From the NCBI RefSeq assembly GCF_028198165.1, contig NZ_CP116339.1, positions 2,425,001 through 2,489,000 on the forward strand: DNA of 64,000 nt, given 5' to 3'. Of this stretch, positions 1 to 64,000 are shown in pieces. The number at the start of each line of letters is the position of its first letter. Within the stretch, counting starts at the first letter, position 1. The notes beneath the pieces are model-generated. The model worked only from the letters and a program-made list of their open reading frames with translations. It made no database searches and was not told where the DNA came from. The translations under genes and the position numbers were made by a program. Source of the stretch: Pseudoxanthomonas sp. JBR18. Its GTDB lineage: Bacteria; Pseudomonadota; Gammaproteobacteria; Xanthomonadales; Xanthomonadaceae.

Positions 1-509
1 CGCTGCTGCGCAACGAGGGCTATACGCGCCCGGGCGCTGGCCCGCTGGTGGCGTGGTCGGCGGCAGGCTCGGCGCTGCTGGCGCCGTTCGGTTGCCATGG
101 ACTCAATCTGGCCGCGGTGACCGCGGCGATCTGCACTGGGCCCGAATCCCATCCCAACCCGGCGCGGCGCTACATCGCCGGTGTCGCCGGGGGTGTGGTC
201 TATCTGTTGCTGGGCGCCTGTGCCGGGACGGTGCTGGCGCTGTTCGCGACGCTGCCGAGGGAGCTGATCGCCACCCTGGCGGGCCTGGCGCTGTTTCCCA
301 CCATCGTCGGTGCGCTGACCACCGCGGTCGCCGATGCGCGCGATCGCGATGCCGCGCTGGTGACCTTCATCGTCTGTGCGTCGGGCATGTCGCTGTTCGG
401 GCTGGGGGCGGCGTTCTGGAGTCTGTTGTTCGGGATGGGGACCCACGTGCTGCTGCAGTGGCGACGCGGGCGGGTTCCCGCGGCGCCGGTGGTATCGACG
501 TCGCGCTGA
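1..509 (+). CDS. benE: Benzoate/H+ symporter BenE family, C-terminal part
   Basis: The reading frame is open from base 3, so the gene begins before the window and only about 168 C-terminal residues are seen. The segment LLAPFGCHGLNLAAVTAAICTG followed by HPNPARRY is typical of the BenE family of inner-membrane aromatic-acid/proton symporters. Several hydrophobic spans follow (around GGVVYLLLGACAG, LIATLAGLALFPTIVG and FIVCASGMSLFGLG). The stop is TGA at 507-509. A porin gene follows 142 bases later on the same strand, so the two may form an uptake pair for an aromatic or carboxylic acid across both membranes. The family call is firm; the actual substrate is inferred from family membership. 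Confidence 0.85.
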   Translation, partial: LLRNEGYTRPGAGPLVAWSAAGSALLAPFGCHGLNLAAVTAAICTGPESHPNPARRYIAGVAGGVVYLLLGACAGTVLALFATLPRELIATLAGLALFPTIVGALTTAVADARDRDAALVTFIVCASGMSLFGLGAAFWSLLFGMGTHVLLQWRRGRVPAAPVVSTSR

Positions 510-651
510 GGCATCAGGGGAAACCCACACACCGCTGGATCCGGCGACGCGCCACCGATGCGCTCGCCGGGCCTGCCCATCGAAGTTCCACCGCGTCGCC
601 GCGTTCGGCGGCGCTCCATCCACACATCACCGTTGTTCCTGGGAGGGAAGC

Positions 652-2067
652 ATGGATTCATTGACCATGGCCGTGCGGCGCGCATCGCTCGCCTGCGCCA
701 TCACGATTGCGTTATCCGCACCTGGCGTGGCCTGGGGCCAGTCGGCAAGCGACCAGGCCCAGGATGCGCGCATCGCGCAGCTGGAGAACGAGGTCCAGGC
801 CCTCAAGCAGATGGTCCAACAGCAGCAGGGGCAGCTGGTCGATGCCCGTCAGCAACTGCAGGCCGCGACAGTCGCCGGCAACACGCCGCTGAAGGGACCT
901 GGCGTGCAGGCCAGTGGCGCGCTCGCGCCCTCGCCGGCGCTGGCCGCAGGCACGCCGCCACGCGCGCCCATCCAGAACACCGCCATCGTGGCCGGTGGCG
1001 ACAGCCACTTCAGCTTCGGCGGTTTCATCAAGCTGGACATGATGTCCACCTGGACCAGCGACGGCACCATCACCGACAGCACGCCCGGCCGCCTGTTCTA
1101 TTTTCCGGCCGGGACGCCGGTCGATGCCGGCCCCAGCGACAGCTATACCGACTTCCACGCGCAGTTCTCGCGCATCTGGTTCGGCGTGGACCGGATGACC
1201 GACGCCGGCGACAAGCTCAAGGGCTATGTCGAGTTCGACTTCTTCGGCGGCGGCAACAACAACGTGGCCAACGAGAAGTTCTCCAATGGCTATCCGCCTA
1301 CGCTGCGCCATGCCTACGTGCAGTGGAACCACTGGCTGGCCGGCCAGACCTGGACCAACCTGATGGATCTGGGCTCGTTGCCGGAAACGGTCGATTTCGT
1401 GGGCATTGTCGACGGCACGCTGTTCGCGCGCCAAGCGCAGATCCGCTACAGCACCGGCAACTGGTCCTTCTCGCTGGAGAACCCGCAGACCTGGTATCAG
1501 GCCGGCAGCCCGGCCCAGGTCAGCAGTGGCGAGAACACCGTGCCGGATGTGACCGCGCGTTGGATGACCAAGGGAGATTGGGGCCACTTCAGCGTGGGCG
1601 GCATCGCGCGCGAGTTGCGCACCCGCGACGACCGGGCGACCGGCTTCGGCCTGAGCGTGGCTGGCTCGTTCAAGGTCAGCCCCAGCGACCTGTTCCAGTA
1701 CACGGTCAGCGGTGGTTCCGGGCTGGGGCGCTATCTGGCCTTCGGCCTGGTGCCCGATGCCTATCTGGATGGCAACGGCTCACTGAAGGCGCAGGACACC
1801 TACGCCGGCTTTGCGGCGTGGCGTCACAACTGGACCGGCAACCTGCGCAGCACGCTGGCCTACTCGGCGGCCTACATCGCGGTGGACGAGGCCGCCGTGG
1901 GCCAGTCGGCGACCGAGCGCACCCAGTCCTGGCGCGTGAACCTGATCTACTCGCCGTTCCCGCGGTTGGACGTGGGCGCCGAGCTGAGTTGGGGCACGCG
2001 CGAACTGGCCAACGATGCCGAGGGCGAGCTGGCGCGTTTGCAGACCACGGTCAAGTACACCTTCTAG
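652..2067 (+). CDS. DcaP-like trimeric outer-membrane porin
   Basis: 471 residues. The start ATG at 652 follows a strong GGGAGGG ribosome site; a longer in-frame reading upstream has no such site and overlaps the symporter gene. A signal peptide (VRRASLACAITIALSAPGVAWGQ) is followed by a short coiled coil (RIAQLENEVQALKQMVQQQQGQL) and a proline/alanine linker. A beta-barrel then begins near FSFGGFIKLDMMSTW and ends in the aromatic residue of TVKYTF. An N-terminal coiled coil before a 16-strand-type barrel is characteristic of DcaP-like porins, which pass negatively charged small acids. Its position after a BenE-type symporter supports carboxylate or aromatic-acid uptake. The substrate is inferred. 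Confidence 0.8.
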   Translation: MDSLTMAVRRASLACAITIALSAPGVAWGQSASDQAQDARIAQLENEVQALKQMVQQQQGQLVDARQQLQAATVAGNTPLKGPGVQASGALAPSPALAAGTPPRAPIQNTAIVAGGDSHFSFGGFIKLDMMSTWTSDGTITDSTPGRLFYFPAGTPVDAGPSDSYTDFHAQFSRIWFGVDRMTDAGDKLKGYVEFDFFGGGNNNVANEKFSNGYPPTLRHAYVQWNHWLAGQTWTNLMDLGSLPETVDFVGIVDGTLFARQAQIRYSTGNWSFSLENPQTWYQAGSPAQVSSGENTVPDVTARWMTKGDWGHFSVGGIARELRTRDDRATGFGLSVAGSFKVSPSDLFQYTVSGGSGLGRYLAFGLVPDAYLDGNGSLKAQDTYAGFAAWRHNWTGNLRSTLAYSAAYIAVDEAAVGQSATERTQSWRVNLIYSPFPRLDVGAELSWGTRELANDAEGELARLQTTVKYTF

Positions 2068-2370
2068 CGCGCCGGCCGTGGCCGGCACTGCCCGGTATCT
2101 GGACAGTGCCGGCGCGGCGATGACGCGCCGAGGCGGGTTCGCGGGCTTGAGCGATACAGAGGATGGGCCGCATGCGGCCGGACACGCGGGCTCGCGTCAT
2201 CGCCTCCCGATCGGGCTTAGGAAATGGCAATGACGCAAGACGACTTCCTCTCGCCGCCGCTGTGGCAGGACACGGGATTCACCGGCAGCAGATTCCCGCC
2301 GACGTCCGCCAGGACGTGATCGAGCCTGCCACCGGCACGGTGCTGAGCCGGTGGCGCGCGGCCCCTACGC
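2068..2370. other. Intergenic gap between convergent porin and yajQ genes
   Basis: No convincing gene is seen in these 303 bases. There are two hairpins. One is a 10-bp perfect stem at 2081-2090/2104-2113 just after the porin stop. The other is an 8-bp stem at 2328-2335/2348-2355 just past the yajQ stop on the other strand. Neither has a clear T-run, so they are only candidate terminators for the two convergent genes. A short reading frame crossing the region has poor composition and no ribosome site. Confidence 0.5.
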
Positions 2371-2853
2371 TCAGTCGCGGAAGTTGTCGAACTGCAGCGG
2401 CTGTTCGAACTCGGACTGCTTGAGCAGGGCGATGGCGGTCTGCAGGTCGTCGCGCTTCTTGCCGTTGACGCGCAGCTTGTCGCCGTTGATCTGGGTGTCG
2501 ACCTTGATCTTGGATTCCTTGATCTTGGCGGCGATCTGCTTGGCCAGCTTCTGCTCGATGCCTTGCTTGACGGTGATCTTCTGGCGCGCGCCGGCCAGGT
2601 TGGTCTCCACCTCGCCGAACTCCAGGCAGCGCGCATCGATGCCGCGCGCGATCAAGCGCGCGCGCAGGATGTCTTCCATCTGCTTGAGCTGGAAATCGCT
2701 GGGCGCGGACTGGTTGATCACGCTGTCCTCCAGCACGAATTTGGCGTCCACGCCCTTGAAGTCGAAACGGTTGGACAGCTCGCGATTGGCCTGATCCACC
2801 GCGTTGGTGAGCTCGTGGCTGTTGACCTCGGAAACCACGTCGAAAGAGGGCAT
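2371..2853 (-). CDS. yajQ: YajQ family nucleotide-binding protein
   Basis: 160 residues beginning MPSFDVVSEVNSHELTNAVDQ and containing the NRELSNRFDFKGVDA segment typical of the YajQ/DUF520 family, at full family length. Members are small cytoplasmic nucleotide-binding proteins with two ferredoxin-like halves. In Xanthomonas a YajQ protein is a cyclic di-GMP receptor that alters gene expression by contacting a LysR regulator. The start ATG (2853-2851) is chosen because family similarity begins exactly there; the reading frame extends much further upstream but without similarity. The gene is divergent from the transporter at 2947 with a 93-base spacer. Confidence 0.93.
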   Translation of the reverse strand: MPSFDVVSEVNSHELTNAVDQANRELSNRFDFKGVDAKFVLEDSVINQSAPSDFQLKQMEDILRARLIARGIDARCLEFGEVETNLAGARQKITVKQGIEQKLAKQIAAKIKESKIKVDTQINGDKLRVNGKKRDDLQTAIALLKQSEFEQPLQFDNFRD

Positions 2854-2946
2854 GGGCGCACCTGCTGTGAAAATGGGTCGCAAAGGGTAACGCGAAGCTC
2901 GCGCCAACGTCCTTGCATGCCTGGCTGCGGGGCATAATCGCCCACC

Positions 2947-3834
2947 ATGGACTCCCACGCTCCGCCATGGCGCGCCGCGGGGCTGATGCTCTGCGCCGTG
3001 GCGTTGTTCGCGGTGATGGACGTGGGCCTGAAGCTGCTCGCCGCCCGCCATGCCCCGCTGCAGGTCGCCGCGCTGCGTGGAGCATCCTCGCTGCCCTTGG
3101 TGCTGGCCTGGGCGCTGGTCACGGTGGGACCGCGCGCGCTGCTGCGGGTGCGCTGGCCGCTGCACCTGCTGCGGGGCGTGCTGAGCATCGGGATGATGGC
3201 CGGCTTCGTCTATGGCGTGGCGCGCATGCCGCTGTCCACCGCCTACGCGCTGACCTTCGCGGCCCCCTTGCTGGTCACCGCGCTGGCCGGCCCGGTTCTG
3301 AACGAGCACGTGGGACCGCGGCGCTGGACCGCCATTGTCCTGGGGCTGCTGGGCGTACTGGTGGTGCTGCGGCCGACCGGTGCGGGCCTGTGGACGGCGG
3401 CTGGCGCGGCGGTGCTGGGCGCGGCGGCGTGCTATGCGGCCAGTATCCTCACCACCCGCGCGATGGCCCCGCGCGAAAGCAGCCAGGCGATGGTGGTCTG
3501 GCTGGTGGCGATGATGGCGGTGTTCGCAGGCGTGCTGGCGTGGGCGGACTGGACGCGGCTGGTACGCGCGGACCTGTGGCCGGTGATCGCCATCGGCATT
3601 TCCGGTGCACTGGCGCAGATGGCGCTGACCGAGGCCTTCCGCCATGGCGAGGCGTCGCGCATCGCGCCGCTGGAGTATTCGGCCCTGATTTGGGGCGTGC
3701 TGGCCGACCTGCTGCTGTGGCGGCAGCTGCCCGACGCGGTGACCTGGCTAGGCGTGGGCATCATCGTGACCAGTGGCCTGTACCTGCTGCGGCGAGAGCG
3801 TCGTGTCGCCGCGGACGGGCAGGTGCACCCGTGA
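2947..3834 (+). CDS. EamA/DMT family transporter
   Basis: 295 residues with ten predicted membrane helices in two repeated EamA halves (approximately residues 10-140 and 150-285). The second half contains the family-like segment GEASRIAPLEYSALIWG, and a basic tail (RRERR) follows the last helix. Drug/metabolite transporters of this type are inner-membrane carriers, often exporters of amino acids or other metabolites. The sequence does not show the substrate. The ATG lies 93 bases from the divergent yajQ start. The downstream membrane-protein gene begins 37 bases after its stop and may be cotranscribed. Confidence 0.88.
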   Translation: MDSHAPPWRAAGLMLCAVALFAVMDVGLKLLAARHAPLQVAALRGASSLPLVLAWALVTVGPRALLRVRWPLHLLRGVLSIGMMAGFVYGVARMPLSTAYALTFAAPLLVTALAGPVLNEHVGPRRWTAIVLGLLGVLVVLRPTGAGLWTAAGAAVLGAAACYAASILTTRAMAPRESSQAMVVWLVAMMAVFAGVLAWADWTRLVRADLWPVIAIGISGALAQMALTEAFRHGEASRIAPLEYSALIWGVLADLLLWRQLPDAVTWLGVGIIVTSGLYLLRRERRVAADGQVHP

Positions 3835-3871
3835 GGCGCGCCACGCCCGCAGTGATGCAGGAGCGTGCCGC

Positions 3872-4417
3872 GTGCCGTTGCTGATCGTGGCCGTGGTGGT
3901 GTTGGTGGTCCTGCTGGCCTGGGTCCTGCTGCTGCCGCTGTGGCTGTACCTGCGGTTCCGCCAGGGCAAGGCCAGGCGCCGCCTGCTGCCCTGGCTGGTG
4001 CGGCTCAATGCCTGGTTCGCCCTTGCGTCGACCGTCCTCTACCTGATGGGCATGGCGGTCACCGGGCACTGGTGGCCGGGCGCGCTGACCTATGCGGCGA
4101 TCGGCCTGGGTGCTGGCCTGTGTACAGGCGGGCTGGGGATTGTCCTGGGCCGCGTGGAGCATACGTCCCAGGGCAGCTTCCACACGCCCAGCCCGTGGCT
4201 CGCCGCGGTCCTGGTGCTGCTGGTGCTGGTCCGCCTTGCGGCCGGCGTGGTCGACGCCTGGCGTCGCATCGGCGATCAACAGGCGTTGCCGTGGCTGCCT
4301 GCGTTCGACCACACCACGCTGTTCGCGCTGGGTGGCTTGCTGCTGGGACACGGGCTGGCCACGGCCTGGGGCTTGCGCTGGCGATTGCCGCGCGGTCGGC
4401 GCGGTGGCGCGCGCTAG
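3872..4417 (+). CDS. Small polytopic membrane protein, DUF1453-like
   Basis: 181 residues from a GTG start preceded by CAGGAG at good spacing. The longer in-frame reading upstream overlaps the previous gene and lacks a ribosome site. About five membrane helices are visible (LLIVAVVVLVVLLAWVLLL at the N-terminus, then near residues 50, 75, 115 and 155), with a basic cluster RQGKARRR after the first. The overall pattern, including a mid-protein GLGAGLCTGGLGIVLGR segment, resembles the uncharacterised DUF1453 membrane family, but this is a memory-based resemblance. The stop TAG lies within CTAG, which is also the stop of the convergent gene at 4414. Confidence 0.65.
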   Translation: MPLLIVAVVVLVVLLAWVLLLPLWLYLRFRQGKARRRLLPWLVRLNAWFALASTVLYLMGMAVTGHWWPGALTYAAIGLGAGLCTGGLGIVLGRVEHTSQGSFHTPSPWLAAVLVLLVLVRLAAGVVDAWRRIGDQQALPWLPAFDHTTLFALGGLLLGHGLATAWGLRWRLPRGRRGGAR

Positions 4418-4716
4418 ATTTCGTCGTCTTCGTCGTTGAGCACTTCGATGGCGCTGCCGGTGACCCGCGCGACGCGCTCGGCCACCTCGCGCACGCGACG
4501 GACGCCTTCATCGTTGGGTGCCTCGACCTCGATCACCGAATAACCCGGGGCGGCATCGTCGCTCAGGCCGGCCGAGCTGGAATCCTCGTCGTCCATGTGC
4601 GGCATCAGGTCTTCGATTTCCTCGACGTGCTCGATGCCTTCGATGGCTTCCAGCGCGTGGGTCAGTTGCAGGGTGGCGTCCTGGTCGCCGGTCATGCGCA
4701 GGCGGACGATGGGCAT
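4414..4716 (-). CDS. Small acidic hypothetical protein
   Basis: 100 residues, MPIVRLRMTG to LNDEDDEI, very acidic in the middle (HMDDEDSSSAGLSDD) and at the C-terminus. The start ATG is preceded by CCAGGAGATTT, a good ribosome site. The alternation of predicted beta strand and helix (VRLRMTG, then LTHALEAIEGIEHVEEIEDL, SVIEVEA, GVRRVREVAERVARV, AIEVLND) suggests a small ferredoxin-like or ACT-like fold. No function is recognised. It converges on the 3872 gene, sharing the palindromic stop CTAG, and lies downstream of ompW on the same strand beyond a strong terminator, so it probably has its own promoter. Confidence 0.7.
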   Translation of the reverse strand: MPIVRLRMTGDQDATLQLTHALEAIEGIEHVEEIEDLMPHMDDEDSSSAGLSDDAAPGYSVIEVEAPNDEGVRRVREVAERVARVTGSAIEVLNDEDDEI

Positions 4717-4827
4717 GGAAATCTCCTGGTCGGAATCAAGGCAGACGATGCTGACCAGCCTCGCGCGAAGGTGTGGTGAGCGCATCGTGTGCACCGCGTG
4801 CTTCTGCCGCACCCACGCGCAAACGAA

Positions 4828-4860
4828 AACGGCGGCGGGCACAGGGCCCGCCGCCGTTGG
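4828..4860 (-). terminator. Intrinsic terminator after ompW
   Basis: Read on the minus strand, a long GC-rich stem (AACGGCGGCGGGC paired with GCCCGCCGCCGTT, short CTGT-type loop) is followed directly by TTTTCGTTT. It begins about 25 bases after the ompW stop, which fits Rho-independent termination of ompW. Confidence 0.85.
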
Positions 4861-4882
4861 TGTCAACGTCGTTGTTCAGTGC

Positions 4883-5575
4883 TTAGAAGCGCGCACCGAT
4901 ACCCACGCCCACGGTCCACGGATTCAGGTCCAGATCCTGACCGGTACCATGACCGTTGACGGTCACCTCCGGCGAGCTGTCCATGTAGCGCGCGTCGACG
5001 CGGGCGAACCAGTTCGGGTTGATATTCATGTCGACACCGACCGTACCGATCGCACCCTTGGCGTCATTGACGGCCACGTGCTGACCCGGGACGCTGCCCA
5101 GCTTCTCGTTGCTGAAGTTGGACTGGTAGTAGCCCACGCCGACGAACGGACGGAACACCTGGTCCGAAGTGCCGAAGTGGTACTGGCCACTGATGGCCAC
5201 CGGCAGCTGCGACACGCTGCCGATCTTGCCGTTGTTGTCGCCGACGTCATGCTTGAACTTGTCGGCCGCGCCCCAGAGCTCCACGGCGATGTTGGGAGTC
5301 GCGTAGTAGCTGGCCGAGATGGTCGGCGCGGTGTCGCCGTCCACGTCCAGACTGGAGCCATCCAGCGGGCGCGAGGAAGGCTTCATCATGGTGGCGCTGC
5401 CGACCACGGCCCACTTCTTGTAGGCGGCCGCGGCATCACCGCCGGTGGTGCTGTTGGTGGCCACGCCATGGGGCGTGCCGTCGTCGGTGGCGGCACCGAC
5501 CATGTCCTGCGCGAAAACCGGGGGAGCGTCGAGCAGCGGCACCAGGGCCAGGCCAATGAGGCGAATCGAATTCAT
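4883..5575 (-). CDS. ompW: OmpW family outer-membrane protein
   Basis: 230 residues with an N-terminal signal peptide (MNSIRLIGLALVPLLDAPPVFAQ). An eight-strand-type barrel ends in the terminal phenylalanine of GIGARF, the usual signal for Bam-dependent insertion. Family features include the KWAVVGSATMMKPSS start of the mature barrel, DGDTAPTISASYYATPNIAVELWGA, and the NPNWFARVDARYMD segment near the end. OmpW proteins form narrow hydrophobic channels and are often regulated by oxygen or stress. The ATG follows GAAGAGG. The N-terminal extension before the first strand (GGDAAAAYKKW) is somewhat long for the family. A terminator follows the gene. Confidence 0.88.
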   Translation of the reverse strand: MNSIRLIGLALVPLLDAPPVFAQDMVGAATDDGTPHGVATNSTTGGDAAAAYKKWAVVGSATMMKPSSRPLDGSSLDVDGDTAPTISASYYATPNIAVELWGAADKFKHDVGDNNGKIGSVSQLPVAISGQYHFGTSDQVFRPFVGVGYYQSNFSNEKLGSVPGQHVAVNDAKGAIGTVGVDMNINPNWFARVDARYMDSSPEVTVNGHGTGQDLDLNPWTVGVGIGARF

Positions 5576-6227
5576 GGGGTGTACCTCTTCGTTTCTTGTT
5601 TGCGGTAGGCCCACCAGCGGCGGGACGGAGCACACCGTAGGAATTTGCAGATGAACACTTCCCGGCATGCCGAGTGCGGTTCAGGCTGCCGAACAGGGAC
5701 GCTTCATGTTGATGCACGCCCCGTCCCGCGCAAGGCTAATGCCGACGTAGAAAAACGTTAAATGAAGGCGATTTTCTTCACGCTGACGCGGTTGTAGGTG
5801 CGGAGGCCCGGTTCAGCTGGCAGGCGCGATTCGAGCGCCTTGTGCGCAAGGTGGCGACTTCTCAATTGCACTTCGAGATGTCCGGTCGCCGCTCCGTCTC
5901 GTGCTGGAGCGTGTCGCTTTTCAGCGATCTGGAAGGTGAATGCCGCGCGGCCGCGAGCGTGCAGGGAGCGACGCTTGGAGCTGTCTCGCCGCAGCATGGG
6001 GCGGGTGTCGATTCGACGCCGCCGCCGACCCGAAGTCCGGCCAGTGCGGCGAGACCGGAACCGCCATTGCCGGGCCGGGCATTGCGGAAGGCCGGCATCG
6101 CTGATGCCCGTCACCTACAGGGCAGGGCACGCCCCTGTGCGTGGAACGCGCTTCGCTGCGCGGAGGGCAGTCCACATCGGAACCCATCACGCTGGAGAAC
6201 GTCGACCTCGACGCCCCGGGGCGCGCC
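5576..6227. other. Intergenic gap, ompW upstream region and otsA downstream region
   Basis: I see no supported gene in these 652 bases. The half next to ompW is relatively AT-rich around 5740-5780 and must hold the ompW promoter, but no clean -35/-10 pair or FNR-type palindrome was found. The rest has several mutually overlapping arginine-rich reading frames on both strands without ribosome sites, typical of random high-GC DNA. Confidence 0.5.
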
Positions 6228-7595
6228 TCAGGCCGCTTCCAGCGCCTGCAGGTAGGACTGCCGCCAGGCATTGATGTCGTGGCGCTCCAGGTGGTCCATC
6301 ATCGCGCGCCAGCGTTCGATGCGCTTGGCCTTGGGCATGTCGGCGCCCGTGGCGATGGCGTCGGCAACGCCGTCCAGGTCGTGCGGATTGACGATCAGTG
6401 CTTCGCTCATCTCGTCGGCGGCACCGGCCAGGATGGACAGGATGAGCACGCCCGGATCCTCGGGATCCTGCGCGGCGACGTACTCCTTGGCGACCAGGTT
6501 CATGCCATCGCGCAGGGGCGTGACCAGGCCGAGCCGCGCGGTGCGGTAGAAGCCGGCCAGCTGGGTGTGGCTGTAGTTCTGGTTGACGTAGCGGATCGGG
6601 GTCCAGTCGGCCTCGGCATAGGCGCCGTTGACGTGGCCGGCGATCTGCTCGAGCTGGCTGCGCAGGATCTGGTACTCGGGCACCTCGCCACGCGAGACCG
6701 GCGCGACCTGCAGGAAGGTGAGGCTGCCGCGCTGATCGCGGTGCCGCTCCAGGTAGCGCTCGAAGGCATGGAAGCGCTCGGGCAGGCCCTTGGAATAGTC
6801 CAGCCGGTCCACGCCGATGGCCAGCAGCCGCCCACGCAGGCTGCCACGCAGGTCGCGCACAGCGGGCTTGGTGGCTGCAATGCGGGCCTGCTGTGCGATC
6901 AGAGCGGTGTCGATGCTGATCGGGAACGACCCGGTGCGGAACCGGCGCCCGCCGGGGGCTTCCAGCTCGCCATCGGCGATCACCCGGCCGCCACCGTAAA
7001 GACGGACGTAGGCCTGGAAGCGCTCCATGTCGCGCCGGGTGTGGAAGCCCACCAGGTCATACGCATACAGCGTGCTGAAGAAGCGCTGATGGTCTGGCAT
7101 GGCCGAGACCAGGTCGGCCGAGGGCATCGGGGTGTGCAGGAAGAAGCCGATCCGGCAGCCGATGCCGCGCTCGCGCAGCAGGGCCGCCAGCGGGATCAGG
7201 TGGTAGTCGTGGATCCAGACGATGTCATCGTCCTTGAGCATCGGCGCCAGCCGGTCGGCAAACAGCGCGTTGACCCGTCGGTAGCCCTCGCGGGTGCCGC
7301 GGTCGTAGTTCACCAGGTCCAGGCGGAAATGCAGCAAGGGCCACAGCGCGCCGTTGGAGAAGCCCAGGTAATAGGCATCGTGGTCCGGGCGCGACAGGTC
7401 CATGGTCACGTAGGTGGTGTTGCCATCGCGGTGTTCGTGCAGCGTGCCGCTGGCTTCGCGGCTGACCTTGCCGCTCCAGCCGAACCACAGACCGCCGCGT
7501 TCGGCCAGCGCCGCGCGCAGGCCAGTGGCCAAGCCGCCGGTCTGTGGTTCCCCCGGGAGTGCGACCCGGTTGGAGACCACGACCAGTCGACTCAC
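6228..7595 (-). CDS. otsA: Trehalose-6-phosphate synthase
   Basis: 455 residues. Transfers glucose from UDP-glucose to glucose-6-phosphate to give trehalose-6-phosphate (GT20 family, cytoplasmic). Visible motifs are the N-terminal VVVSNRVALPG and GGLATGL, WSGK, YLGFSNGALWPLLHFR, WIHDYHLIPL, GFFLHTPMPS, the donor-binding VDRLDYSKG with its Arg and Lys, and DGMNLVAKEY near the end, so all catalytic landmarks are intact. The start is GTG, overlapping the stop of the upstream GH15 gene as GTGA and preceded by an excellent AGGAGG, which indicates translational coupling. It is the last gene of the otsB-GH15-otsA operon. Confidence 0.95.
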   Translation of the reverse strand: MSRLVVVSNRVALPGEPQTGGLATGLRAALAERGGLWFGWSGKVSREASGTLHEHRDGNTTYVTMDLSRPDHDAYYLGFSNGALWPLLHFRLDLVNYDRGTREGYRRVNALFADRLAPMLKDDDIVWIHDYHLIPLAALLRERGIGCRIGFFLHTPMPSADLVSAMPDHQRFFSTLYAYDLVGFHTRRDMERFQAYVRLYGGGRVIADGELEAPGGRRFRTGSFPISIDTALIAQQARIAATKPAVRDLRGSLRGRLLAIGVDRLDYSKGLPERFHAFERYLERHRDQRGSLTFLQVAPVSRGEVPEYQILRSQLEQIAGHVNGAYAEADWTPIRYVNQNYSHTQLAGFYRTARLGLVTPLRDGMNLVAKEYVAAQDPEDPGVLILSILAGAADEMSEALIVNPHDLDGVADAIATGADMPKAKRIERWRAMMDHLERHDINAWRQSYLQALEAA

Positions 7596-9373
7596 GAGGC
7601 CTCCTGCCAGGAGCGCGACAGGCGCATGGCGGCGATGATCAGCCCCACGTGCGAATAGGTCTGCGGGAAGTTGCCCCAGGCCTCGCCGTCCTCGAAGGCC
7701 AGGTCCTCGGACAGCAGGCCCAGGTGATTGCGCCGCGCCAGGATGCGCTCGAACATCGCCCGCGCCTCGTCCTTGCGGCCGATCGCGGCCAGCGCGTCGA
7801 TGTACCAGAAGGTGCAGATGGTGAAGCTGGTCTCCGGTTCGCCGAAGTCGTCCGGGGCCACGTAACGGAACAGCGCGTCGCCCTTCTTCAGGGTCTGACC
7901 GATGGCCTCGACGGTGGAGACGAAGCGCGGATCGTCGGCCGCGACGAAGCCGATATCGGCCAGCAGCAGCAGCGAGGCATCCAGGTAATCGCTCTGGAAC
8001 GAAGCGCTGAACCAGCCCTGCTCCTCGCGCCAGGCCTGTTCCAGGGTGGTGGCGCGGATGGTGTCGGCGCGCTCGCGCCAGTAGGTGGCGCGGTCGTCGC
8101 GCTGCATGCGCTGGGCGATCTTGGCGAGGCGGTCGCAGGCGGCCCAGCACATGGCCGCGGTATAGGTGTGGACCTCGGCGCGACCGCGGAACTCCCACAG
8201 GCCGGCGTCGGGGATCTCGTATAGCGCCGCGGCGCGCTCGCCCAGCGCTTCGAGCCGCTCGAAGGCATGCACGTCGCCCGGGTCGGCCAGGCGCTGGTCG
8301 AAGAACAGCTGCGTGGAAGCCAGCACCACCGAGCCGTACACGTCGTGTTGCTTCTGGATCCAGGCCAGGTTGCCGCGTCGCACCGGCCCCATGCCGCGGT
8401 AGCCGGCCAGGCTGGGCACATCGTGCTCGTGCAGCTCGACCTCGAAGTTGATGCCGTACATCGGCTGCAAGGTGCCGTCGTGGGTGGCGATGTTGAAGAT
8501 GTAGGACAGGAACTGCTCCATCGTCCGGGTCGCGCCCAGGCGGTTGAGCGCGCGCACCACGAAGGCCGCGTCACGCAGCCAGCAATAGCGGTAGTCCCAG
8601 TTGCGCGGCGTATCGGCGGCCTCCGGGATGGAGGTGGTCATCGCCGCGATGATGCCGCCGCTGTCCTCGTACTGGCACAGCTTGAGGGTGATCGCGCTGC
8701 GGATCACCGCGTCCTGCCAGTCCAGCGGGATCGACAGGTAGCGCACCCATTCGGTCCAGTAATGGCGGGTGTTCTCCTCGGCCTCGCGTACGTACCCTGC
8801 CAGCGAGCGGCGCAGGGATTCGTCCACGCCCAGCACCAGATGCACCGGGTGGCTGAGGATGAAGGGCGTCTCCTCGCGCAAGAAGCGCACCGGGACGTCG
8901 GTGGTCAGGCGCAGGGTGAACTCGGGCAGCAGCCAGCGGATGTGGTTGCTGCCCCAGGTGGTCTCCGGCTTGCGCGCGCCCCAATCGGCCAGCGGACGGG
9001 CGCGGATGGTGATGCGTGGCGTGCCGCTGATCGGACGCACCTGGCGAATGATGCTGACCGGTCGGTAGAAGCGCTGGTTCTCGCGCCAGCGCGGAGCGAA
9101 GTCGATGATCTCCAGCGCATTGCCGTGGGTGTCGCGCAGGACGGTGCGCAGGATTGCGGTATTGGTGAGGTAGTGCTGCTCGCTGGAGGCGAAGTCCTCC
9201 AGTTCCACCGCGAAGTCGCCCCCCTCCTGTTGGACCGGCGAGAGCAGGCTGCAGAAGGCCGGATCGCCGTCGAAGGCGGGCATGCAACTCCAGACCACCC
9301 GTGCCTGCTTGTCGATGAGGGCGCCGAAACTGCCGTTGCCGATGACGCCCATGTCCAGGGTGGGGTGGCTCAT
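7592..9373 (-). CDS. GH15 family glucoside hydrolase (trehalase-like)
   Basis: 593 residues of the glycoside hydrolase 15 family (glucoamylase/bacterial trehalase type). Family landmarks are DMGVIGNGSFGALID at the N-terminus, NWDYRYCWLRDAAF in the middle of an (alpha/alpha)6 barrel, LWEFRGRAEVHTYTAAMCW with the first catalytic Glu, and EDGEAWGNFPQTYSHVGLI near the C-terminus with the second. There is no signal peptide, so the protein is cytoplasmic. The start ATG at 9373 is preceded by GGAG. It is flanked by otsB and otsA, so the likely substrate is trehalose, trehalose-6-phosphate or a related alpha-glucoside. Putting a hydrolase between two synthesis genes suggests turnover control. The exact substrate is not shown by the sequence. 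Confidence 0.9.
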   Translation of the reverse strand: MSHPTLDMGVIGNGSFGALIDKQARVVWSCMPAFDGDPAFCSLLSPVQQEGGDFAVELEDFASSEQHYLTNTAILRTVLRDTHGNALEIIDFAPRWRENQRFYRPVSIIRQVRPISGTPRITIRARPLADWGARKPETTWGSNHIRWLLPEFTLRLTTDVPVRFLREETPFILSHPVHLVLGVDESLRRSLAGYVREAEENTRHYWTEWVRYLSIPLDWQDAVIRSAITLKLCQYEDSGGIIAAMTTSIPEAADTPRNWDYRYCWLRDAAFVVRALNRLGATRTMEQFLSYIFNIATHDGTLQPMYGINFEVELHEHDVPSLAGYRGMGPVRRGNLAWIQKQHDVYGSVVLASTQLFFDQRLADPGDVHAFERLEALGERAAALYEIPDAGLWEFRGRAEVHTYTAAMCWAACDRLAKIAQRMQRDDRATYWRERADTIRATTLEQAWREEQGWFSASFQSDYLDASLLLLADIGFVAADDPRFVSTVEAIGQTLKKGDALFRYVAPDDFGEPETSFTICTFWYIDALAAIGRKDEARAMFERILARRNHLGLLSEDLAFEDGEAWGNFPQTYSHVGLIIAAMRLSRSWQEAS

Positions 9374-9407
9374 GCTTGCTCCGTGGGGGTAGTGGGGGTG
9401 GGGACCG

Positions 9408-10148
9408 CTAGAGGTGGGACCGCAGCCAGGCGTGGACCGCCGAGACGTCGGGCAGGGCGTACATCGCATGGCTGTTGGCGCGCCGGCCGACCAGCACGCT
9501 CCAGCCGCCCAGTGCATTGGCCGCCGCAAAGCCGTACTCGTCGGTCAGGTCATCGCCCACGAACACCGGCCTGCGGCCGGCGAAGGGGGATGCTTCCAGC
9601 AGCCTACGCATGGCGCGGCCTTTGTCCACATCGTCCGGCACCAGTTCTATCACTTGGTTGCCCGGCTGCAGGCGGTAGCCCGGCAGATCGGGCAGGTGGC
9701 GGGCGGCCAGCGCTTGCAGGGCATCGGCGGCGGCCGGCGCGGCGCGCCAGTGCAGGGCGATGTTGCTGTGCTTGTTCTCCACCCGCACCCCGGGATAGCG
9801 GTGGGAGAGGATCGTCGCCTCACGGCGCAGCGCCTCCAGGGCCTGGACCGGCACCGCGCGCGCCGAGTCGGGGGCGCCGCGCAGTTCCTGACCATGCATC
9901 CCGGCTGCCGGCAGGGCGTGGGGTGTGAAGACCGCATCCAGTTCGCTCAGGGGGCGGCCGCTGATCAGGGCCAGCGCGCCGCCGAGGCGCTCGGACAGGC
10001 GCAGCACCGTGTCCAGCCCCCCTTCCGGGAGCGCGACTGCGCTGGGGTCGTCCTGGAACTCAAGCAATGTGCCGTCCACGTCCAGGAACAGGGCGTGGTC
10101 GCCCGAGAGGTGTGGCGGGGCTGGAAAGCGGTTGGGGGAAGCGGGCAT
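9408..10148 (-). CDS. otsB: Trehalose-6-phosphate phosphatase
   Basis: 246 residues of the HAD superfamily. The nucleophile motif is FLDVDGTLLEF near residue 22. ALISGRPLSELD, the cap segment VENKHSNIALHWR and GDDLTDEYGF (motif IV) follow, all diagnostic for OtsB. It converts trehalose-6-phosphate to trehalose in the cytoplasm. It is the first gene of the minus-strand trehalose operon, 34 bases before the GH15 gene. The ribosome site is weak, but no other start keeps the family N-terminus. The reading frame runs back toward the divergent aceF promoter with no family similarity. Confidence 0.93.
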   Translation of the reverse strand: MPASPNRFPAPPHLSGDHALFLDVDGTLLEFQDDPSAVALPEGGLDTVLRLSERLGGALALISGRPLSELDAVFTPHALPAAGMHGQELRGAPDSARAVPVQALEALRREATILSHRYPGVRVENKHSNIALHWRAAPAAADALQALAARHLPDLPGYRLQPGNQVIELVPDDVDKGRAMRRLLEASPFAGRRPVFVGDDLTDEYGFAAANALGGWSVLVGRRANSHAMYALPDVSAVHAWLRSHL

Positions 10149-10309
10149 GGGGGCTTTGCAGGCGTCTTCCGCATGAAAACGTTGCAGCGCATTGTTCGCG
10201 GACGCCGGTGAACACGCGGTGTTGAAGCAGGTGTCTAGGCAATTGGTCGAGCAAAGACGAAATTTCGTCCGATCCTGACAGGATTTCGGCCAGTTGCCAT
10301 GAGCCAAGC

Positions 10310-10337
10310 TTGGCGACGCGCGCGACGGTCGTACAAT
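10310..10337 (+). promoter_or_regulatory. Candidate sigma-70 promoter of aceF operon
   Basis: TTGGCG (10310-10315) and TACAAT (10332-10337) are separated by 16 bases and lie 41 bases before the aceF ATG. The spacer region 10149-10378 must also hold the divergent otsB promoter, which I could not place. Confidence 0.6.
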
Positions 10338-10378
10338 GGCCGGCCCAGTCCCACAAGAATCCAACCGGAGTTCAGCAG

Positions 10379-11818
10379 ATGGCTCAAGCCCAGGAAGCAC
10401 GCGTCCCCGACATCGGTGACTACAGCGACGTGCCTGTGATCGAGGTGCTGGTCTCCGTCGGGGACACGGTACAGAAGGACCAGGGGCTGATCACCCTGGA
10501 GTCGGACAAGGCCACCCTGGAAGTGCCCGCGGCCTTCGGCGGCGTGGTCAAGGAATTGAAGGTCAAGGTCGGCGACACCCTCTCCGAGGGCGCGGTCGTG
10601 GCCATGATCGAGCCGCAGGACGACTCGGCCCCGGCGCCCAAGGCCGAGGACAAGCCGGCCCCGGCCAAGGCGTCTGCCGCCCCGCCGGCCAAGGCGGCCG
10701 AGCCGGACAGCCCGGCCGAGCCGGTCCAGACCGGTTCCCCCGACAAACTGACCCAGCGCGAGATCGCCCAGTCGCAGTCGCGCGTGGCCTCCGGCGCCAC
10801 CGCCGGCCAGGATGCGCCGCCGTCCCCGCCGACCAGCACCCCGCCGGTGGCCTTCGATGCCGACCGGGTAATGCCCGACAAGGTCCCGCATGCCAGCCCG
10901 GTGGTGCGCGTGTTCGCCCGCGAGCTGGGCGTGGACCTGTCCAAGGTGTCCGGCAGCGCCCGCAAGGGCCGCATCACCAAGGAAGACGTGCAGGGCTACG
11001 TCAAGCAGGCCCTGGCCGGTGGCGGTGCCAGCGCAGCCGCGCCTGCCGCCGCGGCCGCCGGCGGTGGCAATGGCCTGAACCTGCTCGCCTGGCCCAAGGT
11101 GGACTTCTCCAAGTTCGGCCAGACCGAGGTCCAGCCGCTCTCGCGCATCCAGAAGATCTCTGGCGCCAACCTGGCGCGCAACTGGGCGATGATCCCGCAC
11201 GTCACCCAGTTCGACTCGGCCGACATCACCGATCTGGAAGACCTGCGCGTGCAGCTCAACAAGGAGGCCGAGAAGTCCAAGTCCGGCGTCAAGCTGACCA
11301 TGCTGGCCTTCCTGATCAAGGCCAGCGCCGCGCTGCTGAAGAAGTACCCGACCTTCAACGCCTCGCTGGATGCGGCCGGGGAGAACCTGACGCTGAAGAA
11401 GTACTTCCACATCGGCTTTGCCGCCGATACGCCCAACGGGCTGGTCGTGCCGGTGATCCGCGACGTGGACAGCAAGGGTGTCAACGACATCGCCGCAGAG
11501 ACCGGCGCGCTGGCCAAGAAGGCGCGCGACGGCAAGCTCGGCCCGGCCGAGATGACCGGCGGCTGTTTCTCCATCTCCTCGCTGGGCGGCATCGGCGGCA
11601 CCGCGTTCACGCCGATCGTCAACGCGCCGGAGGTGGCGATCCTGGGCGTGTCCAAGTCGGCCATCCAGCCGGTGTGGGACGGCAAGGCGTTCCAGCCGCG
11701 CCTGATGCTGCCGCTGTCGCTGAGCTACGACCACCGCGTAATCGACGGGGCGCTGGCCGCGCGCTTCACTGCCGACCTGGCCCGCGTGCTGGGCGACATG
11801 CGCCGGGTCCTGCTGTGA
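10379..11818 (+). CDS. aceF: Pyruvate dehydrogenase E2 (dihydrolipoamide acetyltransferase)
   Basis: 479 residues. One N-terminal lipoyl domain has the ESDKATLEVP motif with the lipoylated Lys at residue 44. It is followed by an Ala/Pro-rich linker, a peripheral-subunit-binding domain (SPVVRVFARELGVDLSKVSGSARKGRITKEDV), a second linker, and the acyltransferase core ending in SLSYDHRVIDG (catalytic His452 and Asp456). It transfers acetyl groups from lipoate to CoA in the pyruvate dehydrogenase complex. Only one lipoyl domain is present where proteobacterial E2 of this type often has two or three; the E3 gene downstream carries two more. No aceE is in the window. Confidence 0.93.
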   Translation: MAQAQEARVPDIGDYSDVPVIEVLVSVGDTVQKDQGLITLESDKATLEVPAAFGGVVKELKVKVGDTLSEGAVVAMIEPQDDSAPAPKAEDKPAPAKASAAPPAKAAEPDSPAEPVQTGSPDKLTQREIAQSQSRVASGATAGQDAPPSPPTSTPPVAFDADRVMPDKVPHASPVVRVFARELGVDLSKVSGSARKGRITKEDVQGYVKQALAGGGASAAAPAAAAAGGGNGLNLLAWPKVDFSKFGQTEVQPLSRIQKISGANLARNWAMIPHVTQFDSADITDLEDLRVQLNKEAEKSKSGVKLTMLAFLIKASAALLKKYPTFNASLDAAGENLTLKKYFHIGFAADTPNGLVVPVIRDVDSKGVNDIAAETGALAKKARDGKLGPAEMTGGCFSISSLGGIGGTAFTPIVNAPEVAILGVSKSAIQPVWDGKAFQPRLMLPLSLSYDHRVIDGALAARFTADLARVLGDMRRVLL

Positions 11819-11858
11819 TCCTGGCCTGTCCACCGCGCCGCCGGGCACGCTGAGCCCC

Positions 11859-12977
11859 ATGCCGGGGCTGCTCGCCGCCGCCGCTGCCCCGCAGGACGCC
11901 AGCGGCGCTGGCGACTGGGTGCGCGATGCCGCGCGCGAGCATTCGGCCGGGCTGCTGCCGGTCCTGGACTACAAGCTGCTGACCGTCTCGGGGGTGCCGA
12001 TCACAATCGGTGGCCTGGTGGCCGCCGCGGTGGTGCTGCTGCTGACCTGGGTGGTATCCAGGCTGGCCCGGCGCGGCTTGGCCCGCTATGGCGCCCGGCA
12101 TCCGCGCACCAGCCAGGCCTCGCTGTACACGGTCTCGCGCATCGTCCAGTACGCGCTGCTGGCGGCTGGCCTGCTGATCGCGCTGGCGGCGATCGGGATG
12201 CCGGTGGGCAAGTTCACCGTGTTCGCCGGGGCCATCGGCGTGGGCCTGGGCTTTGGCCTGCAGGCGATCTTCAACAACTTCATCTCCGGCCTGATCCTGC
12301 TGTTCGACAAGTCCCTGCGCGTGGGCGACTTTGTGGAACTGGAGTCCGGCGTGCACGGCGAGGTCCGCGACATCCACATCCGCGCCACCACCATTGTCAC
12401 CAACGACAACATCGACATCCTGGTGCCCAACTCGGAGTTCGTCAGCGGCCGGGTGGTCAACTGGACCCACGGCGATGGCTCGCGACGGATCAAGGTGCCG
12501 TTCGGCGTGGCCTACGGCGTGGACAAGGACACGGTCAAACAGGCCGCGCTGGAGGCGGCCGCCGAGGTGCCCTTCACCCTGACCCTGGAAGGCGCGCGGC
12601 GCCCGCAGGTGTGGCTGGTGAACTTCGGCGAGAGCAGCCTGGATTTCGAACTGGTGATCTGGCTGACGCCGGAAGCCACCAAGCGTCCCTCCACGGTCAA
12701 GGCCGCGTATTTCTGGGCCTTGCACTCGGCCCTGGCGCGGCATGGGCTGGAGATCCCCTTCCCGCAGCGCGACCTGCACCTGCGCAGCGTGTTCGGCCTG
12801 GATGGCGAGCAGGCCCTGCGCGCGCTGCGCCTGGACACCGCGCCGGCCCAGGAGGCCGACGCACGACCCCTTCAACCTTCCACCGCAGGCAACGACGCGG
12901 TGGACGACGTACACCGCGCGATCCGGGACGAGCAGGCACGCCATCCCGACGCCGCCCCGGAAACAGGAGAGCAATGA
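11859..12977 (+). CDS. MscS-type mechanosensitive channel
   Basis: 372 residues with an N-terminal hydrophobic region and three membrane helices (around ITIGGLVAAAVVLLLTWVV, VQYALLAAGLLIALAAIG and the pore helix). The pore-helix signature GAIGVGLGFGLQAIFNNFISGLIL and the adjoining beta domain (LRVGDFVELESGVHGEVRDIHIRATTI and NIDILVPNSEFV) define the MscS family. These channels open on membrane tension and protect cells from osmotic downshock. The gene sits between aceF and lpd on the same strand, 40 bases after aceF and 1 base before the lpd ATG, so it is probably cotranscribed. The low-complexity C-terminal tail (about 50 residues) is unlike the core. The ATG has no strong ribosome site. Confidence 0.9.
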   Translation: MPGLLAAAAAPQDASGAGDWVRDAAREHSAGLLPVLDYKLLTVSGVPITIGGLVAAAVVLLLTWVVSRLARRGLARYGARHPRTSQASLYTVSRIVQYALLAAGLLIALAAIGMPVGKFTVFAGAIGVGLGFGLQAIFNNFISGLILLFDKSLRVGDFVELESGVHGEVRDIHIRATTIVTNDNIDILVPNSEFVSGRVVNWTHGDGSRRIKVPFGVAYGVDKDTVKQAALEAAAEVPFTLTLEGARRPQVWLVNFGESSLDFELVIWLTPEATKRPSTVKAAYFWALHSALARHGLEIPFPQRDLHLRSVFGLDGEQALRALRLDTAPAQEADARPLQPSTAGNDAVDDVHRAIRDEQARHPDAAPETGEQ

Positions 12978-12978
12978 C

Positions 12979-15147
12979 ATGGCAAACACGATCGAAGTAA
13001 AGGTTCCCGATATCGGCGACTTCACCGATGTGCCGGTGATCGAGGTCCTGGTTTCGGTAGGCGACACCGTGTCCAAGGAGCAGGGCCTGGTGACGCTGGA
13101 ATCGGACAAGGCCACCCTGGAGGTGCCGTCCTCGGCCGCCGGCGTGGTCAAGGAGATCAAGGTCAAGGTGGGCGACACGCTGAGCCAGGGCGACCTGGTG
13201 ATCGTGCTGGAAGCAGAAGGTGATGCAGGTACCGCATCGCCGGCCGCGGCCGAGACCCCCAAGGCCGCCGCGCCCGCACCGGCCAAGGCCGAAGCGCCCA
13301 AGGCGGCGCAGGCCTCCGCCCCGGCCCCCGCAAAGGCGTCCGGCGGCGGTCCCATCGAGGTCAAGGTGCCCGATATCGGTGACTTCACCGACGTACCGGT
13401 GATCGAGGTCCTGGTCTCGGTGGGCGACACCGTGTCCAAGGAGCAGGGCCTGGTGACGCTGGAATCGGACAAGGCCACCCTGGAAGTGCCGTCCTCGGCC
13501 GCCGGCGTGGTCAAGGAAATCAAGGTCAAGGTGGGTGACACGCTGAGCCAGGGCGACCTGGTGCTGGTCCTGGAAGGCGAGGGTGGCGAAGCATCTGCTG
13601 GTGCTTCGCCGGAAGCCCCGGCGGCCGAGGCCCCGCGCCCGGCCCCGGTCACCCCGTCGCTGGCCCAGCCCGATGCCGCCGCCGCGCCCAAGGCCGCCGC
13701 CGGCACCGGCAAGCCGGCCGACATCGAGTGCCGCATGGTCGTGCTGGGCTCCGGCCCGGGCGGCTACACGGCGGCCTTCCGTGCCGCCGACCTGGGCCTG
13801 GACACCGTCCTGATCGAGCGTTACGCGTCGCTGGGCGGCGTGTGCCTCAACGTAGGCTGCATCCCGTCCAAGGCGTTGCTGCATTCGGCCAACGTCATCG
13901 ACGAGGCCGCGCATGCGACCGAGTGCGGCATCGAGTTTTCCAAGCCAAAGATCAACCTGGACACGCTGCGCGAGTACAAGGAGAAGGTGGTCGGCAAGCT
14001 CACCGGCGGCCTGGCCGGCATGGCCAAGCAGCGCAAGGTCAGGGTCGTGCAGGGCACCGGCGTGTTCGTCTCGCCCAACGAGATCGAGATCACCGGCGAG
14101 GACGGCAAGACCCAGTTGCTGCGCTTCGAGCAGTGCATCATCGCCGCCGGCTCGCAGGCGGTGAAGCTGCCCAACTTCCCGTGGGACGACAAGCGCGTGA
14201 TGGATTCCACCGACGCGCTGGAACTGGCCGAAATCCCCAAGAAGCTGCTGGTCGTCGGCGGCGGCATCATCGGCCTGGAAATGGCCACCGTCTACAGCGC
14301 GCTGGGCAGCCAGGTCACCGTGGTGGAGTTCATGGACCAGCTGATGCCCGGCGCCGACAAGGACCTGGTCAAGCCGCTGGCCGACCGCCTCAAGAAGCAG
14401 GGCGTCGTCGTTCACCTCAAGACCAAGGCCAGCGGGGTCAAGGCCGAGAAGAAGGGCATCACGGTGACCTTCGAATCGGCCACCGAAGGCGCCAAGCCTG
14501 AGCTGGAATCGGGCACCTGGGACCGCGTGCTGGTCGCCGTGGGTCGTGCACCCAATGGCAAGAAGATCGGCGCAGACAAGGCCGGCGTGCAGGTGACCGA
14601 CCGCGGCTTCATCCCGGCCGACCAGCAGATGCGCACCAACGTGCCGCACATCTTCGCCATCGGCGACATCGTCGGGAACCCGATGCTGGCCCATAAGGCC
14701 ACCCACGAAGGCAAGCTGGCCGCCGAAGTGGCCTCGGGCGAGAAGAAGGAATGGGTGGCTCGCGTGGTGCCGTCGGTGGCCTACACCAATCCGGAGATCG
14801 CCTGGGTGGGCGTGACCGAAACCGAGGCCAAGGCCAAGGGCCTCAAGGTTGGCGTGGCCAAGTTCCCGTGGGCGGCCAGCGGCCGCGCCATCGGCATCGG
14901 CCGCACCGAGGGCTTCACCAAGTTGATCTTCGACGAGGCGACCCATCGCATCGTCGGTGGCGGCATCGTCGGCGTGCATGCCGGCGACCTGTTGGCCGAG
15001 ATCGGTCTGGCCATCGAGATGGGCGCCGAGGCAGAGGACATCGGCCACACCATCCACGCCCACCCGACCCTGAGCGAGTCGGTCGGCATGGCTGCCGAGG
15101 TCTACGACGGCACCATCACCGATCTGTACATCCCGAAGAAGAAGTAA
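12979..15147 (+). CDS. lpdA: Dihydrolipoamide dehydrogenase (E3) with two N-terminal lipoyl domains
   Basis: 722 residues. Two tandem lipoyl domains (about residues 5-80 and 126-200; lipoylated Lys44 and Lys165 in ESDKATLEVP) are joined by Ala/Pro linkers to a full flavin disulfide reductase from about residue 248. The reductase shows GSGPGGYTAAFRAADLG (FAD), the redox pair GGVCLNVGC (Cys289/Cys294), VVGGGIIGLEMA (NAD), the FAIGDIVGNPMLAHKA loop and the catalytic HAHPTLSES. It reoxidises dihydrolipoamide in 2-oxoacid dehydrogenase complexes. E3 with one lipoyl domain is known in Xanthomonas and Neisseria; two are unusual. The ATG follows AGGAGAGCA; an alternative ATG five bases upstream is out of frame. 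A perfect 13-bp hairpin follows the gene. Confidence 0.95.
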   Translation: MANTIEVKVPDIGDFTDVPVIEVLVSVGDTVSKEQGLVTLESDKATLEVPSSAAGVVKEIKVKVGDTLSQGDLVIVLEAEGDAGTASPAAAETPKAAAPAPAKAEAPKAAQASAPAPAKASGGGPIEVKVPDIGDFTDVPVIEVLVSVGDTVSKEQGLVTLESDKATLEVPSSAAGVVKEIKVKVGDTLSQGDLVLVLEGEGGEASAGASPEAPAAEAPRPAPVTPSLAQPDAAAAPKAAAGTGKPADIECRMVVLGSGPGGYTAAFRAADLGLDTVLIERYASLGGVCLNVGCIPSKALLHSANVIDEAAHATECGIEFSKPKINLDTLREYKEKVVGKLTGGLAGMAKQRKVRVVQGTGVFVSPNEIEITGEDGKTQLLRFEQCIIAAGSQAVKLPNFPWDDKRVMDSTDALELAEIPKKLLVVGGGIIGLEMATVYSALGSQVTVVEFMDQLMPGADKDLVKPLADRLKKQGVVVHLKTKASGVKAEKKGITVTFESATEGAKPELESGTWDRVLVAVGRAPNGKKIGADKAGVQVTDRGFIPADQQMRTNVPHIFAIGDIVGNPMLAHKATHEGKLAAEVASGEKKEWVARVVPSVAYTNPEIAWVGVTETEAKAKGLKVGVAKFPWAASGRAIGIGRTEGFTKLIFDEATHRIVGGGIVGVHAGDLLAEIGLAIEMGAEAEDIGHTIHAHPTLSESVGMAAEVYDGTITDLYIPKKK
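12991..13575 (+). repeat. Tandem duplicated lipoyl-domain coding segments
   Basis: The 222-base segments 12991-13212 and 13354-13575 align without gaps. I count 14 base differences and one amino-acid change (Ile to Leu) in 74 codons. They are separated by an Ala/Pro-rich linker of about 47 codons. The E2 lipoyl segment (from 10394) is clearly more divergent. Confidence 0.9.
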
Positions 15148-15169
15148 GCGTTCGCTGCAACGCCTGCCG

Positions 15170-15200
15170 TGACAACGCCCCGCTCGCCGGGGCGTTGTCA
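15170..15200 (+). terminator. Hairpin terminator after lpdA
   Basis: A perfect 13-bp stem (TGACAACGCCCCG and its complement) with a five-base loop CTCGC starts 22 bases after the lpdA stop. There is no T-run, so termination efficiency is uncertain. Confidence 0.7.
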
Positions 15201-15266
15201 TGTGGCGATGGCGGGACATCGTGGCCTTGCGGTAATTTCCGTATTCCGCTGGGTTGATGGAGTGTT

Positions 15267-15965
15267 GTGTTGATCAGGAGGCTGCTAAAGGGTGCGCTGC
15301 TGCTCGTGCTGGCGATGCCGGCCCTGGCCGAAGACGATCCCGAGCTCGCCGCTGCGCTGGCCAAATGCCCCGGGGCGGCGCAATTTCGTCAACACCATCC
15401 GCATGAGGATGCCCCGCCGGAACAGGAGGCCGCGCCACCGACCGACCCCGCCCTGCGCAAGCAGTTGCTGGACATGGTGGCGCCCGACCAGCAGGCGCGT
15501 GATGCGGTCAATGCCGCAGGGTGGTCGCGCGAAAGCGTGGAGGCGATGTCGCGCGTGGACGCGGCGAACCTGCCGCGGATCAAACGGATTGTGGAAGCAC
15601 ACGCCGGCCTGCCCCTGCCATCGGAAGTGGGCCAGGACGGTGTCGACGCGGCATGGCTGCTGGTCCAGCACGCCGACGCCGATCCGGCTTTCCAGGCGCA
15701 GGTGCTGGATCAGGTGCAGTCGCGTGTCGGCCACGGTGGCCTGAGGGGTCAAGACTTCATCCTGCTGACCGATCGCGTGCTGACCAATCAGGGCAAGCCA
15801 CAACGTTACGGCAGTCAGCTCATCGCTCGGGATGGAAAGTGGGTGCCCAAGCCGTTGGAAGACCCCGCCCAGGTCGATGCACGGCGGGCGGCGGTTGGTC
15901 AGATGCCGCTGGCCGACTATCTCTGCGTGGCGCGCCAAATGTTCCAGCCGCCCGCTCAGCAGTAG
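15267..15965 (+). CDS. Exported hypothetical protein, DUF6624-like
   Basis: 232 residues from a GTG start with GGAG just upstream. A signal peptide (LIRRLLKGALLLVLAMPALAEDD) directs export. The mature part is helical and hydrophilic, with segments LRKQLLDMVAPDQQARDAV, RIKRIVEAHAGLPLPSEVGQDGVDAAWLLVQHADADPAFQ and LTDRVLTNQGKPQRYGSQL. The run of motifs, with GxxAAWLLVQHAD and KPQRYGTQ, matches what I recall of the uncharacterised DUF6624 family. No catalytic residues can be named. It stands alone between two hairpin terminators. Confidence 0.7.
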   Translation: MLIRRLLKGALLLVLAMPALAEDDPELAAALAKCPGAAQFRQHHPHEDAPPEQEAAPPTDPALRKQLLDMVAPDQQARDAVNAAGWSRESVEAMSRVDAANLPRIKRIVEAHAGLPLPSEVGQDGVDAAWLLVQHADADPAFQAQVLDQVQSRVGHGGLRGQDFILLTDRVLTNQGKPQRYGSQLIARDGKWVPKPLEDPAQVDARRAAVGQMPLADYLCVARQMFQPPAQQ

Positions 15966-16005
15966 ATAAGCACTTGCCAGCGCGCCGCGATGCGGATTAA
16001 ACAGG

Positions 16006-16036
16006 CAGGCGGCCGTCCCAGGGACGGTCGCCTGTC
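16006..16036 (+). terminator. Terminator after the 15267 gene
   Basis: CAGGCGGCCGTCCC pairs with GGGACGGTCGCCTG (one G-T pair), followed by TCTTCTT. It lies about 40 bases past the stop at 15965 and before the next gene. Confidence 0.7.
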
Positions 16037-16053
16037 TTCTTCGGGGATCATCG

Positions 16054-17352
16054 ATGCAATCGCTTGCTGCCTGCGTGCTGGGCCTCGCCCTGAGCGCACC
16101 TGTCGCCGTCTTCGCCCAGACCACGCCGGCGCCTGCGCCGCAGACCGTCGTGGTCACCGCCGCGCATCTGGTCGATGTGCTCAAGGGGACGATGGTCGAC
16201 GATCCGCAGGTGGTCATCATCGACGGCCGCATCGCCCGTGTCGGCCACAAGGGCGAGGCCGTCCCGGCCGGCGCGCAGCGCATCGACCTGGGGCCACGCA
16301 CCCTGCTGCCGGGCCTGATCGACCTGCATGTGCACCTGACCTCCGACCCCACCATCAGTGGCTATCGCGGCCTGGAATACACCGACAACTTCTGGACCAT
16401 CGTCGGGGTGGCCAACGCGAAGAAGACCCTGCTGGCCGGCTTCACCACCGTGCGCAACGTCGGCTCGGCCAACTACGACGATGTGGCGCTCAAGCAGGCC
16501 ATCGGCGCCGGCTACATCGTCGGCCCGCGCATCGTGCCGGCGACCTATGCCGTCGGCGCCACCGGCGGGCATTGCGACGCCACCGAATTCCCGCCCTCGG
16601 TCAGCGTGCCCTCGCCGGCGGTGGCCAATGGGCCCGAAGAAATCCGCAAGGCCGTGCGCACGCTGCGCAAGTACGGCGCCGAGGTGATCAAGTTCTGCGG
16701 CACCGGCGGGGTACTGTCCAAGACCGACAGCGTCGGCGCGCAGCAGTATTCGCTGGAGGAGATGCAGGCCTTGGTGGAGGCCGCGCACATGCTGGACATG
16801 AAGGTCGCCGTGCACGCGCATGGCAAGGCCGGTATCGATACCGCCATCCGCGCCGGGGTGGACACCATCGAGCACGCCAGTCTGGCCGATGCCGAATCGT
16901 TCAAGCTGGCCAAGGCCCACGGCACGGTGTTCGACATGGACATCTACAACGACGACTACATCCTGGCCGAGGGCGAGAAGAACGGCGTGTTCGCCGAATC
17001 GCTGGAGAAGGAGCGCCAGGTCGGGTTGAAGCAGCGCCAGACCTTCCAGGCCGCGCATGCGGCCGGCGTCACCCTGGGTTTTGGCAGCGACGGCGGCGTC
17101 TATCCCAATGGCGACAACGCACGCCAGTTCGCCAAGATGGTGCAGTGGGGCATGCGCCCGATGGAGGCGATCCAGGCCGCGACCGTGACCGGTGGCAAGG
17201 TGCTGGGCAAAGAGGGCGATGTCGGTGCCATCGCGCCCGGGCGATACGGCGACCTGATCGCGGTGTCCGGCGATCCACTGGCCGACGTGACCGTACTGGA
17301 GCACGTGGAGTTCGTCATGAAGGGCGGGGTGGTCGAGAAGGCGCCGGACTAG
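16054..17352 (+). CDS. Exported amidohydrolase (M38 dipeptidase/prolidase-like)
   Basis: 432 residues with a signal peptide (MQSLAACVLGLALSAPVAVFAQ). Metal-binding landmarks of the amidohydrolase superfamily are LIDLHVHL (His92, His94), the Lys in EVIKFCGTGGVLSK, VHAHG, TIEHASL and the Asp of GFGSDGGVYPNGDNA. The last motif resembles the GTDAGVYPHGDNA signature of exported Xaa-Arg/Xaa-Pro dipeptidases and imidazolonepropionase-like enzymes. A periplasmic Zn-dependent peptidase is the best guess; the substrate is unknown. The ATG has only a GGGGA upstream. A bidirectional terminator separates it from the convergent gene at 17419. Confidence 0.85.
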   Translation: MQSLAACVLGLALSAPVAVFAQTTPAPAPQTVVVTAAHLVDVLKGTMVDDPQVVIIDGRIARVGHKGEAVPAGAQRIDLGPRTLLPGLIDLHVHLTSDPTISGYRGLEYTDNFWTIVGVANAKKTLLAGFTTVRNVGSANYDDVALKQAIGAGYIVGPRIVPATYAVGATGGHCDATEFPPSVSVPSPAVANGPEEIRKAVRTLRKYGAEVIKFCGTGGVLSKTDSVGAQQYSLEEMQALVEAAHMLDMKVAVHAHGKAGIDTAIRAGVDTIEHASLADAESFKLAKAHGTVFDMDIYNDDYILAEGEKNGVFAESLEKERQVGLKQRQTFQAAHAAGVTLGFGSDGGVYPNGDNARQFAKMVQWGMRPMEAIQAATVTGGKVLGKEGDVGAIAPGRYGDLIAVSGDPLADVTVLEHVEFVMKGGVVEKAPD

Positions 17353-17370
17353 CGCAAGTCCCCGAACGCA

Positions 17371-17398
17371 ACGAGGCCGCGACGATGCGCGGCCTCGT
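17371..17398. terminator. Bidirectional terminator between convergent genes
   Basis: A perfect 11-bp stem ACGAGGCCGCG with loop ACGATG lies in the 66-base gap between the converging stops at 17352 and 17419. Confidence 0.7.
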
Positions 17399-17418
17399 GC
17401 CAGTCAGGGTGGCGCGGA

Positions 17419-18240
17419 TCAGAAGGCGAGGGTGACGCCGGCCATCGGACCCTTGAACTCCAGGTCGATACCGCCGGAGGCGTCCCGCCCGGACTCGTTG
17501 TAGTTGATCTTGAACCAGTCGTAGCCGGCGAACACACCGAAGTTGTCGGTGATGCGATACTCGGCGATCGCGTTGGCGCGCTTGATCTTGCCGTCGTAGT
17601 CGAAGCTGCCCCAACTGGCGTCCAGGTACTGGCCCTGCACGTTGATCAGCCAGCGATCGCCGGGGGTGAAGGTCAGGCGGGTGCCCACCACCGGAGCCTC
17701 GCCGTCTTCCTTGGCATCGCCATAGAAACTGCCCACGTCCGGGCCGGCGTCGGCCGTGACCTTGCCGTCCAGCTTGGCCCACTCGGCGCCCAGCTGCAGG
17801 CCCCACGAGAACTGTTCGGTGTCGACCACGGAGAAGTCATAGATCAGGCTGGCCAACTGGAAGCGCGTCTCCAGCTTGGCGTAGCTGCCGGCCGGGACGG
17901 TGGTGCCGTCGTAGCTGATGTCCTCACCCAGGGTCTGGGTGTTGTCCTTGTCATAGCGGAAGTAGTCGAAGATCACCCGGTTGCGCGGGCTGATATGCCA
18001 GACCCCGTCCACGCGCGGCGACACCTCGTTGCTGCCGAAGTCGAAGTCCTGGCTGAAATCGACGTCATTGCCCATCAGCTCGCCGCTGCCCTTGAGGCGG
18101 CCGCTGCCGTCCGCGCTCATCGCGCCCAGGCGCAGCGTGAAGGTGTCATCGCCCGGCGTCTGCGCATGGGCGGGAGCGGCAAGCGTGGTGAGGATGGCAA
18201 CGGACAGGCCGGCCAGGGCCAGGGACGCGAAGGCTTTCAT
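17419..18240 (-). CDS. Outer-membrane beta-barrel protein, function unknown
   Basis: 273 residues with a clear signal peptide (MKAFASLALAGLSVAILTTLAAPAHAQ). The rest is rich in alternating polar/hydrophobic strands such as TFTLRLGAMSADG, EVSPRVDGVWHISPRNRVIFDYFRYD and FQLASLIYDFSV, ending with GVTLAF, whose last Phe fits Bam recognition. About ten to twelve strands are likely. The start ATG follows GCAGGAGAAG. No named family is recognised. Its own upstream region is the 465-base gap to the TonB-dependent receptor gene. Confidence 0.75.
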   Translation of the reverse strand: MKAFASLALAGLSVAILTTLAAPAHAQTPGDDTFTLRLGAMSADGSGRLKGSGELMGNDVDFSQDFDFGSNEVSPRVDGVWHISPRNRVIFDYFRYDKDNTQTLGEDISYDGTTVPAGSYAKLETRFQLASLIYDFSVVDTEQFSWGLQLGAEWAKLDGKVTADAGPDVGSFYGDAKEDGEAPVVGTRLTFTPGDRWLINVQGQYLDASWGSFDYDGKIKRANAIAEYRITDNFGVFAGYDWFKINYNESGRDASGGIDLEFKGPMAGVTLAF

Positions 18241-18705
18241 CGGAACTTCTCCTGCGGGGTTTGAAAGACCGGCCCGCTTGGCCGGCGAAGGGGCGCCAAG
18301 CTGCGCCCGGCACGGTGCAGGCGCGGTGAAGAAGTGAGACTTCGATGTTCAGTCTTGCGAAAGTCGTGACGGGAGCCCGCTTTTGCCTGCGTGCCGGGCG
18401 CCGCCACGTGCCGAAAATTGACGCTGCATTGGCGGCGATGCTATTTCGGTGCGTGGGAGGGGTTGGCATGCGTCGTGGAGGACGTGCGTCCCGCATTCCC
18501 GGGCTGGCGTCAGAGGGACGTCTGGCGGGCCAACGGCACGCATCGCAGCAATGCGGACGGCCGTGGCCCGAGGGGGTCATGGACCTCCTGCCGGGCGGGT
18601 GCGTGCGCGTGGCGAGTGCCGAACGTGGGAATGCTTGACCGATCGTGCGCGCCGGCTGGCCCGGGCGCATGCCACGCCGTTCGTTTGATTCGCTGGAGCC
18701 TGTGC
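18241..18705. other. Intergenic gap between divergent outer-membrane protein genes
   Basis: 465 bases with no supported gene. It should contain promoters for the minus-strand barrel gene and the plus-strand receptor. I could not identify convincing -35/-10 pairs. Short reading frames here are Arg/Gly-rich and lack ribosome sites. Confidence 0.45.
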
Positions 18706-21090
18706 ATGAACCCACCCTTCCCCCGCCTGCGACGCCACCCGCTGGCGCTCGCCACCCAGCTGATGCTGGCCGGCCTGGCGCTCCCCGCCCTGGCCCAGCA
18801 GGCCGATCCGCCCCGCAGCGCCAAGGACCTGGACACGGTGACCGTGACCGCGACCCGGCGCGCGGCCACCGTGCAGGACGTGCCGCTCAACCTGACGGCC
18901 ACCACCGGGCTGGACATCGAGCAGCAGAACCTCACCGACCTGGCCGACCTGGTGAAGACCGTCCCGGGCCTGTATCTGGTCGACCAGGGCGGACGTGATG
19001 CCAACCTGCTGACCGTGCGCGGGCTCAACACCAATTCGCTTACCGGCAGCGAGGGCGTTGGCCAGGACGGCGGCGGCGTGGTCGCCCAGTACCTGGGCGA
19101 CATCCCGCTGTACCTGGACCTGCGCCTGACCGACATCGAGCGGGTCGAGACCCTGCTCGGGCCGCAGGGCACCCTGTACGGGGCCGGCACCCTGGGCGGC
19201 GCGATCCGCTATCTGCCGGTGCGTCCGCAGTTGGGCGAAACCAGCGTCCAGGCGACCACGGGTCTGTCCAGCAGCAGCCACAGCGGCGATACCGGCATGG
19301 AGGTCAGCTCCATCCTCAACCTGCCGATCGGCCAGCACGGCGCCCTGCGCGCCTCGTTCGGCAAATACCATGATCCGGGCTGGGTCGATTACGACTTCCT
19401 GGTGCGCGAGCCGGGCGTGTCCAATCCGCAGCCGGACTTCTCCGATCCGGATGCGGTCGCGGCCAACCTCAAGCGCAGGCGCGACGCCAACGACCTGACC
19501 ACCAGCAGCGCGCGTGTCGGCCTGCGCTGGATGTTTGGCGACGCGGTCGATGCCAACCTGACCTACTACTACTACCAGCGCCAGGAGTCCGGCGGGCGCA
19601 CGGTCAACCAGGTCGATTCCTTCGGCACCGGGCGCTACGAGTCGGCGTATCGCTTCCTGGAGCCCAACGACCGCAAGAGCCAGTTGCTGGCGCTGGAAGT
19701 CACCGCCGATCTGGGCTTTGCCACGCTGACCTCGGCCAGCGGCTATTCCGAATACGACGAGCTGGGCCAGCGCGACCAGACCGACCTGCTGCTGGACTTC
19801 CAGTACGGTTACGAGGACTTCCCCAGCTTCGCCGCCTATACCCGCGAGGAAGTGGAAACGCGTCGCTTCACCCAGGAGGTGCGCCTGGTCTCCAACGACA
19901 CCGGCCCACTGACCTGGATCGTCGGCGGCTTCTACGATCGCTCGGACCTGACCGCCTACTCCAGCGAATTCGTCCCGGGCATTCCGGAATTCTGGGGCAT
20001 CGACCGCCCCGACAACCTGGAGTACTTCCAGGCTACCTTCGACAAGCCGGAGGAGAAGGCCTTGTTCGGGGAGATCGGCTACGACTTCACCGACAAGTGG
20101 AACGTCACCGTGGGCGGGCGCTGGTTCAAGTACGACGACGAACAGAAGGTCGGCTTCGCCCTGCCGCTGATCGATGGCTCGGCCCCGGACGAGATCGCCG
20201 TGACCTACGACCCGGTCAACGTCTCGGATAAGGACTCGATCTTCAAGTTCAACACCTCCTACCAGTTCACGCCCAAGCTGCTGGGCTATGCGACGGTCAG
20301 CGAGGGCTACCGCTCCGGCGGTGCCAACGCGGTCCCGGCCTGCCTGGACCCCTTGCCGGATGGGCAGAACGTCTGCGCACTGCCCAACGAGCGCCTGATC
20401 AAGCCGGACAAGACCACCAACCACGAGTTGGGCCTGCGCAGCAGCTGGCTGGACAACCGGCTGGTCGTCAACGGCGCGCTGTATTACATCGACTGGGACG
20501 ATGTGCAGGTCGCCGGCACCACGGTCAATGGCGCCATTCCCATCACCGTCAACGGTGCCAAAGCGCGCAGCCAGGGCGTGGAGTTGACCACCCAGGCGCG
20601 CCTGCTGCCAGACCTGCGCCTGACCGCCTCCTACACCTACAACAAGGCCGAACTGGCCACCGATGCGCCGGGCATCGTGTCCGGCGAAGATGCCTTCGAC
20701 GGCGACCGCCTGCCGGGTTCGCCTCAGCACATGGGCAACGTGTCGCTGCAGTACACGCACTCGCTGTCTAGCGGCCTGATCCTGGGCGCGAACTATTCGG
20801 TGGCCGCGCAGAGCGACGTGGACTCGCGCGTGGGCCTGCGCAACGGGGGCGAGGTGCTGCCGGGCTTTGCCGTGCACAATGCCTCGATCAGCCTGTCCGG
20901 TGTGGCATGGAAGGTGAACCTCTATGCCAAGAACCTCTTCGACCGCTATGCCGAGACCGCGGTGCGCAACACGCCTGCCTATATCGAGACCATCGAGGGC
21001 GACGGCACCTCGTTCGCGGTGCGCAGCTACAGCAAGGCGATGATCGCGCCGCTGCGGGTCGGGGCGAGCTTCACCTACTACTTCCAGTAG
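18706..21090 (+). CDS. TonB-dependent receptor
   Basis: 794 residues: signal peptide (LALATQLMLAGLALPALAQ), the TonB-box-like DTVTVTATRR, and a plug domain with VKTVPGLYLVDQGG, LLTVRGLNTNS and LLGPQGTLYGAGTLGGAIRYLP. A 22-strand barrel follows, with periodic segments such as GYATVSEGYRSGGAN and the terminal SFTYYFQ. It would move a ligand (siderophore, cofactor or carbohydrate) across the outer membrane using TonB energy; the ligand is unknown. The ATG at 18706 follows CTGGAGCC. A longer in-frame reading to 18391 lacks a ribosome site and precedes the signal peptide. The TPR-sulfotransferase gene follows 70 bases later. Confidence 0.92.
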   Translation: MNPPFPRLRRHPLALATQLMLAGLALPALAQQADPPRSAKDLDTVTVTATRRAATVQDVPLNLTATTGLDIEQQNLTDLADLVKTVPGLYLVDQGGRDANLLTVRGLNTNSLTGSEGVGQDGGGVVAQYLGDIPLYLDLRLTDIERVETLLGPQGTLYGAGTLGGAIRYLPVRPQLGETSVQATTGLSSSSHSGDTGMEVSSILNLPIGQHGALRASFGKYHDPGWVDYDFLVREPGVSNPQPDFSDPDAVAANLKRRRDANDLTTSSARVGLRWMFGDAVDANLTYYYYQRQESGGRTVNQVDSFGTGRYESAYRFLEPNDRKSQLLALEVTADLGFATLTSASGYSEYDELGQRDQTDLLLDFQYGYEDFPSFAAYTREEVETRRFTQEVRLVSNDTGPLTWIVGGFYDRSDLTAYSSEFVPGIPEFWGIDRPDNLEYFQATFDKPEEKALFGEIGYDFTDKWNVTVGGRWFKYDDEQKVGFALPLIDGSAPDEIAVTYDPVNVSDKDSIFKFNTSYQFTPKLLGYATVSEGYRSGGANAVPACLDPLPDGQNVCALPNERLIKPDKTTNHELGLRSSWLDNRLVVNGALYYIDWDDVQVAGTTVNGAIPITVNGAKARSQGVELTTQARLLPDLRLTASYTYNKAELATDAPGIVSGEDAFDGDRLPGSPQHMGNVSLQYTHSLSSGLILGANYSVAAQSDVDSRVGLRNGGEVLPGFAVHNASISLSGVAWKVNLYAKNLFDRYAETAVRNTPAYIETIEGDGTSFAVRSYSKAMIAPLRVGASFTYYFQ

Positions 21091-21160
21091 CGCTCCAGGG
21101 GCTGTCTATACTCGGACGCGCGGCGTGGTTGCCGCGCGTCCGGGGCGCCTGCCAGGCACG

Positions 21161-22723
21161 ATGAGTTCGTCTTTTCCGCAGCCCCCTGAGGCGCAGGCCC
21201 GGCGTCTGGCCGGGCAGGGGCGATGGGTGGAACTCGCAGGGCTGTGCCGGCAGTGGCAGGCCCAGGCGCCGGACCTGGTCCTCGCCCATTACTTTGGTGG
21301 CGTCGCCGCGCTTGAACAGCGCCAGCTGCGCGCTGCGCTCGAGCACCTCGCACGGGCGGTCGCGCTGGCACCGCAGGAGGGTGACATCGCGGCCGAGCAT
21401 GCCCGCGCGCTGTCCCTGGCCCATCGACAGGCGCAGGCCCTGGAAGAGGCGCGCCGCGCGCTGCCCCTGTGTGCCGCCGCGCCGCGCGCGCTGGGGCTGC
21501 TGGGCGTGGTCTTCAGCCGGGCCGGCGACCATGCGCAGGCCGAGCGCGTGTTCAGGGCCGCTGCGGCGCTGGACCCCGACGATCCCGGCCACCAGTTCAA
21601 CCTGGCGGCGGCGCGCAAGTTCCTGGGAGACTTCGATGGTGCCGAGCAGGCGTATCAAGCCTGCATCGCGGCACAGCCGACACACTGGCGTGCGCAGTCG
21701 GCGCTGGCACTGCTGCGCAGGGCCCAGCCCGAACAGAACCGCATCGACGCGCTGACGGCATTGCTGCCCGAGGCGGCCGGCCAACCCGAAGCACTGGCCC
21801 ATGTGCATCACGCACTTTCGCGACAGTACGAGGACCTGGGCCAGTACGACCAGGCCTGGCGGCACCTGCTGGATGGCAAGCGCCCGCATCGGGCCCGGCT
21901 CGGCGATGTCGCAGGGCGCGACGCGGCCTTGTTCGACGCGCTTGAGCGCGCCTTCCCCGACGCGATCGCGGCCCCCGATGACGCGCCGGAGGGGCCGATC
22001 TTCATCGTGGGCATGCCGCGCAGCGGCACGACCCTGGTCGAGCGCATCCTGTCGAGCCACCCGCAGGTGCAGGCCGCAGGCGAGTTGCAGGTCTTCGGCG
22101 TTGCCCTCAAGCGAGCCAGCGGCAGTCCCACGCGGGCGTTGCTCGATCCGGAGACCATCACGCGTGCCGCCGGGCTGGACTGGGCTGCCCTGGGCCAGGA
22201 CTACCTGCAAGGCGCCGCGCCGATGCTGCATGGCGGCGAGGCGCGTTTCACCGACAAGTTGCCGCACAACTTCCTCTATGCCGGCTTCATCGCCCGTGCC
22301 TTGCCCCGCGCGCGCATCGTCTGCCTGCAGCGCGATCCGCTGGACGTGTGCCTGGGCAACTTGCGCACCCTGTTCGCCATGGGCACTCCGTACTTCCACT
22401 ACGCCAGCGATCCGCTGGATACCGCGCGCTATGTGAGGCGCTTCGAACGCCTGATGGCGCACTGGCAGCGCGTGCTGCCGGGGCGCTTCCTGCGGCTAGG
22501 GTACGAGCGGCTGGTCGAAGACCAGCAGGCCCAGACCCGGGCGCTGCTGGCGTTCTGCGGACTGCCCTACGATCCGGCCTGCCTGGACTTTCATCACAAT
22601 CCGGCGCCGGTGGCCACCGCCAGCGCTACCCAGGTGCGCGGAACCCTCAACCGCGATGGCATCGGCCGCTGGCAGCGTTACGCCGCCCATCTGGAACCCC
22701 TGCGCCGGATCCTCGAGGCCTGA
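21161..22723 (+). CDS. TPR repeat sulfotransferase family protein
   Basis: 520 residues. The first 270 or so are tetratricopeptide-like helical pairs (for example LAHYFGGVAALEQRQLRAALEHLARAVALAPQ and ALGLLGVVFSRAGDHAQAERVFRAAAALDPD). The C-terminal 250 form a sulfotransferase fold with the PAPS 5'-phosphate loop PIFIVGMPRSGTTLVERIL and the 3'-phosphate region ARIVCLQRDPLDVCLGN. TPR-sulfotransferases are common beside TonB-dependent receptors in Xanthomonadaceae and related groups; the acceptor is generally unknown. It may modify a protein or a ligand linked to the receptor at 18706. The start ATG has only a weak CAGG site. A strong hairpin follows. Confidence 0.87.
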   Translation: MSSSFPQPPEAQARRLAGQGRWVELAGLCRQWQAQAPDLVLAHYFGGVAALEQRQLRAALEHLARAVALAPQEGDIAAEHARALSLAHRQAQALEEARRALPLCAAAPRALGLLGVVFSRAGDHAQAERVFRAAAALDPDDPGHQFNLAAARKFLGDFDGAEQAYQACIAAQPTHWRAQSALALLRRAQPEQNRIDALTALLPEAAGQPEALAHVHHALSRQYEDLGQYDQAWRHLLDGKRPHRARLGDVAGRDAALFDALERAFPDAIAAPDDAPEGPIFIVGMPRSGTTLVERILSSHPQVQAAGELQVFGVALKRASGSPTRALLDPETITRAAGLDWAALGQDYLQGAAPMLHGGEARFTDKLPHNFLYAGFIARALPRARIVCLQRDPLDVCLGNLRTLFAMGTPYFHYASDPLDTARYVRRFERLMAHWQRVLPGRFLRLGYERLVEDQQAQTRALLAFCGLPYDPACLDFHHNPAPVATASATQVRGTLNRDGIGRWQRYAAHLEPLRRILEA

Positions 22724-22742
22724 GGCGGCATCGTTAACAAGA

Positions 22743-22770
22743 GAAGCCCCGGCGAGGAGGCCGGGGCTTC
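22743..22770 (+). terminator. Terminator after TPR-sulfotransferase gene
   Basis: A perfect 11-bp stem GAAGCCCCGGC with loop GAGGAG lies 20 bases after the stop at 22723. No long T-run follows. Confidence 0.7.
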
Positions 22771-22806
22771 GGGGAGGTCTGCGGCGGAGCATCGACGAGG
22801 AAGTAG

Positions 22807-24608
<1,802 letters not shown>

Positions 24609-24651
24609 TCGCGCCCAGGTCCTGGGCCGCAGCCGCGGCCCATGCAGCAAT

Positions 24652-24679
24652 ACCCGTCATGCATCCACGCATGGCGGGT
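24652..24679 (+). promoter_or_regulatory. Intercistronic hairpin between atpE and atpF
   Basis: ACCCGTCATGC pairs with GCATGGCGGGT over 11 bp (one G-T pair) around loop ATCCAC, in the 96-base spacer. No T-run follows, so it is more likely an mRNA stability or processing element than a terminator. Confidence 0.5.
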
Positions 24680-24704
24680 TGAACGAACCCGTTGAGGACA
24701 CGTC

Positions 24705-25175
24705 ATGAACATCAACATGACCTTCTTCGGCCAGATGCTTTCCTTCGTGATCCTGATCTGGTTCACGATGAAGTTCATCTGGCCGCCGCTGAACGCGGCG
24801 CTTGAAGAACGGCAGAAGAAGATCGCCGAAGGCCTGGCCGCTGCCGATCGCAGCCAGAAGGATCTGGCGCAGGCGCAGGAGAAGGCCAACGAGGCCCTCA
24901 AGGACGCCCGCGTCAAGGCCAACGAGATCATCGACCAGGCCCACGCCCGTGCCAACCAGATCGTCGAGGCCGCACGCAATGAAGCGGTCGCCGAGGCGAA
25001 CCGGCAGAAGGAACTGGCCCAGGAAGAGATCGCCGCCGCCGCCAATCGGGCCCGCGAGGAGCTGCGCAAGCAGGTGTCCGCGCTGGCCGTGAGTGGTGCC
25101 GAGAAGCTGCTGCACCGCGAGATCGATCCGGCCGCCCACAAGGCGCTGCTGGACGAACTGGCCGCGCAGATCTGA
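24705..25175 (+). CDS. atpF: ATP synthase F0 subunit b
   Basis: 156 residues. One N-terminal membrane helix ([20 protein letters not shown]) is followed by a long charged helix ([34 protein letters not shown] onward) that dimerises as the peripheral stalk, ending in [27 protein letters not shown], which contacts delta. The ATG follows GAGGACAC. Sixteen bases separate it from atpH. Confidence 0.96.
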
Positions 25176-25191
25176 CCCGGGTGATCCGATC

Positions 25192-25719
25192 ATGAGCCAG
25201 TTCATCACGCTTGCCCGTCCCTACGCCCGTGCCGCCTTCGGCGCGGCGCAGGACGCGCAGCAGCTGCCGGCGTGGTCGCAGGCCCTGGGCTTTTCCGCCC
25301 AGATCGCCAGCGAGCCGCAGGTCGCCGCGTTGCTGCTCAATCCGCAGCTGACCCGCGAGCAGGCCCTGATGTTGCTGTCGCCGCAGGGTGTCGATGAAGC
25401 CTTCACCCGGTTTCTCGGTGTGCTGGCCGATGCGCGTCGCCTGCCGCTGCTGCCGGAGATCGCCGCGCTGTACGAGCAGCTGCGCGCCGAAGCCGAGCGT
25501 ATCGTGCTGGCCAAGGTGACCTCGGCCAGCGAACTGCCGCCGGGCGAGCTGGACGTGATCAAGGCCGCCCTGGCCAAGCGTTTCGGTCGCCAGGTGGATG
25601 TGACCACCGAGGTCGATGCCTCGCTGATCGGCGGCGCCATCATCGATGCCGGCGACGTGGTCATCGATGGCTCGCTCAAGGGCAAGCTGGCGCGCCTGCA
25701 GACGGCGCTGGCGGGCTGA
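25192..25719 (+). CDS. atpH: ATP synthase F1 subunit delta
   Basis: 175 residues: [19 protein letters not shown] at the N-terminus is the OSCP/delta signature, and [29 protein letters not shown] near the C-terminus is the conserved end. It joins the F1 head to the b-subunit stalk. The ATG at 25192 begins family similarity; the frame is open further upstream through atpF. Confidence 0.95.
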
Positions 25720-25820
25720 TTCCAGGCGCCGCCGCCCCGCGCACGACGCGGAGCGGCAGGCGACAGGCACACGCTTTCATTTATCCGCAGCCGCGCAACG
25801 GCTGCACAAGGGAAACCATC

Positions 25821-27368
<1,548 letters not shown>

Positions 27369-27381
27369 GCGACGGTTTGGT

Positions 27382-27460
27382 GTAGAGCGGAGCTTGCTCC
27401 GCTTTACGTGTAGCGGAGCAAGCTCCGCTCTACAAAGCAGCGGAGCTTGCTCCGCTCTAC
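27382..27460. repeat. Three GTAG-type REP palindromes between atpA and atpG
   Basis: Units at 27382-27407, 27410-27433 and 27439-27460 are built on GTAG(AG)CGGAGC and its complement, with short AAG/TTG centres and alternate orientation. The same family recurs at 56645-56877, 58040-58104 and 60760-60781. They resemble GTAG-bounded REPs (SMAG elements) known in Stenotrophomonas. In mRNA they would fold into stable stems inside the atp transcript. Confidence 0.9.
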
Positions 27461-27472
27461 GGGAAACGGAAG

Positions 27473-28336
27473 ATGGCTGGCGGACGCGAAATCAAGAACA
27501 AGATCAAGAGCGTGCAGAACACCCGCAAGGTGACGCGCGCCCTGGAGATGGTCTCGGCCGCGAAGATCCGCCGCGCCCAGGACCGCATGAAGACCTCGCG
27601 CCCCTACGCGCGGGCGATGCGTCAGGTCATCGGGCACCTTGCCCAGGCCAACACCGATTTCCAGCATCCCTACCTGGTGGAGCGGGAGAAGGTCGAGCGC
27701 GTCGGCTACATCGTCATCTCCTCCGACCGCGGCCTGGCCGGTGGCCTGAACAACAACCTGTTCCGCAAGACCCTGGGTGAAATGCGCCAGTGGCAGGACA
27801 AGGGCGCGCAGGTCGACGTGGTCACCATCGGCCAGAAGGCGGCGGTGTTCTTCCGTCGGCTCAAGGTGGACATGGTCGGCAGCATCAGCCACCTGGGCGA
27901 CGTGCCGCACCTGGAGCAGCTGGTGGGCGTGGTGAAGGTGATGCTGGAGGCCTACGAGTCGGGCAAGGTCGACCGGGTGTTCCTGGTTTACAACCACTTC
28001 GTCAACACGATGTCGCAGAAGGCCTCCTTCGACCAGCTGCTGCCGTTGCCGCCGGCCGAGGAGACCGTCGCCAAGCACGACTGGGACTACCTGTACGAGC
28101 CCGATCCCAAGACCGTGCTCGAGCACGTGCTGGTGCGTTACGTGGAGTCGTTGGTCTACCAGGCGGTGCTGGAGAACGTGGCCTCCGAGCACGCCGCGCG
28201 CATGGTGGCGATGAAGGCCGCCAGCGACAACGCCAGCAAGCTGATCGGCACCCTGCAGCTGTCCTACAACAAGGCGCGCCAGGCGGCGATCACCCAGGAA
28301 ATCTCCGAAATCGTCGGCGGCGCAGCGGCGGTCTAA
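27473..28336 (+). CDS. atpG: ATP synthase F1 subunit gamma
   Basis: 287 residues: [36 protein letters not shown] at the start and [38 protein letters not shown] at the end form the central rotor coiled coil, with the Rossmann-like middle containing [12 protein letters not shown]. An ATG follows GGAAG. It is the rotating shaft within the alpha3beta3 head. Confidence 0.97.
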
Positions 28337-29782
<1,446 letters not shown>

Positions 29783-29841
29783 TCCGCACAGCGTCGAAGG
29801 CGAGCCGACCGGCTTGCCACTGACGCGGCAGAGGACATTGC

Positions 29842-30264
29842 ATGAGCACCATCCGTTGCGACATCGTCAGCGCCGAGCAGGAGATCTACCACGGTGAAGC
29901 CACCCTGGTGGTCGCCACCGGTGAGTTGGGCGAACTGGGTATCGCGCCCAAGCACGCGCCGCTGATCACGCGCCTGAAGCCGGGCAAGGTCGTGGTGACC
30001 ACTGCCGGCGGCGAGCAGCTGGACTTCGCCATCTCCGGCGGCATCCTGGAAGTGCAGCCGCAGGTCGTCACCGTGCTGGCCGACACCGCCATCCGCGCAC
30101 AGGACATCGACGAGGCCGCCGTCAAGGCCGCCAAGGAAGAAGCCGAACGCGTGCTGGCCAACCGCGGCGAGACCGAAGACCTGGCCGAAGCCCAGCGCAA
30201 GCTGATGGAAGCCGTGGTCCAGCTGCAGGCGCTGGAGCGCCTGCGCAAGACGCTCAAGCACTGA
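29842..30264 (+). CDS. atpC: ATP synthase F1 subunit epsilon
   Basis: 140 residues. The beta-sandwich N-terminal domain ([45 protein letters not shown]) is followed by two C-terminal helices ([47 protein letters not shown]). It couples rotation to catalysis and inhibits hydrolysis. Last gene of the operon; a strong terminator follows 40 bases later. Confidence 0.96.
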
Positions 30265-30303
30265 AGCGGAAACCCGCGGTCTCCCGACCTGATTTCCCGC
30301 GAG

Positions 30304-30335
30304 AAAACGCCGGCGCAAGCCGGCGTTTTTTGTTT
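30304..30335 (+). terminator. Intrinsic terminator of the atp operon
   Basis: AAAACGCCGGC/GCCGGCGTTTT stem, GCAA tetraloop, then a T-run (TTTTTTGTTT). A textbook Rho-independent terminator. Confidence 0.95.
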
Positions 30336-30525
30336 CCGGTCTCACGTGCTGGCGGCTGGTCCGGGCCAACGGCCTGGTGCGGGTTGGCGCTGGCTTCTGC
30401 GGGGCGCCGATGACCACATCGGCACGACTTATCGGCTTTTTACCGTGCCAACTGGTAATGGGGTCGCGGATTTCGCCGGTGGTCGAGCAAGCCACGTCCA
30501 TGGAGGACGTGCAGGCGTCCGTCTC

Positions 30526-30930
30526 TCACCGGTAGATCACGTAGCGTCCGGCCAGGAAGGTCAGCACCGCCAGGCCGCCTTCGACCACTGGCTTGGCCAG
30601 CCAGGTCAGGCGCAGGCCGAGATGATGTTCGGCCAGCACGATCAGCCAAGTGCTCAGCGCTGTGGCGATCAGCCACACCACGAGAAACCGGCCAAAGCGG
30701 CGCCAGCCCAGGCGCGCGCCATCCTCGTGCGAGGCGAAGGTATAGCGCCCATTGAGCCAGAAGCCCAGCAGCGCGCCAGAGACACGGCCCACGAGATTGG
30801 CGGGCATGGCCTGGATTCCCAGCGCGCTCAAGGCGACGAAGACGCTCCAGTCCAATGCGAGTTGAGCCACGCCAACGATCAGGAAGGAGCGGCCTTGGCG
30901 GACGAGGTGGCGCGAGGAAGCAGTCGGCAT
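30526..30930 (-). CDS. GtrA family membrane protein
   Basis: 134 residues with four membrane helices. It shows the GtrA-family N-terminus RQGRSFLIVGVAQLALDWSVFVAL, the central NLVGRVSGALLGFWLNGRYTF and the terminal ELGLAV-like helix with AGRYVIYR. GtrA proteins assist transfer of polyprenyl-linked sugars across the inner membrane for modification of O-antigen or other glycans. It lies 100 bases downstream of the polytopic gene at 31031 on the same strand, so the two probably act together. The region is lower in GC than its flanks. Confidence 0.85.
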   Translation of the reverse strand: MPTASSRHLVRQGRSFLIVGVAQLALDWSVFVALSALGIQAMPANLVGRVSGALLGFWLNGRYTFASHEDGARLGWRRFGRFLVVWLIATALSTWLIVLAEHHLGLRLTWLAKPVVEGGLAVLTFLAGRYVIYR

Positions 30931-31030
30931 TGCCTGATTCTATCGATGTGCTGAAAGTTCGGTCGGTTGGGCTGCTGGCGTAGCAGCGATGCGTTCCGGG
31001 CCGGGATCCGTCCGGCTGGGAGGTCGTGCG

Positions 31031-32641
31031 TCAGGCGCCTGTTCGGGCCGCGTCACACGCCGAGGCTGGCATCGCAACGCGCTTCAATGGGCAGATCTGA
31101 AGCTTGCCAGGGCGGAGCGAGTCCTCGACCTTGCTGCACTGACCATCGATCTGAAGCCCGTAGCGCTGGTAGCGGTCTGCGAACGGGTCGGTGTGATCCT
31201 GGTCGAGTTCCATGAGCAAAAACACGGGGCCGCTATGGGACCGAATGGTTCGCTCGGCGCGCTGCTGTAGATGCGTGCAATGCTGCGGGTCCATGAAATT
31301 GTTGGCGATCGCAACGGCCTGTACCTTCCTTGGGAGGTAGGGCACGGCGTGGCCGAGTGGGTGAATGCTGGATAGCACCACCAGCGCATCCTCTGGCAAT
31401 GCAGGGAACCGCACCTTCACCATCGGCGTGGTGAAGACATGATCGCGCCCCCAACTGGGGCGATCCGTCACGGCGATGATCAGCACGGCGGCCACGGCCA
31501 GCAGCCCACGCGGCCAGCGAGCAGGCCAGACCTTCCAGACCATCGCACAGATGGCGACGCTACAAAGCAGCTCAAAAGCAAAGAGATAGCGGTAGATGCC
31601 GTAGATCAACACCCAACAGACAAAACTTGCCAAAGCAAACGCCACGAGCATGCGCTTGCCTGTGCGTGGCGTTGCGGCCGCGTCTGGGTGGGCTGCACGT
31701 TGGCGTGTCTCGAACCATGCCATTGCAAAGGCGGCAAGGCCGAGCAGGACGCGTGGATCGGCCAGCTTGCTTTCCGAGTAGCGGTTGCTGCTGGAGAGCA
31801 GATGGACCGGCACCAGGAGCGCATCAATGCCGTGTGGAATGAATTTCGCATCGCTGTAGGAAAGCGGCAATCCGTCGGCTGAGCGGAAGATCTGGTTGAA
31901 ATACGGGAACAGCGGATTGCCGTGTGCCTGCCACATCATCCAGGCCCACGGTCCGGCGGTGATCAGCACACCGGTGACACCCCCTGCCGCCAGCGCGAGC
32001 GTGCGCTGCGGAAGGCTTCGCAGAGGCCCCGCGACGACCATGGCGGCGGCCAGCCCGATACAGTAGATCCCACCGGTGAGCTTGAGTCCTGCGGCGGCGC
32101 CCGCCATGAGCCCAGCCGGTATCCAGACCGACAAGGCGCCACGTTGCGCATGTGACCCGATCACCCAGTACAGGGCGGCCAGCGCGCCGGCGGCGACGAA
32201 GGCGTCGTTGAACGTGCTGCCCAGGGTCGGTCCCACTGCCGCCCCGGTCAGGGCCACGACGGTCGCCCAGCCAGTGCGCCATCGGCTGGACCCGTCGGGC
32301 CAGAGCAGGTCCATGATGCGCAGCGCGAATACCAGTGCGAAGCAGGCAGGCACGGCCAGCCATACCGTCACCAGCCAGCCCGGTGCGCCGACCTGCACCA
32401 ACCAGGCGAAGGGGAAATCCACCGTCGGGTTATGCCAGGTCTGCAACTGGGCCACCGCGATGTCGCTGTCATACCGGCCTTGCATCAAGGCAGAGGCGGT
32501 ATAGAGGTGATAATTGCGCAGGTCCCAGTTGTGATCCTGGCCTGTGGCCAGGGTAAAGATCAGGGTGAGCAGGCCGGCAATGACGAGTATCGGCTTCCAT
32601 GAAGCAGGGCGGCTTGCGGGTGCATTCGTGGGGGCTTCCAT
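31031..32641 (-). CDS. Polytopic membrane protein, GT-C glycosyltransferase-like
   Basis: 536 residues. About ten to eleven membrane helices follow a short cytoplasmic N-terminus, and a soluble C-terminal domain of roughly 110 residues ends the protein. Just after the first helix is DHNWDLRNYHLYTASALMQGR. An acidic motif in the first external loop of this kind is the catalytic hallmark of GT-C glycosyltransferases that use polyprenyl-phosphate sugars. Its partner GtrA gene downstream fits that role. No exact family is recognised, and donor and acceptor are unknown. Base composition (notably around 31540-31640) is more AT-rich than in neighbouring genes, which suggests acquisition. Confidence 0.7.
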   Translation of the reverse strand: MEAPTNAPASRPASWKPILVIAGLLTLIFTLATGQDHNWDLRNYHLYTASALMQGRYDSDIAVAQLQTWHNPTVDFPFAWLVQVGAPGWLVTVWLAVPACFALVFALRIMDLLWPDGSSRWRTGWATVVALTGAAVGPTLGSTFNDAFVAAGALAALYWVIGSHAQRGALSVWIPAGLMAGAAAGLKLTGGIYCIGLAAAMVVAGPLRSLPQRTLALAAGGVTGVLITAGPWAWMMWQAHGNPLFPYFNQIFRSADGLPLSYSDAKFIPHGIDALLVPVHLLSSSNRYSESKLADPRVLLGLAAFAMAWFETRQRAAHPDAAATPRTGKRMLVAFALASFVCWVLIYGIYRYLFAFELLCSVAICAMVWKVWPARWPRGLLAVAAVLIIAVTDRPSWGRDHVFTTPMVKVRFPALPEDALVVLSSIHPLGHAVPYLPRKVQAVAIANNFMDPQHCTHLQQRAERTIRSHSGPVFLLMELDQDHTDPFADRYQRYGLQIDGQCSKVEDSLRPGKLQICPLKRVAMPASACDAARTGA

Positions 32642-32758
32642 GCGACTGGATGAGTCCTGGCGTGAATCTGGGCTGCCTATGCTAGGGCAAAGTTCACTGC
32701 AGCCCGTAGAGGGAGCGGCTTAGACTAGGCCGCTGTTTCCTGGCTTTTTGGGTTTTCC

Positions 32759-34129
32759 ATGACTTTGCCCCTGCACGTGATCATCCTGGCCGCCGGTGAA
32801 GGCAAGCGCATGAAGTCCGCGCTGCCCAAGGTGCTGCAGCCCGTGGCGGGGCAGCCGATGCTGGCGCACGTCATCCAGGTCGCGCGGGCCCTGGAGCCCG
32901 CCGCCATCCACGTGGTCTACGGGCATGCCGGCGAAGAGGTGCGCGATGCGTTCGCCGGCCAGCCCGACCTGATCTGGGCCGAGCAGGCCCAGCGCCTGGG
33001 CACCGGCCATGCCGTGCAGCAGGCCATGGAGAACGTGCCCGATGCCGCCACCGTGCTGGTGCTGTATGGCGATGTGCCGCTGATTCGCCCCGAGACCCTG
33101 CTGCGGCTGTTGCACGCGCCCGGACGCCTTGCGGTGCTGGTGGCCGAACCGGACGATCCGACCGGCTACGGCCGCATCGTGCGCGACGCCAACGGCAAGG
33201 TCGGTGCCATCGTCGAGGAGAAGGACGCCGACGACGACCAGCGCCGCCTGCACACTGTCAACACCGGCATCCTCACCGCCGAATCGACCGCGCTGCACCG
33301 CTGGCTGGATCAGCTGGACAACGACAACGTGCAGGGCGAGTACTACCTCACCGACATCTTCGGCATGGCCGCGGCCGAGTTCAGTCCGGCCGAGATGGTG
33401 GTGGTCGCCGATCCGCTGGAGGCCGAAGGCGCCAACGATCCCTGGCAGCTGGCGCACCTGGAGCGCACCTGGCAGCTGCGCCAGGCCAAGGCGCTGTGCC
33501 TGGCCGGTGCGCGCCTGATCGACCCGGCGCGGGTGGACCAGCGCGGCCGCGTGCGCGTGGGTCGCGATGTGCAGATCGACGTCAACGTGGTGCTGGAAGG
33601 CGACGTTGACCTGGGCGATGGCGTCCTGATTGGGCCCTTCGTCCGGCTCAAAGACGTCAAGCTCGGTCCGGGCACCGAGGTGCGCGCGCACTGCGACCTG
33701 GAAGGCGTGGTGACCGAAGGGGCCGTGATGATCGGCCCGTTCGCGCGCCTGCGCCCGGGCACGGTGCTGGCCGACGGCGTGCACATCGGCAATTTCGTGG
33801 AAACCAAGAAGGCGGTCCTCGGCGTCGGCACCAAGGCCAACCACCTGACCTACCTGGGCGATACCGTGATCGGCAGCGGGACCAACATCGGCGCCGGCAC
33901 CATCACCTGCAACTACGACGGGATCAACAAGTTCACCACGACCATCGGCGACAACGTATTCGTGGGCAGCAACTCGGCGCTGGTGGCCCCGATCACGCTG
34001 GGCGATGGCGCTACCCTGGGAGCGGGCACCGTGCTGGTAAGCGACGCCCCGGCCGGCAAGCTGACCGTGGCGCGCGCGCGCCAGAACACCATCGAGACCT
34101 GGGAACGGCCGAAGAAGAAAACTTCCTGA
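32759..34129 (+). CDS. glmU: Bifunctional GlcNAc-1-P uridyltransferase / GlcN-1-P acetyltransferase
   Basis: 456 residues. The N-terminal uridyltransferase domain shows [32 protein letters not shown] and YGDVPLI. From about residue 250 there is a left-handed beta helix of hexapeptide repeats with [27 protein letters not shown] and NCNYDGxxK-like [10 protein letters not shown]. It makes UDP-GlcNAc for peptidoglycan and LPS. In relatives glmU lies close to the atp operon and glmS; here two genes separate it from atpC and 24 kb from glmS. The ribosome site is weak. Confidence 0.97.
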
Positions 34130-34133
34130 GCGG

Positions 34134-34155
34134 GCTGGCGGTTGCGCGCGCCAGC
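34134..34155 (+). terminator. Weak hairpin after glmU
   Basis: GCTGGCG and CGCCAGC flank an eight-base loop five bases after the glmU stop. No T-run is present. Confidence 0.4.
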
Positions 34156-34322
34156 GGTTAACGTCGGGTGCACGGGCGATGCACGGGGAGTGGGCGTCTG
34201 ATCGAACCTGGCAGTTCCCGGTCGCACGCTGCTGCGCTTGATGCGCGCGGGTGGCCGGGGACATGCCCGCGACTGGATGCACGCGATCCGGGCGCACGCT
34301 TTCCCCACGCAGAGGTTGTCGC

Positions 34323-34775
34323 ATGAAGTCGCATCGCTTTTCGCTCCGTGTCCTGGGTTTTGGCTGCCTGCTTGGCGTCGCGCTTTCCGCCCAGGCGGCA
34401 GATCTGGAATATCACCGTCCCGCCGGCAGCAAGGCACCGTATGCGGCCGCCGTGCGCGCGGGCGACACGGTGTACGTGTCCGGCCAGCTCGGTGTCGGCG
34501 CCGATGGCAAGCTCCCGGCCGATTTCGCGAGCCAGGCCAGCAACACCATGGCCAACGTCGCCAAGGTGCTGGGCACGGCCGGCGCGTCCATGGACCAGGT
34601 GACCCAGTGCACGGTGATGATCGCCGACATGAAGGACTGGGCCGAGTTCAACAAGCTCTACGTGGCCGCCTTCAAGCCCGACCATCTGCCCGCGCGCAGC
34701 GCGATGGCTGTCAGCGCCCTGCCGATGCAGGCCGCGCTGGAAGTAGGCTGCACGGCCTACGCGCCGGCCGGCTGA
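34323..34775 (+). CDS. Exported RidA family protein
   Basis: 150 residues. A signal peptide (HRFSLRVLGFGCLLGVALSAQA) precedes a complete RidA/YjgF domain: AVRAGDTVYVSGQLGVGADGKLPADFASQASNTMANV, CTVMIADMKDWAEFN and the C-terminal PARSAMAVSALPMQAALEVGCTAYA. The active-site Arg of PARS and the first Glu of the usual VEIE motif (here LEVG) are retained. Cytoplasmic RidA deaminates reactive enamines/imines; a periplasmic version must have another substrate or role. The ATG at 34323 is chosen because it starts the signal peptide. Confidence 0.85.
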   Translation: MKSHRFSLRVLGFGCLLGVALSAQAADLEYHRPAGSKAPYAAAVRAGDTVYVSGQLGVGADGKLPADFASQASNTMANVAKVLGTAGASMDQVTQCTVMIADMKDWAEFNKLYVAAFKPDHLPARSAMAVSALPMQAALEVGCTAYAPAG

Positions 34776-34869
34776 CCACGCAGGCGACCTATCCGCGGGA
34801 GCGGACTACAAAGGCGCCATCAGTGCTGCTGACCTCTGGCACACGTGTTGTGCCGGAGGTTGGCATTCA

Positions 34870-35334
34870 ATGACCTCATGGATGGAAACACAACCTGCCG
34901 CGTCTTCCGCCGCATCGGCCGGATGCATCGCCACGCCGGCGCACCGAAGGGCCTGCGCGCGCGCCCGGCCTGGCGGCGCTGACGACATGGCGGCGATGCG
35001 CTACTCGCAGGCGGCCAAGGCCCGGGCGCTCCAACAGGTGCATGCGCTGGCGGCCAACGGTTACTCGCGACGCGGCGCGGTCCAACACGTTGCAAAAGGC
35101 CTGGGTTGCCGCAGCGAGACGCTCAATGCCTGGCTGCGACGCGAAGCCAGCCAGCAGCGCGGTAGTGCGCATCATGACGTGCATGGCGCTCGCCTGCGCC
35201 AACTCGAACGCGAACTCCAGGAGCTGCGACGCCTCACCGCCGCCCTGCAGCGCGCCTTGCGGGCGGCGCTCGACGCGAAGGGCGAAGACGCTTCGCTAAA
35301 CGCGCCCATCCCGTGGGACGCTAGCCAGCGCTGA
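34870..35334 (+). CDS. Lone helix-turn-helix protein, transposase-OrfA-like
   Basis: 154 residues from ATG 34870, which has GGAGG upstream; ATG 34987 is a possible shorter start where similarity begins. The core RYSQAAKARALQQVHALAANGYSRRGAVQHVAKGLGCRSETLNAWLRRE looks like the homeodomain-like HTH of IS3-type OrfA transposase subunits. A coiled coil follows (RLRQLERELQELRRLTAALQRALRAAL). No OrfB, inverted repeats or other transposon parts are near, so it is either a remnant or a domesticated DNA-binding protein. It converges on the kinase gene with 15 bases between stops. Confidence 0.55.
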   Translation: MTSWMETQPAASSAASAGCIATPAHRRACARARPGGADDMAAMRYSQAAKARALQQVHALAANGYSRRGAVQHVAKGLGCRSETLNAWLRREASQQRGSAHHDVHGARLRQLERELQELRRLTAALQRALRAALDAKGEDASLNAPIPWDASQR

Positions 35335-35349
35335 GGTCGGCGAGGCTGG

Positions 35350-36685
35350 TCAGGTACTGGGCAGGTGCAGGCTGACGCACAGTCCGCCGCCCTCGCGGTT
35401 GTGCAGGGCGATGCGCCCATCGTGGGCCTCGACAATCTCACGGGTCAGCGCCAGCCCCAGGCCGGTGCCGTTGCGCTTGGTCGAGTAGAAGGGCACCAGC
35501 GCGTTCTGCAGGACCGCTTCGTTCATGCCGCTGCCGCGGTCGAGCACCTCCACACGCACCTGTCCGTGCAGGGGGGTGACGCGCACGGTGACCTCGCTGC
35601 CTTCGCCTCCGGCCTCGTGCGCGTTCTTGACCAGGTTCAACAGCGCCTGGCCCAGCTGCGCCGGATCGATGCGGCTGCGCACGCCCTCAGCATGGCCCTC
35701 GATGGTGAAGCCGATCTGCTGCTGCAGCCCACGTAGAAAGGCGGCCCATTCGATGGCCTGCTTCTGCGGCTGTGGCAGCTTGGCAAAGCGCGCGTAGCCA
35801 CGGATGAATTCCTCCAGATGGCGCGCGCGCTCTTCGATGGTGGCGAACACATGCTCGAGCTGATCGTGCCGGCCGCGTCGCACCAGTTCGCCGCCGGAGT
35901 GCGCCAGCGAGGCCACCGGCGCCAGTGAGTTGTTGAGCTCGTGGCTGATCACGCGGATGACCTTCTTCCAGGTCTGCACCTCCTGGCGGCGCAGCTCGGT
36001 GGTCAGCCGCCACAGCTGCAGCAGCTCCTGCTGGCGGCCGTTGAGCTGGAAGCGTCGCCGTGCCAGGTGATAGATCTGCTCCTCGCCGCCTTCTTCCTCC
36101 GCGCCCACGGCGAACAGGCTGTCCCCGCCGCGTTCCATCGCCTCGACCAGTTCCGGCTCGGCGTGTTCGAGCAAGGTCTCGAAGCGCTGCCCCTCCATGC
36201 GCCGGCCGCCGAACAGCAGGTTGCGCGCGGCCAGGTTGGCGAACACCACGCGCATGCCGCCATCGCCACCGGGCGCCAGCAGCAGCATCGCCACGGGTGA
36301 GTGCTGGATCATGCTGTCCAGCAGCAGTTCGCGCTGGGCCAGGCCCTGGCGCTGGTCGCGCAGCACCTGGCCCAGTTCCTCGTGGGAGAGCACCAGATCG
36401 TTCAGTTCGTCGTTGCCGGACCAGTGCACGCCGAAGTTGAACTCGCCATCGCGATAGCTGTTGACCGCGCCGGACAAGGCACGGAACAGCGAGTTCACCG
36501 GCATCAGGGCCTGACGAATGACCCAGGCGGCCAACGGCAGCAGCACGACCGCGGAGATGATGGCGCTGAGCCATACATCCTCCAGCCAGGTCTGCATGGC
36601 CAGCGGCAGGGCGATGGCCGCGACGCCCAGTGGCAGCAGCCACAGCATCAGGCGACCGGCCAGCGAGCGCTTCATGGCCGCGCGC

Positions 36686-36705
<20 letters not shown>
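35350..36705 (-). CDS. Histidine kinase, NtrY/intramembrane-sensing-like
   Basis: 451 residues. Two close membrane helices (about 20-38 and 48-66) have only about ten residues between them outside. A short HAMP-like linker and a PAS-like region (about 130-230) follow. The DHp helix is VIRVISHELNNSLAPVASLAHS (phospho-acceptor His). The ATPase domain has NLVKNAHEA, DRGSGM and FYSTKRNGTGLGLAL. It should phosphorylate the response regulator encoded just upstream. The start is uncertain: ATG 36705 overlaps that gene by 20 bases, while ATG 36675 leaves a 10-base gap; neither has a strong ribosome site. Last gene of the permease operon. Confidence 0.88.
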
Positions 36706-38023
<1,318 letters not shown>

Positions 38024-38035
38024 AGGTCCTTCGCC

Positions 38036-38398
38036 TTACTGGCGGATGGCCTTGAGGGTGGTGCCGCCTTGGGTGAGCAAGAGGTGGCTGACACGATCGT
38101 TGGCACCGAAGACGAACTCCACGCGCGCCTGCTGCCCGCTGGCATGGAAGACGGTCTCCGAGTCGGCCACCAGCGCCACGGCGCCGCCGCCGGCCGGGCG
38201 CAGCATCAGCGTGCTGCCTTCGTGCCAGACCTCCAGCGCCAGGCCGTTCACGGCGGCATAGCGGCCGGTGTAGCCATCCAGCGTGCCCTCGGAGACCAGC
38301 ACGCCATCGGCGGCCGGCGCGGCCTGGTCGGCCAGCGCGGTGCCGACGCAGCAAAGGGCTAGCAGCATGCCCAGCAGGGAGGACGGGCGGACGGACAT
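38036..38398 (-). CDS. Small exported protein with DUF3471-like beta domain
   Basis: 120 residues. A signal peptide (SSLLGMLLALCCVGTALAD) is followed by about 95 residues of beta-rich sequence, GTLDGYTGRYAAVNGLALEVWHEGSTLMLRPAGGGAVALVADSETVFHASGQQARVEFVFGANDRVSHLLLTQGG. The pattern resembles the DUF3471 domain found C-terminal to serine beta-lactamase-like peptidases, here free-standing. The start ATG is at 38398. Its place between the PDZ gene and the response regulator suggests a periplasmic accessory of the permease system. Confidence 0.65.
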   Translation of the reverse strand: MSVRPSSLLGMLLALCCVGTALADQAAPAADGVLVSEGTLDGYTGRYAAVNGLALEVWHEGSTLMLRPAGGGAVALVADSETVFHASGQQARVEFVFGANDRVSHLLLTQGGTTLKAIRQ

Positions 38399-38463
38399 CA
38401 CATGCTCCGGGGTGGTGGGTGAACCGGCACAGGATACCGGCCTGCGGCAGCAGGCGATCCGGC

Positions 38464-38907
38464 TCACGCGCCGGGTGCCGGCGGGGGTGGTGGTGGCAAC
38501 GGTGGCGGCGGGGGCGCGGGAGGAATCAGGTCCACGTAATCACTGGCCGACAGATGCGCCACACGCACGCTGCCATCGCGCGCGTCGACCTGCAGCGCCG
38601 TGCTGTGACCATGCAGGGCGCGCAGGGCCGAAATCAGCGCAGCCACCGTCTGGACCGGCTTGCCGTCGACCGCGCGGATCACCTCGCCGGCGTGTAGCGG
38701 CAGTCCCTTCGCATCTTTCACCACGACGCCCGCCTGGACGTCACGCAGCTGCAGGCGACGCTCCAGGCCTTGCCAGCGGAGCTGATGGTCATCGACCTGC
38801 AGGTGGCCAAACTTCGCCTCGGCAGACGCGGGTTGAAGCGTTGCGCACAGGGCGCACAGCACGGTGGCGATGAGCAAGCGGCGTGAGGTTGGCATATGCA
38901 TCTTCAT
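38464..38907 (-). CDS. Exported PDZ-domain protein with polyproline tail
   Basis: 147 residues: signal peptide (LLIATVLCALCATLQPASA), a single PDZ-like domain (LQLRDVQAGVVVKDAKGLPLHAGEVIRAVDGKPVQTVAALISALRAL, with the carboxylate-binding loop LPLHAGEVI), and a tail of almost only Pro and Ala (residues about 130-147). No protease domain is attached. PDZ domains bind C-termini or mediate periplasmic complexes. The gene begins six bases after the last permease, so coexpression is very likely. The ligand may be one of the permeases or an exported substrate. Confidence 0.7.
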   Translation of the reverse strand: MKMHMPTSRRLLIATVLCALCATLQPASAEAKFGHLQVDDHQLRWQGLERRLQLRDVQAGVVVKDAKGLPLHAGEVIRAVDGKPVQTVAALISALRALHGHSTALQVDARDGSVRVAHLSASDYVDLIPPAPPPPPLPPPPPPAPGA

Positions 38908-38913
38908 GGAACG

Positions 38914-40158
38914 TCAGCCGGCCCGCGTGGCGATGGCCGGCGGGACGCGCGAGGCGCGCAGGGCGGGCCCGAGCACGGCGACCTGGCCCAGTGCCCACAG
39001 CAGCAGCGCACCGACAGGCAGGTAGAGCAGCGGCAGGCGCGCGAGTTCGTACTGGCGCATCAACAGCTGGTTCAGGCCGTAGGCCAGCAGCATGCCCAGC
39101 ACGACGCCGGCGCCGACGATCAGGAAGTTCTCGGCCTGGAAGTGGCGCAGGATGTCCCCGCGCGTGGCGCCCACCGCGCGGCGGATACCGATCTGCCGCG
39201 TGCGCTGGCCAACCCAGAAGTTCGCCAGCCCGCCGATGCCCAGCGCGGTGACGAACAGCAGCGCCAACGACGAGGTGATGAGCAGACCGAGCATGGTGAC
39301 GTCGCGCTGGAAGTATTCGCGGCGCACCTGGGTGTAGGTGCGTCGCTGCTCCTCGGGAATCAGGCGCACCGGGCCGGCCTTGTCCAGCGCGGCGGCCGCT
39401 TCGCGCAGCACGCGCTGACGGTCCTGGGGGGCACTACGCAACAGATAGGTCGAGGAGATCTGTCCCTTGCTGGTGGAGGTCAGCAGAAGCATCGTGTCGT
39501 CCGGCACGCCGGAGACCATGGGCGCCAGCACGTCCTGGATCATGCCCACCACTGGAACCGGGCCATTGAACCCGTACAGCAGCTTGCCTACCGGGTTCTG
39601 CCCAGGCCACAGGCGGTGGGCCATGCTGCGGGTCACGATGACGGCCTGGCCGGCCTTTTCGGCGGCGCGCTCCTCGTCGGTGAAATCGCGCCCCGCGAGC
39701 AATTTCAGGCCCATTGCGCTGAGCAGGTCCGACGAGCCGGAATAGCTGGGAAACGAAACGCAGCCACTGATGCCGTCGATGCCGCGGGCGGCTTTGGCGC
39801 GATCAAATCCCTCCTGCGATGTGCACGCCCCCGTACCGGAATAGTTGCGCGACAGCGGCATGCTGCCATTGTCCAGCGCCGCCGCGGCCTGAACGCCATC
39901 GATGGCGCGTAGCGCCGTCAGGTCGGTCCGCCGCTGTGCCTGTGCATTGGCCGCATCGTCCAGTCCACTGACGCTGATCAGGGACAACTGGTCTTCCGGA
40001 AGGCCGGAGGCCGCGGTGATCTGCTGGATCCGTCCGACCAGCATGAAGCCTGCATTGATCACAATGGCGCAGGTCAATGCGACCTGTAGCGTCAACAGCG
40101 CGGCGGTGAGCCGGTGATGACGCAGCGCCGACAGGATGGGCATGAGGGGCAACGGCAT
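38914..40158 (-). CDS. ABC permease, pair 6 B-type (FtsX/MacB-like)
   Basis: 414 residues. TM1 is about LLTLQVALTCAIVINAGFML, then a periplasmic domain of about 230 residues, then three C-terminal helices with the coupling segment RQIGIRRAVGATRGDILRHF. This copy differs from most B-types by a Cys pair in the outer domain (ACTSQEGF and ISGCVSF, about 25 apart) and by Val for Leu in RRAVGA. Its C-terminus RVPPAIATRAG keeps the B-type ending. It starts three bases after the pair 6 A gene; a start five codons in (MPILSAL) is also possible. Six bases separate it from the PDZ gene. Confidence 0.9.
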   Translation of the reverse strand: MPLPLMPILSALRHHRLTAALLTLQVALTCAIVINAGFMLVGRIQQITAASGLPEDQLSLISVSGLDDAANAQAQRRTDLTALRAIDGVQAAAALDNGSMPLSRNYSGTGACTSQEGFDRAKAARGIDGISGCVSFPSYSGSSDLLSAMGLKLLAGRDFTDEERAAEKAGQAVIVTRSMAHRLWPGQNPVGKLLYGFNGPVPVVGMIQDVLAPMVSGVPDDTMLLLTSTSKGQISSTYLLRSAPQDRQRVLREAAAALDKAGPVRLIPEEQRRTYTQVRREYFQRDVTMLGLLITSSLALLFVTALGIGGLANFWVGQRTRQIGIRRAVGATRGDILRHFQAENFLIVGAGVVLGMLLAYGLNQLLMRQYELARLPLLYLPVGALLLWALGQVAVLGPALRASRVPPAIATRAG

Positions 40159-40161
40159 GAT

Positions 40162-41478
40162 TCAGACTCCCTTGATCTGCAGCGCAGGTGAGATCCGGCT
40201 CGCGCGCCATGCCGGCAGCAGGCCGGACAGCAAGGTCGCCACCACGGCCAGCGTGACGGTGGAGAACAACATCGGCGCGTCCATCTGGGCGATCCGGGCG
40301 TAGTCGTCGGGACGTTGGCGCACGCTCCACAGTCCGAGCTGGGACAGGGCGATGCCCAGCAGCCCTCCGCTCAGGCCGATCAAGGCGGCTTCGGTCCCAA
40401 GCTGGACCAGGATGTCCCGGCCACGTGCGCCCAGGGCGCGGCGCACGCCGATCTCGTTGCCGCGGCGCAGGAACTTGGCCAGCAACAGGGCAATGATGTT
40501 GACCAGGCACACCAGCAGAAAGCCCAGCGCCAGCCACAGCTGCAACTGCACTTCCGAAGGCACCAGCTTGCGATAGGCCAGCCAGTCCATCAACGGATAC
40601 AGGCGCACGGTCTCCGGATCGCGCTCGAAGCGCCCGCTGGCATGCTGCTGGGCGGCGTAGTCATGCAGGAAGCGCGTGTAGTCGGCGACCTGCTGCGGGG
40701 TGTCGAGCTCCACCCAGAATTGCAGCCAGCTCGACGAAGGCGATTTCAGGACGTCTTCCATGTCCGACTCGGCCCAACTGGATTGGTTGCCGGAAATGTC
40801 GAACCGAAGTTCAACCGCGACCGACAGAGGCAGGAAGAACGCATCGCTCTGGCCGAACGAATCGCTGCTGCCCAGGTCGGCGTAAAAGCGCGGCTGTGGC
40901 GACCACGGTGCGGTGACGCCCACCACCCGGAAAAGCGTGTCCTTCAGGCGCACCGTGCGCCCGACGACATCGGTCGTTCCGTATAGCTTGACCGCCAGGT
41001 CGTGTCCCAGCACCGCCACGCGCGCATGCTCATCGTCCTCGTGCGCGGTCCAGCCTTGGCCATGCTCAAAGGGGACCTGGAACATCGCAAAGAAATCCGC
41101 GGTGGTGAAGCGGCCCTCGTAATAGTTGGGACGGGCCACGGCCTTGGTCGGCCACACCAATAGCCTGCCGCCGGCCATGGCCGCCTGATGCGTCGCCTTG
41201 CCATGCGTGAGCAGCGCCATCGCGTCGGGATAGGTGAAGTTGTTTGAAGGATTTCCCCACCTGCCACCATCGGGATACTTCAGCGGCAGCGGATCAAGGT
41301 GCGGATAGAACAACCCCCCGCTTTTCTCGGGAATCGGATCTTGGGTCATGACATGCAGCACGGTGAGCATGGTCATGCTGGCGCCGATCCCCAGGCCGAT
41401 GGCGCACACCATCAGCGCGGTCATCACCGGCGTGCGCCGCAGGCTGCGCAGGGCCAGGCGGAAGTAGTAGCCGATCAA
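40162..41478 (-). CDS. ABC permease, pair 6 A-type, cysteine pair lost
   Basis: 438 residues from a TTG start. CAGGAG six bases upstream and alignment with the other A-types (LIGYYFRLALRSLRR against MLAYY...) favour TTG 41478 over the upstream ATG at 41532, which would overlap the previous gene. TM1 is about MTALMVCAIGLGIGASMTMLTVLH. The outer-domain position where all other A-types have two cysteines reads SSW...SSSW with the same 15-residue spacing, so both Cys became Ser. The C-terminal part, EIGVRRALGARGRDILVQLGTEAA, has RG for the usual S(R). The membrane helices are otherwise well conserved. Confidence 0.88.
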   Translation of the reverse strand: MIGYYFRLALRSLRRTPVMTALMVCAIGLGIGASMTMLTVLHVMTQDPIPEKSGGLFYPHLDPLPLKYPDGGRWGNPSNNFTYPDAMALLTHGKATHQAAMAGGRLLVWPTKAVARPNYYEGRFTTADFFAMFQVPFEHGQGWTAHEDDEHARVAVLGHDLAVKLYGTTDVVGRTVRLKDTLFRVVGVTAPWSPQPRFYADLGSSDSFGQSDAFFLPLSVAVELRFDISGNQSSWAESDMEDVLKSPSSSWLQFWVELDTPQQVADYTRFLHDYAAQQHASGRFERDPETVRLYPLMDWLAYRKLVPSEVQLQLWLALGFLLVCLVNIIALLLAKFLRRGNEIGVRRALGARGRDILVQLGTEAALIGLSGGLLGIALSQLGLWSVRQRPDDYARIAQMDAPMLFSTVTLAVVATLLSGLLPAWRASRISPALQIKGV

Positions 41479-41512
41479 GGTTCGCTCCTGTGCACTGTTA
41501 CGTTGAAGGCCT

Positions 41513-42739
41513 TCAGGCGCTGCGGGTGGCAATCGCCGGCGGCACGGCAGCGGCCTTGCGCGCGGGCCAGAACACGGCGACCTGTCCCAGCGCCCACAGC
41601 AGCACCGCGCCCACGGGCAGGTACATCAGCGGCAGGCGTGGCAGCTCGTACTTGCTCATCAGCAGCTGGTTGATGGCGTAGGCCAGCAACATGCCCAGGG
41701 CGATGCCGGCGCTGACCAGCATCAGGTTCTCGGTCTGAAAGTAGTTGAGGATCTGACGCTTGCTGGCGCCCAGCGCGCGGCGGATGCCGATTTGTCGGGT
41801 GCGCTGTTGCACCCAGAAGCTGGTCAGTCCGACGATGCCGCCGGCGGTGACCAACAGCAGCACCACGCAGACGGTCACCAGCAGCCAGGCCATGGTGCGG
41901 TCGTCGTCGTAGTAACTGTGGCGCGCCTGCTCCAGCGTGCGTGCATCATCGCTGGACACCAGCCGGGTGGGGCCATGCGTACGTAGCGTCTGAAGTGCGG
42001 TCTTGAGGATGGCCTGGCGCTGTGCGGGATCGGCCACGCGCAGTAGATAGGTGCCGCGCGAATAGGGCAGGTTCGACGGCATCAACACGGCGTAGTCGTA
42101 CTGGGCCGACCTGCCGTTGTCGCGAGGTTGCACGAGTCGGTCAACCACCCCCACCACCGGGTTGGTGCCATCGATGTAGAGCGTCTTGCCGACCGCGTTT
42201 TGTCCTGGAAACAACCGCTCCGCCAGCGCCTGGCTCAGGATCACCGGGGTGCTGCTGCTTTCAGGCGTCGAGGTGGGGTTGGTCTGGAAGTCGGTGAATT
42301 CATTGGCGTTGAACGGGCGTCCTGACACCACGCGCAGGCCGAGTGTCTCGATGACTTGCGTGCCGCCCAGGTATCGTGTCTCGGTCGCCGTGGGCTTGTC
42401 CTGATCGGGGCGCAGGCTGATGCCACTGACCCCGAAATTTGAGCCGAACACGGTCTGGTTGATGATGGAAGCGGCCCTCACACCGGGAATCGCGCGCAGC
42501 GCGCTCAGGTCATCGCGGGTCACGGCCAAGGCATCGCTGTCCTTGCCAATGCCGCTGACATGCAGCTCCACCAGGTGGGATTCATCGAGCCCCGTCGGCC
42601 GCTGGATGCGCTCCAGACGCTGTCCGATCAGGAACAGTGCATTGCAGACCACCGCACAGCTGAAGGCGATCTCCAGCACGATCAGCGTGGTGGCGATCTT
42701 GTGGCGGCGCAGGGTGGAAAGGATCGGTCGCAGTTCCAT
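41513..42739 (-). CDS. ABC permease, pair 5 B-type
   Basis: 408 residues, starting MELRPILSTLRRHKIATTLIVLEIAFSCAVVCNALFLIGQ (amphipathic start plus TM1). The periplasmic domain shares the frame LGLRVVSGRPFNANEF...VILSQALAERLFPGQNAVGKTLYI with other B-types but has no cysteines. The coupling segment is RQIGIRRALGASKRQILNYFQTENLML and the end is AAAVPPAIATRSA. It is closest by eye to the pair 4 B gene (same MELRPILSTL start and SKYELPRLPLMYLPVGAVLLWALGQVAVFWPARKAAAVPP stretch), pointing to duplication of a whole A/B pair. Thirty-four bases precede the pair 6 A start. Confidence 0.92.
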   Translation of the reverse strand: MELRPILSTLRRHKIATTLIVLEIAFSCAVVCNALFLIGQRLERIQRPTGLDESHLVELHVSGIGKDSDALAVTRDDLSALRAIPGVRAASIINQTVFGSNFGVSGISLRPDQDKPTATETRYLGGTQVIETLGLRVVSGRPFNANEFTDFQTNPTSTPESSSTPVILSQALAERLFPGQNAVGKTLYIDGTNPVVGVVDRLVQPRDNGRSAQYDYAVLMPSNLPYSRGTYLLRVADPAQRQAILKTALQTLRTHGPTRLVSSDDARTLEQARHSYYDDDRTMAWLLVTVCVVLLLVTAGGIVGLTSFWVQQRTRQIGIRRALGASKRQILNYFQTENLMLVSAGIALGMLLAYAINQLLMSKYELPRLPLMYLPVGAVLLWALGQVAVFWPARKAAAVPPAIATRSA

Positions 42740-42751
42740 GGGGATCTCCGG

Positions 42752-44056
42752 TTACTGCGATTTGAGTTGGATGGCGGGTGTGACGTGCATGGCCTGCCAG
42801 GCCGGCAGTGCGCCGGCCAACAGGCTGCTCAGGAGCGCCAGGCCAAAGGTGGCCAGCAGCATCGTCAGATCCATGTGCGCCATGGGCGCGTAATCGGCCG
42901 GTTGCTTGCGGACGATGGCCAAGCCGAGCAACGCCAGGCCCAGCCCCAGGCTGCCGCCGGTCAGACCGACGATGCCGGCTTCGACCAGGTATTGGGCGAA
43001 CACGGTCCTGCGGCTGGCCCCCAAGGCGCGGCGCACGCCGATCTCGCTGCTGCGGCGCAGGAACTTGGCCAGCAGCAGGCCGATGGTGTTGAGCAGGCAG
43101 ATCACCAGGAACCCCAGCGCCAGCCACAGCTGCAAGCGCACATCGGACGGCACCACGTGATTGCGATCCAGCCACTGCATCACGTTGAGCAGCTTGAGGT
43201 CTCCGGGGTGCTTGAATCGCCCCGCGTCGTGCTGGCGGGCGATGTAATTGTCCAGATAGCGGCGGTAATCGGCGGCATCCGATCCGGCGCCCAACTCGGT
43301 CCAGTACTGAAGCCAAGCACAGGGCGCGGACAGGGCGGTCTTGCCTTCTGGTGTATCGCCCCAGCACCACATCGAACCACTCAACGGGAACGCCAGGTCC
43401 ATCGCGGTGGAGAAGGGAACGAAGATCTCCTCGCTGTTGCCGAACTCGTCGTTGGTCAAATCGTAGAAGCGTGGATTGACCGCCCACGTGTTCAACACCC
43501 CGATCACCTGAAGCGACTGTCCGCTGACCTGGATGGTGCGGCCGGTGCCGTCGGCACCACCGAAGAGCTGCTGATTGAGTTTTGAGGAAATCACCGCCAC
43601 GCGCGCGTGATCGGCATCGTCGCGCGCTGACCAGGCATGGCCATGCTTCAGCGGCACATCGAACATGGGGAAAAAGTCGGCCGTCGTGTAGCGCGACTCG
43701 ACCCGGAACGCGCTCTGTCCGGCCGCGGTCGGGAGAATGACCACGCTGCCGGCGGACATCATCGCCTGGCGCTTGCCATGGCCCTGCTTGAGCAGGCTTT
43801 CGGCATCCAGGCGGGTCATTTGCAGCAGCTCGTCCCGGTCGCCAGGGTCGTATTGGCTATCGGGCAGGGCGTTCATCTGAACATAAAACAGCCGCTCACT
43901 CTTGCCTGGAATCGGGTCGCTGGACAGCACGTGAAACACGGTCAGCGTGGTCATCGACGCACCGATGCCCAGCGCTATGGTTAACACCATCAACGCGGTC
44001 AGTGCCTTGTTGCGACGGAAACTTCGCAAGGCCAGATTCAAGTAGTAGGCAAGCAT
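42752..44056 (-). CDS. ABC permease, pair 5 A-type
   Basis: 434 residues, MLAYYLNLALRSFRRNKALTALMVLTIALGIGASMTTLTVFH at the N-terminus (TM1 about 19-41). The outer domain has RYTTADFFPMFDVPLKHGHAWSARDD and the Cys pair CWGDTPEGKTALSAPC before AWLQYW. Three C-terminal helices contain SEIGVRRALGASRRTVFAQYLVEAG. Resembles the pair 4 A gene most. Twelve bases separate it from its B partner, which fits coupled translation of a heterodimer. Confidence 0.92.
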   Translation of the reverse strand: MLAYYLNLALRSFRRNKALTALMVLTIALGIGASMTTLTVFHVLSSDPIPGKSERLFYVQMNALPDSQYDPGDRDELLQMTRLDAESLLKQGHGKRQAMMSAGSVVILPTAAGQSAFRVESRYTTADFFPMFDVPLKHGHAWSARDDADHARVAVISSKLNQQLFGGADGTGRTIQVSGQSLQVIGVLNTWAVNPRFYDLTNDEFGNSEEIFVPFSTAMDLAFPLSGSMWCWGDTPEGKTALSAPCAWLQYWTELGAGSDAADYRRYLDNYIARQHDAGRFKHPGDLKLLNVMQWLDRNHVVPSDVRLQLWLALGFLVICLLNTIGLLLAKFLRRSSEIGVRRALGASRRTVFAQYLVEAGIVGLTGGSLGLGLALLGLAIVRKQPADYAPMAHMDLTMLLATFGLALLSSLLAGALPAWQAMHVTPAIQLKSQ

Positions 44057-44077
44057 GTGGAGCTCCTGTGCGGCCGG

Positions 44078-45292
44078 TTAGGCGCTGCGCGTGGCAATTG
44101 CCGGCGGCACTGCGGCAGCCCTGCGCGCTGGCCAGAACACGGCAACCTGCCCGAGCGCCCACAGCAGCACCGCGCCCACGGGCAGGTACATCAGCGGCAG
44201 GCGCGGTAGCTCGTACTTGCTCATCAGCAACTGGTTGATGGCGTAGGCCAGGCCCATGCCCAGCACGATGCCCACGGTGGCCAGAATGAAGTTTTCGGTC
44301 TGGAAGTAGCGCAGGATCTGGGCGCGGGTGGCGCCCAGGGCGCGGCGCACGCCGATCTGGCGCGTGCGCTGGGCCACCCAGAAGCTGGCCAGGCCGATGA
44401 TGCCCAGCGCGGTCACCACCAACAGCGCGGCGCTGACCGCCACCAGTAGCCAGGCCATGGCGCGGTCGTTGCGGTAGTAGCGGGTGCGCAGGTCTTCCAG
44501 GGTGCGGCTGGTGTTGACGCTGACGATGCGGGTCGGGCCGATATGCGACAGCACCTGCTTGGCTTGATCCAGCACCGCGTCGCGGCGGGCCGGGTCGGCC
44601 ACGTTGATCGCGTAGATGCCGCCGTCCATGTAGCTGAAGCGCACCGGGAACAGCATGGACATGTCGTATTCGGCGCCGGGGCCGGCATCGCGCGGCTTGG
44701 CCAGGTGCTCGATGATGCCGACCACGTGATGCGGCTGGTCGCCAAAGACGTAAATCGACTTGCCCAGTGCGGACGCGCCGGGGAACAGGTGCGCGGCCAG
44801 TGCCCGGGTCAGGATGACCGATGGATAGTTGTTGTCGTCCGCATTGCGGTACTCGTCGGGCTTGAAGTCCCGGCCTTCCACCAGCTTCAGGCCCAGCGCA
44901 TCCAGGCCACCCTCACCAACCATGTAGTTGGTGGTGGCCATGGTGCTGTCCTCCTGGTCCGGGCGCAGCTTGATGCTGCTCATCCACATGGAGTTGGCGA
45001 ACGTGGCCTGGTTGATCGTGGTGACCGCGCGCACACCGGGGATGGCGCGCAGCGCGTTCAGGTCGGCGCGGGTGACGGCGTTGCCCTCGGCGTCGTGGCT
45101 GATGCCGTTGATGCGCAGAAACACCAGGTGCGACTCGTCCAGCCCGCTGGGCCGGTGCATGCGTTCCAGACGGTTGTTGATGAGGAACAGCGCGTTGCAG
45201 ACGATGGCGCAGCTGAAGGCGATTTCCAGCACGATCAGGGCCGCGGCCGTCTTGTGGCGCAGCAGGGTGGACAGGATGGGGCGCAGTTCCAT
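44078..45292 (-). CDS. ABC permease, pair 4 B-type
   Basis: 404 residues, the shortest B-type. It starts MELRPILSTLLRHKTAAALIVLEIAFSCAIVCNALFLIN; the frame is open further upstream but the family N-terminus fixes ATG 45292. The outer domain has LGLKLVEGRDFKPDEYRNADDNNYPSVILTRALAAHLFPGASALGKSIYVF and no cysteines. The coupling segment is RQIGVRRALGATRAQILRYFQTENFIL and the end is AAAVPPAIATRSA. It differs from its nearest relative (pair 5 B) mainly in the outer domain, while the last 130 residues are nearly the same. Confidence 0.92.
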   Translation of the reverse strand: MELRPILSTLLRHKTAAALIVLEIAFSCAIVCNALFLINNRLERMHRPSGLDESHLVFLRINGISHDAEGNAVTRADLNALRAIPGVRAVTTINQATFANSMWMSSIKLRPDQEDSTMATTNYMVGEGGLDALGLKLVEGRDFKPDEYRNADDNNYPSVILTRALAAHLFPGASALGKSIYVFGDQPHHVVGIIEHLAKPRDAGPGAEYDMSMLFPVRFSYMDGGIYAINVADPARRDAVLDQAKQVLSHIGPTRIVSVNTSRTLEDLRTRYYRNDRAMAWLLVAVSAALLVVTALGIIGLASFWVAQRTRQIGVRRALGATRAQILRYFQTENFILATVGIVLGMGLAYAINQLLMSKYELPRLPLMYLPVGAVLLWALGQVAVFWPARRAAAVPPAIATRSA

Positions 45293-45303
45293 GATGCGGC
45301 TCC

Positions 45304-46611
45304 TTATTGCGTCTTGAGCTGGATGGCGGGAGTGACCTGCATCGCGCGCCAGGCCGGCAATGCGCCGGCCAGCAGGCTGCTGACCAGGGCCAGGGCAAAG
45401 GTGCCCAGCAGCATCGGGGCGTCCAGGTGGGCCAGGGTGGCGTAGTCGGTGGGTTGCTGGCGCACCGCCCACAGGCCCAGCAAGGCCAGGCCCAGGCCGA
45501 GGACACCGCCGGCCAGGCCGACCGTGCCGGCCTCGACCAGGCACTGGACGAAGATGTCCCGGCGCGAGGCGCCCAAGGCGCGACGCACGCCCAGCTCGCT
45601 GCCGCGGCGCAGGAACTTGGCCAGCAGCAGGCCCACGGTGTTGAGCAGGCACACGCCCAGGAAGCCCAATGCCAGCCACGCCTGCAGACGCACGTCGCTC
45701 GGCACGACCTGGTTGTGGTCCAGCCAGGTCATCACGTCGCTCAGACGCACGTTGGGCGCGCGCTGGAAGCGGCCGGCGTCGTGCTGGCGCGCCGAGTAGT
45801 TCTCCAGGTAGGCGCGGTAATCGGCAGCCTTGGACGGGGATGCCAACTGCACCCAGTACTGGACCCAGGCGCAGCCGGCGTTCAACGCCAAGGCGTCATC
45901 GCCGGCATCGCTCCAGCAGTTGGTGTTGCCGCTGTTGCCCCAGTGCAGGTCCATGGCAGTGGAGAAGGGGACGTACACGTCTTCCGGCCCTTCGTTGTAG
46001 CGGCCGTTGGTCAGGTCGTAGAAGCGCGGGTTGGGATTCCAGTCGCCATCGACCACGCCCAGCACGCGGAAGGCGGTCTTGCCCAGCTGCAGCGTGCGCC
46101 CGGTGGGGTCGGCCTGGCCGAAGAGCTTTTGTGACAGCGGCTGGCTGATCAACACCACGCGCGCACGCGCCTCATCATCGGCCGCGGTCCAGGGATGGCC
46201 GTGTACCAGCGGCACCTCGAACATCGGGAAGAAGTCCGCCGAGGTGTAGCGCGCATGCAGGAGGAAGGGCGTCAGGCCCGGCGTGTCCGGCTCGATGGCC
46301 GCGCCACCGGCCGACATCATCGCCTGCAGGTCGCCGCGCTTTTCGCGCAGCAAGGCTTCGGCGTCGAAGCGGGTGAGCTGGTCGCTGGGGTCCTCGCCCG
46401 GCTTGGCGCCATTGAGCGGCCGCGGATCCAGCTGCACGTAGAACAGGCGGTCGCTCTTGTCTGGAATCGGATCGCCGGAGACCACGTGGAAGACGGTCAG
46501 CGTGGTCATCGACGCACCGATGCCCAGGGCGACGGCCAGCACCATCAGCACGGTCAAAGCCCGGTTGCGGCGGAAGCTGCGCAGGGCGAGATTGAAGTAG
46601 TAGGCGAGCAT
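45304..46611 (-). CDS. ABC permease, pair 4 A-type
   Basis: 435 residues, MLAYYFNLALRSFRRNRALTVLMVLAVALGIGASMTTLTVFH then outer domain with ARYTSADFFPMFEVPLVHGHPWTAADDEARARVVLIS and the Cys pair CWSDAGDDALALNAGC before AWVQYW. Helices 2-4 include LNTVGLLLAKFLRRGSELGVRRALGASRRDIFVQCLVEAG, where SEL replaces the common GEI/SEI. It ends AIQLKTQ like the pair 3 A gene. Eleven bases lie between it and the pair 4 B start. Confidence 0.92.
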   Translation of the reverse strand: MLAYYFNLALRSFRRNRALTVLMVLAVALGIGASMTTLTVFHVVSGDPIPDKSDRLFYVQLDPRPLNGAKPGEDPSDQLTRFDAEALLREKRGDLQAMMSAGGAAIEPDTPGLTPFLLHARYTSADFFPMFEVPLVHGHPWTAADDEARARVVLISQPLSQKLFGQADPTGRTLQLGKTAFRVLGVVDGDWNPNPRFYDLTNGRYNEGPEDVYVPFSTAMDLHWGNSGNTNCWSDAGDDALALNAGCAWVQYWVQLASPSKAADYRAYLENYSARQHDAGRFQRAPNVRLSDVMTWLDHNQVVPSDVRLQAWLALGFLGVCLLNTVGLLLAKFLRRGSELGVRRALGASRRDIFVQCLVEAGTVGLAGGVLGLGLALLGLWAVRQQPTDYATLAHLDAPMLLGTFALALVSSLLAGALPAWRAMQVTPAIQLKTQ

Positions 46612-46626
46612 GGCGGCTCCAGTGGG

Positions 46627-47862
46627 TCAGGCGCTGCGGGTGGCGATGGCAGGCGGGATGGCGGCGGCGCGACGGGCCGGGTAGAGCACCGCCAGCTGGC
46701 CCAGCACCCATAGCGCCAGCGCGCCGACGGGCAGGTAGGCCAGCGGCAGGCGCGGCAGTTCGTAATGGCGCATCAGCAGCTGGTTCAGGGCGAAGGCCAG
46801 CACCATGCCCAGGGCAATGCCCAGGGTGACCAGCAGGAAGTTCTCGGTCTGGAAATAGCCCAGGATCTGCCCGCGTGTGGCCCCCAGCGCGCGGCGCACG
46901 CCGATCTGGCGCGTGCGCTGGCCTACCCAGAAGCTGGCCAGCCCGACGATGCCCAGCGCGGTGACCACCAGCAGCGCCACGCACAGGGTGATCAGCAGGC
47001 CCATCATGTCGCGGTCGTTGCTGAAGTAGTCGGCGCGACGCTCGTCGAAGGTCTGGTTCTGCATCACCAAGCGGCTCGGATCGACGCGGTTGACGGCGTC
47101 CACCGCATCGCGCAGAACCTGCGCGCGGCGCGCCGGGTCGCTCACGCGCAGCACATAGAGCCCGCCCTGGTCGTAATGCTTGCGCAGCGGCATCAGCATC
47201 GAATAGCTGGTGTTGCCATTCCAGTTGTTGGGCCGGCGCAGCTGCTCGACCACCCCGACGATGATCAGCGGGATGTTGGCCATGTACACCTGACGCCCGA
47301 CGGCGGCTTGTCCGGGGAAGAGTTTTTCGGCAGTGGCCTTGGTCACGATCAGCGGCATGGTCTTCAGTGGCATGCCGTTGTGGGTACCCAGCTGGTCCAT
47401 CAACTCGGACCAGTTCATGAACTCATCCGGCCTGAAGTCGCGCCCGGCCGCCAGCCGTAGACCCAGCGTACGCAGCGTGCCCTCGTCGCCCACGTACATC
47501 GCCGCACTCAGGGTCGGGGTGGGCTGGTCGGGGCGAGTGCCCAGCGAGGAGTTGTTGGAGCCATAACGGAACGGCAGCTGGTCGACCATTGCCACGCTGG
47601 TCACCCCCGGCACGGCGCGCAGCGCGGCCAGGTCTTCCTGCGCCCTGGCATCGGCGTTGACCTGCTTGCCCACCCCACTGAGCGAGAGGACCACCAGCTC
47701 GTGTTCGGCCACACCGCTGGTCTGGTGCAGCGACTCCCAGCGCTGGCCGACGATGAACAAGGCGTTGCAGATGATCGCGCAGGTCAGCGCGATCTCCACC
47801 ACGATCAGGGCCGCGGCGGTCTTGTGCCGGCGCAGGGTCGACAGGATCGGTCGGATTTCCAT
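46627..47862 (-). CDS. ABC permease, pair 3 B-type
   Basis: 411 residues, MEIRPILSTLRRHKTAAALIVVEIALTCAIICNALFIVG. The outer domain has LGLRLAAGRDFRPDEFMNWSELMDQLGTHNGMPLKTMPLIVTKATAEKLFPGQAAVGRQVYM, with an insertion of about ten residues relative to pair 4 B. Coupling segment RQIGVRRALGATRGQILGYFQTENFLLVTLGIALGMVLAFALNQLLM; end AAAIPPAIATRSA. No outer cysteines. It sits 15 bases after its A partner and 15 before the next A gene. Confidence 0.92.
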   Translation of the reverse strand: MEIRPILSTLRRHKTAAALIVVEIALTCAIICNALFIVGQRWESLHQTSGVAEHELVVLSLSGVGKQVNADARAQEDLAALRAVPGVTSVAMVDQLPFRYGSNNSSLGTRPDQPTPTLSAAMYVGDEGTLRTLGLRLAAGRDFRPDEFMNWSELMDQLGTHNGMPLKTMPLIVTKATAEKLFPGQAAVGRQVYMANIPLIIVGVVEQLRRPNNWNGNTSYSMLMPLRKHYDQGGLYVLRVSDPARRAQVLRDAVDAVNRVDPSRLVMQNQTFDERRADYFSNDRDMMGLLITLCVALLVVTALGIVGLASFWVGQRTRQIGVRRALGATRGQILGYFQTENFLLVTLGIALGMVLAFALNQLLMRHYELPRLPLAYLPVGALALWVLGQLAVLYPARRAAAIPPAIATRSA

Positions 47863-47877
47863 CAGGCAGTCCTCCGG

Positions 47878-49182
47878 TTACTGGGTCTTGAGCTGGACGG
47901 CGGGGGTGATCTGCATGGCCCGCCAGGCCGGCAGCAGGCCCGCCAGGACGCTGGCCACCAGCGCCAGGACGAAGGTCAGCAGGAGCATGCTCGCGTCCAG
48001 GTGGGCAAGCGCGGCGTACTGGGTGGGACGATGGCGCACGGCCCACAGGCCCAGTTCAGCCAGGCCCAGGCCCAGCACGCCACCACTCAGGCCCACGGTT
48101 CCCGCCTCGACCAGGCACTGCTTGAAGATCTCCACGCGGCTGGCCCCAAGGGCACGGCGCACGCCGATCTCGCCGCTGCGGCGCAGGAACTTGGCCAGCA
48201 GCAGGCCCACCGTGTTGACCAGGCACACCAGCAGGAAGCCCAGCGCCAGCCACAGCTGCAGGCGCACATCGCCGGGCACGGCCTGGTTGAAATCCAGCCA
48301 GTCCATGACATCGCGCAGGCGCACATTGGGCGGGCGCTGGTAGCGGCCGGCATCGTGCTGCTGCTGCGAGTACTGGGTCAGGTAGGTGCGGTAGTCGTCG
48401 GCCTGTCCCGCGCTGGCCAGTTCCACCCAGTACTGGATCCAGGCGCAGGACGCCTCGCGCTCGGTGCCGTCCACCGTGGCCTCCTGCCCATAGCAGTTCA
48501 TGCTGCCCGAGCGCGACTGCTTGAGGCCGATGGCGGTCTGGAACGGCTCGAAGACCTGCTCCTCGGTGCCGTAGGTGCTCAGGTTGAGGTCGTAGAACAG
48601 CGGCTTGGGGCTCCAGTGATCGATCACCCCGACGATGCGGAAGTCATGACCATCCAGGCGCAGGGTGCGACCGGTGCTGTCCGCGCCGCCGAACAGCTTG
48701 TCGTTGAGGCGCCTGGCGATCACCACCAGCCGGGCCTGGCCTTCGTCCTCGGCCGCCGACCAGGCGTGCCCATAGAGGAAGGGCACATCGAACATCGCAA
48801 AGAAGTCCCGCGTCGTGTAGCGCGCATCCAGCATGAAGGGCTTGAGCGCGCCGCCGGCCGGTTCGACCGTCACGCTGCCGCCGGACATCATCGCCTGGCG
48901 CTGCCCGCGCGCCTGCTGCAGTAGCGTCTCCGCATCGTGTCGGTTGAGATCGGCCTGGGGCTCGTCGCCCGGCGTGTAGCCGGCCAGCAGCTCCGGATCG
49001 AGCTGCACGTGGAACAGGCGGGTGCTCTTGGCCGGGATCGGGTCGCCCGACAGCACGTGGTACACGGTGAGCATCGTCATCGACGCGCCAATGCCCAGCG
49101 CGATGGCCAGCACCATCAGCGCGGTGAGCACCTTGTTGCGGCGGAAGCTGCGCAGGGCCAGTTGACAGTAGTAGGCGAACAT
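47878..49182 (-). CDS. ABC permease, pair 3 A-type
   Basis: 434 residues from ATG 49182 (MFAYYCQLALRSFRRNKVLTALMVLAIALGIGASMTMLTVYH). The frame extends upstream into the preceding gene without similarity. The outer domain has ARYTTRDFFAMFDVPFLYGHAWSAAEDEGQARLVVIARRLNDKLFGGADSTGRTL, and the Cys pair is one residue wider than in the other copies (CYGQEATVDGTEREASC). Coupling segment GEIGVRRALGASRVEIFKQCLVEAG; end AVQLKTQ. Confidence 0.92.
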   Translation of the reverse strand: MFAYYCQLALRSFRRNKVLTALMVLAIALGIGASMTMLTVYHVLSGDPIPAKSTRLFHVQLDPELLAGYTPGDEPQADLNRHDAETLLQQARGQRQAMMSGGSVTVEPAGGALKPFMLDARYTTRDFFAMFDVPFLYGHAWSAAEDEGQARLVVIARRLNDKLFGGADSTGRTLRLDGHDFRIVGVIDHWSPKPLFYDLNLSTYGTEEQVFEPFQTAIGLKQSRSGSMNCYGQEATVDGTEREASCAWIQYWVELASAGQADDYRTYLTQYSQQQHDAGRYQRPPNVRLRDVMDWLDFNQAVPGDVRLQLWLALGFLLVCLVNTVGLLLAKFLRRSGEIGVRRALGASRVEIFKQCLVEAGTVGLSGGVLGLGLAELGLWAVRHRPTQYAALAHLDASMLLLTFVLALVASVLAGLLPAWRAMQITPAVQLKTQ

Positions 49183-49198
49183 CGGCGTGCTCCGGTAG

Positions 49199-50446
49199 TC
49201 AGGTGCTGCGAGTGGCGACAACGGGGGGGATGGCGGCCGCGCGCAGGGCCGGGCCGAGCACGGCCAGCTGGCCCAGCAACCACATCGCCACCACGGCGAT
49301 GAGCACCGGGACGGCGCTGAGGCGTTCAAGCTCGAAGCGCTGCATCAGCCACTGGTTCAGGGCGAAGGCCAGCAACGCCCCCGCCACCACGCCGGCGCCC
49401 ACGATCAGGAAGTTCTCGATCTGGAAGTAACGCAGGATGTCGGTGCGCGTGGCGCCCAGCGCACGACGGATGCCGATCTGCCGGGTGCGCTGCTGTACCC
49501 AGAAGCTCGCCAACCCACCCACGCCCAGCGCGGTCACGGTCAACAGGATCACCATGATCCCGGCCAGCATGCGATTGAGCGCGGTGTCGCCGCGAAAGGT
49601 GTCCTCGCGCAGCTGGGCCATGGTCTTGACCATCTGCTGCACGTGGCCCGGGTTGGCCTGCTGCAGCGCCTTGGCCGCCAGCGGCAGCACCTGTGCCAGC
49701 TGTCCAGGCTGGCTGCGCAGCATGTAGCCCCCGCCCAGGCCTTCGCCGGCCACCTTGAATTCGGTCACGACCGCCATCGCATCGTCGGGATGGCCGGTAA
49801 TGGCCGCCCGCAGCGGCGCAATGACGCCAACCACGCGCAGGCTGATCGGCGTCCCCCACATGTTGGTGTACAGCACCTTGCCCAGCGCGGATTGCGTGGG
49901 GTACAGCTGCTCGGCCAGTGCCTGGGTCAGCAGCGCCGGGAACTGGCGCGTGTCGGCCGAGCCGCCCGACGTATCGCCGAACGTCGACATGAGCCCGGGA
50001 AGCTCGGCGTCCTGGAGATCGCGTCCCTGGATGACCCGCGTGCCCAGCGTGCGATTCAGCCCCTGGCTGCCGTTGAGCAGATACGGGCGTGCCAGGGGCT
50101 GCTCGGCATCGGGCGAGGCGAACAGCGCGGCGCGGTCCACACGCCACAGCGGAGGCGCGCCAAACGCCGCGGCCGCCACGCCGGGCACCGACTGCAGCGT
50201 GGCCAGGTTGCTGCCGGCCGTGCCGGGGTTGTCCTCGCCGATGACGCCGATGCTCTGGATCACCGCGATGTCGGCCTCGTCCGTGCCGGTGGGCGTGCGG
50301 GCGCGCTGCAGGTTGCCGGCCACGATGAACATCAAATTGCACAGCACCGCCAGGGTCAGGGCGATTTCCAGCGCCAACAGCAGCGCGGCGGCGCGGTGGC
50401 TGCGCAGCGCGCGCACGATGGGGCGGATCGAATCGATCGGGCTCAT
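49199..50446 (-). CDS. ABC permease, pair 2 B-type
   Basis: 415 residues, starting MSPIDSIRPIVRALRSHRAAALLLALEIALTLAVLCNLMFIVAG. Its ATG overlaps the stop of the pair 2 A gene (ATGA). The outer domain is among the most divergent (LGTRVIQGRDLQDAELPGLMSTFGDTSGGSADTRQFPALLTQALAEQLYPTQSALGKVLY). Coupling segment RQIGIRRALGATRTDILRYFQIENFLIVGAGVVAG; end AAAIPPVVATRST. The last 74 bases of the gene match the pair 1 B gene almost exactly although the rest differs, suggesting gene conversion. Confidence 0.92.
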   Translation of the reverse strand: MSPIDSIRPIVRALRSHRAAALLLALEIALTLAVLCNLMFIVAGNLQRARTPTGTDEADIAVIQSIGVIGEDNPGTAGSNLATLQSVPGVAAAAFGAPPLWRVDRAALFASPDAEQPLARPYLLNGSQGLNRTLGTRVIQGRDLQDAELPGLMSTFGDTSGGSADTRQFPALLTQALAEQLYPTQSALGKVLYTNMWGTPISLRVVGVIAPLRAAITGHPDDAMAVVTEFKVAGEGLGGGYMLRSQPGQLAQVLPLAAKALQQANPGHVQQMVKTMAQLREDTFRGDTALNRMLAGIMVILLTVTALGVGGLASFWVQQRTRQIGIRRALGATRTDILRYFQIENFLIVGAGVVAGALLAFALNQWLMQRFELERLSAVPVLIAVVAMWLLGQLAVLGPALRAAAIPPVVATRST

Positions 50447-51747
50447 AGCGACTTCACCTGGAGGGCGGGGGCGATACGCGCCGCTCTCCACGCTGGCCAC
50501 ACGCCGGCCGCGAGTGCGGCGACCATGGCAGTGAGCAGGGCGAAGCCCAGCATCGGCGCGTCCAGCCCAACCTGCGCGGCATAGGGCACCGGTTGCTGGC
50601 GCACCATCCACAGGCCCAGCCAGGCCAGCGGCGCGCCCAGCAGCCCGCCGGCCAGGCCGATCAGCCCGGCCTCGACCAGGCACTGGATGAACACCGCGCG
50701 GCGGCTGGCACCCAGCGCGCGACGCACGCCAACTTCGCCGGCCTTGCGGCTGAACTTGGACACCAGCAGCCCGACCGCGTTGACCAGGCACACCAGCAGC
50801 ACGCCCAATGCGATCCATGCCTGCATACGCACCAAACTTGGCACCACGCGCTTGTAATCAAGCCACTCCAGCAGCCCGCGCACACGCACATTGGGTGCGC
50901 GCTGGAAGCGGCCCAGCTGATGTTGCTGCGCGCTGTAGTTCTCCAGGCGCTGCCGATAGGCGGCGACCTGGGTCGCATCGTCCAACTGCACCCAGAATTG
51001 GGCCCAGGTGCAGTTGGGCGCCTTGGGATCGTGGGTGCCATCGCCGTGGTCCCAGCAGGCCATTGGTCCGTAGCCGTAGTCCTGGGGCAGGTCCAGCCAA
51101 GTGAAGAACGGCATGTACAGCTTGGCTGGTTCGCTGAAGGCGCCCGAGCCCAGGTCGTAGAAGCGCGGCTGTGGGTTCCAGTCCTCCACCACGCCGACCA
51201 CGCGGAACACCTTGGTGGCGATCACCAACGTGCGGCCCACGCTGTCGGCCCCGCCGAACAGCGTGTCGTTGAGCGAGCGGGTCAGCACCACCACCAGCGC
51301 GCGCTGTTCGTCATCGGCCTGCGACCAACCGGTGCCGTAGACGAAGGGCACGCCGAACATGGCGAACATGTCCGCCGTGGTCGCCCGCGTATCCATCATC
51401 GCCAGCGCACTGCCTGGTGCGTCGGCGCGGGTGGGCAGCCAGTTGGTGCTGGTCAGCACACGCCGAGTGGCGCCGGGCAACGCGTAGAGATTGACCGCGT
51501 CCTGCCAGGTCAGATCGTCCGGTGGCTCGGGATCGGCCCCGGGCAACCGCGCCGGGCGCGGATCGACCTGCGGATGGAACAGCACCGCGCTGCGTGTGGG
51601 CAGCGGATTGCCAGACAGGTTATGCAGGACGGTAAGCATGGTCATGGACGCGCCAATGCCCAGCGCAATGGCCAGCACCATCAGCGCGGTGAGCACTCTG
51701 TGCCGGCGGAAGCTGCGCAGGGCGAGATGGCAGTAGTAGGCGAGCAT
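50443..51747 (-). CDS. ABC permease, pair 2 A-type
   Basis: 434 residues, MLAYYCHLALRSFRRHRVLTALMVLAIALGIGASMTMLTVLHNLSGNPLPTRSAVLFHPQVDPRP. The outer domain has TRATTADMFAMFGVPFVYGTGWSQADDEQRALVVVLTRSLNDTLFGGADSVGRTL and the Cys pair CWDHGDGTHDPKAPNC before TWAQFW. Helix 2 region SKFSRKAGEVGVRRALGASRRAVFIQCLVEAG differs from the AKFLRR of most A-types. It overlaps its partner by four bases, the tightest coupling of the six pairs. Confidence 0.92.
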   Translation of the reverse strand: MLAYYCHLALRSFRRHRVLTALMVLAIALGIGASMTMLTVLHNLSGNPLPTRSAVLFHPQVDPRPARLPGADPEPPDDLTWQDAVNLYALPGATRRVLTSTNWLPTRADAPGSALAMMDTRATTADMFAMFGVPFVYGTGWSQADDEQRALVVVLTRSLNDTLFGGADSVGRTLVIATKVFRVVGVVEDWNPQPRFYDLGSGAFSEPAKLYMPFFTWLDLPQDYGYGPMACWDHGDGTHDPKAPNCTWAQFWVQLDDATQVAAYRQRLENYSAQQHQLGRFQRAPNVRVRGLLEWLDYKRVVPSLVRMQAWIALGVLLVCLVNAVGLLVSKFSRKAGEVGVRRALGASRRAVFIQCLVEAGLIGLAGGLLGAPLAWLGLWMVRQQPVPYAAQVGLDAPMLGFALLTAMVAALAAGVWPAWRAARIAPALQVKSL

Positions 51748-51762
51748 GCGGCAGTCCTTCGC

Positions 51763-52998
51763 TCAGGTGCTGCGAGTGGCGACAACAGGGGGGATGGCGG
51801 CCGCGCGCAGGGCCGGCCCGAGGACGGCCAGTTGGCCGACGATCCACAGCAGCAGCGCACCGATGGGGAGGTAGGACACGGGCAGGCGCGCCAGCTCGAA
51901 GTAGCGCATCAGCAGTTGATTGCCGCCGTAGGCCAGCAGCATGCCCAGGACGATGCCGCCGCTGGCCAGCAGGAAGTTCTCGGTCTGGAAGTAACGCAGG
52001 ATGTCCGTGCGCGTGGCGCCCAAGGCGCGACGGATGCCGATCTGCTTGGTGCGCTGGGCCACCCAGAAGCTGGCCAGGCCGACGATGCCCAGCGCGGTGA
52101 CCAGCAGCATCGCGGCGATGACGGCGACCAGCAGGCCGGCCATGGTGCGGTCGGTCTGGAAGTACCGCTCACGCAGCTGCACGAGCGGTGCGCTTGCCGC
52201 CTGGTCGATGACGGCCTCGGGCACCGCGCGGGCCGCGGCTGCCTTGGCCGCCGCCAGCACGCGGGGCAGGTCGAGCGGATCGGCACGCAGGACGAACAGG
52301 CCGCGCTGGACGTAGGCGCCCTGCCAGGCATCGGGCGCGATCGGGACGATGATCGACCACTCCGCGCTGACCACGCCGTTCTCACTGCGCCCCGGGTCCG
52401 GACGTGCGAAGTGCGCCAGGACTCCGGCCACGCGGAAGTGAAACTGGGCCAGCCAGAACTCGCGTCCCAGTGGGTCCTGCCCGGGCCACAGGTGTTCGGC
52501 CAGCGCGCGGGTGATCCACACCTGCGAGTCGGCCGGGAAGAAGCCCTCCGAACCCTGGTAGTCGGCCGGCGTGAAGTTCCGCCCGGCGACCACTTTCAGC
52601 CCCAGCGTGTCTGTCGCGCCCCGGGTGAAGGCATAGAAGTGCGGCACGCCGGCGAACTGCTTGCATTCGCTGTCCAGGCAGATCCCGGCGTTGCCGGTGG
52701 GTTCGCCGAACGGGACGGTGTTGACCATCGCCGCCGACTGAAGACCCGGCACCGACTGCAGCGCCTGCATCACCCGGCCCTGCAGATCGGCAGCGTTGCA
52801 TTCCTCGCAGCCGCGCAGCTTGAGCGTCGCTAGCGAGGCTTCGTCCACGCCACTGTCGATGCGCATCAGGTCCAGGCGCGAGCTGACCAGGAAAAACGCA
52901 TTGCACAGCACCGCGCAGGCCAGCGCAATTTCCAGGGTGATCAGCATCGCGGCGATGCGATGCCGGGCCAGCGCGGAGAGGATCGGTCCGATGGTCAT
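51763..52998 (-). CDS. ABC permease, pair 1 B-type, cysteine-rich outer domain
   Basis: 411 residues from ATG 52998 (MTIGPILSALARHRIAAMLITLEIALACAVLCNAFFLV). The frame is open far upstream through the pair 1 A gene but only this start fits the family. The outer domain carries four cysteines in two close pairs (LRGCEECNA and ICLDSECKQ), unlike the B-types of pairs 2-5. LGLKVVAGRNFTPADYQGSEGFFPADSQVWITRALAEHLWPGQDPLGREFWL follows. Coupling segment KQIGIRRALGATRTDILRYFQTENFLL; end AAAIPPVVATRST. Confidence 0.92.
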   Translation of the reverse strand: MTIGPILSALARHRIAAMLITLEIALACAVLCNAFFLVSSRLDLMRIDSGVDEASLATLKLRGCEECNAADLQGRVMQALQSVPGLQSAAMVNTVPFGEPTGNAGICLDSECKQFAGVPHFYAFTRGATDTLGLKVVAGRNFTPADYQGSEGFFPADSQVWITRALAEHLWPGQDPLGREFWLAQFHFRVAGVLAHFARPDPGRSENGVVSAEWSIIVPIAPDAWQGAYVQRGLFVLRADPLDLPRVLAAAKAAAARAVPEAVIDQAASAPLVQLRERYFQTDRTMAGLLVAVIAAMLLVTALGIVGLASFWVAQRTKQIGIRRALGATRTDILRYFQTENFLLASGGIVLGMLLAYGGNQLLMRYFELARLPVSYLPIGALLLWIVGQLAVLGPALRAAAIPPVVATRST

Positions 52999-53006
52999 GG
53001 GCACCC

Positions 53007-54329
53007 CTACAGACTCTTGAGCTGGATGGCTGGCGCGATGCGGCTGGCGCGCATGGCCGGGAACAGGCCGGCGCCCAGACTGGCGACCAGCGCCAGGGCG
53101 AAGGTGGCCGCGAACATCGCCACGTCCAGATGGATCAGGGGGGCGTATTCGACCGGCTGCAGGCGCACCGCCCACAGCCCAGCCAGGGTCAGCAGCAGCC
53201 CCAGTACCCCACCGGCCAGGCCGATCACCACCGCCTCGGTAAGCAGCTGGCCGAACACCGCGCCACGGCTGGCGCCCAGCGCGCGGCGCACACCGATCTC
53301 GCCGCCGCGACGCAAAAACTTGGCCAGCAGCAGGCCCACGGTGTTGAACAGGCAGATGGCCAGGAAAGCGACCGCCAGCCAGCTCTGCAGGCGCACGTCG
53401 CGCGGCACCACCCGGTTGAAGTCCAGCCATCCCATCAGGCTGCGCAGGCGAGTGCGGTCGACGTGGGCGATGCGCCCCAGGGTGTGTTGCTGGGCAACGT
53501 AACCGTCCAGGAAGCGGCGGTAGGCGGCCACCTTGTCGGCGTCGTCTAACTGCACCCACAACTGCAGCCAGACGCAGGGAGACTGTCTCAGATAGCCGGG
53601 GATCGAGGGCACCTCCCAGCAAGTCATGGGCTGAAAGTGACCGTCGTTGATGTCCAGTCCTGTGGAGAGCGGCGCCAGCACATCGGCCGGCTTGGCGTAA
53701 TACCCGGCGGTATCGCCCTGGGCGAAGCGACCGCCGGCCACCGAGTAGTACTGCGGAGAAGGCCGCCACGGTGCCAGCACGCCAACTATGCGCAGATCCG
53801 CGTCGCGCACGTGCAGGATGCGGCCGACGCTGTCGCCCCCGCCGAAGAGCTTGTCGTTGAGATCAGCGGAGATCACCGCCACCCGTGCATGCCGGTCGTC
53901 GTCCTCGGCGGTCCAGCCGGCGCCGTGCGCGAAGGGCACATTGAACATCGGGAAGAAGTCCGCGTGCGTGGACAGCATCGTGGACATCAGCGCATTGGTG
54001 CCGCTATCGGCGGCGCGCAGCTTGATCTCGCTGTTTACCACTAGCGCCTGGCGATCGGCACGCTGGGCGCGCCACAGGTCCATCGCCGAGGTGTAGTCGA
54101 GCATGTCGAACGGTTCGGTGTTCTGCACGCCTGCCGGCGAGGCATCCACCTGCGGATAGAAGATGTGCTGGCTGCGCCCCGGCAGCGGATCGCCCGAAAG
54201 CAGGTGCATCACCGTCAGCGTGGTCATCGCCGCGCCGATGCCGACCGCGATGGACAGCACCATCAACCCGGTCAGCACCGGGTTGCGGCGCAGGCCGCGC
54301 AGGGCCAGTTGCAGGTAGTAGGCGAACAT
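53007..54329 (-). CDS. ABC permease, pair 1 A-type
   Basis: 440 residues, MFAYYLQLALRGLRRNPVLTGLMVLSIAVGIGAAMTTLTVMH (TM1 about 18-42). The outer domain has THADFFPMFNVPFAHGAGWTAEDDDRHARVAVISADLNDKLFGGGDSVGRIL and the Cys pair Cys237/Cys252 before VWLQLW. Helices 2-4 contain NTVGLLLAKFLRRGGEIGVRRALGASRGAVFGQLLTEAVVIG. First permease after the ATPase gene (31 bases), with its B partner eight bases downstream. No ATPase domain is fused, unlike classical MacB. Confidence 0.93.
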   Translation of the reverse strand: MFAYYLQLALRGLRRNPVLTGLMVLSIAVGIGAAMTTLTVMHLLSGDPLPGRSQHIFYPQVDASPAGVQNTEPFDMLDYTSAMDLWRAQRADRQALVVNSEIKLRAADSGTNALMSTMLSTHADFFPMFNVPFAHGAGWTAEDDDRHARVAVISADLNDKLFGGGDSVGRILHVRDADLRIVGVLAPWRPSPQYYSVAGGRFAQGDTAGYYAKPADVLAPLSTGLDINDGHFQPMTCWEVPSIPGYLRQSPCVWLQLWVQLDDADKVAAYRRFLDGYVAQQHTLGRIAHVDRTRLRSLMGWLDFNRVVPRDVRLQSWLAVAFLAICLFNTVGLLLAKFLRRGGEIGVRRALGASRGAVFGQLLTEAVVIGLAGGVLGLLLTLAGLWAVRLQPVEYAPLIHLDVAMFAATFALALVASLGAGLFPAMRASRIAPAIQLKSL

Positions 54330-54360
54330 GGTCGCTGGCGCCTCCTTGCCGGGGTGGCGG

Positions 54361-55077
54361 TCAGGCCTGGGCCGAGGTGCGTTCGGCGGCGGACATCAGC
54401 CCGGCTTCGCGCACCAGGTCGGTGGCCTGGCCATCGACGATGTGCACGTTGCGCTGGGCGCGGGCGGCCAGCTCTGGGTCGTGGGTCACCATGACGATGG
54501 TGCTGCCGGCGGCGTTGATCTCTTCCAGCAGTTCCATCACGCCGCGGGCCATCTGCGAGTCCAGGTTGCCGGTCGGTTCGTCGGCCAGCAGCAGGCGCGG
54601 GCTGCCGGCCAGGGCGCGGGCGATGGCGGCGCGCTGCTGCTGACCGCCGGAAAGTTCGGCCGGGTAGTGCTTCATGCGCGAGCCCAGGCCCACGCGCTCC
54701 AGCGACTCGGTGATGCGCTGCTTGCGCTCGGCCGCGGCCATGCCGCGATAGCGCAGCGGCACGTCGACGTTGTCGAACAGGTTGAGGTCGGGGATCAGGT
54801 TGAAGCTCTGGAAGATGAAGCCGATCTTCTGGTTGCGCAGCTTGCTGCGCGCGTTGTCCGACAGGTTGGACACATCCTCGCCATCGAGCTTGTAGGTGCC
54901 GGAGGTGAAGGTTTCCAGCAGGCCGGCGATGTTGAGGAAGGTGGTCTTGCCCGAACCGGACGGACCGGTGACGGCGACGAATTCGCCTTCCTTCACGTGC
55001 AGGTCGAGCGAGCGCAGGGCGTGGGTCTGCACCTGCTCGGTGCGGAAGACCTTGGAGACGGTGTGCATGTCGAGCAT
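54361..55077 (-). CDS. ABC transporter ATP-binding protein (MacB/LolD type)
   Basis: 238 residues. Walker A GPSGSGKTT, Q-loop FIFQSFNLIPDLNLFDNV, signature LSGGQQQRAAIARAL, Walker B RLLLADEPTGNLDS and the switch His in VMVTHD are all present. The insertion and sequence around LNIAGLLETFTSGTYKLDGEDVSNLSD are typical of the MacB/LolD/FtsE class that drives FtsX-like permeases by mechanotransmission rather than transport through a channel. It is the only ATPase gene in the 18-gene run, so it presumably serves all twelve permeases. ATG 55077 follows AGGACACTCCC; upstream in-frame codons run into the repeat at 55136. Confidence 0.95.
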   Translation of the reverse strand: MLDMHTVSKVFRTEQVQTHALRSLDLHVKEGEFVAVTGPSGSGKTTFLNIAGLLETFTSGTYKLDGEDVSNLSDNARSKLRNQKIGFIFQSFNLIPDLNLFDNVDVPLRYRGMAAAERKQRITESLERVGLGSRMKHYPAELSGGQQQRAAIARALAGSPRLLLADEPTGNLDSQMARGVMELLEEINAAGSTIVMVTHDPELAARAQRNVHIVDGQATDLVREAGLMSAAERTSAQA

Positions 55078-55135
55078 GGGAGTGTCCTTGTCAGTGATGC
55101 GGGTGGCGGGGATGACGGTGAGGCAGGGGCTGTTT

Positions 55136-55202
55136 GTGGGAGCCGCCACGGCGGCGACGGGGCTTTGCCGGTCAAGCCCTTCGCCGCCATGGCGGCTCCC
55201 AC
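55136..55202. repeat. Long inverted repeat (BIME-like) between adaptor and ATPase genes
   Basis: Arms of about 29 bases (55136-55165 and 55174-55202), starting GTGGGAGCCGCCA and ending TGGCGGCTCCCAC, differ by one substitution and one or two small changes. The inner loop is TGCCGGTC. It begins one base after the adaptor stop on the transcribed strand. It is a different family from the GTAG palindromes. In the transcript it would form a very stable stem within the operon. Confidence 0.85.
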
Positions 55203-55203
55203 G

Positions 55204-56493
55204 TCAGTGGATGGTCACGCGCTCGGCGTCGCCGAACTGGTCGGCCCCGGAGACGACCACGCGGTCGCCTTCCTTCAGGCCGGAGAGCACTTCGGTTTCC
55301 GACAGGCTCGACACGCCCAACTGCACCGGCTGGCGCACCGCGCTGGAGCCGTCCATGACGTAGGCGTAGCGCCCGCCGGACTGCTCGACGAACGGACCGC
55401 GCTCGACCTTGAGTACGTTCTTGCGGGTATCGAGCAGGATGCGTGCGCTCATGCGCTGGCTCTGGCGCAGGCCCGGCGGCTGCTTGCCATCGAAGCGCAC
55501 GCGCGCGGTGACCTCGCCGGACACGACCTCGGGCGAAACTGCCGAGATCTTGCCCGGATAGGGTTGGCCGCTGCCGGTGGTCAGCTGCGCGGGCACGCCG
55601 ATGGCCAGGTCGCGGGCGAAGCTCTCCGGCACCTTGATCTCGACCTCGAACTCGCTCAGGTCCACCACGCTCAGGATCGGCGCGTTGATCGCCACGTTGG
55701 TTCCCTGGGCGATCTGCACCTGGCCGACCTGGCCATCGAAGGGCGCGCGCATGGTTAGTGCGTCGACCTGGCGCTGCAGCTCTTCCACCACCGCATGCTG
55801 GCGCTGGGCCAGCAGCTGCTTGTTGCGTGCTTCCAGCTGCGCGGCCTGCTGCTTGAGCGCGGCATCCTGCTGGGCGTGGCCCAACTCGATCTCGGCCTTC
55901 TTCAGCGTGTCCTGTGCCTTGGCGAGGTCGACCTGCGGCAGGGCCCCGGCATCGAAGGCGCGCTGGTAGCGTTCCACGTCACGTGCGGCGGCCTGGCGGT
56001 CGATCTTGCCCTGGTCCACCAGCTTGCCGGCGTCCGAGCGCGCCTGGGAGACATCCAGCGTGGCGCGGCTGGCTTCGGCCTGCATGCCGGCCAGGGTGGA
56101 TTCCTCCTGGGCCAGCTTGCTGCGCAGCTCGGGCGAGTCGATCACCGCCAGCGGCTGGTCCTGCTTGACCACATCGCCGGCCACCACCTTGAGCGTGACC
56201 GTGCCGCCGGCGATGGCGTAGAGCGTGGGGCTGTTGGCGGTGATGACGCGGCCGTCGGCGGCGAGGTCGCGGACCAGGTCGCCGCGGGTGACGGTGGCGA
56301 TACGCACGCGGCTGGCATCGAACGAGCGTCCACCGGACATCCAGCCGCTGACCACCCAGCCCAGCGCCACCAGCACGACCAGCGCGGCGCCGCCGATCAG
56401 GCCCCAGCGCTTCCAGTGGGCGCCGCGCCCGGTCTCGACCACGATGTCCTGGGCGGCGGTGTCACGGATGCGGAAGGGGGAGTCGTTCTGCAT
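55204..56493 (-). CDS. MacA-like periplasmic adaptor (membrane fusion protein)
   Basis: 429 residues. A cytoplasmic start and one membrane helix (WGLIGGAALVVLVALGWVVSGW, about 32-53) are followed by split lipoyl halves (GGTVTLKVVAGDVVKQDQPLAVIDSPEL and RAPFDGQVGQVQIAQGTNVAINAPILSVVD). A long helical hairpin of about 120 residues rich in Gln/Lys/Ala lies between them, then beta-barrel and membrane-proximal domains (GVPAQLTTGSGQPYPGKISAVSPEVVSGEVTARVRFDG). It should link the permeases to an outer-membrane channel; no TolC-like gene is nearby. ATG 56493 lacks a strong ribosome site. First gene of the operon, about 28 bases downstream of the predicted transcription start. Confidence 0.93.
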   Translation of the reverse strand: MQNDSPFRIRDTAAQDIVVETGRGAHWKRWGLIGGAALVVLVALGWVVSGWMSGGRSFDASRVRIATVTRGDLVRDLAADGRVITANSPTLYAIAGGTVTLKVVAGDVVKQDQPLAVIDSPELRSKLAQEESTLAGMQAEASRATLDVSQARSDAGKLVDQGKIDRQAAARDVERYQRAFDAGALPQVDLAKAQDTLKKAEIELGHAQQDAALKQQAAQLEARNKQLLAQRQHAVVEELQRQVDALTMRAPFDGQVGQVQIAQGTNVAINAPILSVVDLSEFEVEIKVPESFARDLAIGVPAQLTTGSGQPYPGKISAVSPEVVSGEVTARVRFDGKQPPGLRQSQRMSARILLDTRKNVLKVERGPFVEQSGGRYAYVMDGSSAVRQPVQLGVSSLSETEVLSGLKEGDRVVVSGADQFGDAERVTIH

Positions 56494-56530
56494 ATCGGGG
56501 GGCTGCGTGGCGGAGTTCAACGAGAGCTGA

Positions 56531-56547
56531 AGCAGATCGCGTGCCAA
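56531..56547 (-). promoter_or_regulatory. Sigma-54 promoter of the permease operon
   Basis: On the minus strand the sequence is TTGGCACGCGATCTGCT. Against the consensus TTGGCACG-N4-TTGCT it differs at one base (C for the first T of TTGC). The GG and GC elements have the correct spacing. Transcription would start near 56521, giving a short leader to the adaptor ATG at 56493. Confidence 0.85.
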
Positions 56548-56570
56548 TCGCAAGTGATTGAAAAACAAAG

Positions 56571-56624
56571 GTGTCCGTCTGCGGACACTGTCCGCCCGGA
56601 CAGTTCCGGCGTCCGCCCGGACAG
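56571..56624. promoter_or_regulatory. Three tandem enhancer palindromes (response-regulator sites)
   Basis: Site 1, 56571-56588: GTGTCCGTCTGCGGACAC, perfect 7-bp arms. Site 2, 56588-56603: CTGTCCGCCCGGACAG, perfect 7-bp arms, 2-base centre. Site 3, 56609-56624: GCGTCCGCCCGGACAG, five-base core arms. Centres lie roughly 59, 75 and 96 bases upstream of the predicted sigma-54 start. Position and tandem repetition fit binding of the co-encoded NtrC-type regulator; the pairing of regulator and site is inferred. Confidence 0.75.
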
Positions 56625-56644
56625 CCCGCCGCCCGCCCACTCCT

Positions 56645-56877
56645 GTAGAGCGGAGCTCGCTCCGCTGCCTTGCGGTCCGGTCGCCAGGAAACCCCCCGCA
56701 GCCGTAGAGCCGAGCTTGCTCCGCTGCCTTTCGGCCGGATCCCCAGGAAAGCCCCCGCAGCCGTAGAGCGGAGCTTGCTCCGCTGCTCTCCGTCCGGTCA
56801 TCGGGGAAGCTTCAGCGGAGCGAGCTCCGCTCTACATGGGCATTACGGGGAAGCTCCAGCGGAGCGAGCTCCGCTCT
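56645..56877. repeat. GTAG-type REP array, left part, last unit interrupted by IS110
   Basis: Units at 56645-56666, 56703-56724 and 56763-56784 run in one direction (period about 58-60 bases). Units at 56814-56835 and 56858-56877 run in the other (period 44). The last is cut after ...CCGCTCT by the IS element. Each is GTAGAGCGGAGC plus complement around CTC/TTG/GAG. The second unit has a G-to-C change (GTAGAGCCGAGC). Confidence 0.92.
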
Positions 56878-56904
56878 TATCTGCTGTGGATCTGTCAGGT
56901 TAGG

Positions 56905-57055
56905 TGTCGAGCGCCGGCGTGGGCCACCGTCTCCGCTCTGGATCTGACGATCGCTTTGTAGCCTGGTGCCCACGCCGGAAGCTCCCTTGATCCGCCCGAA
57001 CAGTTGCCCGAGCCGACACTCGGATGGATAAGACTGGGCAAGCGGGGGAGTGCTC
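56905..57055 (+). ncRNA. Predicted bridge RNA of the IS110 element
   Basis: First stem-loop: 56914-56928 pairs with 56965-56978 (one bulge). Its internal loop holds CTCCGCTCT (56931-56939), identical to the left target half plus core, and TGTAG (56957-56961), complementary to CTACA at the right target side. Second stem-loop: a CCGAG/CTCGG hairpin (57008-57024) within an outer CCGC/GCGG stem. Its loop holds ACAGTTGC (57000-57007), identical to the element's right end (58007-58014), and GATAAG (57027-57032), complementary to CTTATC at the left end (56876-56881). This is the layout of target- and donor-binding loops in IS621-type bridge RNAs. Transcript ends are not known. Confidence 0.7.
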
Positions 57056-57083
57056 GACCCTTCCAGCCTAACGGAGATGCGCC

Positions 57084-58001
57084 ATGCACGGGATCGGGAT
57101 CGATGTGAGCAAGGCCACCTTGGAGGTGGCCGTCTACCATGGCCCTTGGCGGCAGTTCGACAACACCGTCGCCGGTCATCGCAAACTGGCCGCTTGGCTC
57201 AAGCCCCTGGCCGTGCGCCGGGTGGTGTTGGAGCCCACCGGCGGCTATGAGCAGCAGGTGCTCGATGCCCTGCATGCAGCAGGCCTGCCGGTGGTGCGGG
57301 CTAACGCGCGCCAGGTCCGTGACTTTGCCCGGGCCACCGGACAACTGGCCAAGACCGATCGGTTGGATGCGGCCGTGCTGGCTCAGATCGCCCAGGTCCT
57401 TGATCTGCCGCTTTATCAGCCGGCGCATCCATGGCAGCGCCGGCTGGCCGAGTATGTGCAGAGCCGTCGTCAGGTCGTCCAGATGCTGGTCAGCGCCGAA
57501 CAACAGCTGGGTTGGGTCAAGGACCGCCAGCTACGCGGTGCGTTGCAGGCCAATGTCCTCCAACTCACCAAGAGCAAGGCCTTTCTGGATCAGCAGATTG
57601 CCCAACAGGTGCGCCAGCAGCCACAACTGGAGGCGATCCAGACGCTCAAGGGCGTGGGGCCGGTGTTGTTGGCGGTCCTGGCCAGCGAGCTTCCTGAACT
57701 GGGCAGGCTCGATGGCAAGGCCATTGCCAAGCTGGTCGGGGTGGCGCCACTGGCACGCGACAGCGGCACCCTGCGCGGCACCCGCAGCATCTGGGGTGGC
57801 CGCGCTGACATCCGCCAGGCCCTGTACATGTCGGCCCTGTCGGCTTTGCGCTACGAGCCGCGTCTACGCCAGTTCTACCAATCCCTGCGTGCTCGCGGCA
57901 AAGCGGCCAAGGTGGCCATCGTGGCGGTCATGCGCAAGATGCTGGTGATCCTCAATGCGCGTGCACGCGACGCCTGGAGCGTGCTGCCGGCGGGGGAGTG
58001 A
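57084..58001 (+). CDS. IS110-family DEDD transposase (bridge-RNA-type recombinase)
   Basis: 305 residues. The RuvC-like N-terminal domain has the acidic residues in [22 protein letters not shown] and [13 protein letters not shown] coiled-coil middle part follows (about 120-185). The C-terminal Tnp domain has [22 protein letters not shown] and [34 protein letters not shown], with the catalytic Ser in RDSG. The gene is intact, with GGAG before ATG 57084, so the element could be active. IS110 recombinases cut and join via the Ser and the DEDD site, guided by a bridge RNA. Confidence 0.95.
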
Positions 58002-58039
58002 GGAAGACAGTTGCTACATGGGCATTACGAGAAAGCCCC

Positions 58040-58104
58040 AGCGGAGCGGCTCCGCTCTACAGGGGCGTTACGGGGAAGCCTCAGCGGAGCGAGCTCCGCT
58101 CTAC
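58040..58104. repeat. GTAG-type REP array, right part
   Basis: Units at 58040-58060 (one base shorter in the centre) and 58083-58104, same orientation and spacing as 56814 and 56858. The intervening sequence (CAGGGGCGTTACGGGGAAGC) is a variant of that between the left units. They lie directly before glmS. Confidence 0.9.
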
Positions 58105-58171
58105 AGGGCCCTCCACCGAGGGCCCGGCTACACTTACGCGGTTATCCCTGTTCGTTCGAAGGAAGTGCTCC

Positions 58172-60004
<1,833 letters not shown>

Positions 60005-60016
60005 GCGTCGCAGCGC

Positions 60017-60763
60017 GTGCCGCACGATCCATTGAGCCTGCTGTTGGTGTGCGCCGTCCTGGTGCTGGCGGGCTGGGTGAAAGGCGTCGCCGGCATGGGT
60101 CTGCCAGCGGTGGGCATGGCCGCGCTGGGATTGATGATGTCGCCCGTGCAGGCGGCCACGCTGATGGTCGTCCCGCTGGTATTGACCAATGTCTGGCAGG
60201 CGTTCTCTGGCCCGGCGCTGGGCGCGCTGGTGCGCCGGTTGGCCTGGATGCTGGTCGGGATCGTGGCCGGCACCTGCGCCGGGATCGGCCTGCTGACCGC
60301 GCGCGGCTCGCCCTGGCCGGGGTTTGCGCTGGGTCTGGCGCTTGCCGCCTATGGCGTGGTCGGCCTGTGGTTGCCGCCGTTGTCGCTGCCGCAGCGCGCA
60401 GCGCGCTGGGCCGCGCCGGTGGTGGGGGCGTGCACCGGGGTGCTGTGCGGCGCGACCGGGGTCTTCAGCGTGCCGCTGGTGCCTTATCTGACGGCGCTGG
60501 GGCTGGGCCGCGACGCCCTGATCCAGGCCATGGGCCTGTCCTTCCTGGTGTGCAGCGCCACGCTCGGGGCCGCGCTGGCGGTCCGTGGACATTACCCGGG
60601 TGGCGTGGCCTGGCAGTCGTGCTTGGCGGTGCTGCCCGCCCTGGCGGGCGTGGCCCTGGGCCAGCGCACCCGCCAGCGCATGGATCCGGCGCGATTCCGC
60701 TTCTGGTTCTTCGTGTCGCTGGTCCTGGTCGGTGGCTTCATGGCGGTGCGCGCGCTCGTGTAG
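60017..60763 (+). CDS. TSUP (TauE/SafE) family permease
   Basis: 248 residues, GTG start, about eight membrane helices in two repeats: GWVKGVAGMGLPAVGMAALGLMMSPVQAA in the first and ACTGVLCGATGVFSVPLVPYLTALGL in the second are family-like G-x-G-x-P helical entries. Such proteins carry sulfite, sulfonates or other anions across the inner membrane; the substrate is unknown. It begins 12 bases after glmS, so partial cotranscription is possible. Its stop codon lies inside a GTAG palindrome (60760-60781). Confidence 0.88.
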   Translation: MPHDPLSLLLVCAVLVLAGWVKGVAGMGLPAVGMAALGLMMSPVQAATLMVVPLVLTNVWQAFSGPALGALVRRLAWMLVGIVAGTCAGIGLLTARGSPWPGFALGLALAAYGVVGLWLPPLSLPQRAARWAAPVVGACTGVLCGATGVFSVPLVPYLTALGLGRDALIQAMGLSFLVCSATLGAALAVRGHYPGGVAWQSCLAVLPALAGVALGQRTRQRMDPARFRFWFFVSLVLVGGFMAVRALV

Positions 60764-60781
60764 CGCGGAGCCCGCTCCGCT
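60760..60781. repeat. GTAG-type REP overlapping a stop codon
   Basis: GTAGCGCGGAGC followed by CCGCTCCGCT. The TAG of the terminal GTAG is the stop of the TSUP gene. A degenerate relative (GTAGGACGAGCTCGCTCCGC) is at 60879-60898. Confidence 0.75.
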
Positions 60782-61148
60782 GCCCGTTCCCGTCCGTCTG
60801 TGCGGAAAGCCCGGCGGACCCCGGTCCGCTCGACGGTGAAGCGTGGGCTGCCGTGGCGCGTGCAGGTCTCAGATGTGCGTAGGACGAGCTCGCTCCGCCG
60901 GAGTCTTCTCCAAGCGCCGACCGCAACGGCGCTGATCGGCGCCGCGCACACCACTTGCAGTCCATTGTGCGGCGCCGCAGCGTTCCTTCTTCGCGCCGCC
61001 TGTCTATGATCGCCGCCGGTCGCCGCCGTGGATCTGGGAGGGGCACGGCAGGCGACGTTTCTTCAGGGCCGTCCACGGTTCGTTGTCCGGCGTCGCGTGC
61101 GTCCGGCGCGGGCGCGGGCGACGCGCTGACCCATTCCCGAGGAGTGTC
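60764..61148. other. Intergenic gap before the sugar transporter gene
   Basis: 385 bases holding the REP at its left edge and a degenerate copy near 60879. No supported gene; the promoter of the transporter gene could not be placed. Confidence 0.5.
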
Positions 61149-62564
61149 ATGAACGACGCCGCATCGCGCCAAGAAGAAAACACCGGCTTCATCATCTTGA
61201 TCAGCTGCGTGGCCACGCTGGGCGGATTCCTGTTCGGATTCGACAGCGGGGTGATCAACGGCACCGTCGACGGCCTGCGCGCGGCCTTCAACTCCGACAG
61301 CATGGGCACCGGTTTCAACGTGGCCTCGATGCTGCTGGGCTGTGCGGTGGGTGCGTTCTTCGCCGGGCGACTGGCCGATCATTACGGCCGGCGGGTCGTG
61401 CTGATCGTGGCGGCGGTGTGCTTCATCATCTCGGCCTGGGGCTCGGGCGTGGCCACCGGCTCGCTGGAGTTCGTGATCTATCGCATCATCGGCGGCCTGG
61501 CGGTCGGTGCGGCCAGCGTGATGTCGCCGGCCTATATCAGCGAGGTGGCCTCGGCGCGCTATCGCGGGCGGCTGGCCACGGTGCAGCAGATCGCCATCAT
61601 CAGCGGGCTGTTCGCCGCCTTCCTCAGCAACTACCTGCTGGCGCGCGTGGCCGGCGCGTCCACCCAGCCGTTGTGGAATGGCTTCGAGGCCTGGCGCTGG
61701 ATGTTCTGGGTGGAGATCCTGCCGGCGGGCCTGTTTCTGGTCGCGCTGCTGTTCATTCCGGAAAGCCCGCGCTATCTGGTGGTCAAGGGTCAGTTGCAGC
61801 GCGCCCAGGCGGTGCTTGCCCGGCTCTATGGCGCGCGTCAGGCCGAGGCCAAGGTGCGTGAGATCGACGCCAGCCGCGCCGGCGAGGCGCATCGCCCGCG
61901 CTTGTCGGACCTGATCAGCAAGACCACCGGCAAGGTGCGGCCGATCGTGTGGATCGGCATCGGCCTGGCGGTGTTCCAGCAACTGGTCGGCATCAACGTG
62001 GTGTTCTACTACGGCGCGGTGCTGTGGCAGGCGGTGGGCTTTTCCGAGAACGACGCGCTGCTGATCAACGTGCTCTCCGGTGCGCTCAGCATCGGCGCCT
62101 GCCTGGTCACGGTGGTGTTGATTGATCGGGTCGGGCGCAAGCCGCTGCTGTGGATCGGCTCGGCCGGCATGGCGCTGACCCTGGCGGCGGTGGCCTTCGC
62201 TTTCGCAAGCGGGCATCTGGACGCCAACGGTCGCCTGCAGTTGTCCGATGGCATGGGGGTGTTCGCGCTGGTGGCCGCCAACGCCTACGTGGTGTTCTTC
62301 AACGCCTCGTGGGGACCGGTCATGTGGGTGATGCTGGGCGAGATGTTCCCCAACCAGATCCGTGGCTCGGGCCTGGCGGTGGCCGGCCTGTTCCAGTGGG
62401 CGGCCAACTTCGCGGTGACCATGACCTTCCCGATCATGCTGGCCGGGGTCGGCCTGGCGGCCGCCTATGGCTGTTACGCCGCCGCGGCGCTGGTGTCGGT
62501 GTTCTTCGTGCTGCGCTACGTGCACGAGACCAACGGGCGCGAGCTGGAGCAGATGGAGGGCTGA
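61149..62564 (+). CDS. Sugar porter MFS transporter
   Basis: 471 residues, twelve membrane helices. Sugar porter signatures: GFLFGFDSGVINGT in helix 1, GRLADHYGRR between helices 2 and 3, RIIGGLAVGAASVMSPAYISEVA, PESPRYLV before the central loop, GINVVFYYG in helix 7, DRVGRKPLL between 8 and 9, and SWGPVMWVMLGEMFPNQIRG. Probably a proton-linked monosaccharide importer. ATG 61149 follows CGAGGAGTG; an upstream in-frame ATG at 61083 lacks similarity. It is followed by the sensor gene with its own promoter-like sequence. Confidence 0.93.
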   Translation: MNDAASRQEENTGFIILISCVATLGGFLFGFDSGVINGTVDGLRAAFNSDSMGTGFNVASMLLGCAVGAFFAGRLADHYGRRVVLIVAAVCFIISAWGSGVATGSLEFVIYRIIGGLAVGAASVMSPAYISEVASARYRGRLATVQQIAIISGLFAAFLSNYLLARVAGASTQPLWNGFEAWRWMFWVEILPAGLFLVALLFIPESPRYLVVKGQLQRAQAVLARLYGARQAEAKVREIDASRAGEAHRPRLSDLISKTTGKVRPIVWIGIGLAVFQQLVGINVVFYYGAVLWQAVGFSENDALLINVLSGALSIGACLVTVVLIDRVGRKPLLWIGSAGMALTLAAVAFAFASGHLDANGRLQLSDGMGVFALVAANAYVVFFNASWGPVMWVMLGEMFPNQIRGSGLAVAGLFQWAANFAVTMTFPIMLAGVGLAAAYGCYAAAALVSVFFVLRYVHETNGRELEQMEG

Positions 62565-62649
62565 GCCGGCGCTGCGGGCCGCCGTCACGCTTTGGATGAT
62601 TCTGGCGCGGCCAGGCCCGCTCAGGCATTGGCGGCTTCCCGGGGCTGGC

Positions 62650-62655
62650 TATACT
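62650..62655 (+). promoter_or_regulatory. Candidate -10 element of sensor gene
   Basis: TATACT 32 bases before the start ATG at 62687. The matching -35 region is not clear. Confidence 0.4.
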
Positions 62656-62686
62656 CGATTGCGTCCAGGGTGCACCAGGGGAGCCG

Positions 62687-64000
62687 ATGCGAATCTTGAA
62701 GCCGCCTATGGCAGGCGCTGTCGTGGTCCTGGTGATTGGCCTGCTACTCAGTGCAGCGCTGGCGACCCACCAACTTCGCTCCAATCAGCGGCAGATCAGC
62801 ACACGACTGGATGCGCTGGCCGACAGCGCCGCCACCGACCTCAAGGCTCGGTTTGGCCTGTATGAGTACGGCTTGCGCGGTGCCCGCGGCGCGGTCATCA
62901 GCGCCGGCGACCATCAGGAAACCCGGGCGGGGTTTTTGCGCTACGCGCGATCGCGCGAAATCGACCGCGAGTTCCCCGGCGCGCGCGGTTTCGGCTATAT
63001 CGCGCGGGTGCCTCGCGGGAGTGAGGAGGCCTTTGTGGCGGCCGCGCGCGCCGACGGGTTCCCGGACTTCGGCATTCGCTATCTCTCCCGCTACGAAGGC
63101 GAGCGCTTCATCATCAAGTACATCGAGCCGGTCGATCGCAACCGGGCGGCGGTCGGGTTGGACATCGGTTCAGAGAAGAACCGGCGGCAGGCCGCGCTGG
63201 CGTCCGCCGCCAGCGGCCGGCCGACCCTCACCGGGCCGATCACCCTGGTCCAGGCAACCGGCCAGCAGAACCGCTCGATGTTGCTGCTGCTGCCGGTCTA
63301 CGCCGGCGATGCGCCGGCGGGCGCGACCGGGATGGAGCACACCCTGGGTTGGGTGTATGCGCCGCTGGTGACCGACGAGATCCTGGCCGACTTCGAGCAG
63401 GCGCATTCGGCTTACGGCTTCACCCTGCAGGATGTCACCGATCCGGAGCACGTGCAGGATATCTTCCAATCTTCTCTGGCTGGTGGCTCGGAGGGCGGAC
63501 TGCACCGCACCCGCGAGGTGAGGATCTTCGGCCGTGTCTGGCGGGTAGATCTGATGGCCAGTCCCGCGTTCGTGGAGAGCCTGGGCTTGGTCAGCCCAGG
63601 TCAGATCGGTGCGACCGGCGCCCTGTTCTCGCTGCTGCTGGCGCTGGCGGTGTACCTGCTGATGTCGCTGAGTGCGCGCAAGCGCCGCAGCCAGCAGCAG
63701 CAGGCGCGCACGGCGGCCATCGTGGACAGCGTGCAGGACGCGATCATCGCCACCACCTCGGGGGGACGGGTGATCGAATGGAACCGCGCGGCCGAACGCA
63801 TGTTCGGCTACCCGGCGCAGGAGGCGATGGGCGCGGTCCTGGCCGATCTGATCGTGCCGCCGGCCGCGGCGGGCCAGGACGCGGCGATCCTGCGCAGCGT
63901 CGCGGCGGGGCAGCAGGTCGAGCCGCAGGAGACCCAGCGCCGCCATCGTGATGGCACCGTGCTGGATGTGGAGGTGACCGCAGCGCCAATACGCGAAGGC
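62687..64000 (+). CDS. CHASE-PAS membrane sensor protein, N-terminal part
   Basis: At least 438 residues, running off the window. ATG 62687 follows CAGGGGAG. TM1 (AGAVVVLVIGLLLSAALA) is followed by a CHASE sensory domain (about 45-270) with FPGARGFGYIARVPRGSEEAF, FGIRYLSRYEGERFIIKYIEPVDRNRAAVGLDIGSEKNRRQA and GRPTLTGPITLVQ. TM2 is about 305-328 (ALFSLLLALAVYLLMSL) and a PAS domain starts near 345 (IVDSVQDAIIATTSGGRVIEWNRAAERMFGYPAQEAMG). The output domain (kinase, GGDEF or EAL) lies beyond the end, so class and function are open. CHASE domains sense small extracellular ligands. Confidence 0.9.
   Translation, partial: MRILKPPMAGAVVVLVIGLLLSAALATHQLRSNQRQISTRLDALADSAATDLKARFGLYEYGLRGARGAVISAGDHQETRAGFLRYARSREIDREFPGARGFGYIARVPRGSEEAFVAAARADGFPDFGIRYLSRYEGERFIIKYIEPVDRNRAAVGLDIGSEKNRRQAALASAASGRPTLTGPITLVQATGQQNRSMLLLLPVYAGDAPAGATGMEHTLGWVYAPLVTDEILADFEQAHSAYGFTLQDVTDPEHVQDIFQSSLAGGSEGGLHRTREVRIFGRVWRVDLMASPAFVESLGLVSPGQIGATGALFSLLLALAVYLLMSLSARKRRSQQQQARTAAIVDSVQDAIIATTSGGRVIEWNRAAERMFGYPAQEAMGAVLADLIVPPAAAGQDAAILRSVAAGQQVEPQETQRRHRDGTVLDVEVTAAPIREG

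What the first reader, a model, noticed from the sequence alone, without database searches (positions are those of the whole stretch)
38914..54329. Twelve tandem FtsX/MacB-type permeases in six A/B pairs served by one ATPase and one adaptor
Seen: twelve consecutive minus-strand genes alternate strictly between an A form (MxxYYxxLALR start, 434-440 aa) and a B form (xPILSxLxRH-like start, 404-415 aa). Gaps run from a 4-base overlap to 34 bases. All have one N-terminal helix, a large outer domain and three C-terminal helices with an RRALGA-type coupling segment. Only one ATPase gene and one MacA-like adaptor are present. Known: MacB-class exporters normally have one permease (homodimer) or one or two permease genes per ATPase. 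Inference: a single motor and adaptor power six interchangeable heterodimers, each with its own outer domain. I know of no described exporter with this ratio.
Basis: partly seen in the sequence, partly recalled or inferred. Interest (0 to 1): 0.95.

Follow-up and report, generated by a model that had tools for sequence, protein, structure and literature searches.

The report
One ATPase serving six exporter cassettes
In a Stenotrophomonas/Xanthomonas relative, one operon encodes a single ATP motor and a single adaptor beside six different pairs of membrane permeases, which likely take turns on that motor to push different molecules out of the cell envelope; such motor sharing, known for vitamin import, would be new for this class of exporter.

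Summary
The twelve permeases are real: intact minus-strand genes in strict A-B order, in an operon (35350-56493) with one adaptor, one ATPase, two small exported proteins, a sigma-54 response regulator and a short-loop sensor kinase. A and B form separate clades and match the first and second half of the fused permease model ADOP, so a pair looks like a split, YbbP-like permease. Relatives carry the same chassis, with 1 to 6 pairs on one ATPase and one adaptor. Pair types are old and shared between genera; their order shuffles, but A and B stay partners (54 of 55 pairs of well-defined types; 1269 of 1269 clear matches). The next ATPase of the genome is 53% identical. Outer domains diverge (29-41% identity), coupling segments do not (about 80%). 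A conserved sigma-54 promoter plus palindrome also precedes a Sec-type exported repeat protein, a candidate cargo. Motor sharing is inferred: coupling segments are no more alike within an operon than between operons. No paper found describes the arrangement. Verdict: a new variant of the MacB/type VII ABC exporter, analogous to group II ECF importers, that suggests how ADOP "orphan" permeases are powered.

The parts
56589..56602 (-). palindrome TGTCCGGGCGGACA, likely response-regulator site 1
   Evidence: G000:C1:2481589-2481602; a similar palindrome upstream of the adaptor in 72 of 97 operons against 0.55 in shuffles
56572..56587 (-). palindrome TGTCCGCAGACGGACA, likely response-regulator site 2
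56532..56547 (-). sigma-54 promoter element TTGGCACGCGATCTGC
   Evidence: TGGCA[CT]N6TGC in 95 of 97 operons against 0.3 in shuffles
55204..56493 (-). periplasmic adaptor (membrane fusion protein), 429 aa
   Evidence: TIGR01730 over cut-off, HlyD domains
54361..55077 (-). the only ATPase of the operon, 238 aa
   Evidence: PF00005 2e-32; best NCBIfam DarD 265.5 bits, below its cut-off 375; next ATPase in the genome 53% identical
53007..54329 (-). permease A1 (pair type alpha)
   Evidence: PF12704/PF02687; tree
51763..52998 (-). permease B1 (pair type alpha)
50443..51747 (-). permease A2 (pair type beta)
49199..50446 (-). permease B2 (pair type beta)
47878..49182 (-). permease A3 (pair type gamma, which groups with many single-pair operons; that grouping is unsupported in the A tree); modelled
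46627..47862 (-). permease B3 (pair type gamma; grouping with many single-pair operons has support 1.0 in the B tree)
45304..46611 (-). permease A4 (pair type delta)
44078..45292 (-). permease B4 (pair type delta)
42752..44056 (-). permease A5 (pair type delta)
41513..42739 (-). permease B5 (pair type delta)
40162..41478 (-). permease A6 (pair type epsilon; lacks the two conserved cysteines)
38914..40158 (-). permease B6 (pair type epsilon)
38464..38907 (-). small exported PDZ-like protein, 147 aa
   Evidence: PF14685 2.8e-5 at 24.5 bits, just under cut-off 25
38036..38398 (-). small exported DUF3471-like protein, 120 aa
   Evidence: PF11954 4.4e-4 at 21.1 bits, below cut-off 29.3
36686..38023 (-). 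sigma-54-activating response regulator (GAYTGA motif)
35350..36705 (-). sensor histidine kinase: two TM helices with a loop of about 10 residues, no periplasmic sensor domain seen

Best explanation
The operon encodes a MacAB-like tripartite exporter built as a chassis plus cassettes: one ATPase and one adaptor likely serve six permease pairs (A1/B1 to A6/B6), each predicted to be a heterodimer that would engage a different cargo in the periplasm. Each A/B pair looks like the split form of a fused ADOP/YbbP-like permease: four TM helices and one outer domain per subunit, with the two coupling segments predicted to sit on the two subunits of an ATPase dimer. Shown: intact frames, one ATPase and one adaptor, A/B clades, co-inheritance of A with B, 1-6 pairs in relatives, diverged outer domains over conserved coupling segments, and a conserved promoter. 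Inferred: the pairs share the ATPase in turn (as S-components share one module in group II ECF importers), the outer domains choose cargo, a TolC-type channel encoded elsewhere completes the conduit, and the short-loop kinase with the sigma-54 regulator induces the operon when cargo or envelope stress is sensed. Most speculative: the co-regulated Sec-type exported repeat protein (XAC0231-like) is one cargo, taken from the periplasm as enterotoxin STII is by MacAB-TolC.
Against: No experiment shows motor sharing. Coupling identity is not clearly higher among permeases of one operon than between operons at equal outer-domain identity, so there is no signature of a shared motor. No A/B/ATPase complex was modelled. 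No outer-membrane channel gene lies in the operon. The ADOP model also matches ordinary FtsX permeases weakly (13 of 14 control genomes at E 0.001, none over cut-off; another permease of the own genome scores 139 bits to its second half, more than B2). Co-inheritance could also arise because the two genes are duplicated together. The repeat protein occurs in only 92 of 297 genomes, and 5 of those lack the A gene, so it cannot be the general cargo; its 3-4 repeats do not track the number of pairs.
Confidence: 0.6

Rival explanations
1. Sensor-transporter array: the pairs are mainly receptors for different envelope-acting peptides that signal to the short-loop kinase (as BceAB does to BceS), with protection rather than export as the outcome.
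For: The kinase has two TM helices and about a 10-residue loop, as read by eye also in seven relatives; regulator and kinase follow the permeases in most loci that reach that far; [quoted passage not shown]
Against: There is a full-length periplasmic adaptor, a hallmark of export across the outer membrane; permeases are 4 TM each, not the 10 TM of BceB.
Confidence: 0.2
2. Only one pair (probably the gamma type, which groups with many single-pair operons) is energised; the other five are orphan permeases or work with other ATPases encoded elsewhere.
For: Motor sharing has no sequence signature; 43 other ABC ATPase matches exist in the genome.
Against: Coupling segments average about 80% identity within A and within B; pairs are kept intact in the same operon over genera; the nearest other ATPases (53%, 43% and 42%) lie near their own permeases.
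Confidence: 0.12
3. Gene-dosage amplification: redundant copies of one exporter, without division of labour.
For: Tandem array; the A3-A5 and B3-B5 copies are the most alike.
Against: Copies are 37-66% identical and belong to pair types shared between genera with support 0.996-1.0 in both trees for alpha, beta, delta and epsilon, so they are old and maintained, not recent dosage copies.
Confidence: 0.05
4. Envelope-lipid or lipoprotein handling (LolCDE-like) rather than secretion.
Against: The ATPase is below LolD cut-offs (225.8 against 307.75); an adaptor is present; sequence is closer to MacB.
Confidence: 0.08

Closest known systems
MacAB-TolC (type VII ABC exporter)
   Different: MacB is one polypeptide with its ATPase and a homodimer; here the ATPase is separate and six A/B pairs accompany it
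ADOP, duplicated orphan permease (NCBIfam TIGR03434)
   Same: A matches its first half, B its second half; fused ADOPs also occur in tandem behind an adaptor and ATPase in other families of the order
   Different: split into two genes; scores below the curated cut-off; an ATPase is adjacent, whereas ADOP got its name for lacking one (recalled)
E. coli YbbAP
   Different: a single fused permease listed among homologues that form no tripartite pump; two extra linking helices, while the ADOP model has 8 TM
LolCDE
   Same: heterodimer of two 4-TM permeases on a homodimeric ATPase
   Different: one pair only, lipoprotein cargo
Group II ECF importers and MsmK-type shared ATPases
   Same: one energising module used by several substrate-specific partners (PMC7755397 passages; PMC4519317 abstract start)
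   Different: importers of unrelated fold (recalled); partners are S-components or whole permeases
BceAB-BceS
   Same: type VII permease linked to a two-component system; kinase with a minimal outer loop (recalled)
   Different: Gram-positive, 10-TM BceB, no adaptor, different regulator type (recalled)

Membership tests
type VII ABC (MacB/FtsX) | FtsX and MacB_PCD domains, 4 TM (1+3) with outer domain | tested here: met
MacAB-TolC | periplasmic adaptor of RND/HlyD type | tested here: met
   TIGR01730 133.7 bits, cut-off 94.9
MacAB-TolC | ATPase fused to the permease | tested here: not met
   separate ATPase gene 54361-55077; MacB equivalog model 223.6 against cut-off 966
MacAB-TolC | outer-membrane channel partner | tested here: inconclusive
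   14 PF02321 domain matches in the genome, none in the operon
ADOP TIGR03434 | one chain with both halves, over 622.3 bits | tested here: not met
   A1 and A2 161-171 bits, B1 and B6 171-176 bits; three A+B stretches 355-373 bits with a stop between
ADOP TIGR03434 | similarity of each half over its whole length | tested here: met
   A1 5-400, A2 7-399, B1 and B6 411-802 of 803; note that other FtsX permeases match it weakly too (control)
darobactin exporter (DarD) | ATPase over 375 bits | tested here: not met
   265.5 bits, the best of the 25 NCBIfam models shown
LolCDE | LolD-level ATPase | tested here: not met
   225.8 against cut-off 307.75
group II ECF-like sharing | several partners compete for one ATP module | not testable with these tools
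   needs biochemistry; genome content is consistent
BceAB-type | 10-TM permease with one large outer domain | tested here: not met
   4 TM per permease

The most novel reading that the evidence does not exclude
A one-motor, many-heads secretion machine: old, swappable heterodimer cassettes, each for its own periplasmic cargo, dock in turn on one ATPase and adaptor under one sigma-54 switch. The same logic, with fused heads, would power the hundred-odd 'orphan' ADOP permeases of acidobacteria.
Probability: 0.4. Interest if true: 0.87.

Novelty: new variant of a known kind. Interest (0 to 1): 0.7.

Why it matters
The review passages seen describe MacB-family permeases as a homodimer, one heterodimer or one fused chain per ATPase dimer. 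An operon with one ATPase, one adaptor and up to six co-inherited pairs would bring module sharing, known from vitamin importers, to tripartite export. It also makes an open question testable: one acidobacterial genome carries 102 'orphan permeases', 80 of them expressed, of unclear role (PMC10564751 passages); the ADOP = A+B relation suggests that they work with shared ATPases. The sigma-54/palindrome regulon gives a handle on the unknown cargo.

Tried and rejected
Shared-motor signature: I expected coupling segments to be more alike within one operon than between operons at equal outer-domain identity. For A they are not; for B differences are at most about 0.05 and mixed in sign. Reported as negative.

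Repeat number of the co-regulated exported protein against pair number: no relation (3 repeats with 1, 5 or 6 pairs; 4 in several genomes with 5 or 6).

Type labels by nearest window pair gave 39 of 188 A/B disagreements (38 delta/gamma, 1 delta/epsilon). The 38 lie in the poorly supported centre of the trees; the one (L080_p3, a distant genome, whose B falls with zeta in the tree) is the exception in the 54 of 55. I relied on the clades with matching membership and on clear matches.

Link of the M61 peptidase to six pairs: G308 also has six pairs and lacks it, so no link is claimed.

Of the other palindrome sites of the own genome (394589, 2027547, 35811, 2333969), none has a good sigma-54 element within about 200 bases; rejected as regulon members.

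Gene-dosage reading rejected by the age of the pair types. Papers: searches aimed at the arrangement gave listings in which I saw no description of several permease pairs on one ATPase; one search found no paper naming XAC0231; two searches were for precedents. Most subscription papers are not held.

Unequal sampling: the 101 operons are the window, 77 of the 80 loci most similar to its ATPase, and 23 genomes that I chose, many because they had many copies; one search is the even sample. In one search three duplicate records (L001, L006, L024) were dropped; G013, G014, G020 (fused type) and G049 (contig begins inside the array) did not enter; permeases cut by locus ends or scoring at or below 300 bits were left out of the trees. 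Seven operons end in a lone A at a locus end, and L005, L023 also reach an end, so these pair counts are lower bounds. Extra kinase or regulator entries in G007, G104, G130, G153, G257 and G308 look like pieces from overlapping stretches; those of G153 were not fully resolved. In L080 the adaptor lies in two frames.
Full report

The chassis is constant, the number of pairs varies. Profiles from the window were run on the 80 loci found with the ATPase and on 43 further stretches from 28 genomes (three of them from the own genome). After duplicates, 101 operons remain: 62 read A-B; many have 2, 3, 4 or 5 pairs; six pairs occur in the window, G004 and G308 (the last with one extra B); some have a third, weak B (for example ABb in 4), and one (L073) has no permease recognised. 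I saw no second ATPase or adaptor gene between the first adaptor and the regulator of any of them. An even sample of 297 family genomes shows the A gene once in 209, two or more times in 49, never in 39 (my tally; at most five candidates per genome were scored, and copies need not be in one operon). The place is old: glmS lies within the flanks of 74 of the 80 loci.

Pairs are cassettes. In trees of 188 A and 188 B, the clades alpha (22 pairs), beta (13), delta (20) and epsilon (13) have identical membership in both trees with supports 0.996-1.0; zeta (6) is identical but for one extra B member, with support 1.0 in A and 0.64 in B. Order differs between genomes (window alpha-beta-gamma-delta-delta-epsilon; G004 alpha-gamma-gamma-beta-delta-epsilon; G007 beta-alpha-gamma-delta-epsilon), yet partners stay together: labels agree in 54 of the 55 pairs in which A or B is alpha, beta, epsilon or zeta (the exception is L080_p3); 1269 of 1269 clear best matches agree; of all comparisons 3172 of 3720 agree against 1134 expected, misses including cases with no counterpart. 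Gamma and delta could not be told apart by nearest distance in 38 pairs. Distances of A and B within operons correlate at 0.79 (1000 shuffles: mean 0.19, maximum 0.48); for the window alone at 0.86, reached by 12 of 720 permutations. Joint duplication explains some of this, but not why shuffled orders keep pairs together.

Where the pairs differ. Among the six window paralogues the outer domains are on average 41% (A) and 29% (B) identical, the coupling segments 80% and 82% (boundaries from hydropathy). Against G004 the ten compared genes (A5 and B5 were not compared) are under purifying selection; outer-domain dN exceeds that of the rest in nine of ten, A2 being the exception. Two outer-domain cysteines are both present in 175 of 188 A proteins and both absent in 13, never one alone; the 13 are the epsilon type, so a disulfide is likely, though the loss may be one event. 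A test for a special imprint of the shared motor was negative.

The motor. The genome has 44 matches to the ATPase, this one included; the next best is 53% identical and lies 3-4 kb from another FtsX permease, the following ones 43% and 42%, next to other permeases. So no set of close, pair-specific ATPases was found. Sharing is the simplest reading but is not shown.

The regulon. A sigma-54 element lies upstream of the adaptor in 95 of 97 operons (0.3 in shuffles) and a TGTCC...GGACA palindrome in 72 of 97 (0.55 in shuffles). The combined pattern occurs in 24 of 31 genomes chosen by me, with 66 listed matches against 4 of the reversed control. In all 24 one match lies at the exporter operon (in G001, G005, G012 and G083 judged from its distance to the A gene). 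The seven without it are five family genomes that lack the A gene at the threshold and two of other families. Of 25 further promoter places, 19 precede one gene: a Sec-type exported protein, 127-160 aa in the 16 read out, with three or four repeats of about 25 residues. It belongs near NCBIfam XAC0231 family (window copy 82.7 bits, below cut-off 140; G308 copy 150, above). It occurs in 92 of 297 genomes; 87 of these 92, against 171 of the other 205, have the A gene (relatedness not corrected). Two places precede an M61-type peptidase gene, found only in the window genome and G004 among 31 at E 1e-60; one precedes a second adaptor-ATPase (G006); three were not assigned. A periplasmic repeat protein under the exporter's likely own switch is a candidate cargo, as Sec-exported STII is for MacAB-TolC (PMC5985334 passage).

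Literature. Passages of two reviews describe MacB-family permeases as homodimers, heterodimers or fusions with one ATPase dimer (PMC5985334, PMC8277102; passages only). Seven searches aimed at the arrangement showed no account of several pairs on one ATPase. The sharing principle is known from group II ECF importers (PMC7755397 passages) and MsmK (PMC4519317, start of abstract). Acidobacterial orphan permeases number 102 in one genome, 80 expressed (PMC10564751 passages). PMC8400333 was looked at (passages) and does not bear on this operon. That ADOP was named for lacking an adjacent ATPase is recalled.

Noticed in passing
genome G000:C1:2067416-2067847 (L130); homologues in L131-L139 and L141-L147: Sec-type exported protein with 3-4 repeats of about 25 aa (XAC0231-like) under the same palindrome plus sigma-54 promoter pattern as the exporter, next to a gene that looks like trmL (name recalled).
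   Followed up: yes
L126:2094-3806 (minus), G000:C1:2203596-2205305: M61-type peptidase gene behind two palindromes and a sigma-54 element; at E 1e-60 only in the window genome and G004 of 31 genomes.
   Followed up: partly
L024, L027, L052, L054, L103: Operons of type A-B-b (L024 A-B-B-b), with a last, weak B-like permease that has no A partner.
   Followed up: no
G308:C1, ending at about 111987 (L101): An extra unpaired B gene, giving 6 A and 7 B.
   Followed up: no
L122, L121, L123: Tandem fused ADOP permeases behind an adaptor and ATPase in other families of the order; L122 and L123 have a second ATPase at the far end.
   Followed up: partly
window 56640-56880: Several copies of a palindromic gcggagc/gctccgc repeat between the promoter and the IS110 transposase gene (seen by eye).
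   Followed up: no
window 57084-58001 and 34870-35334: IS110-type transposase gene upstream of the operon and an HTH_Tnp_1 transposase gene downstream of it.
   Followed up: no
L140 (G006:C129): A second adaptor-ATPase operon start under the same promoter pattern.
   Followed up: no
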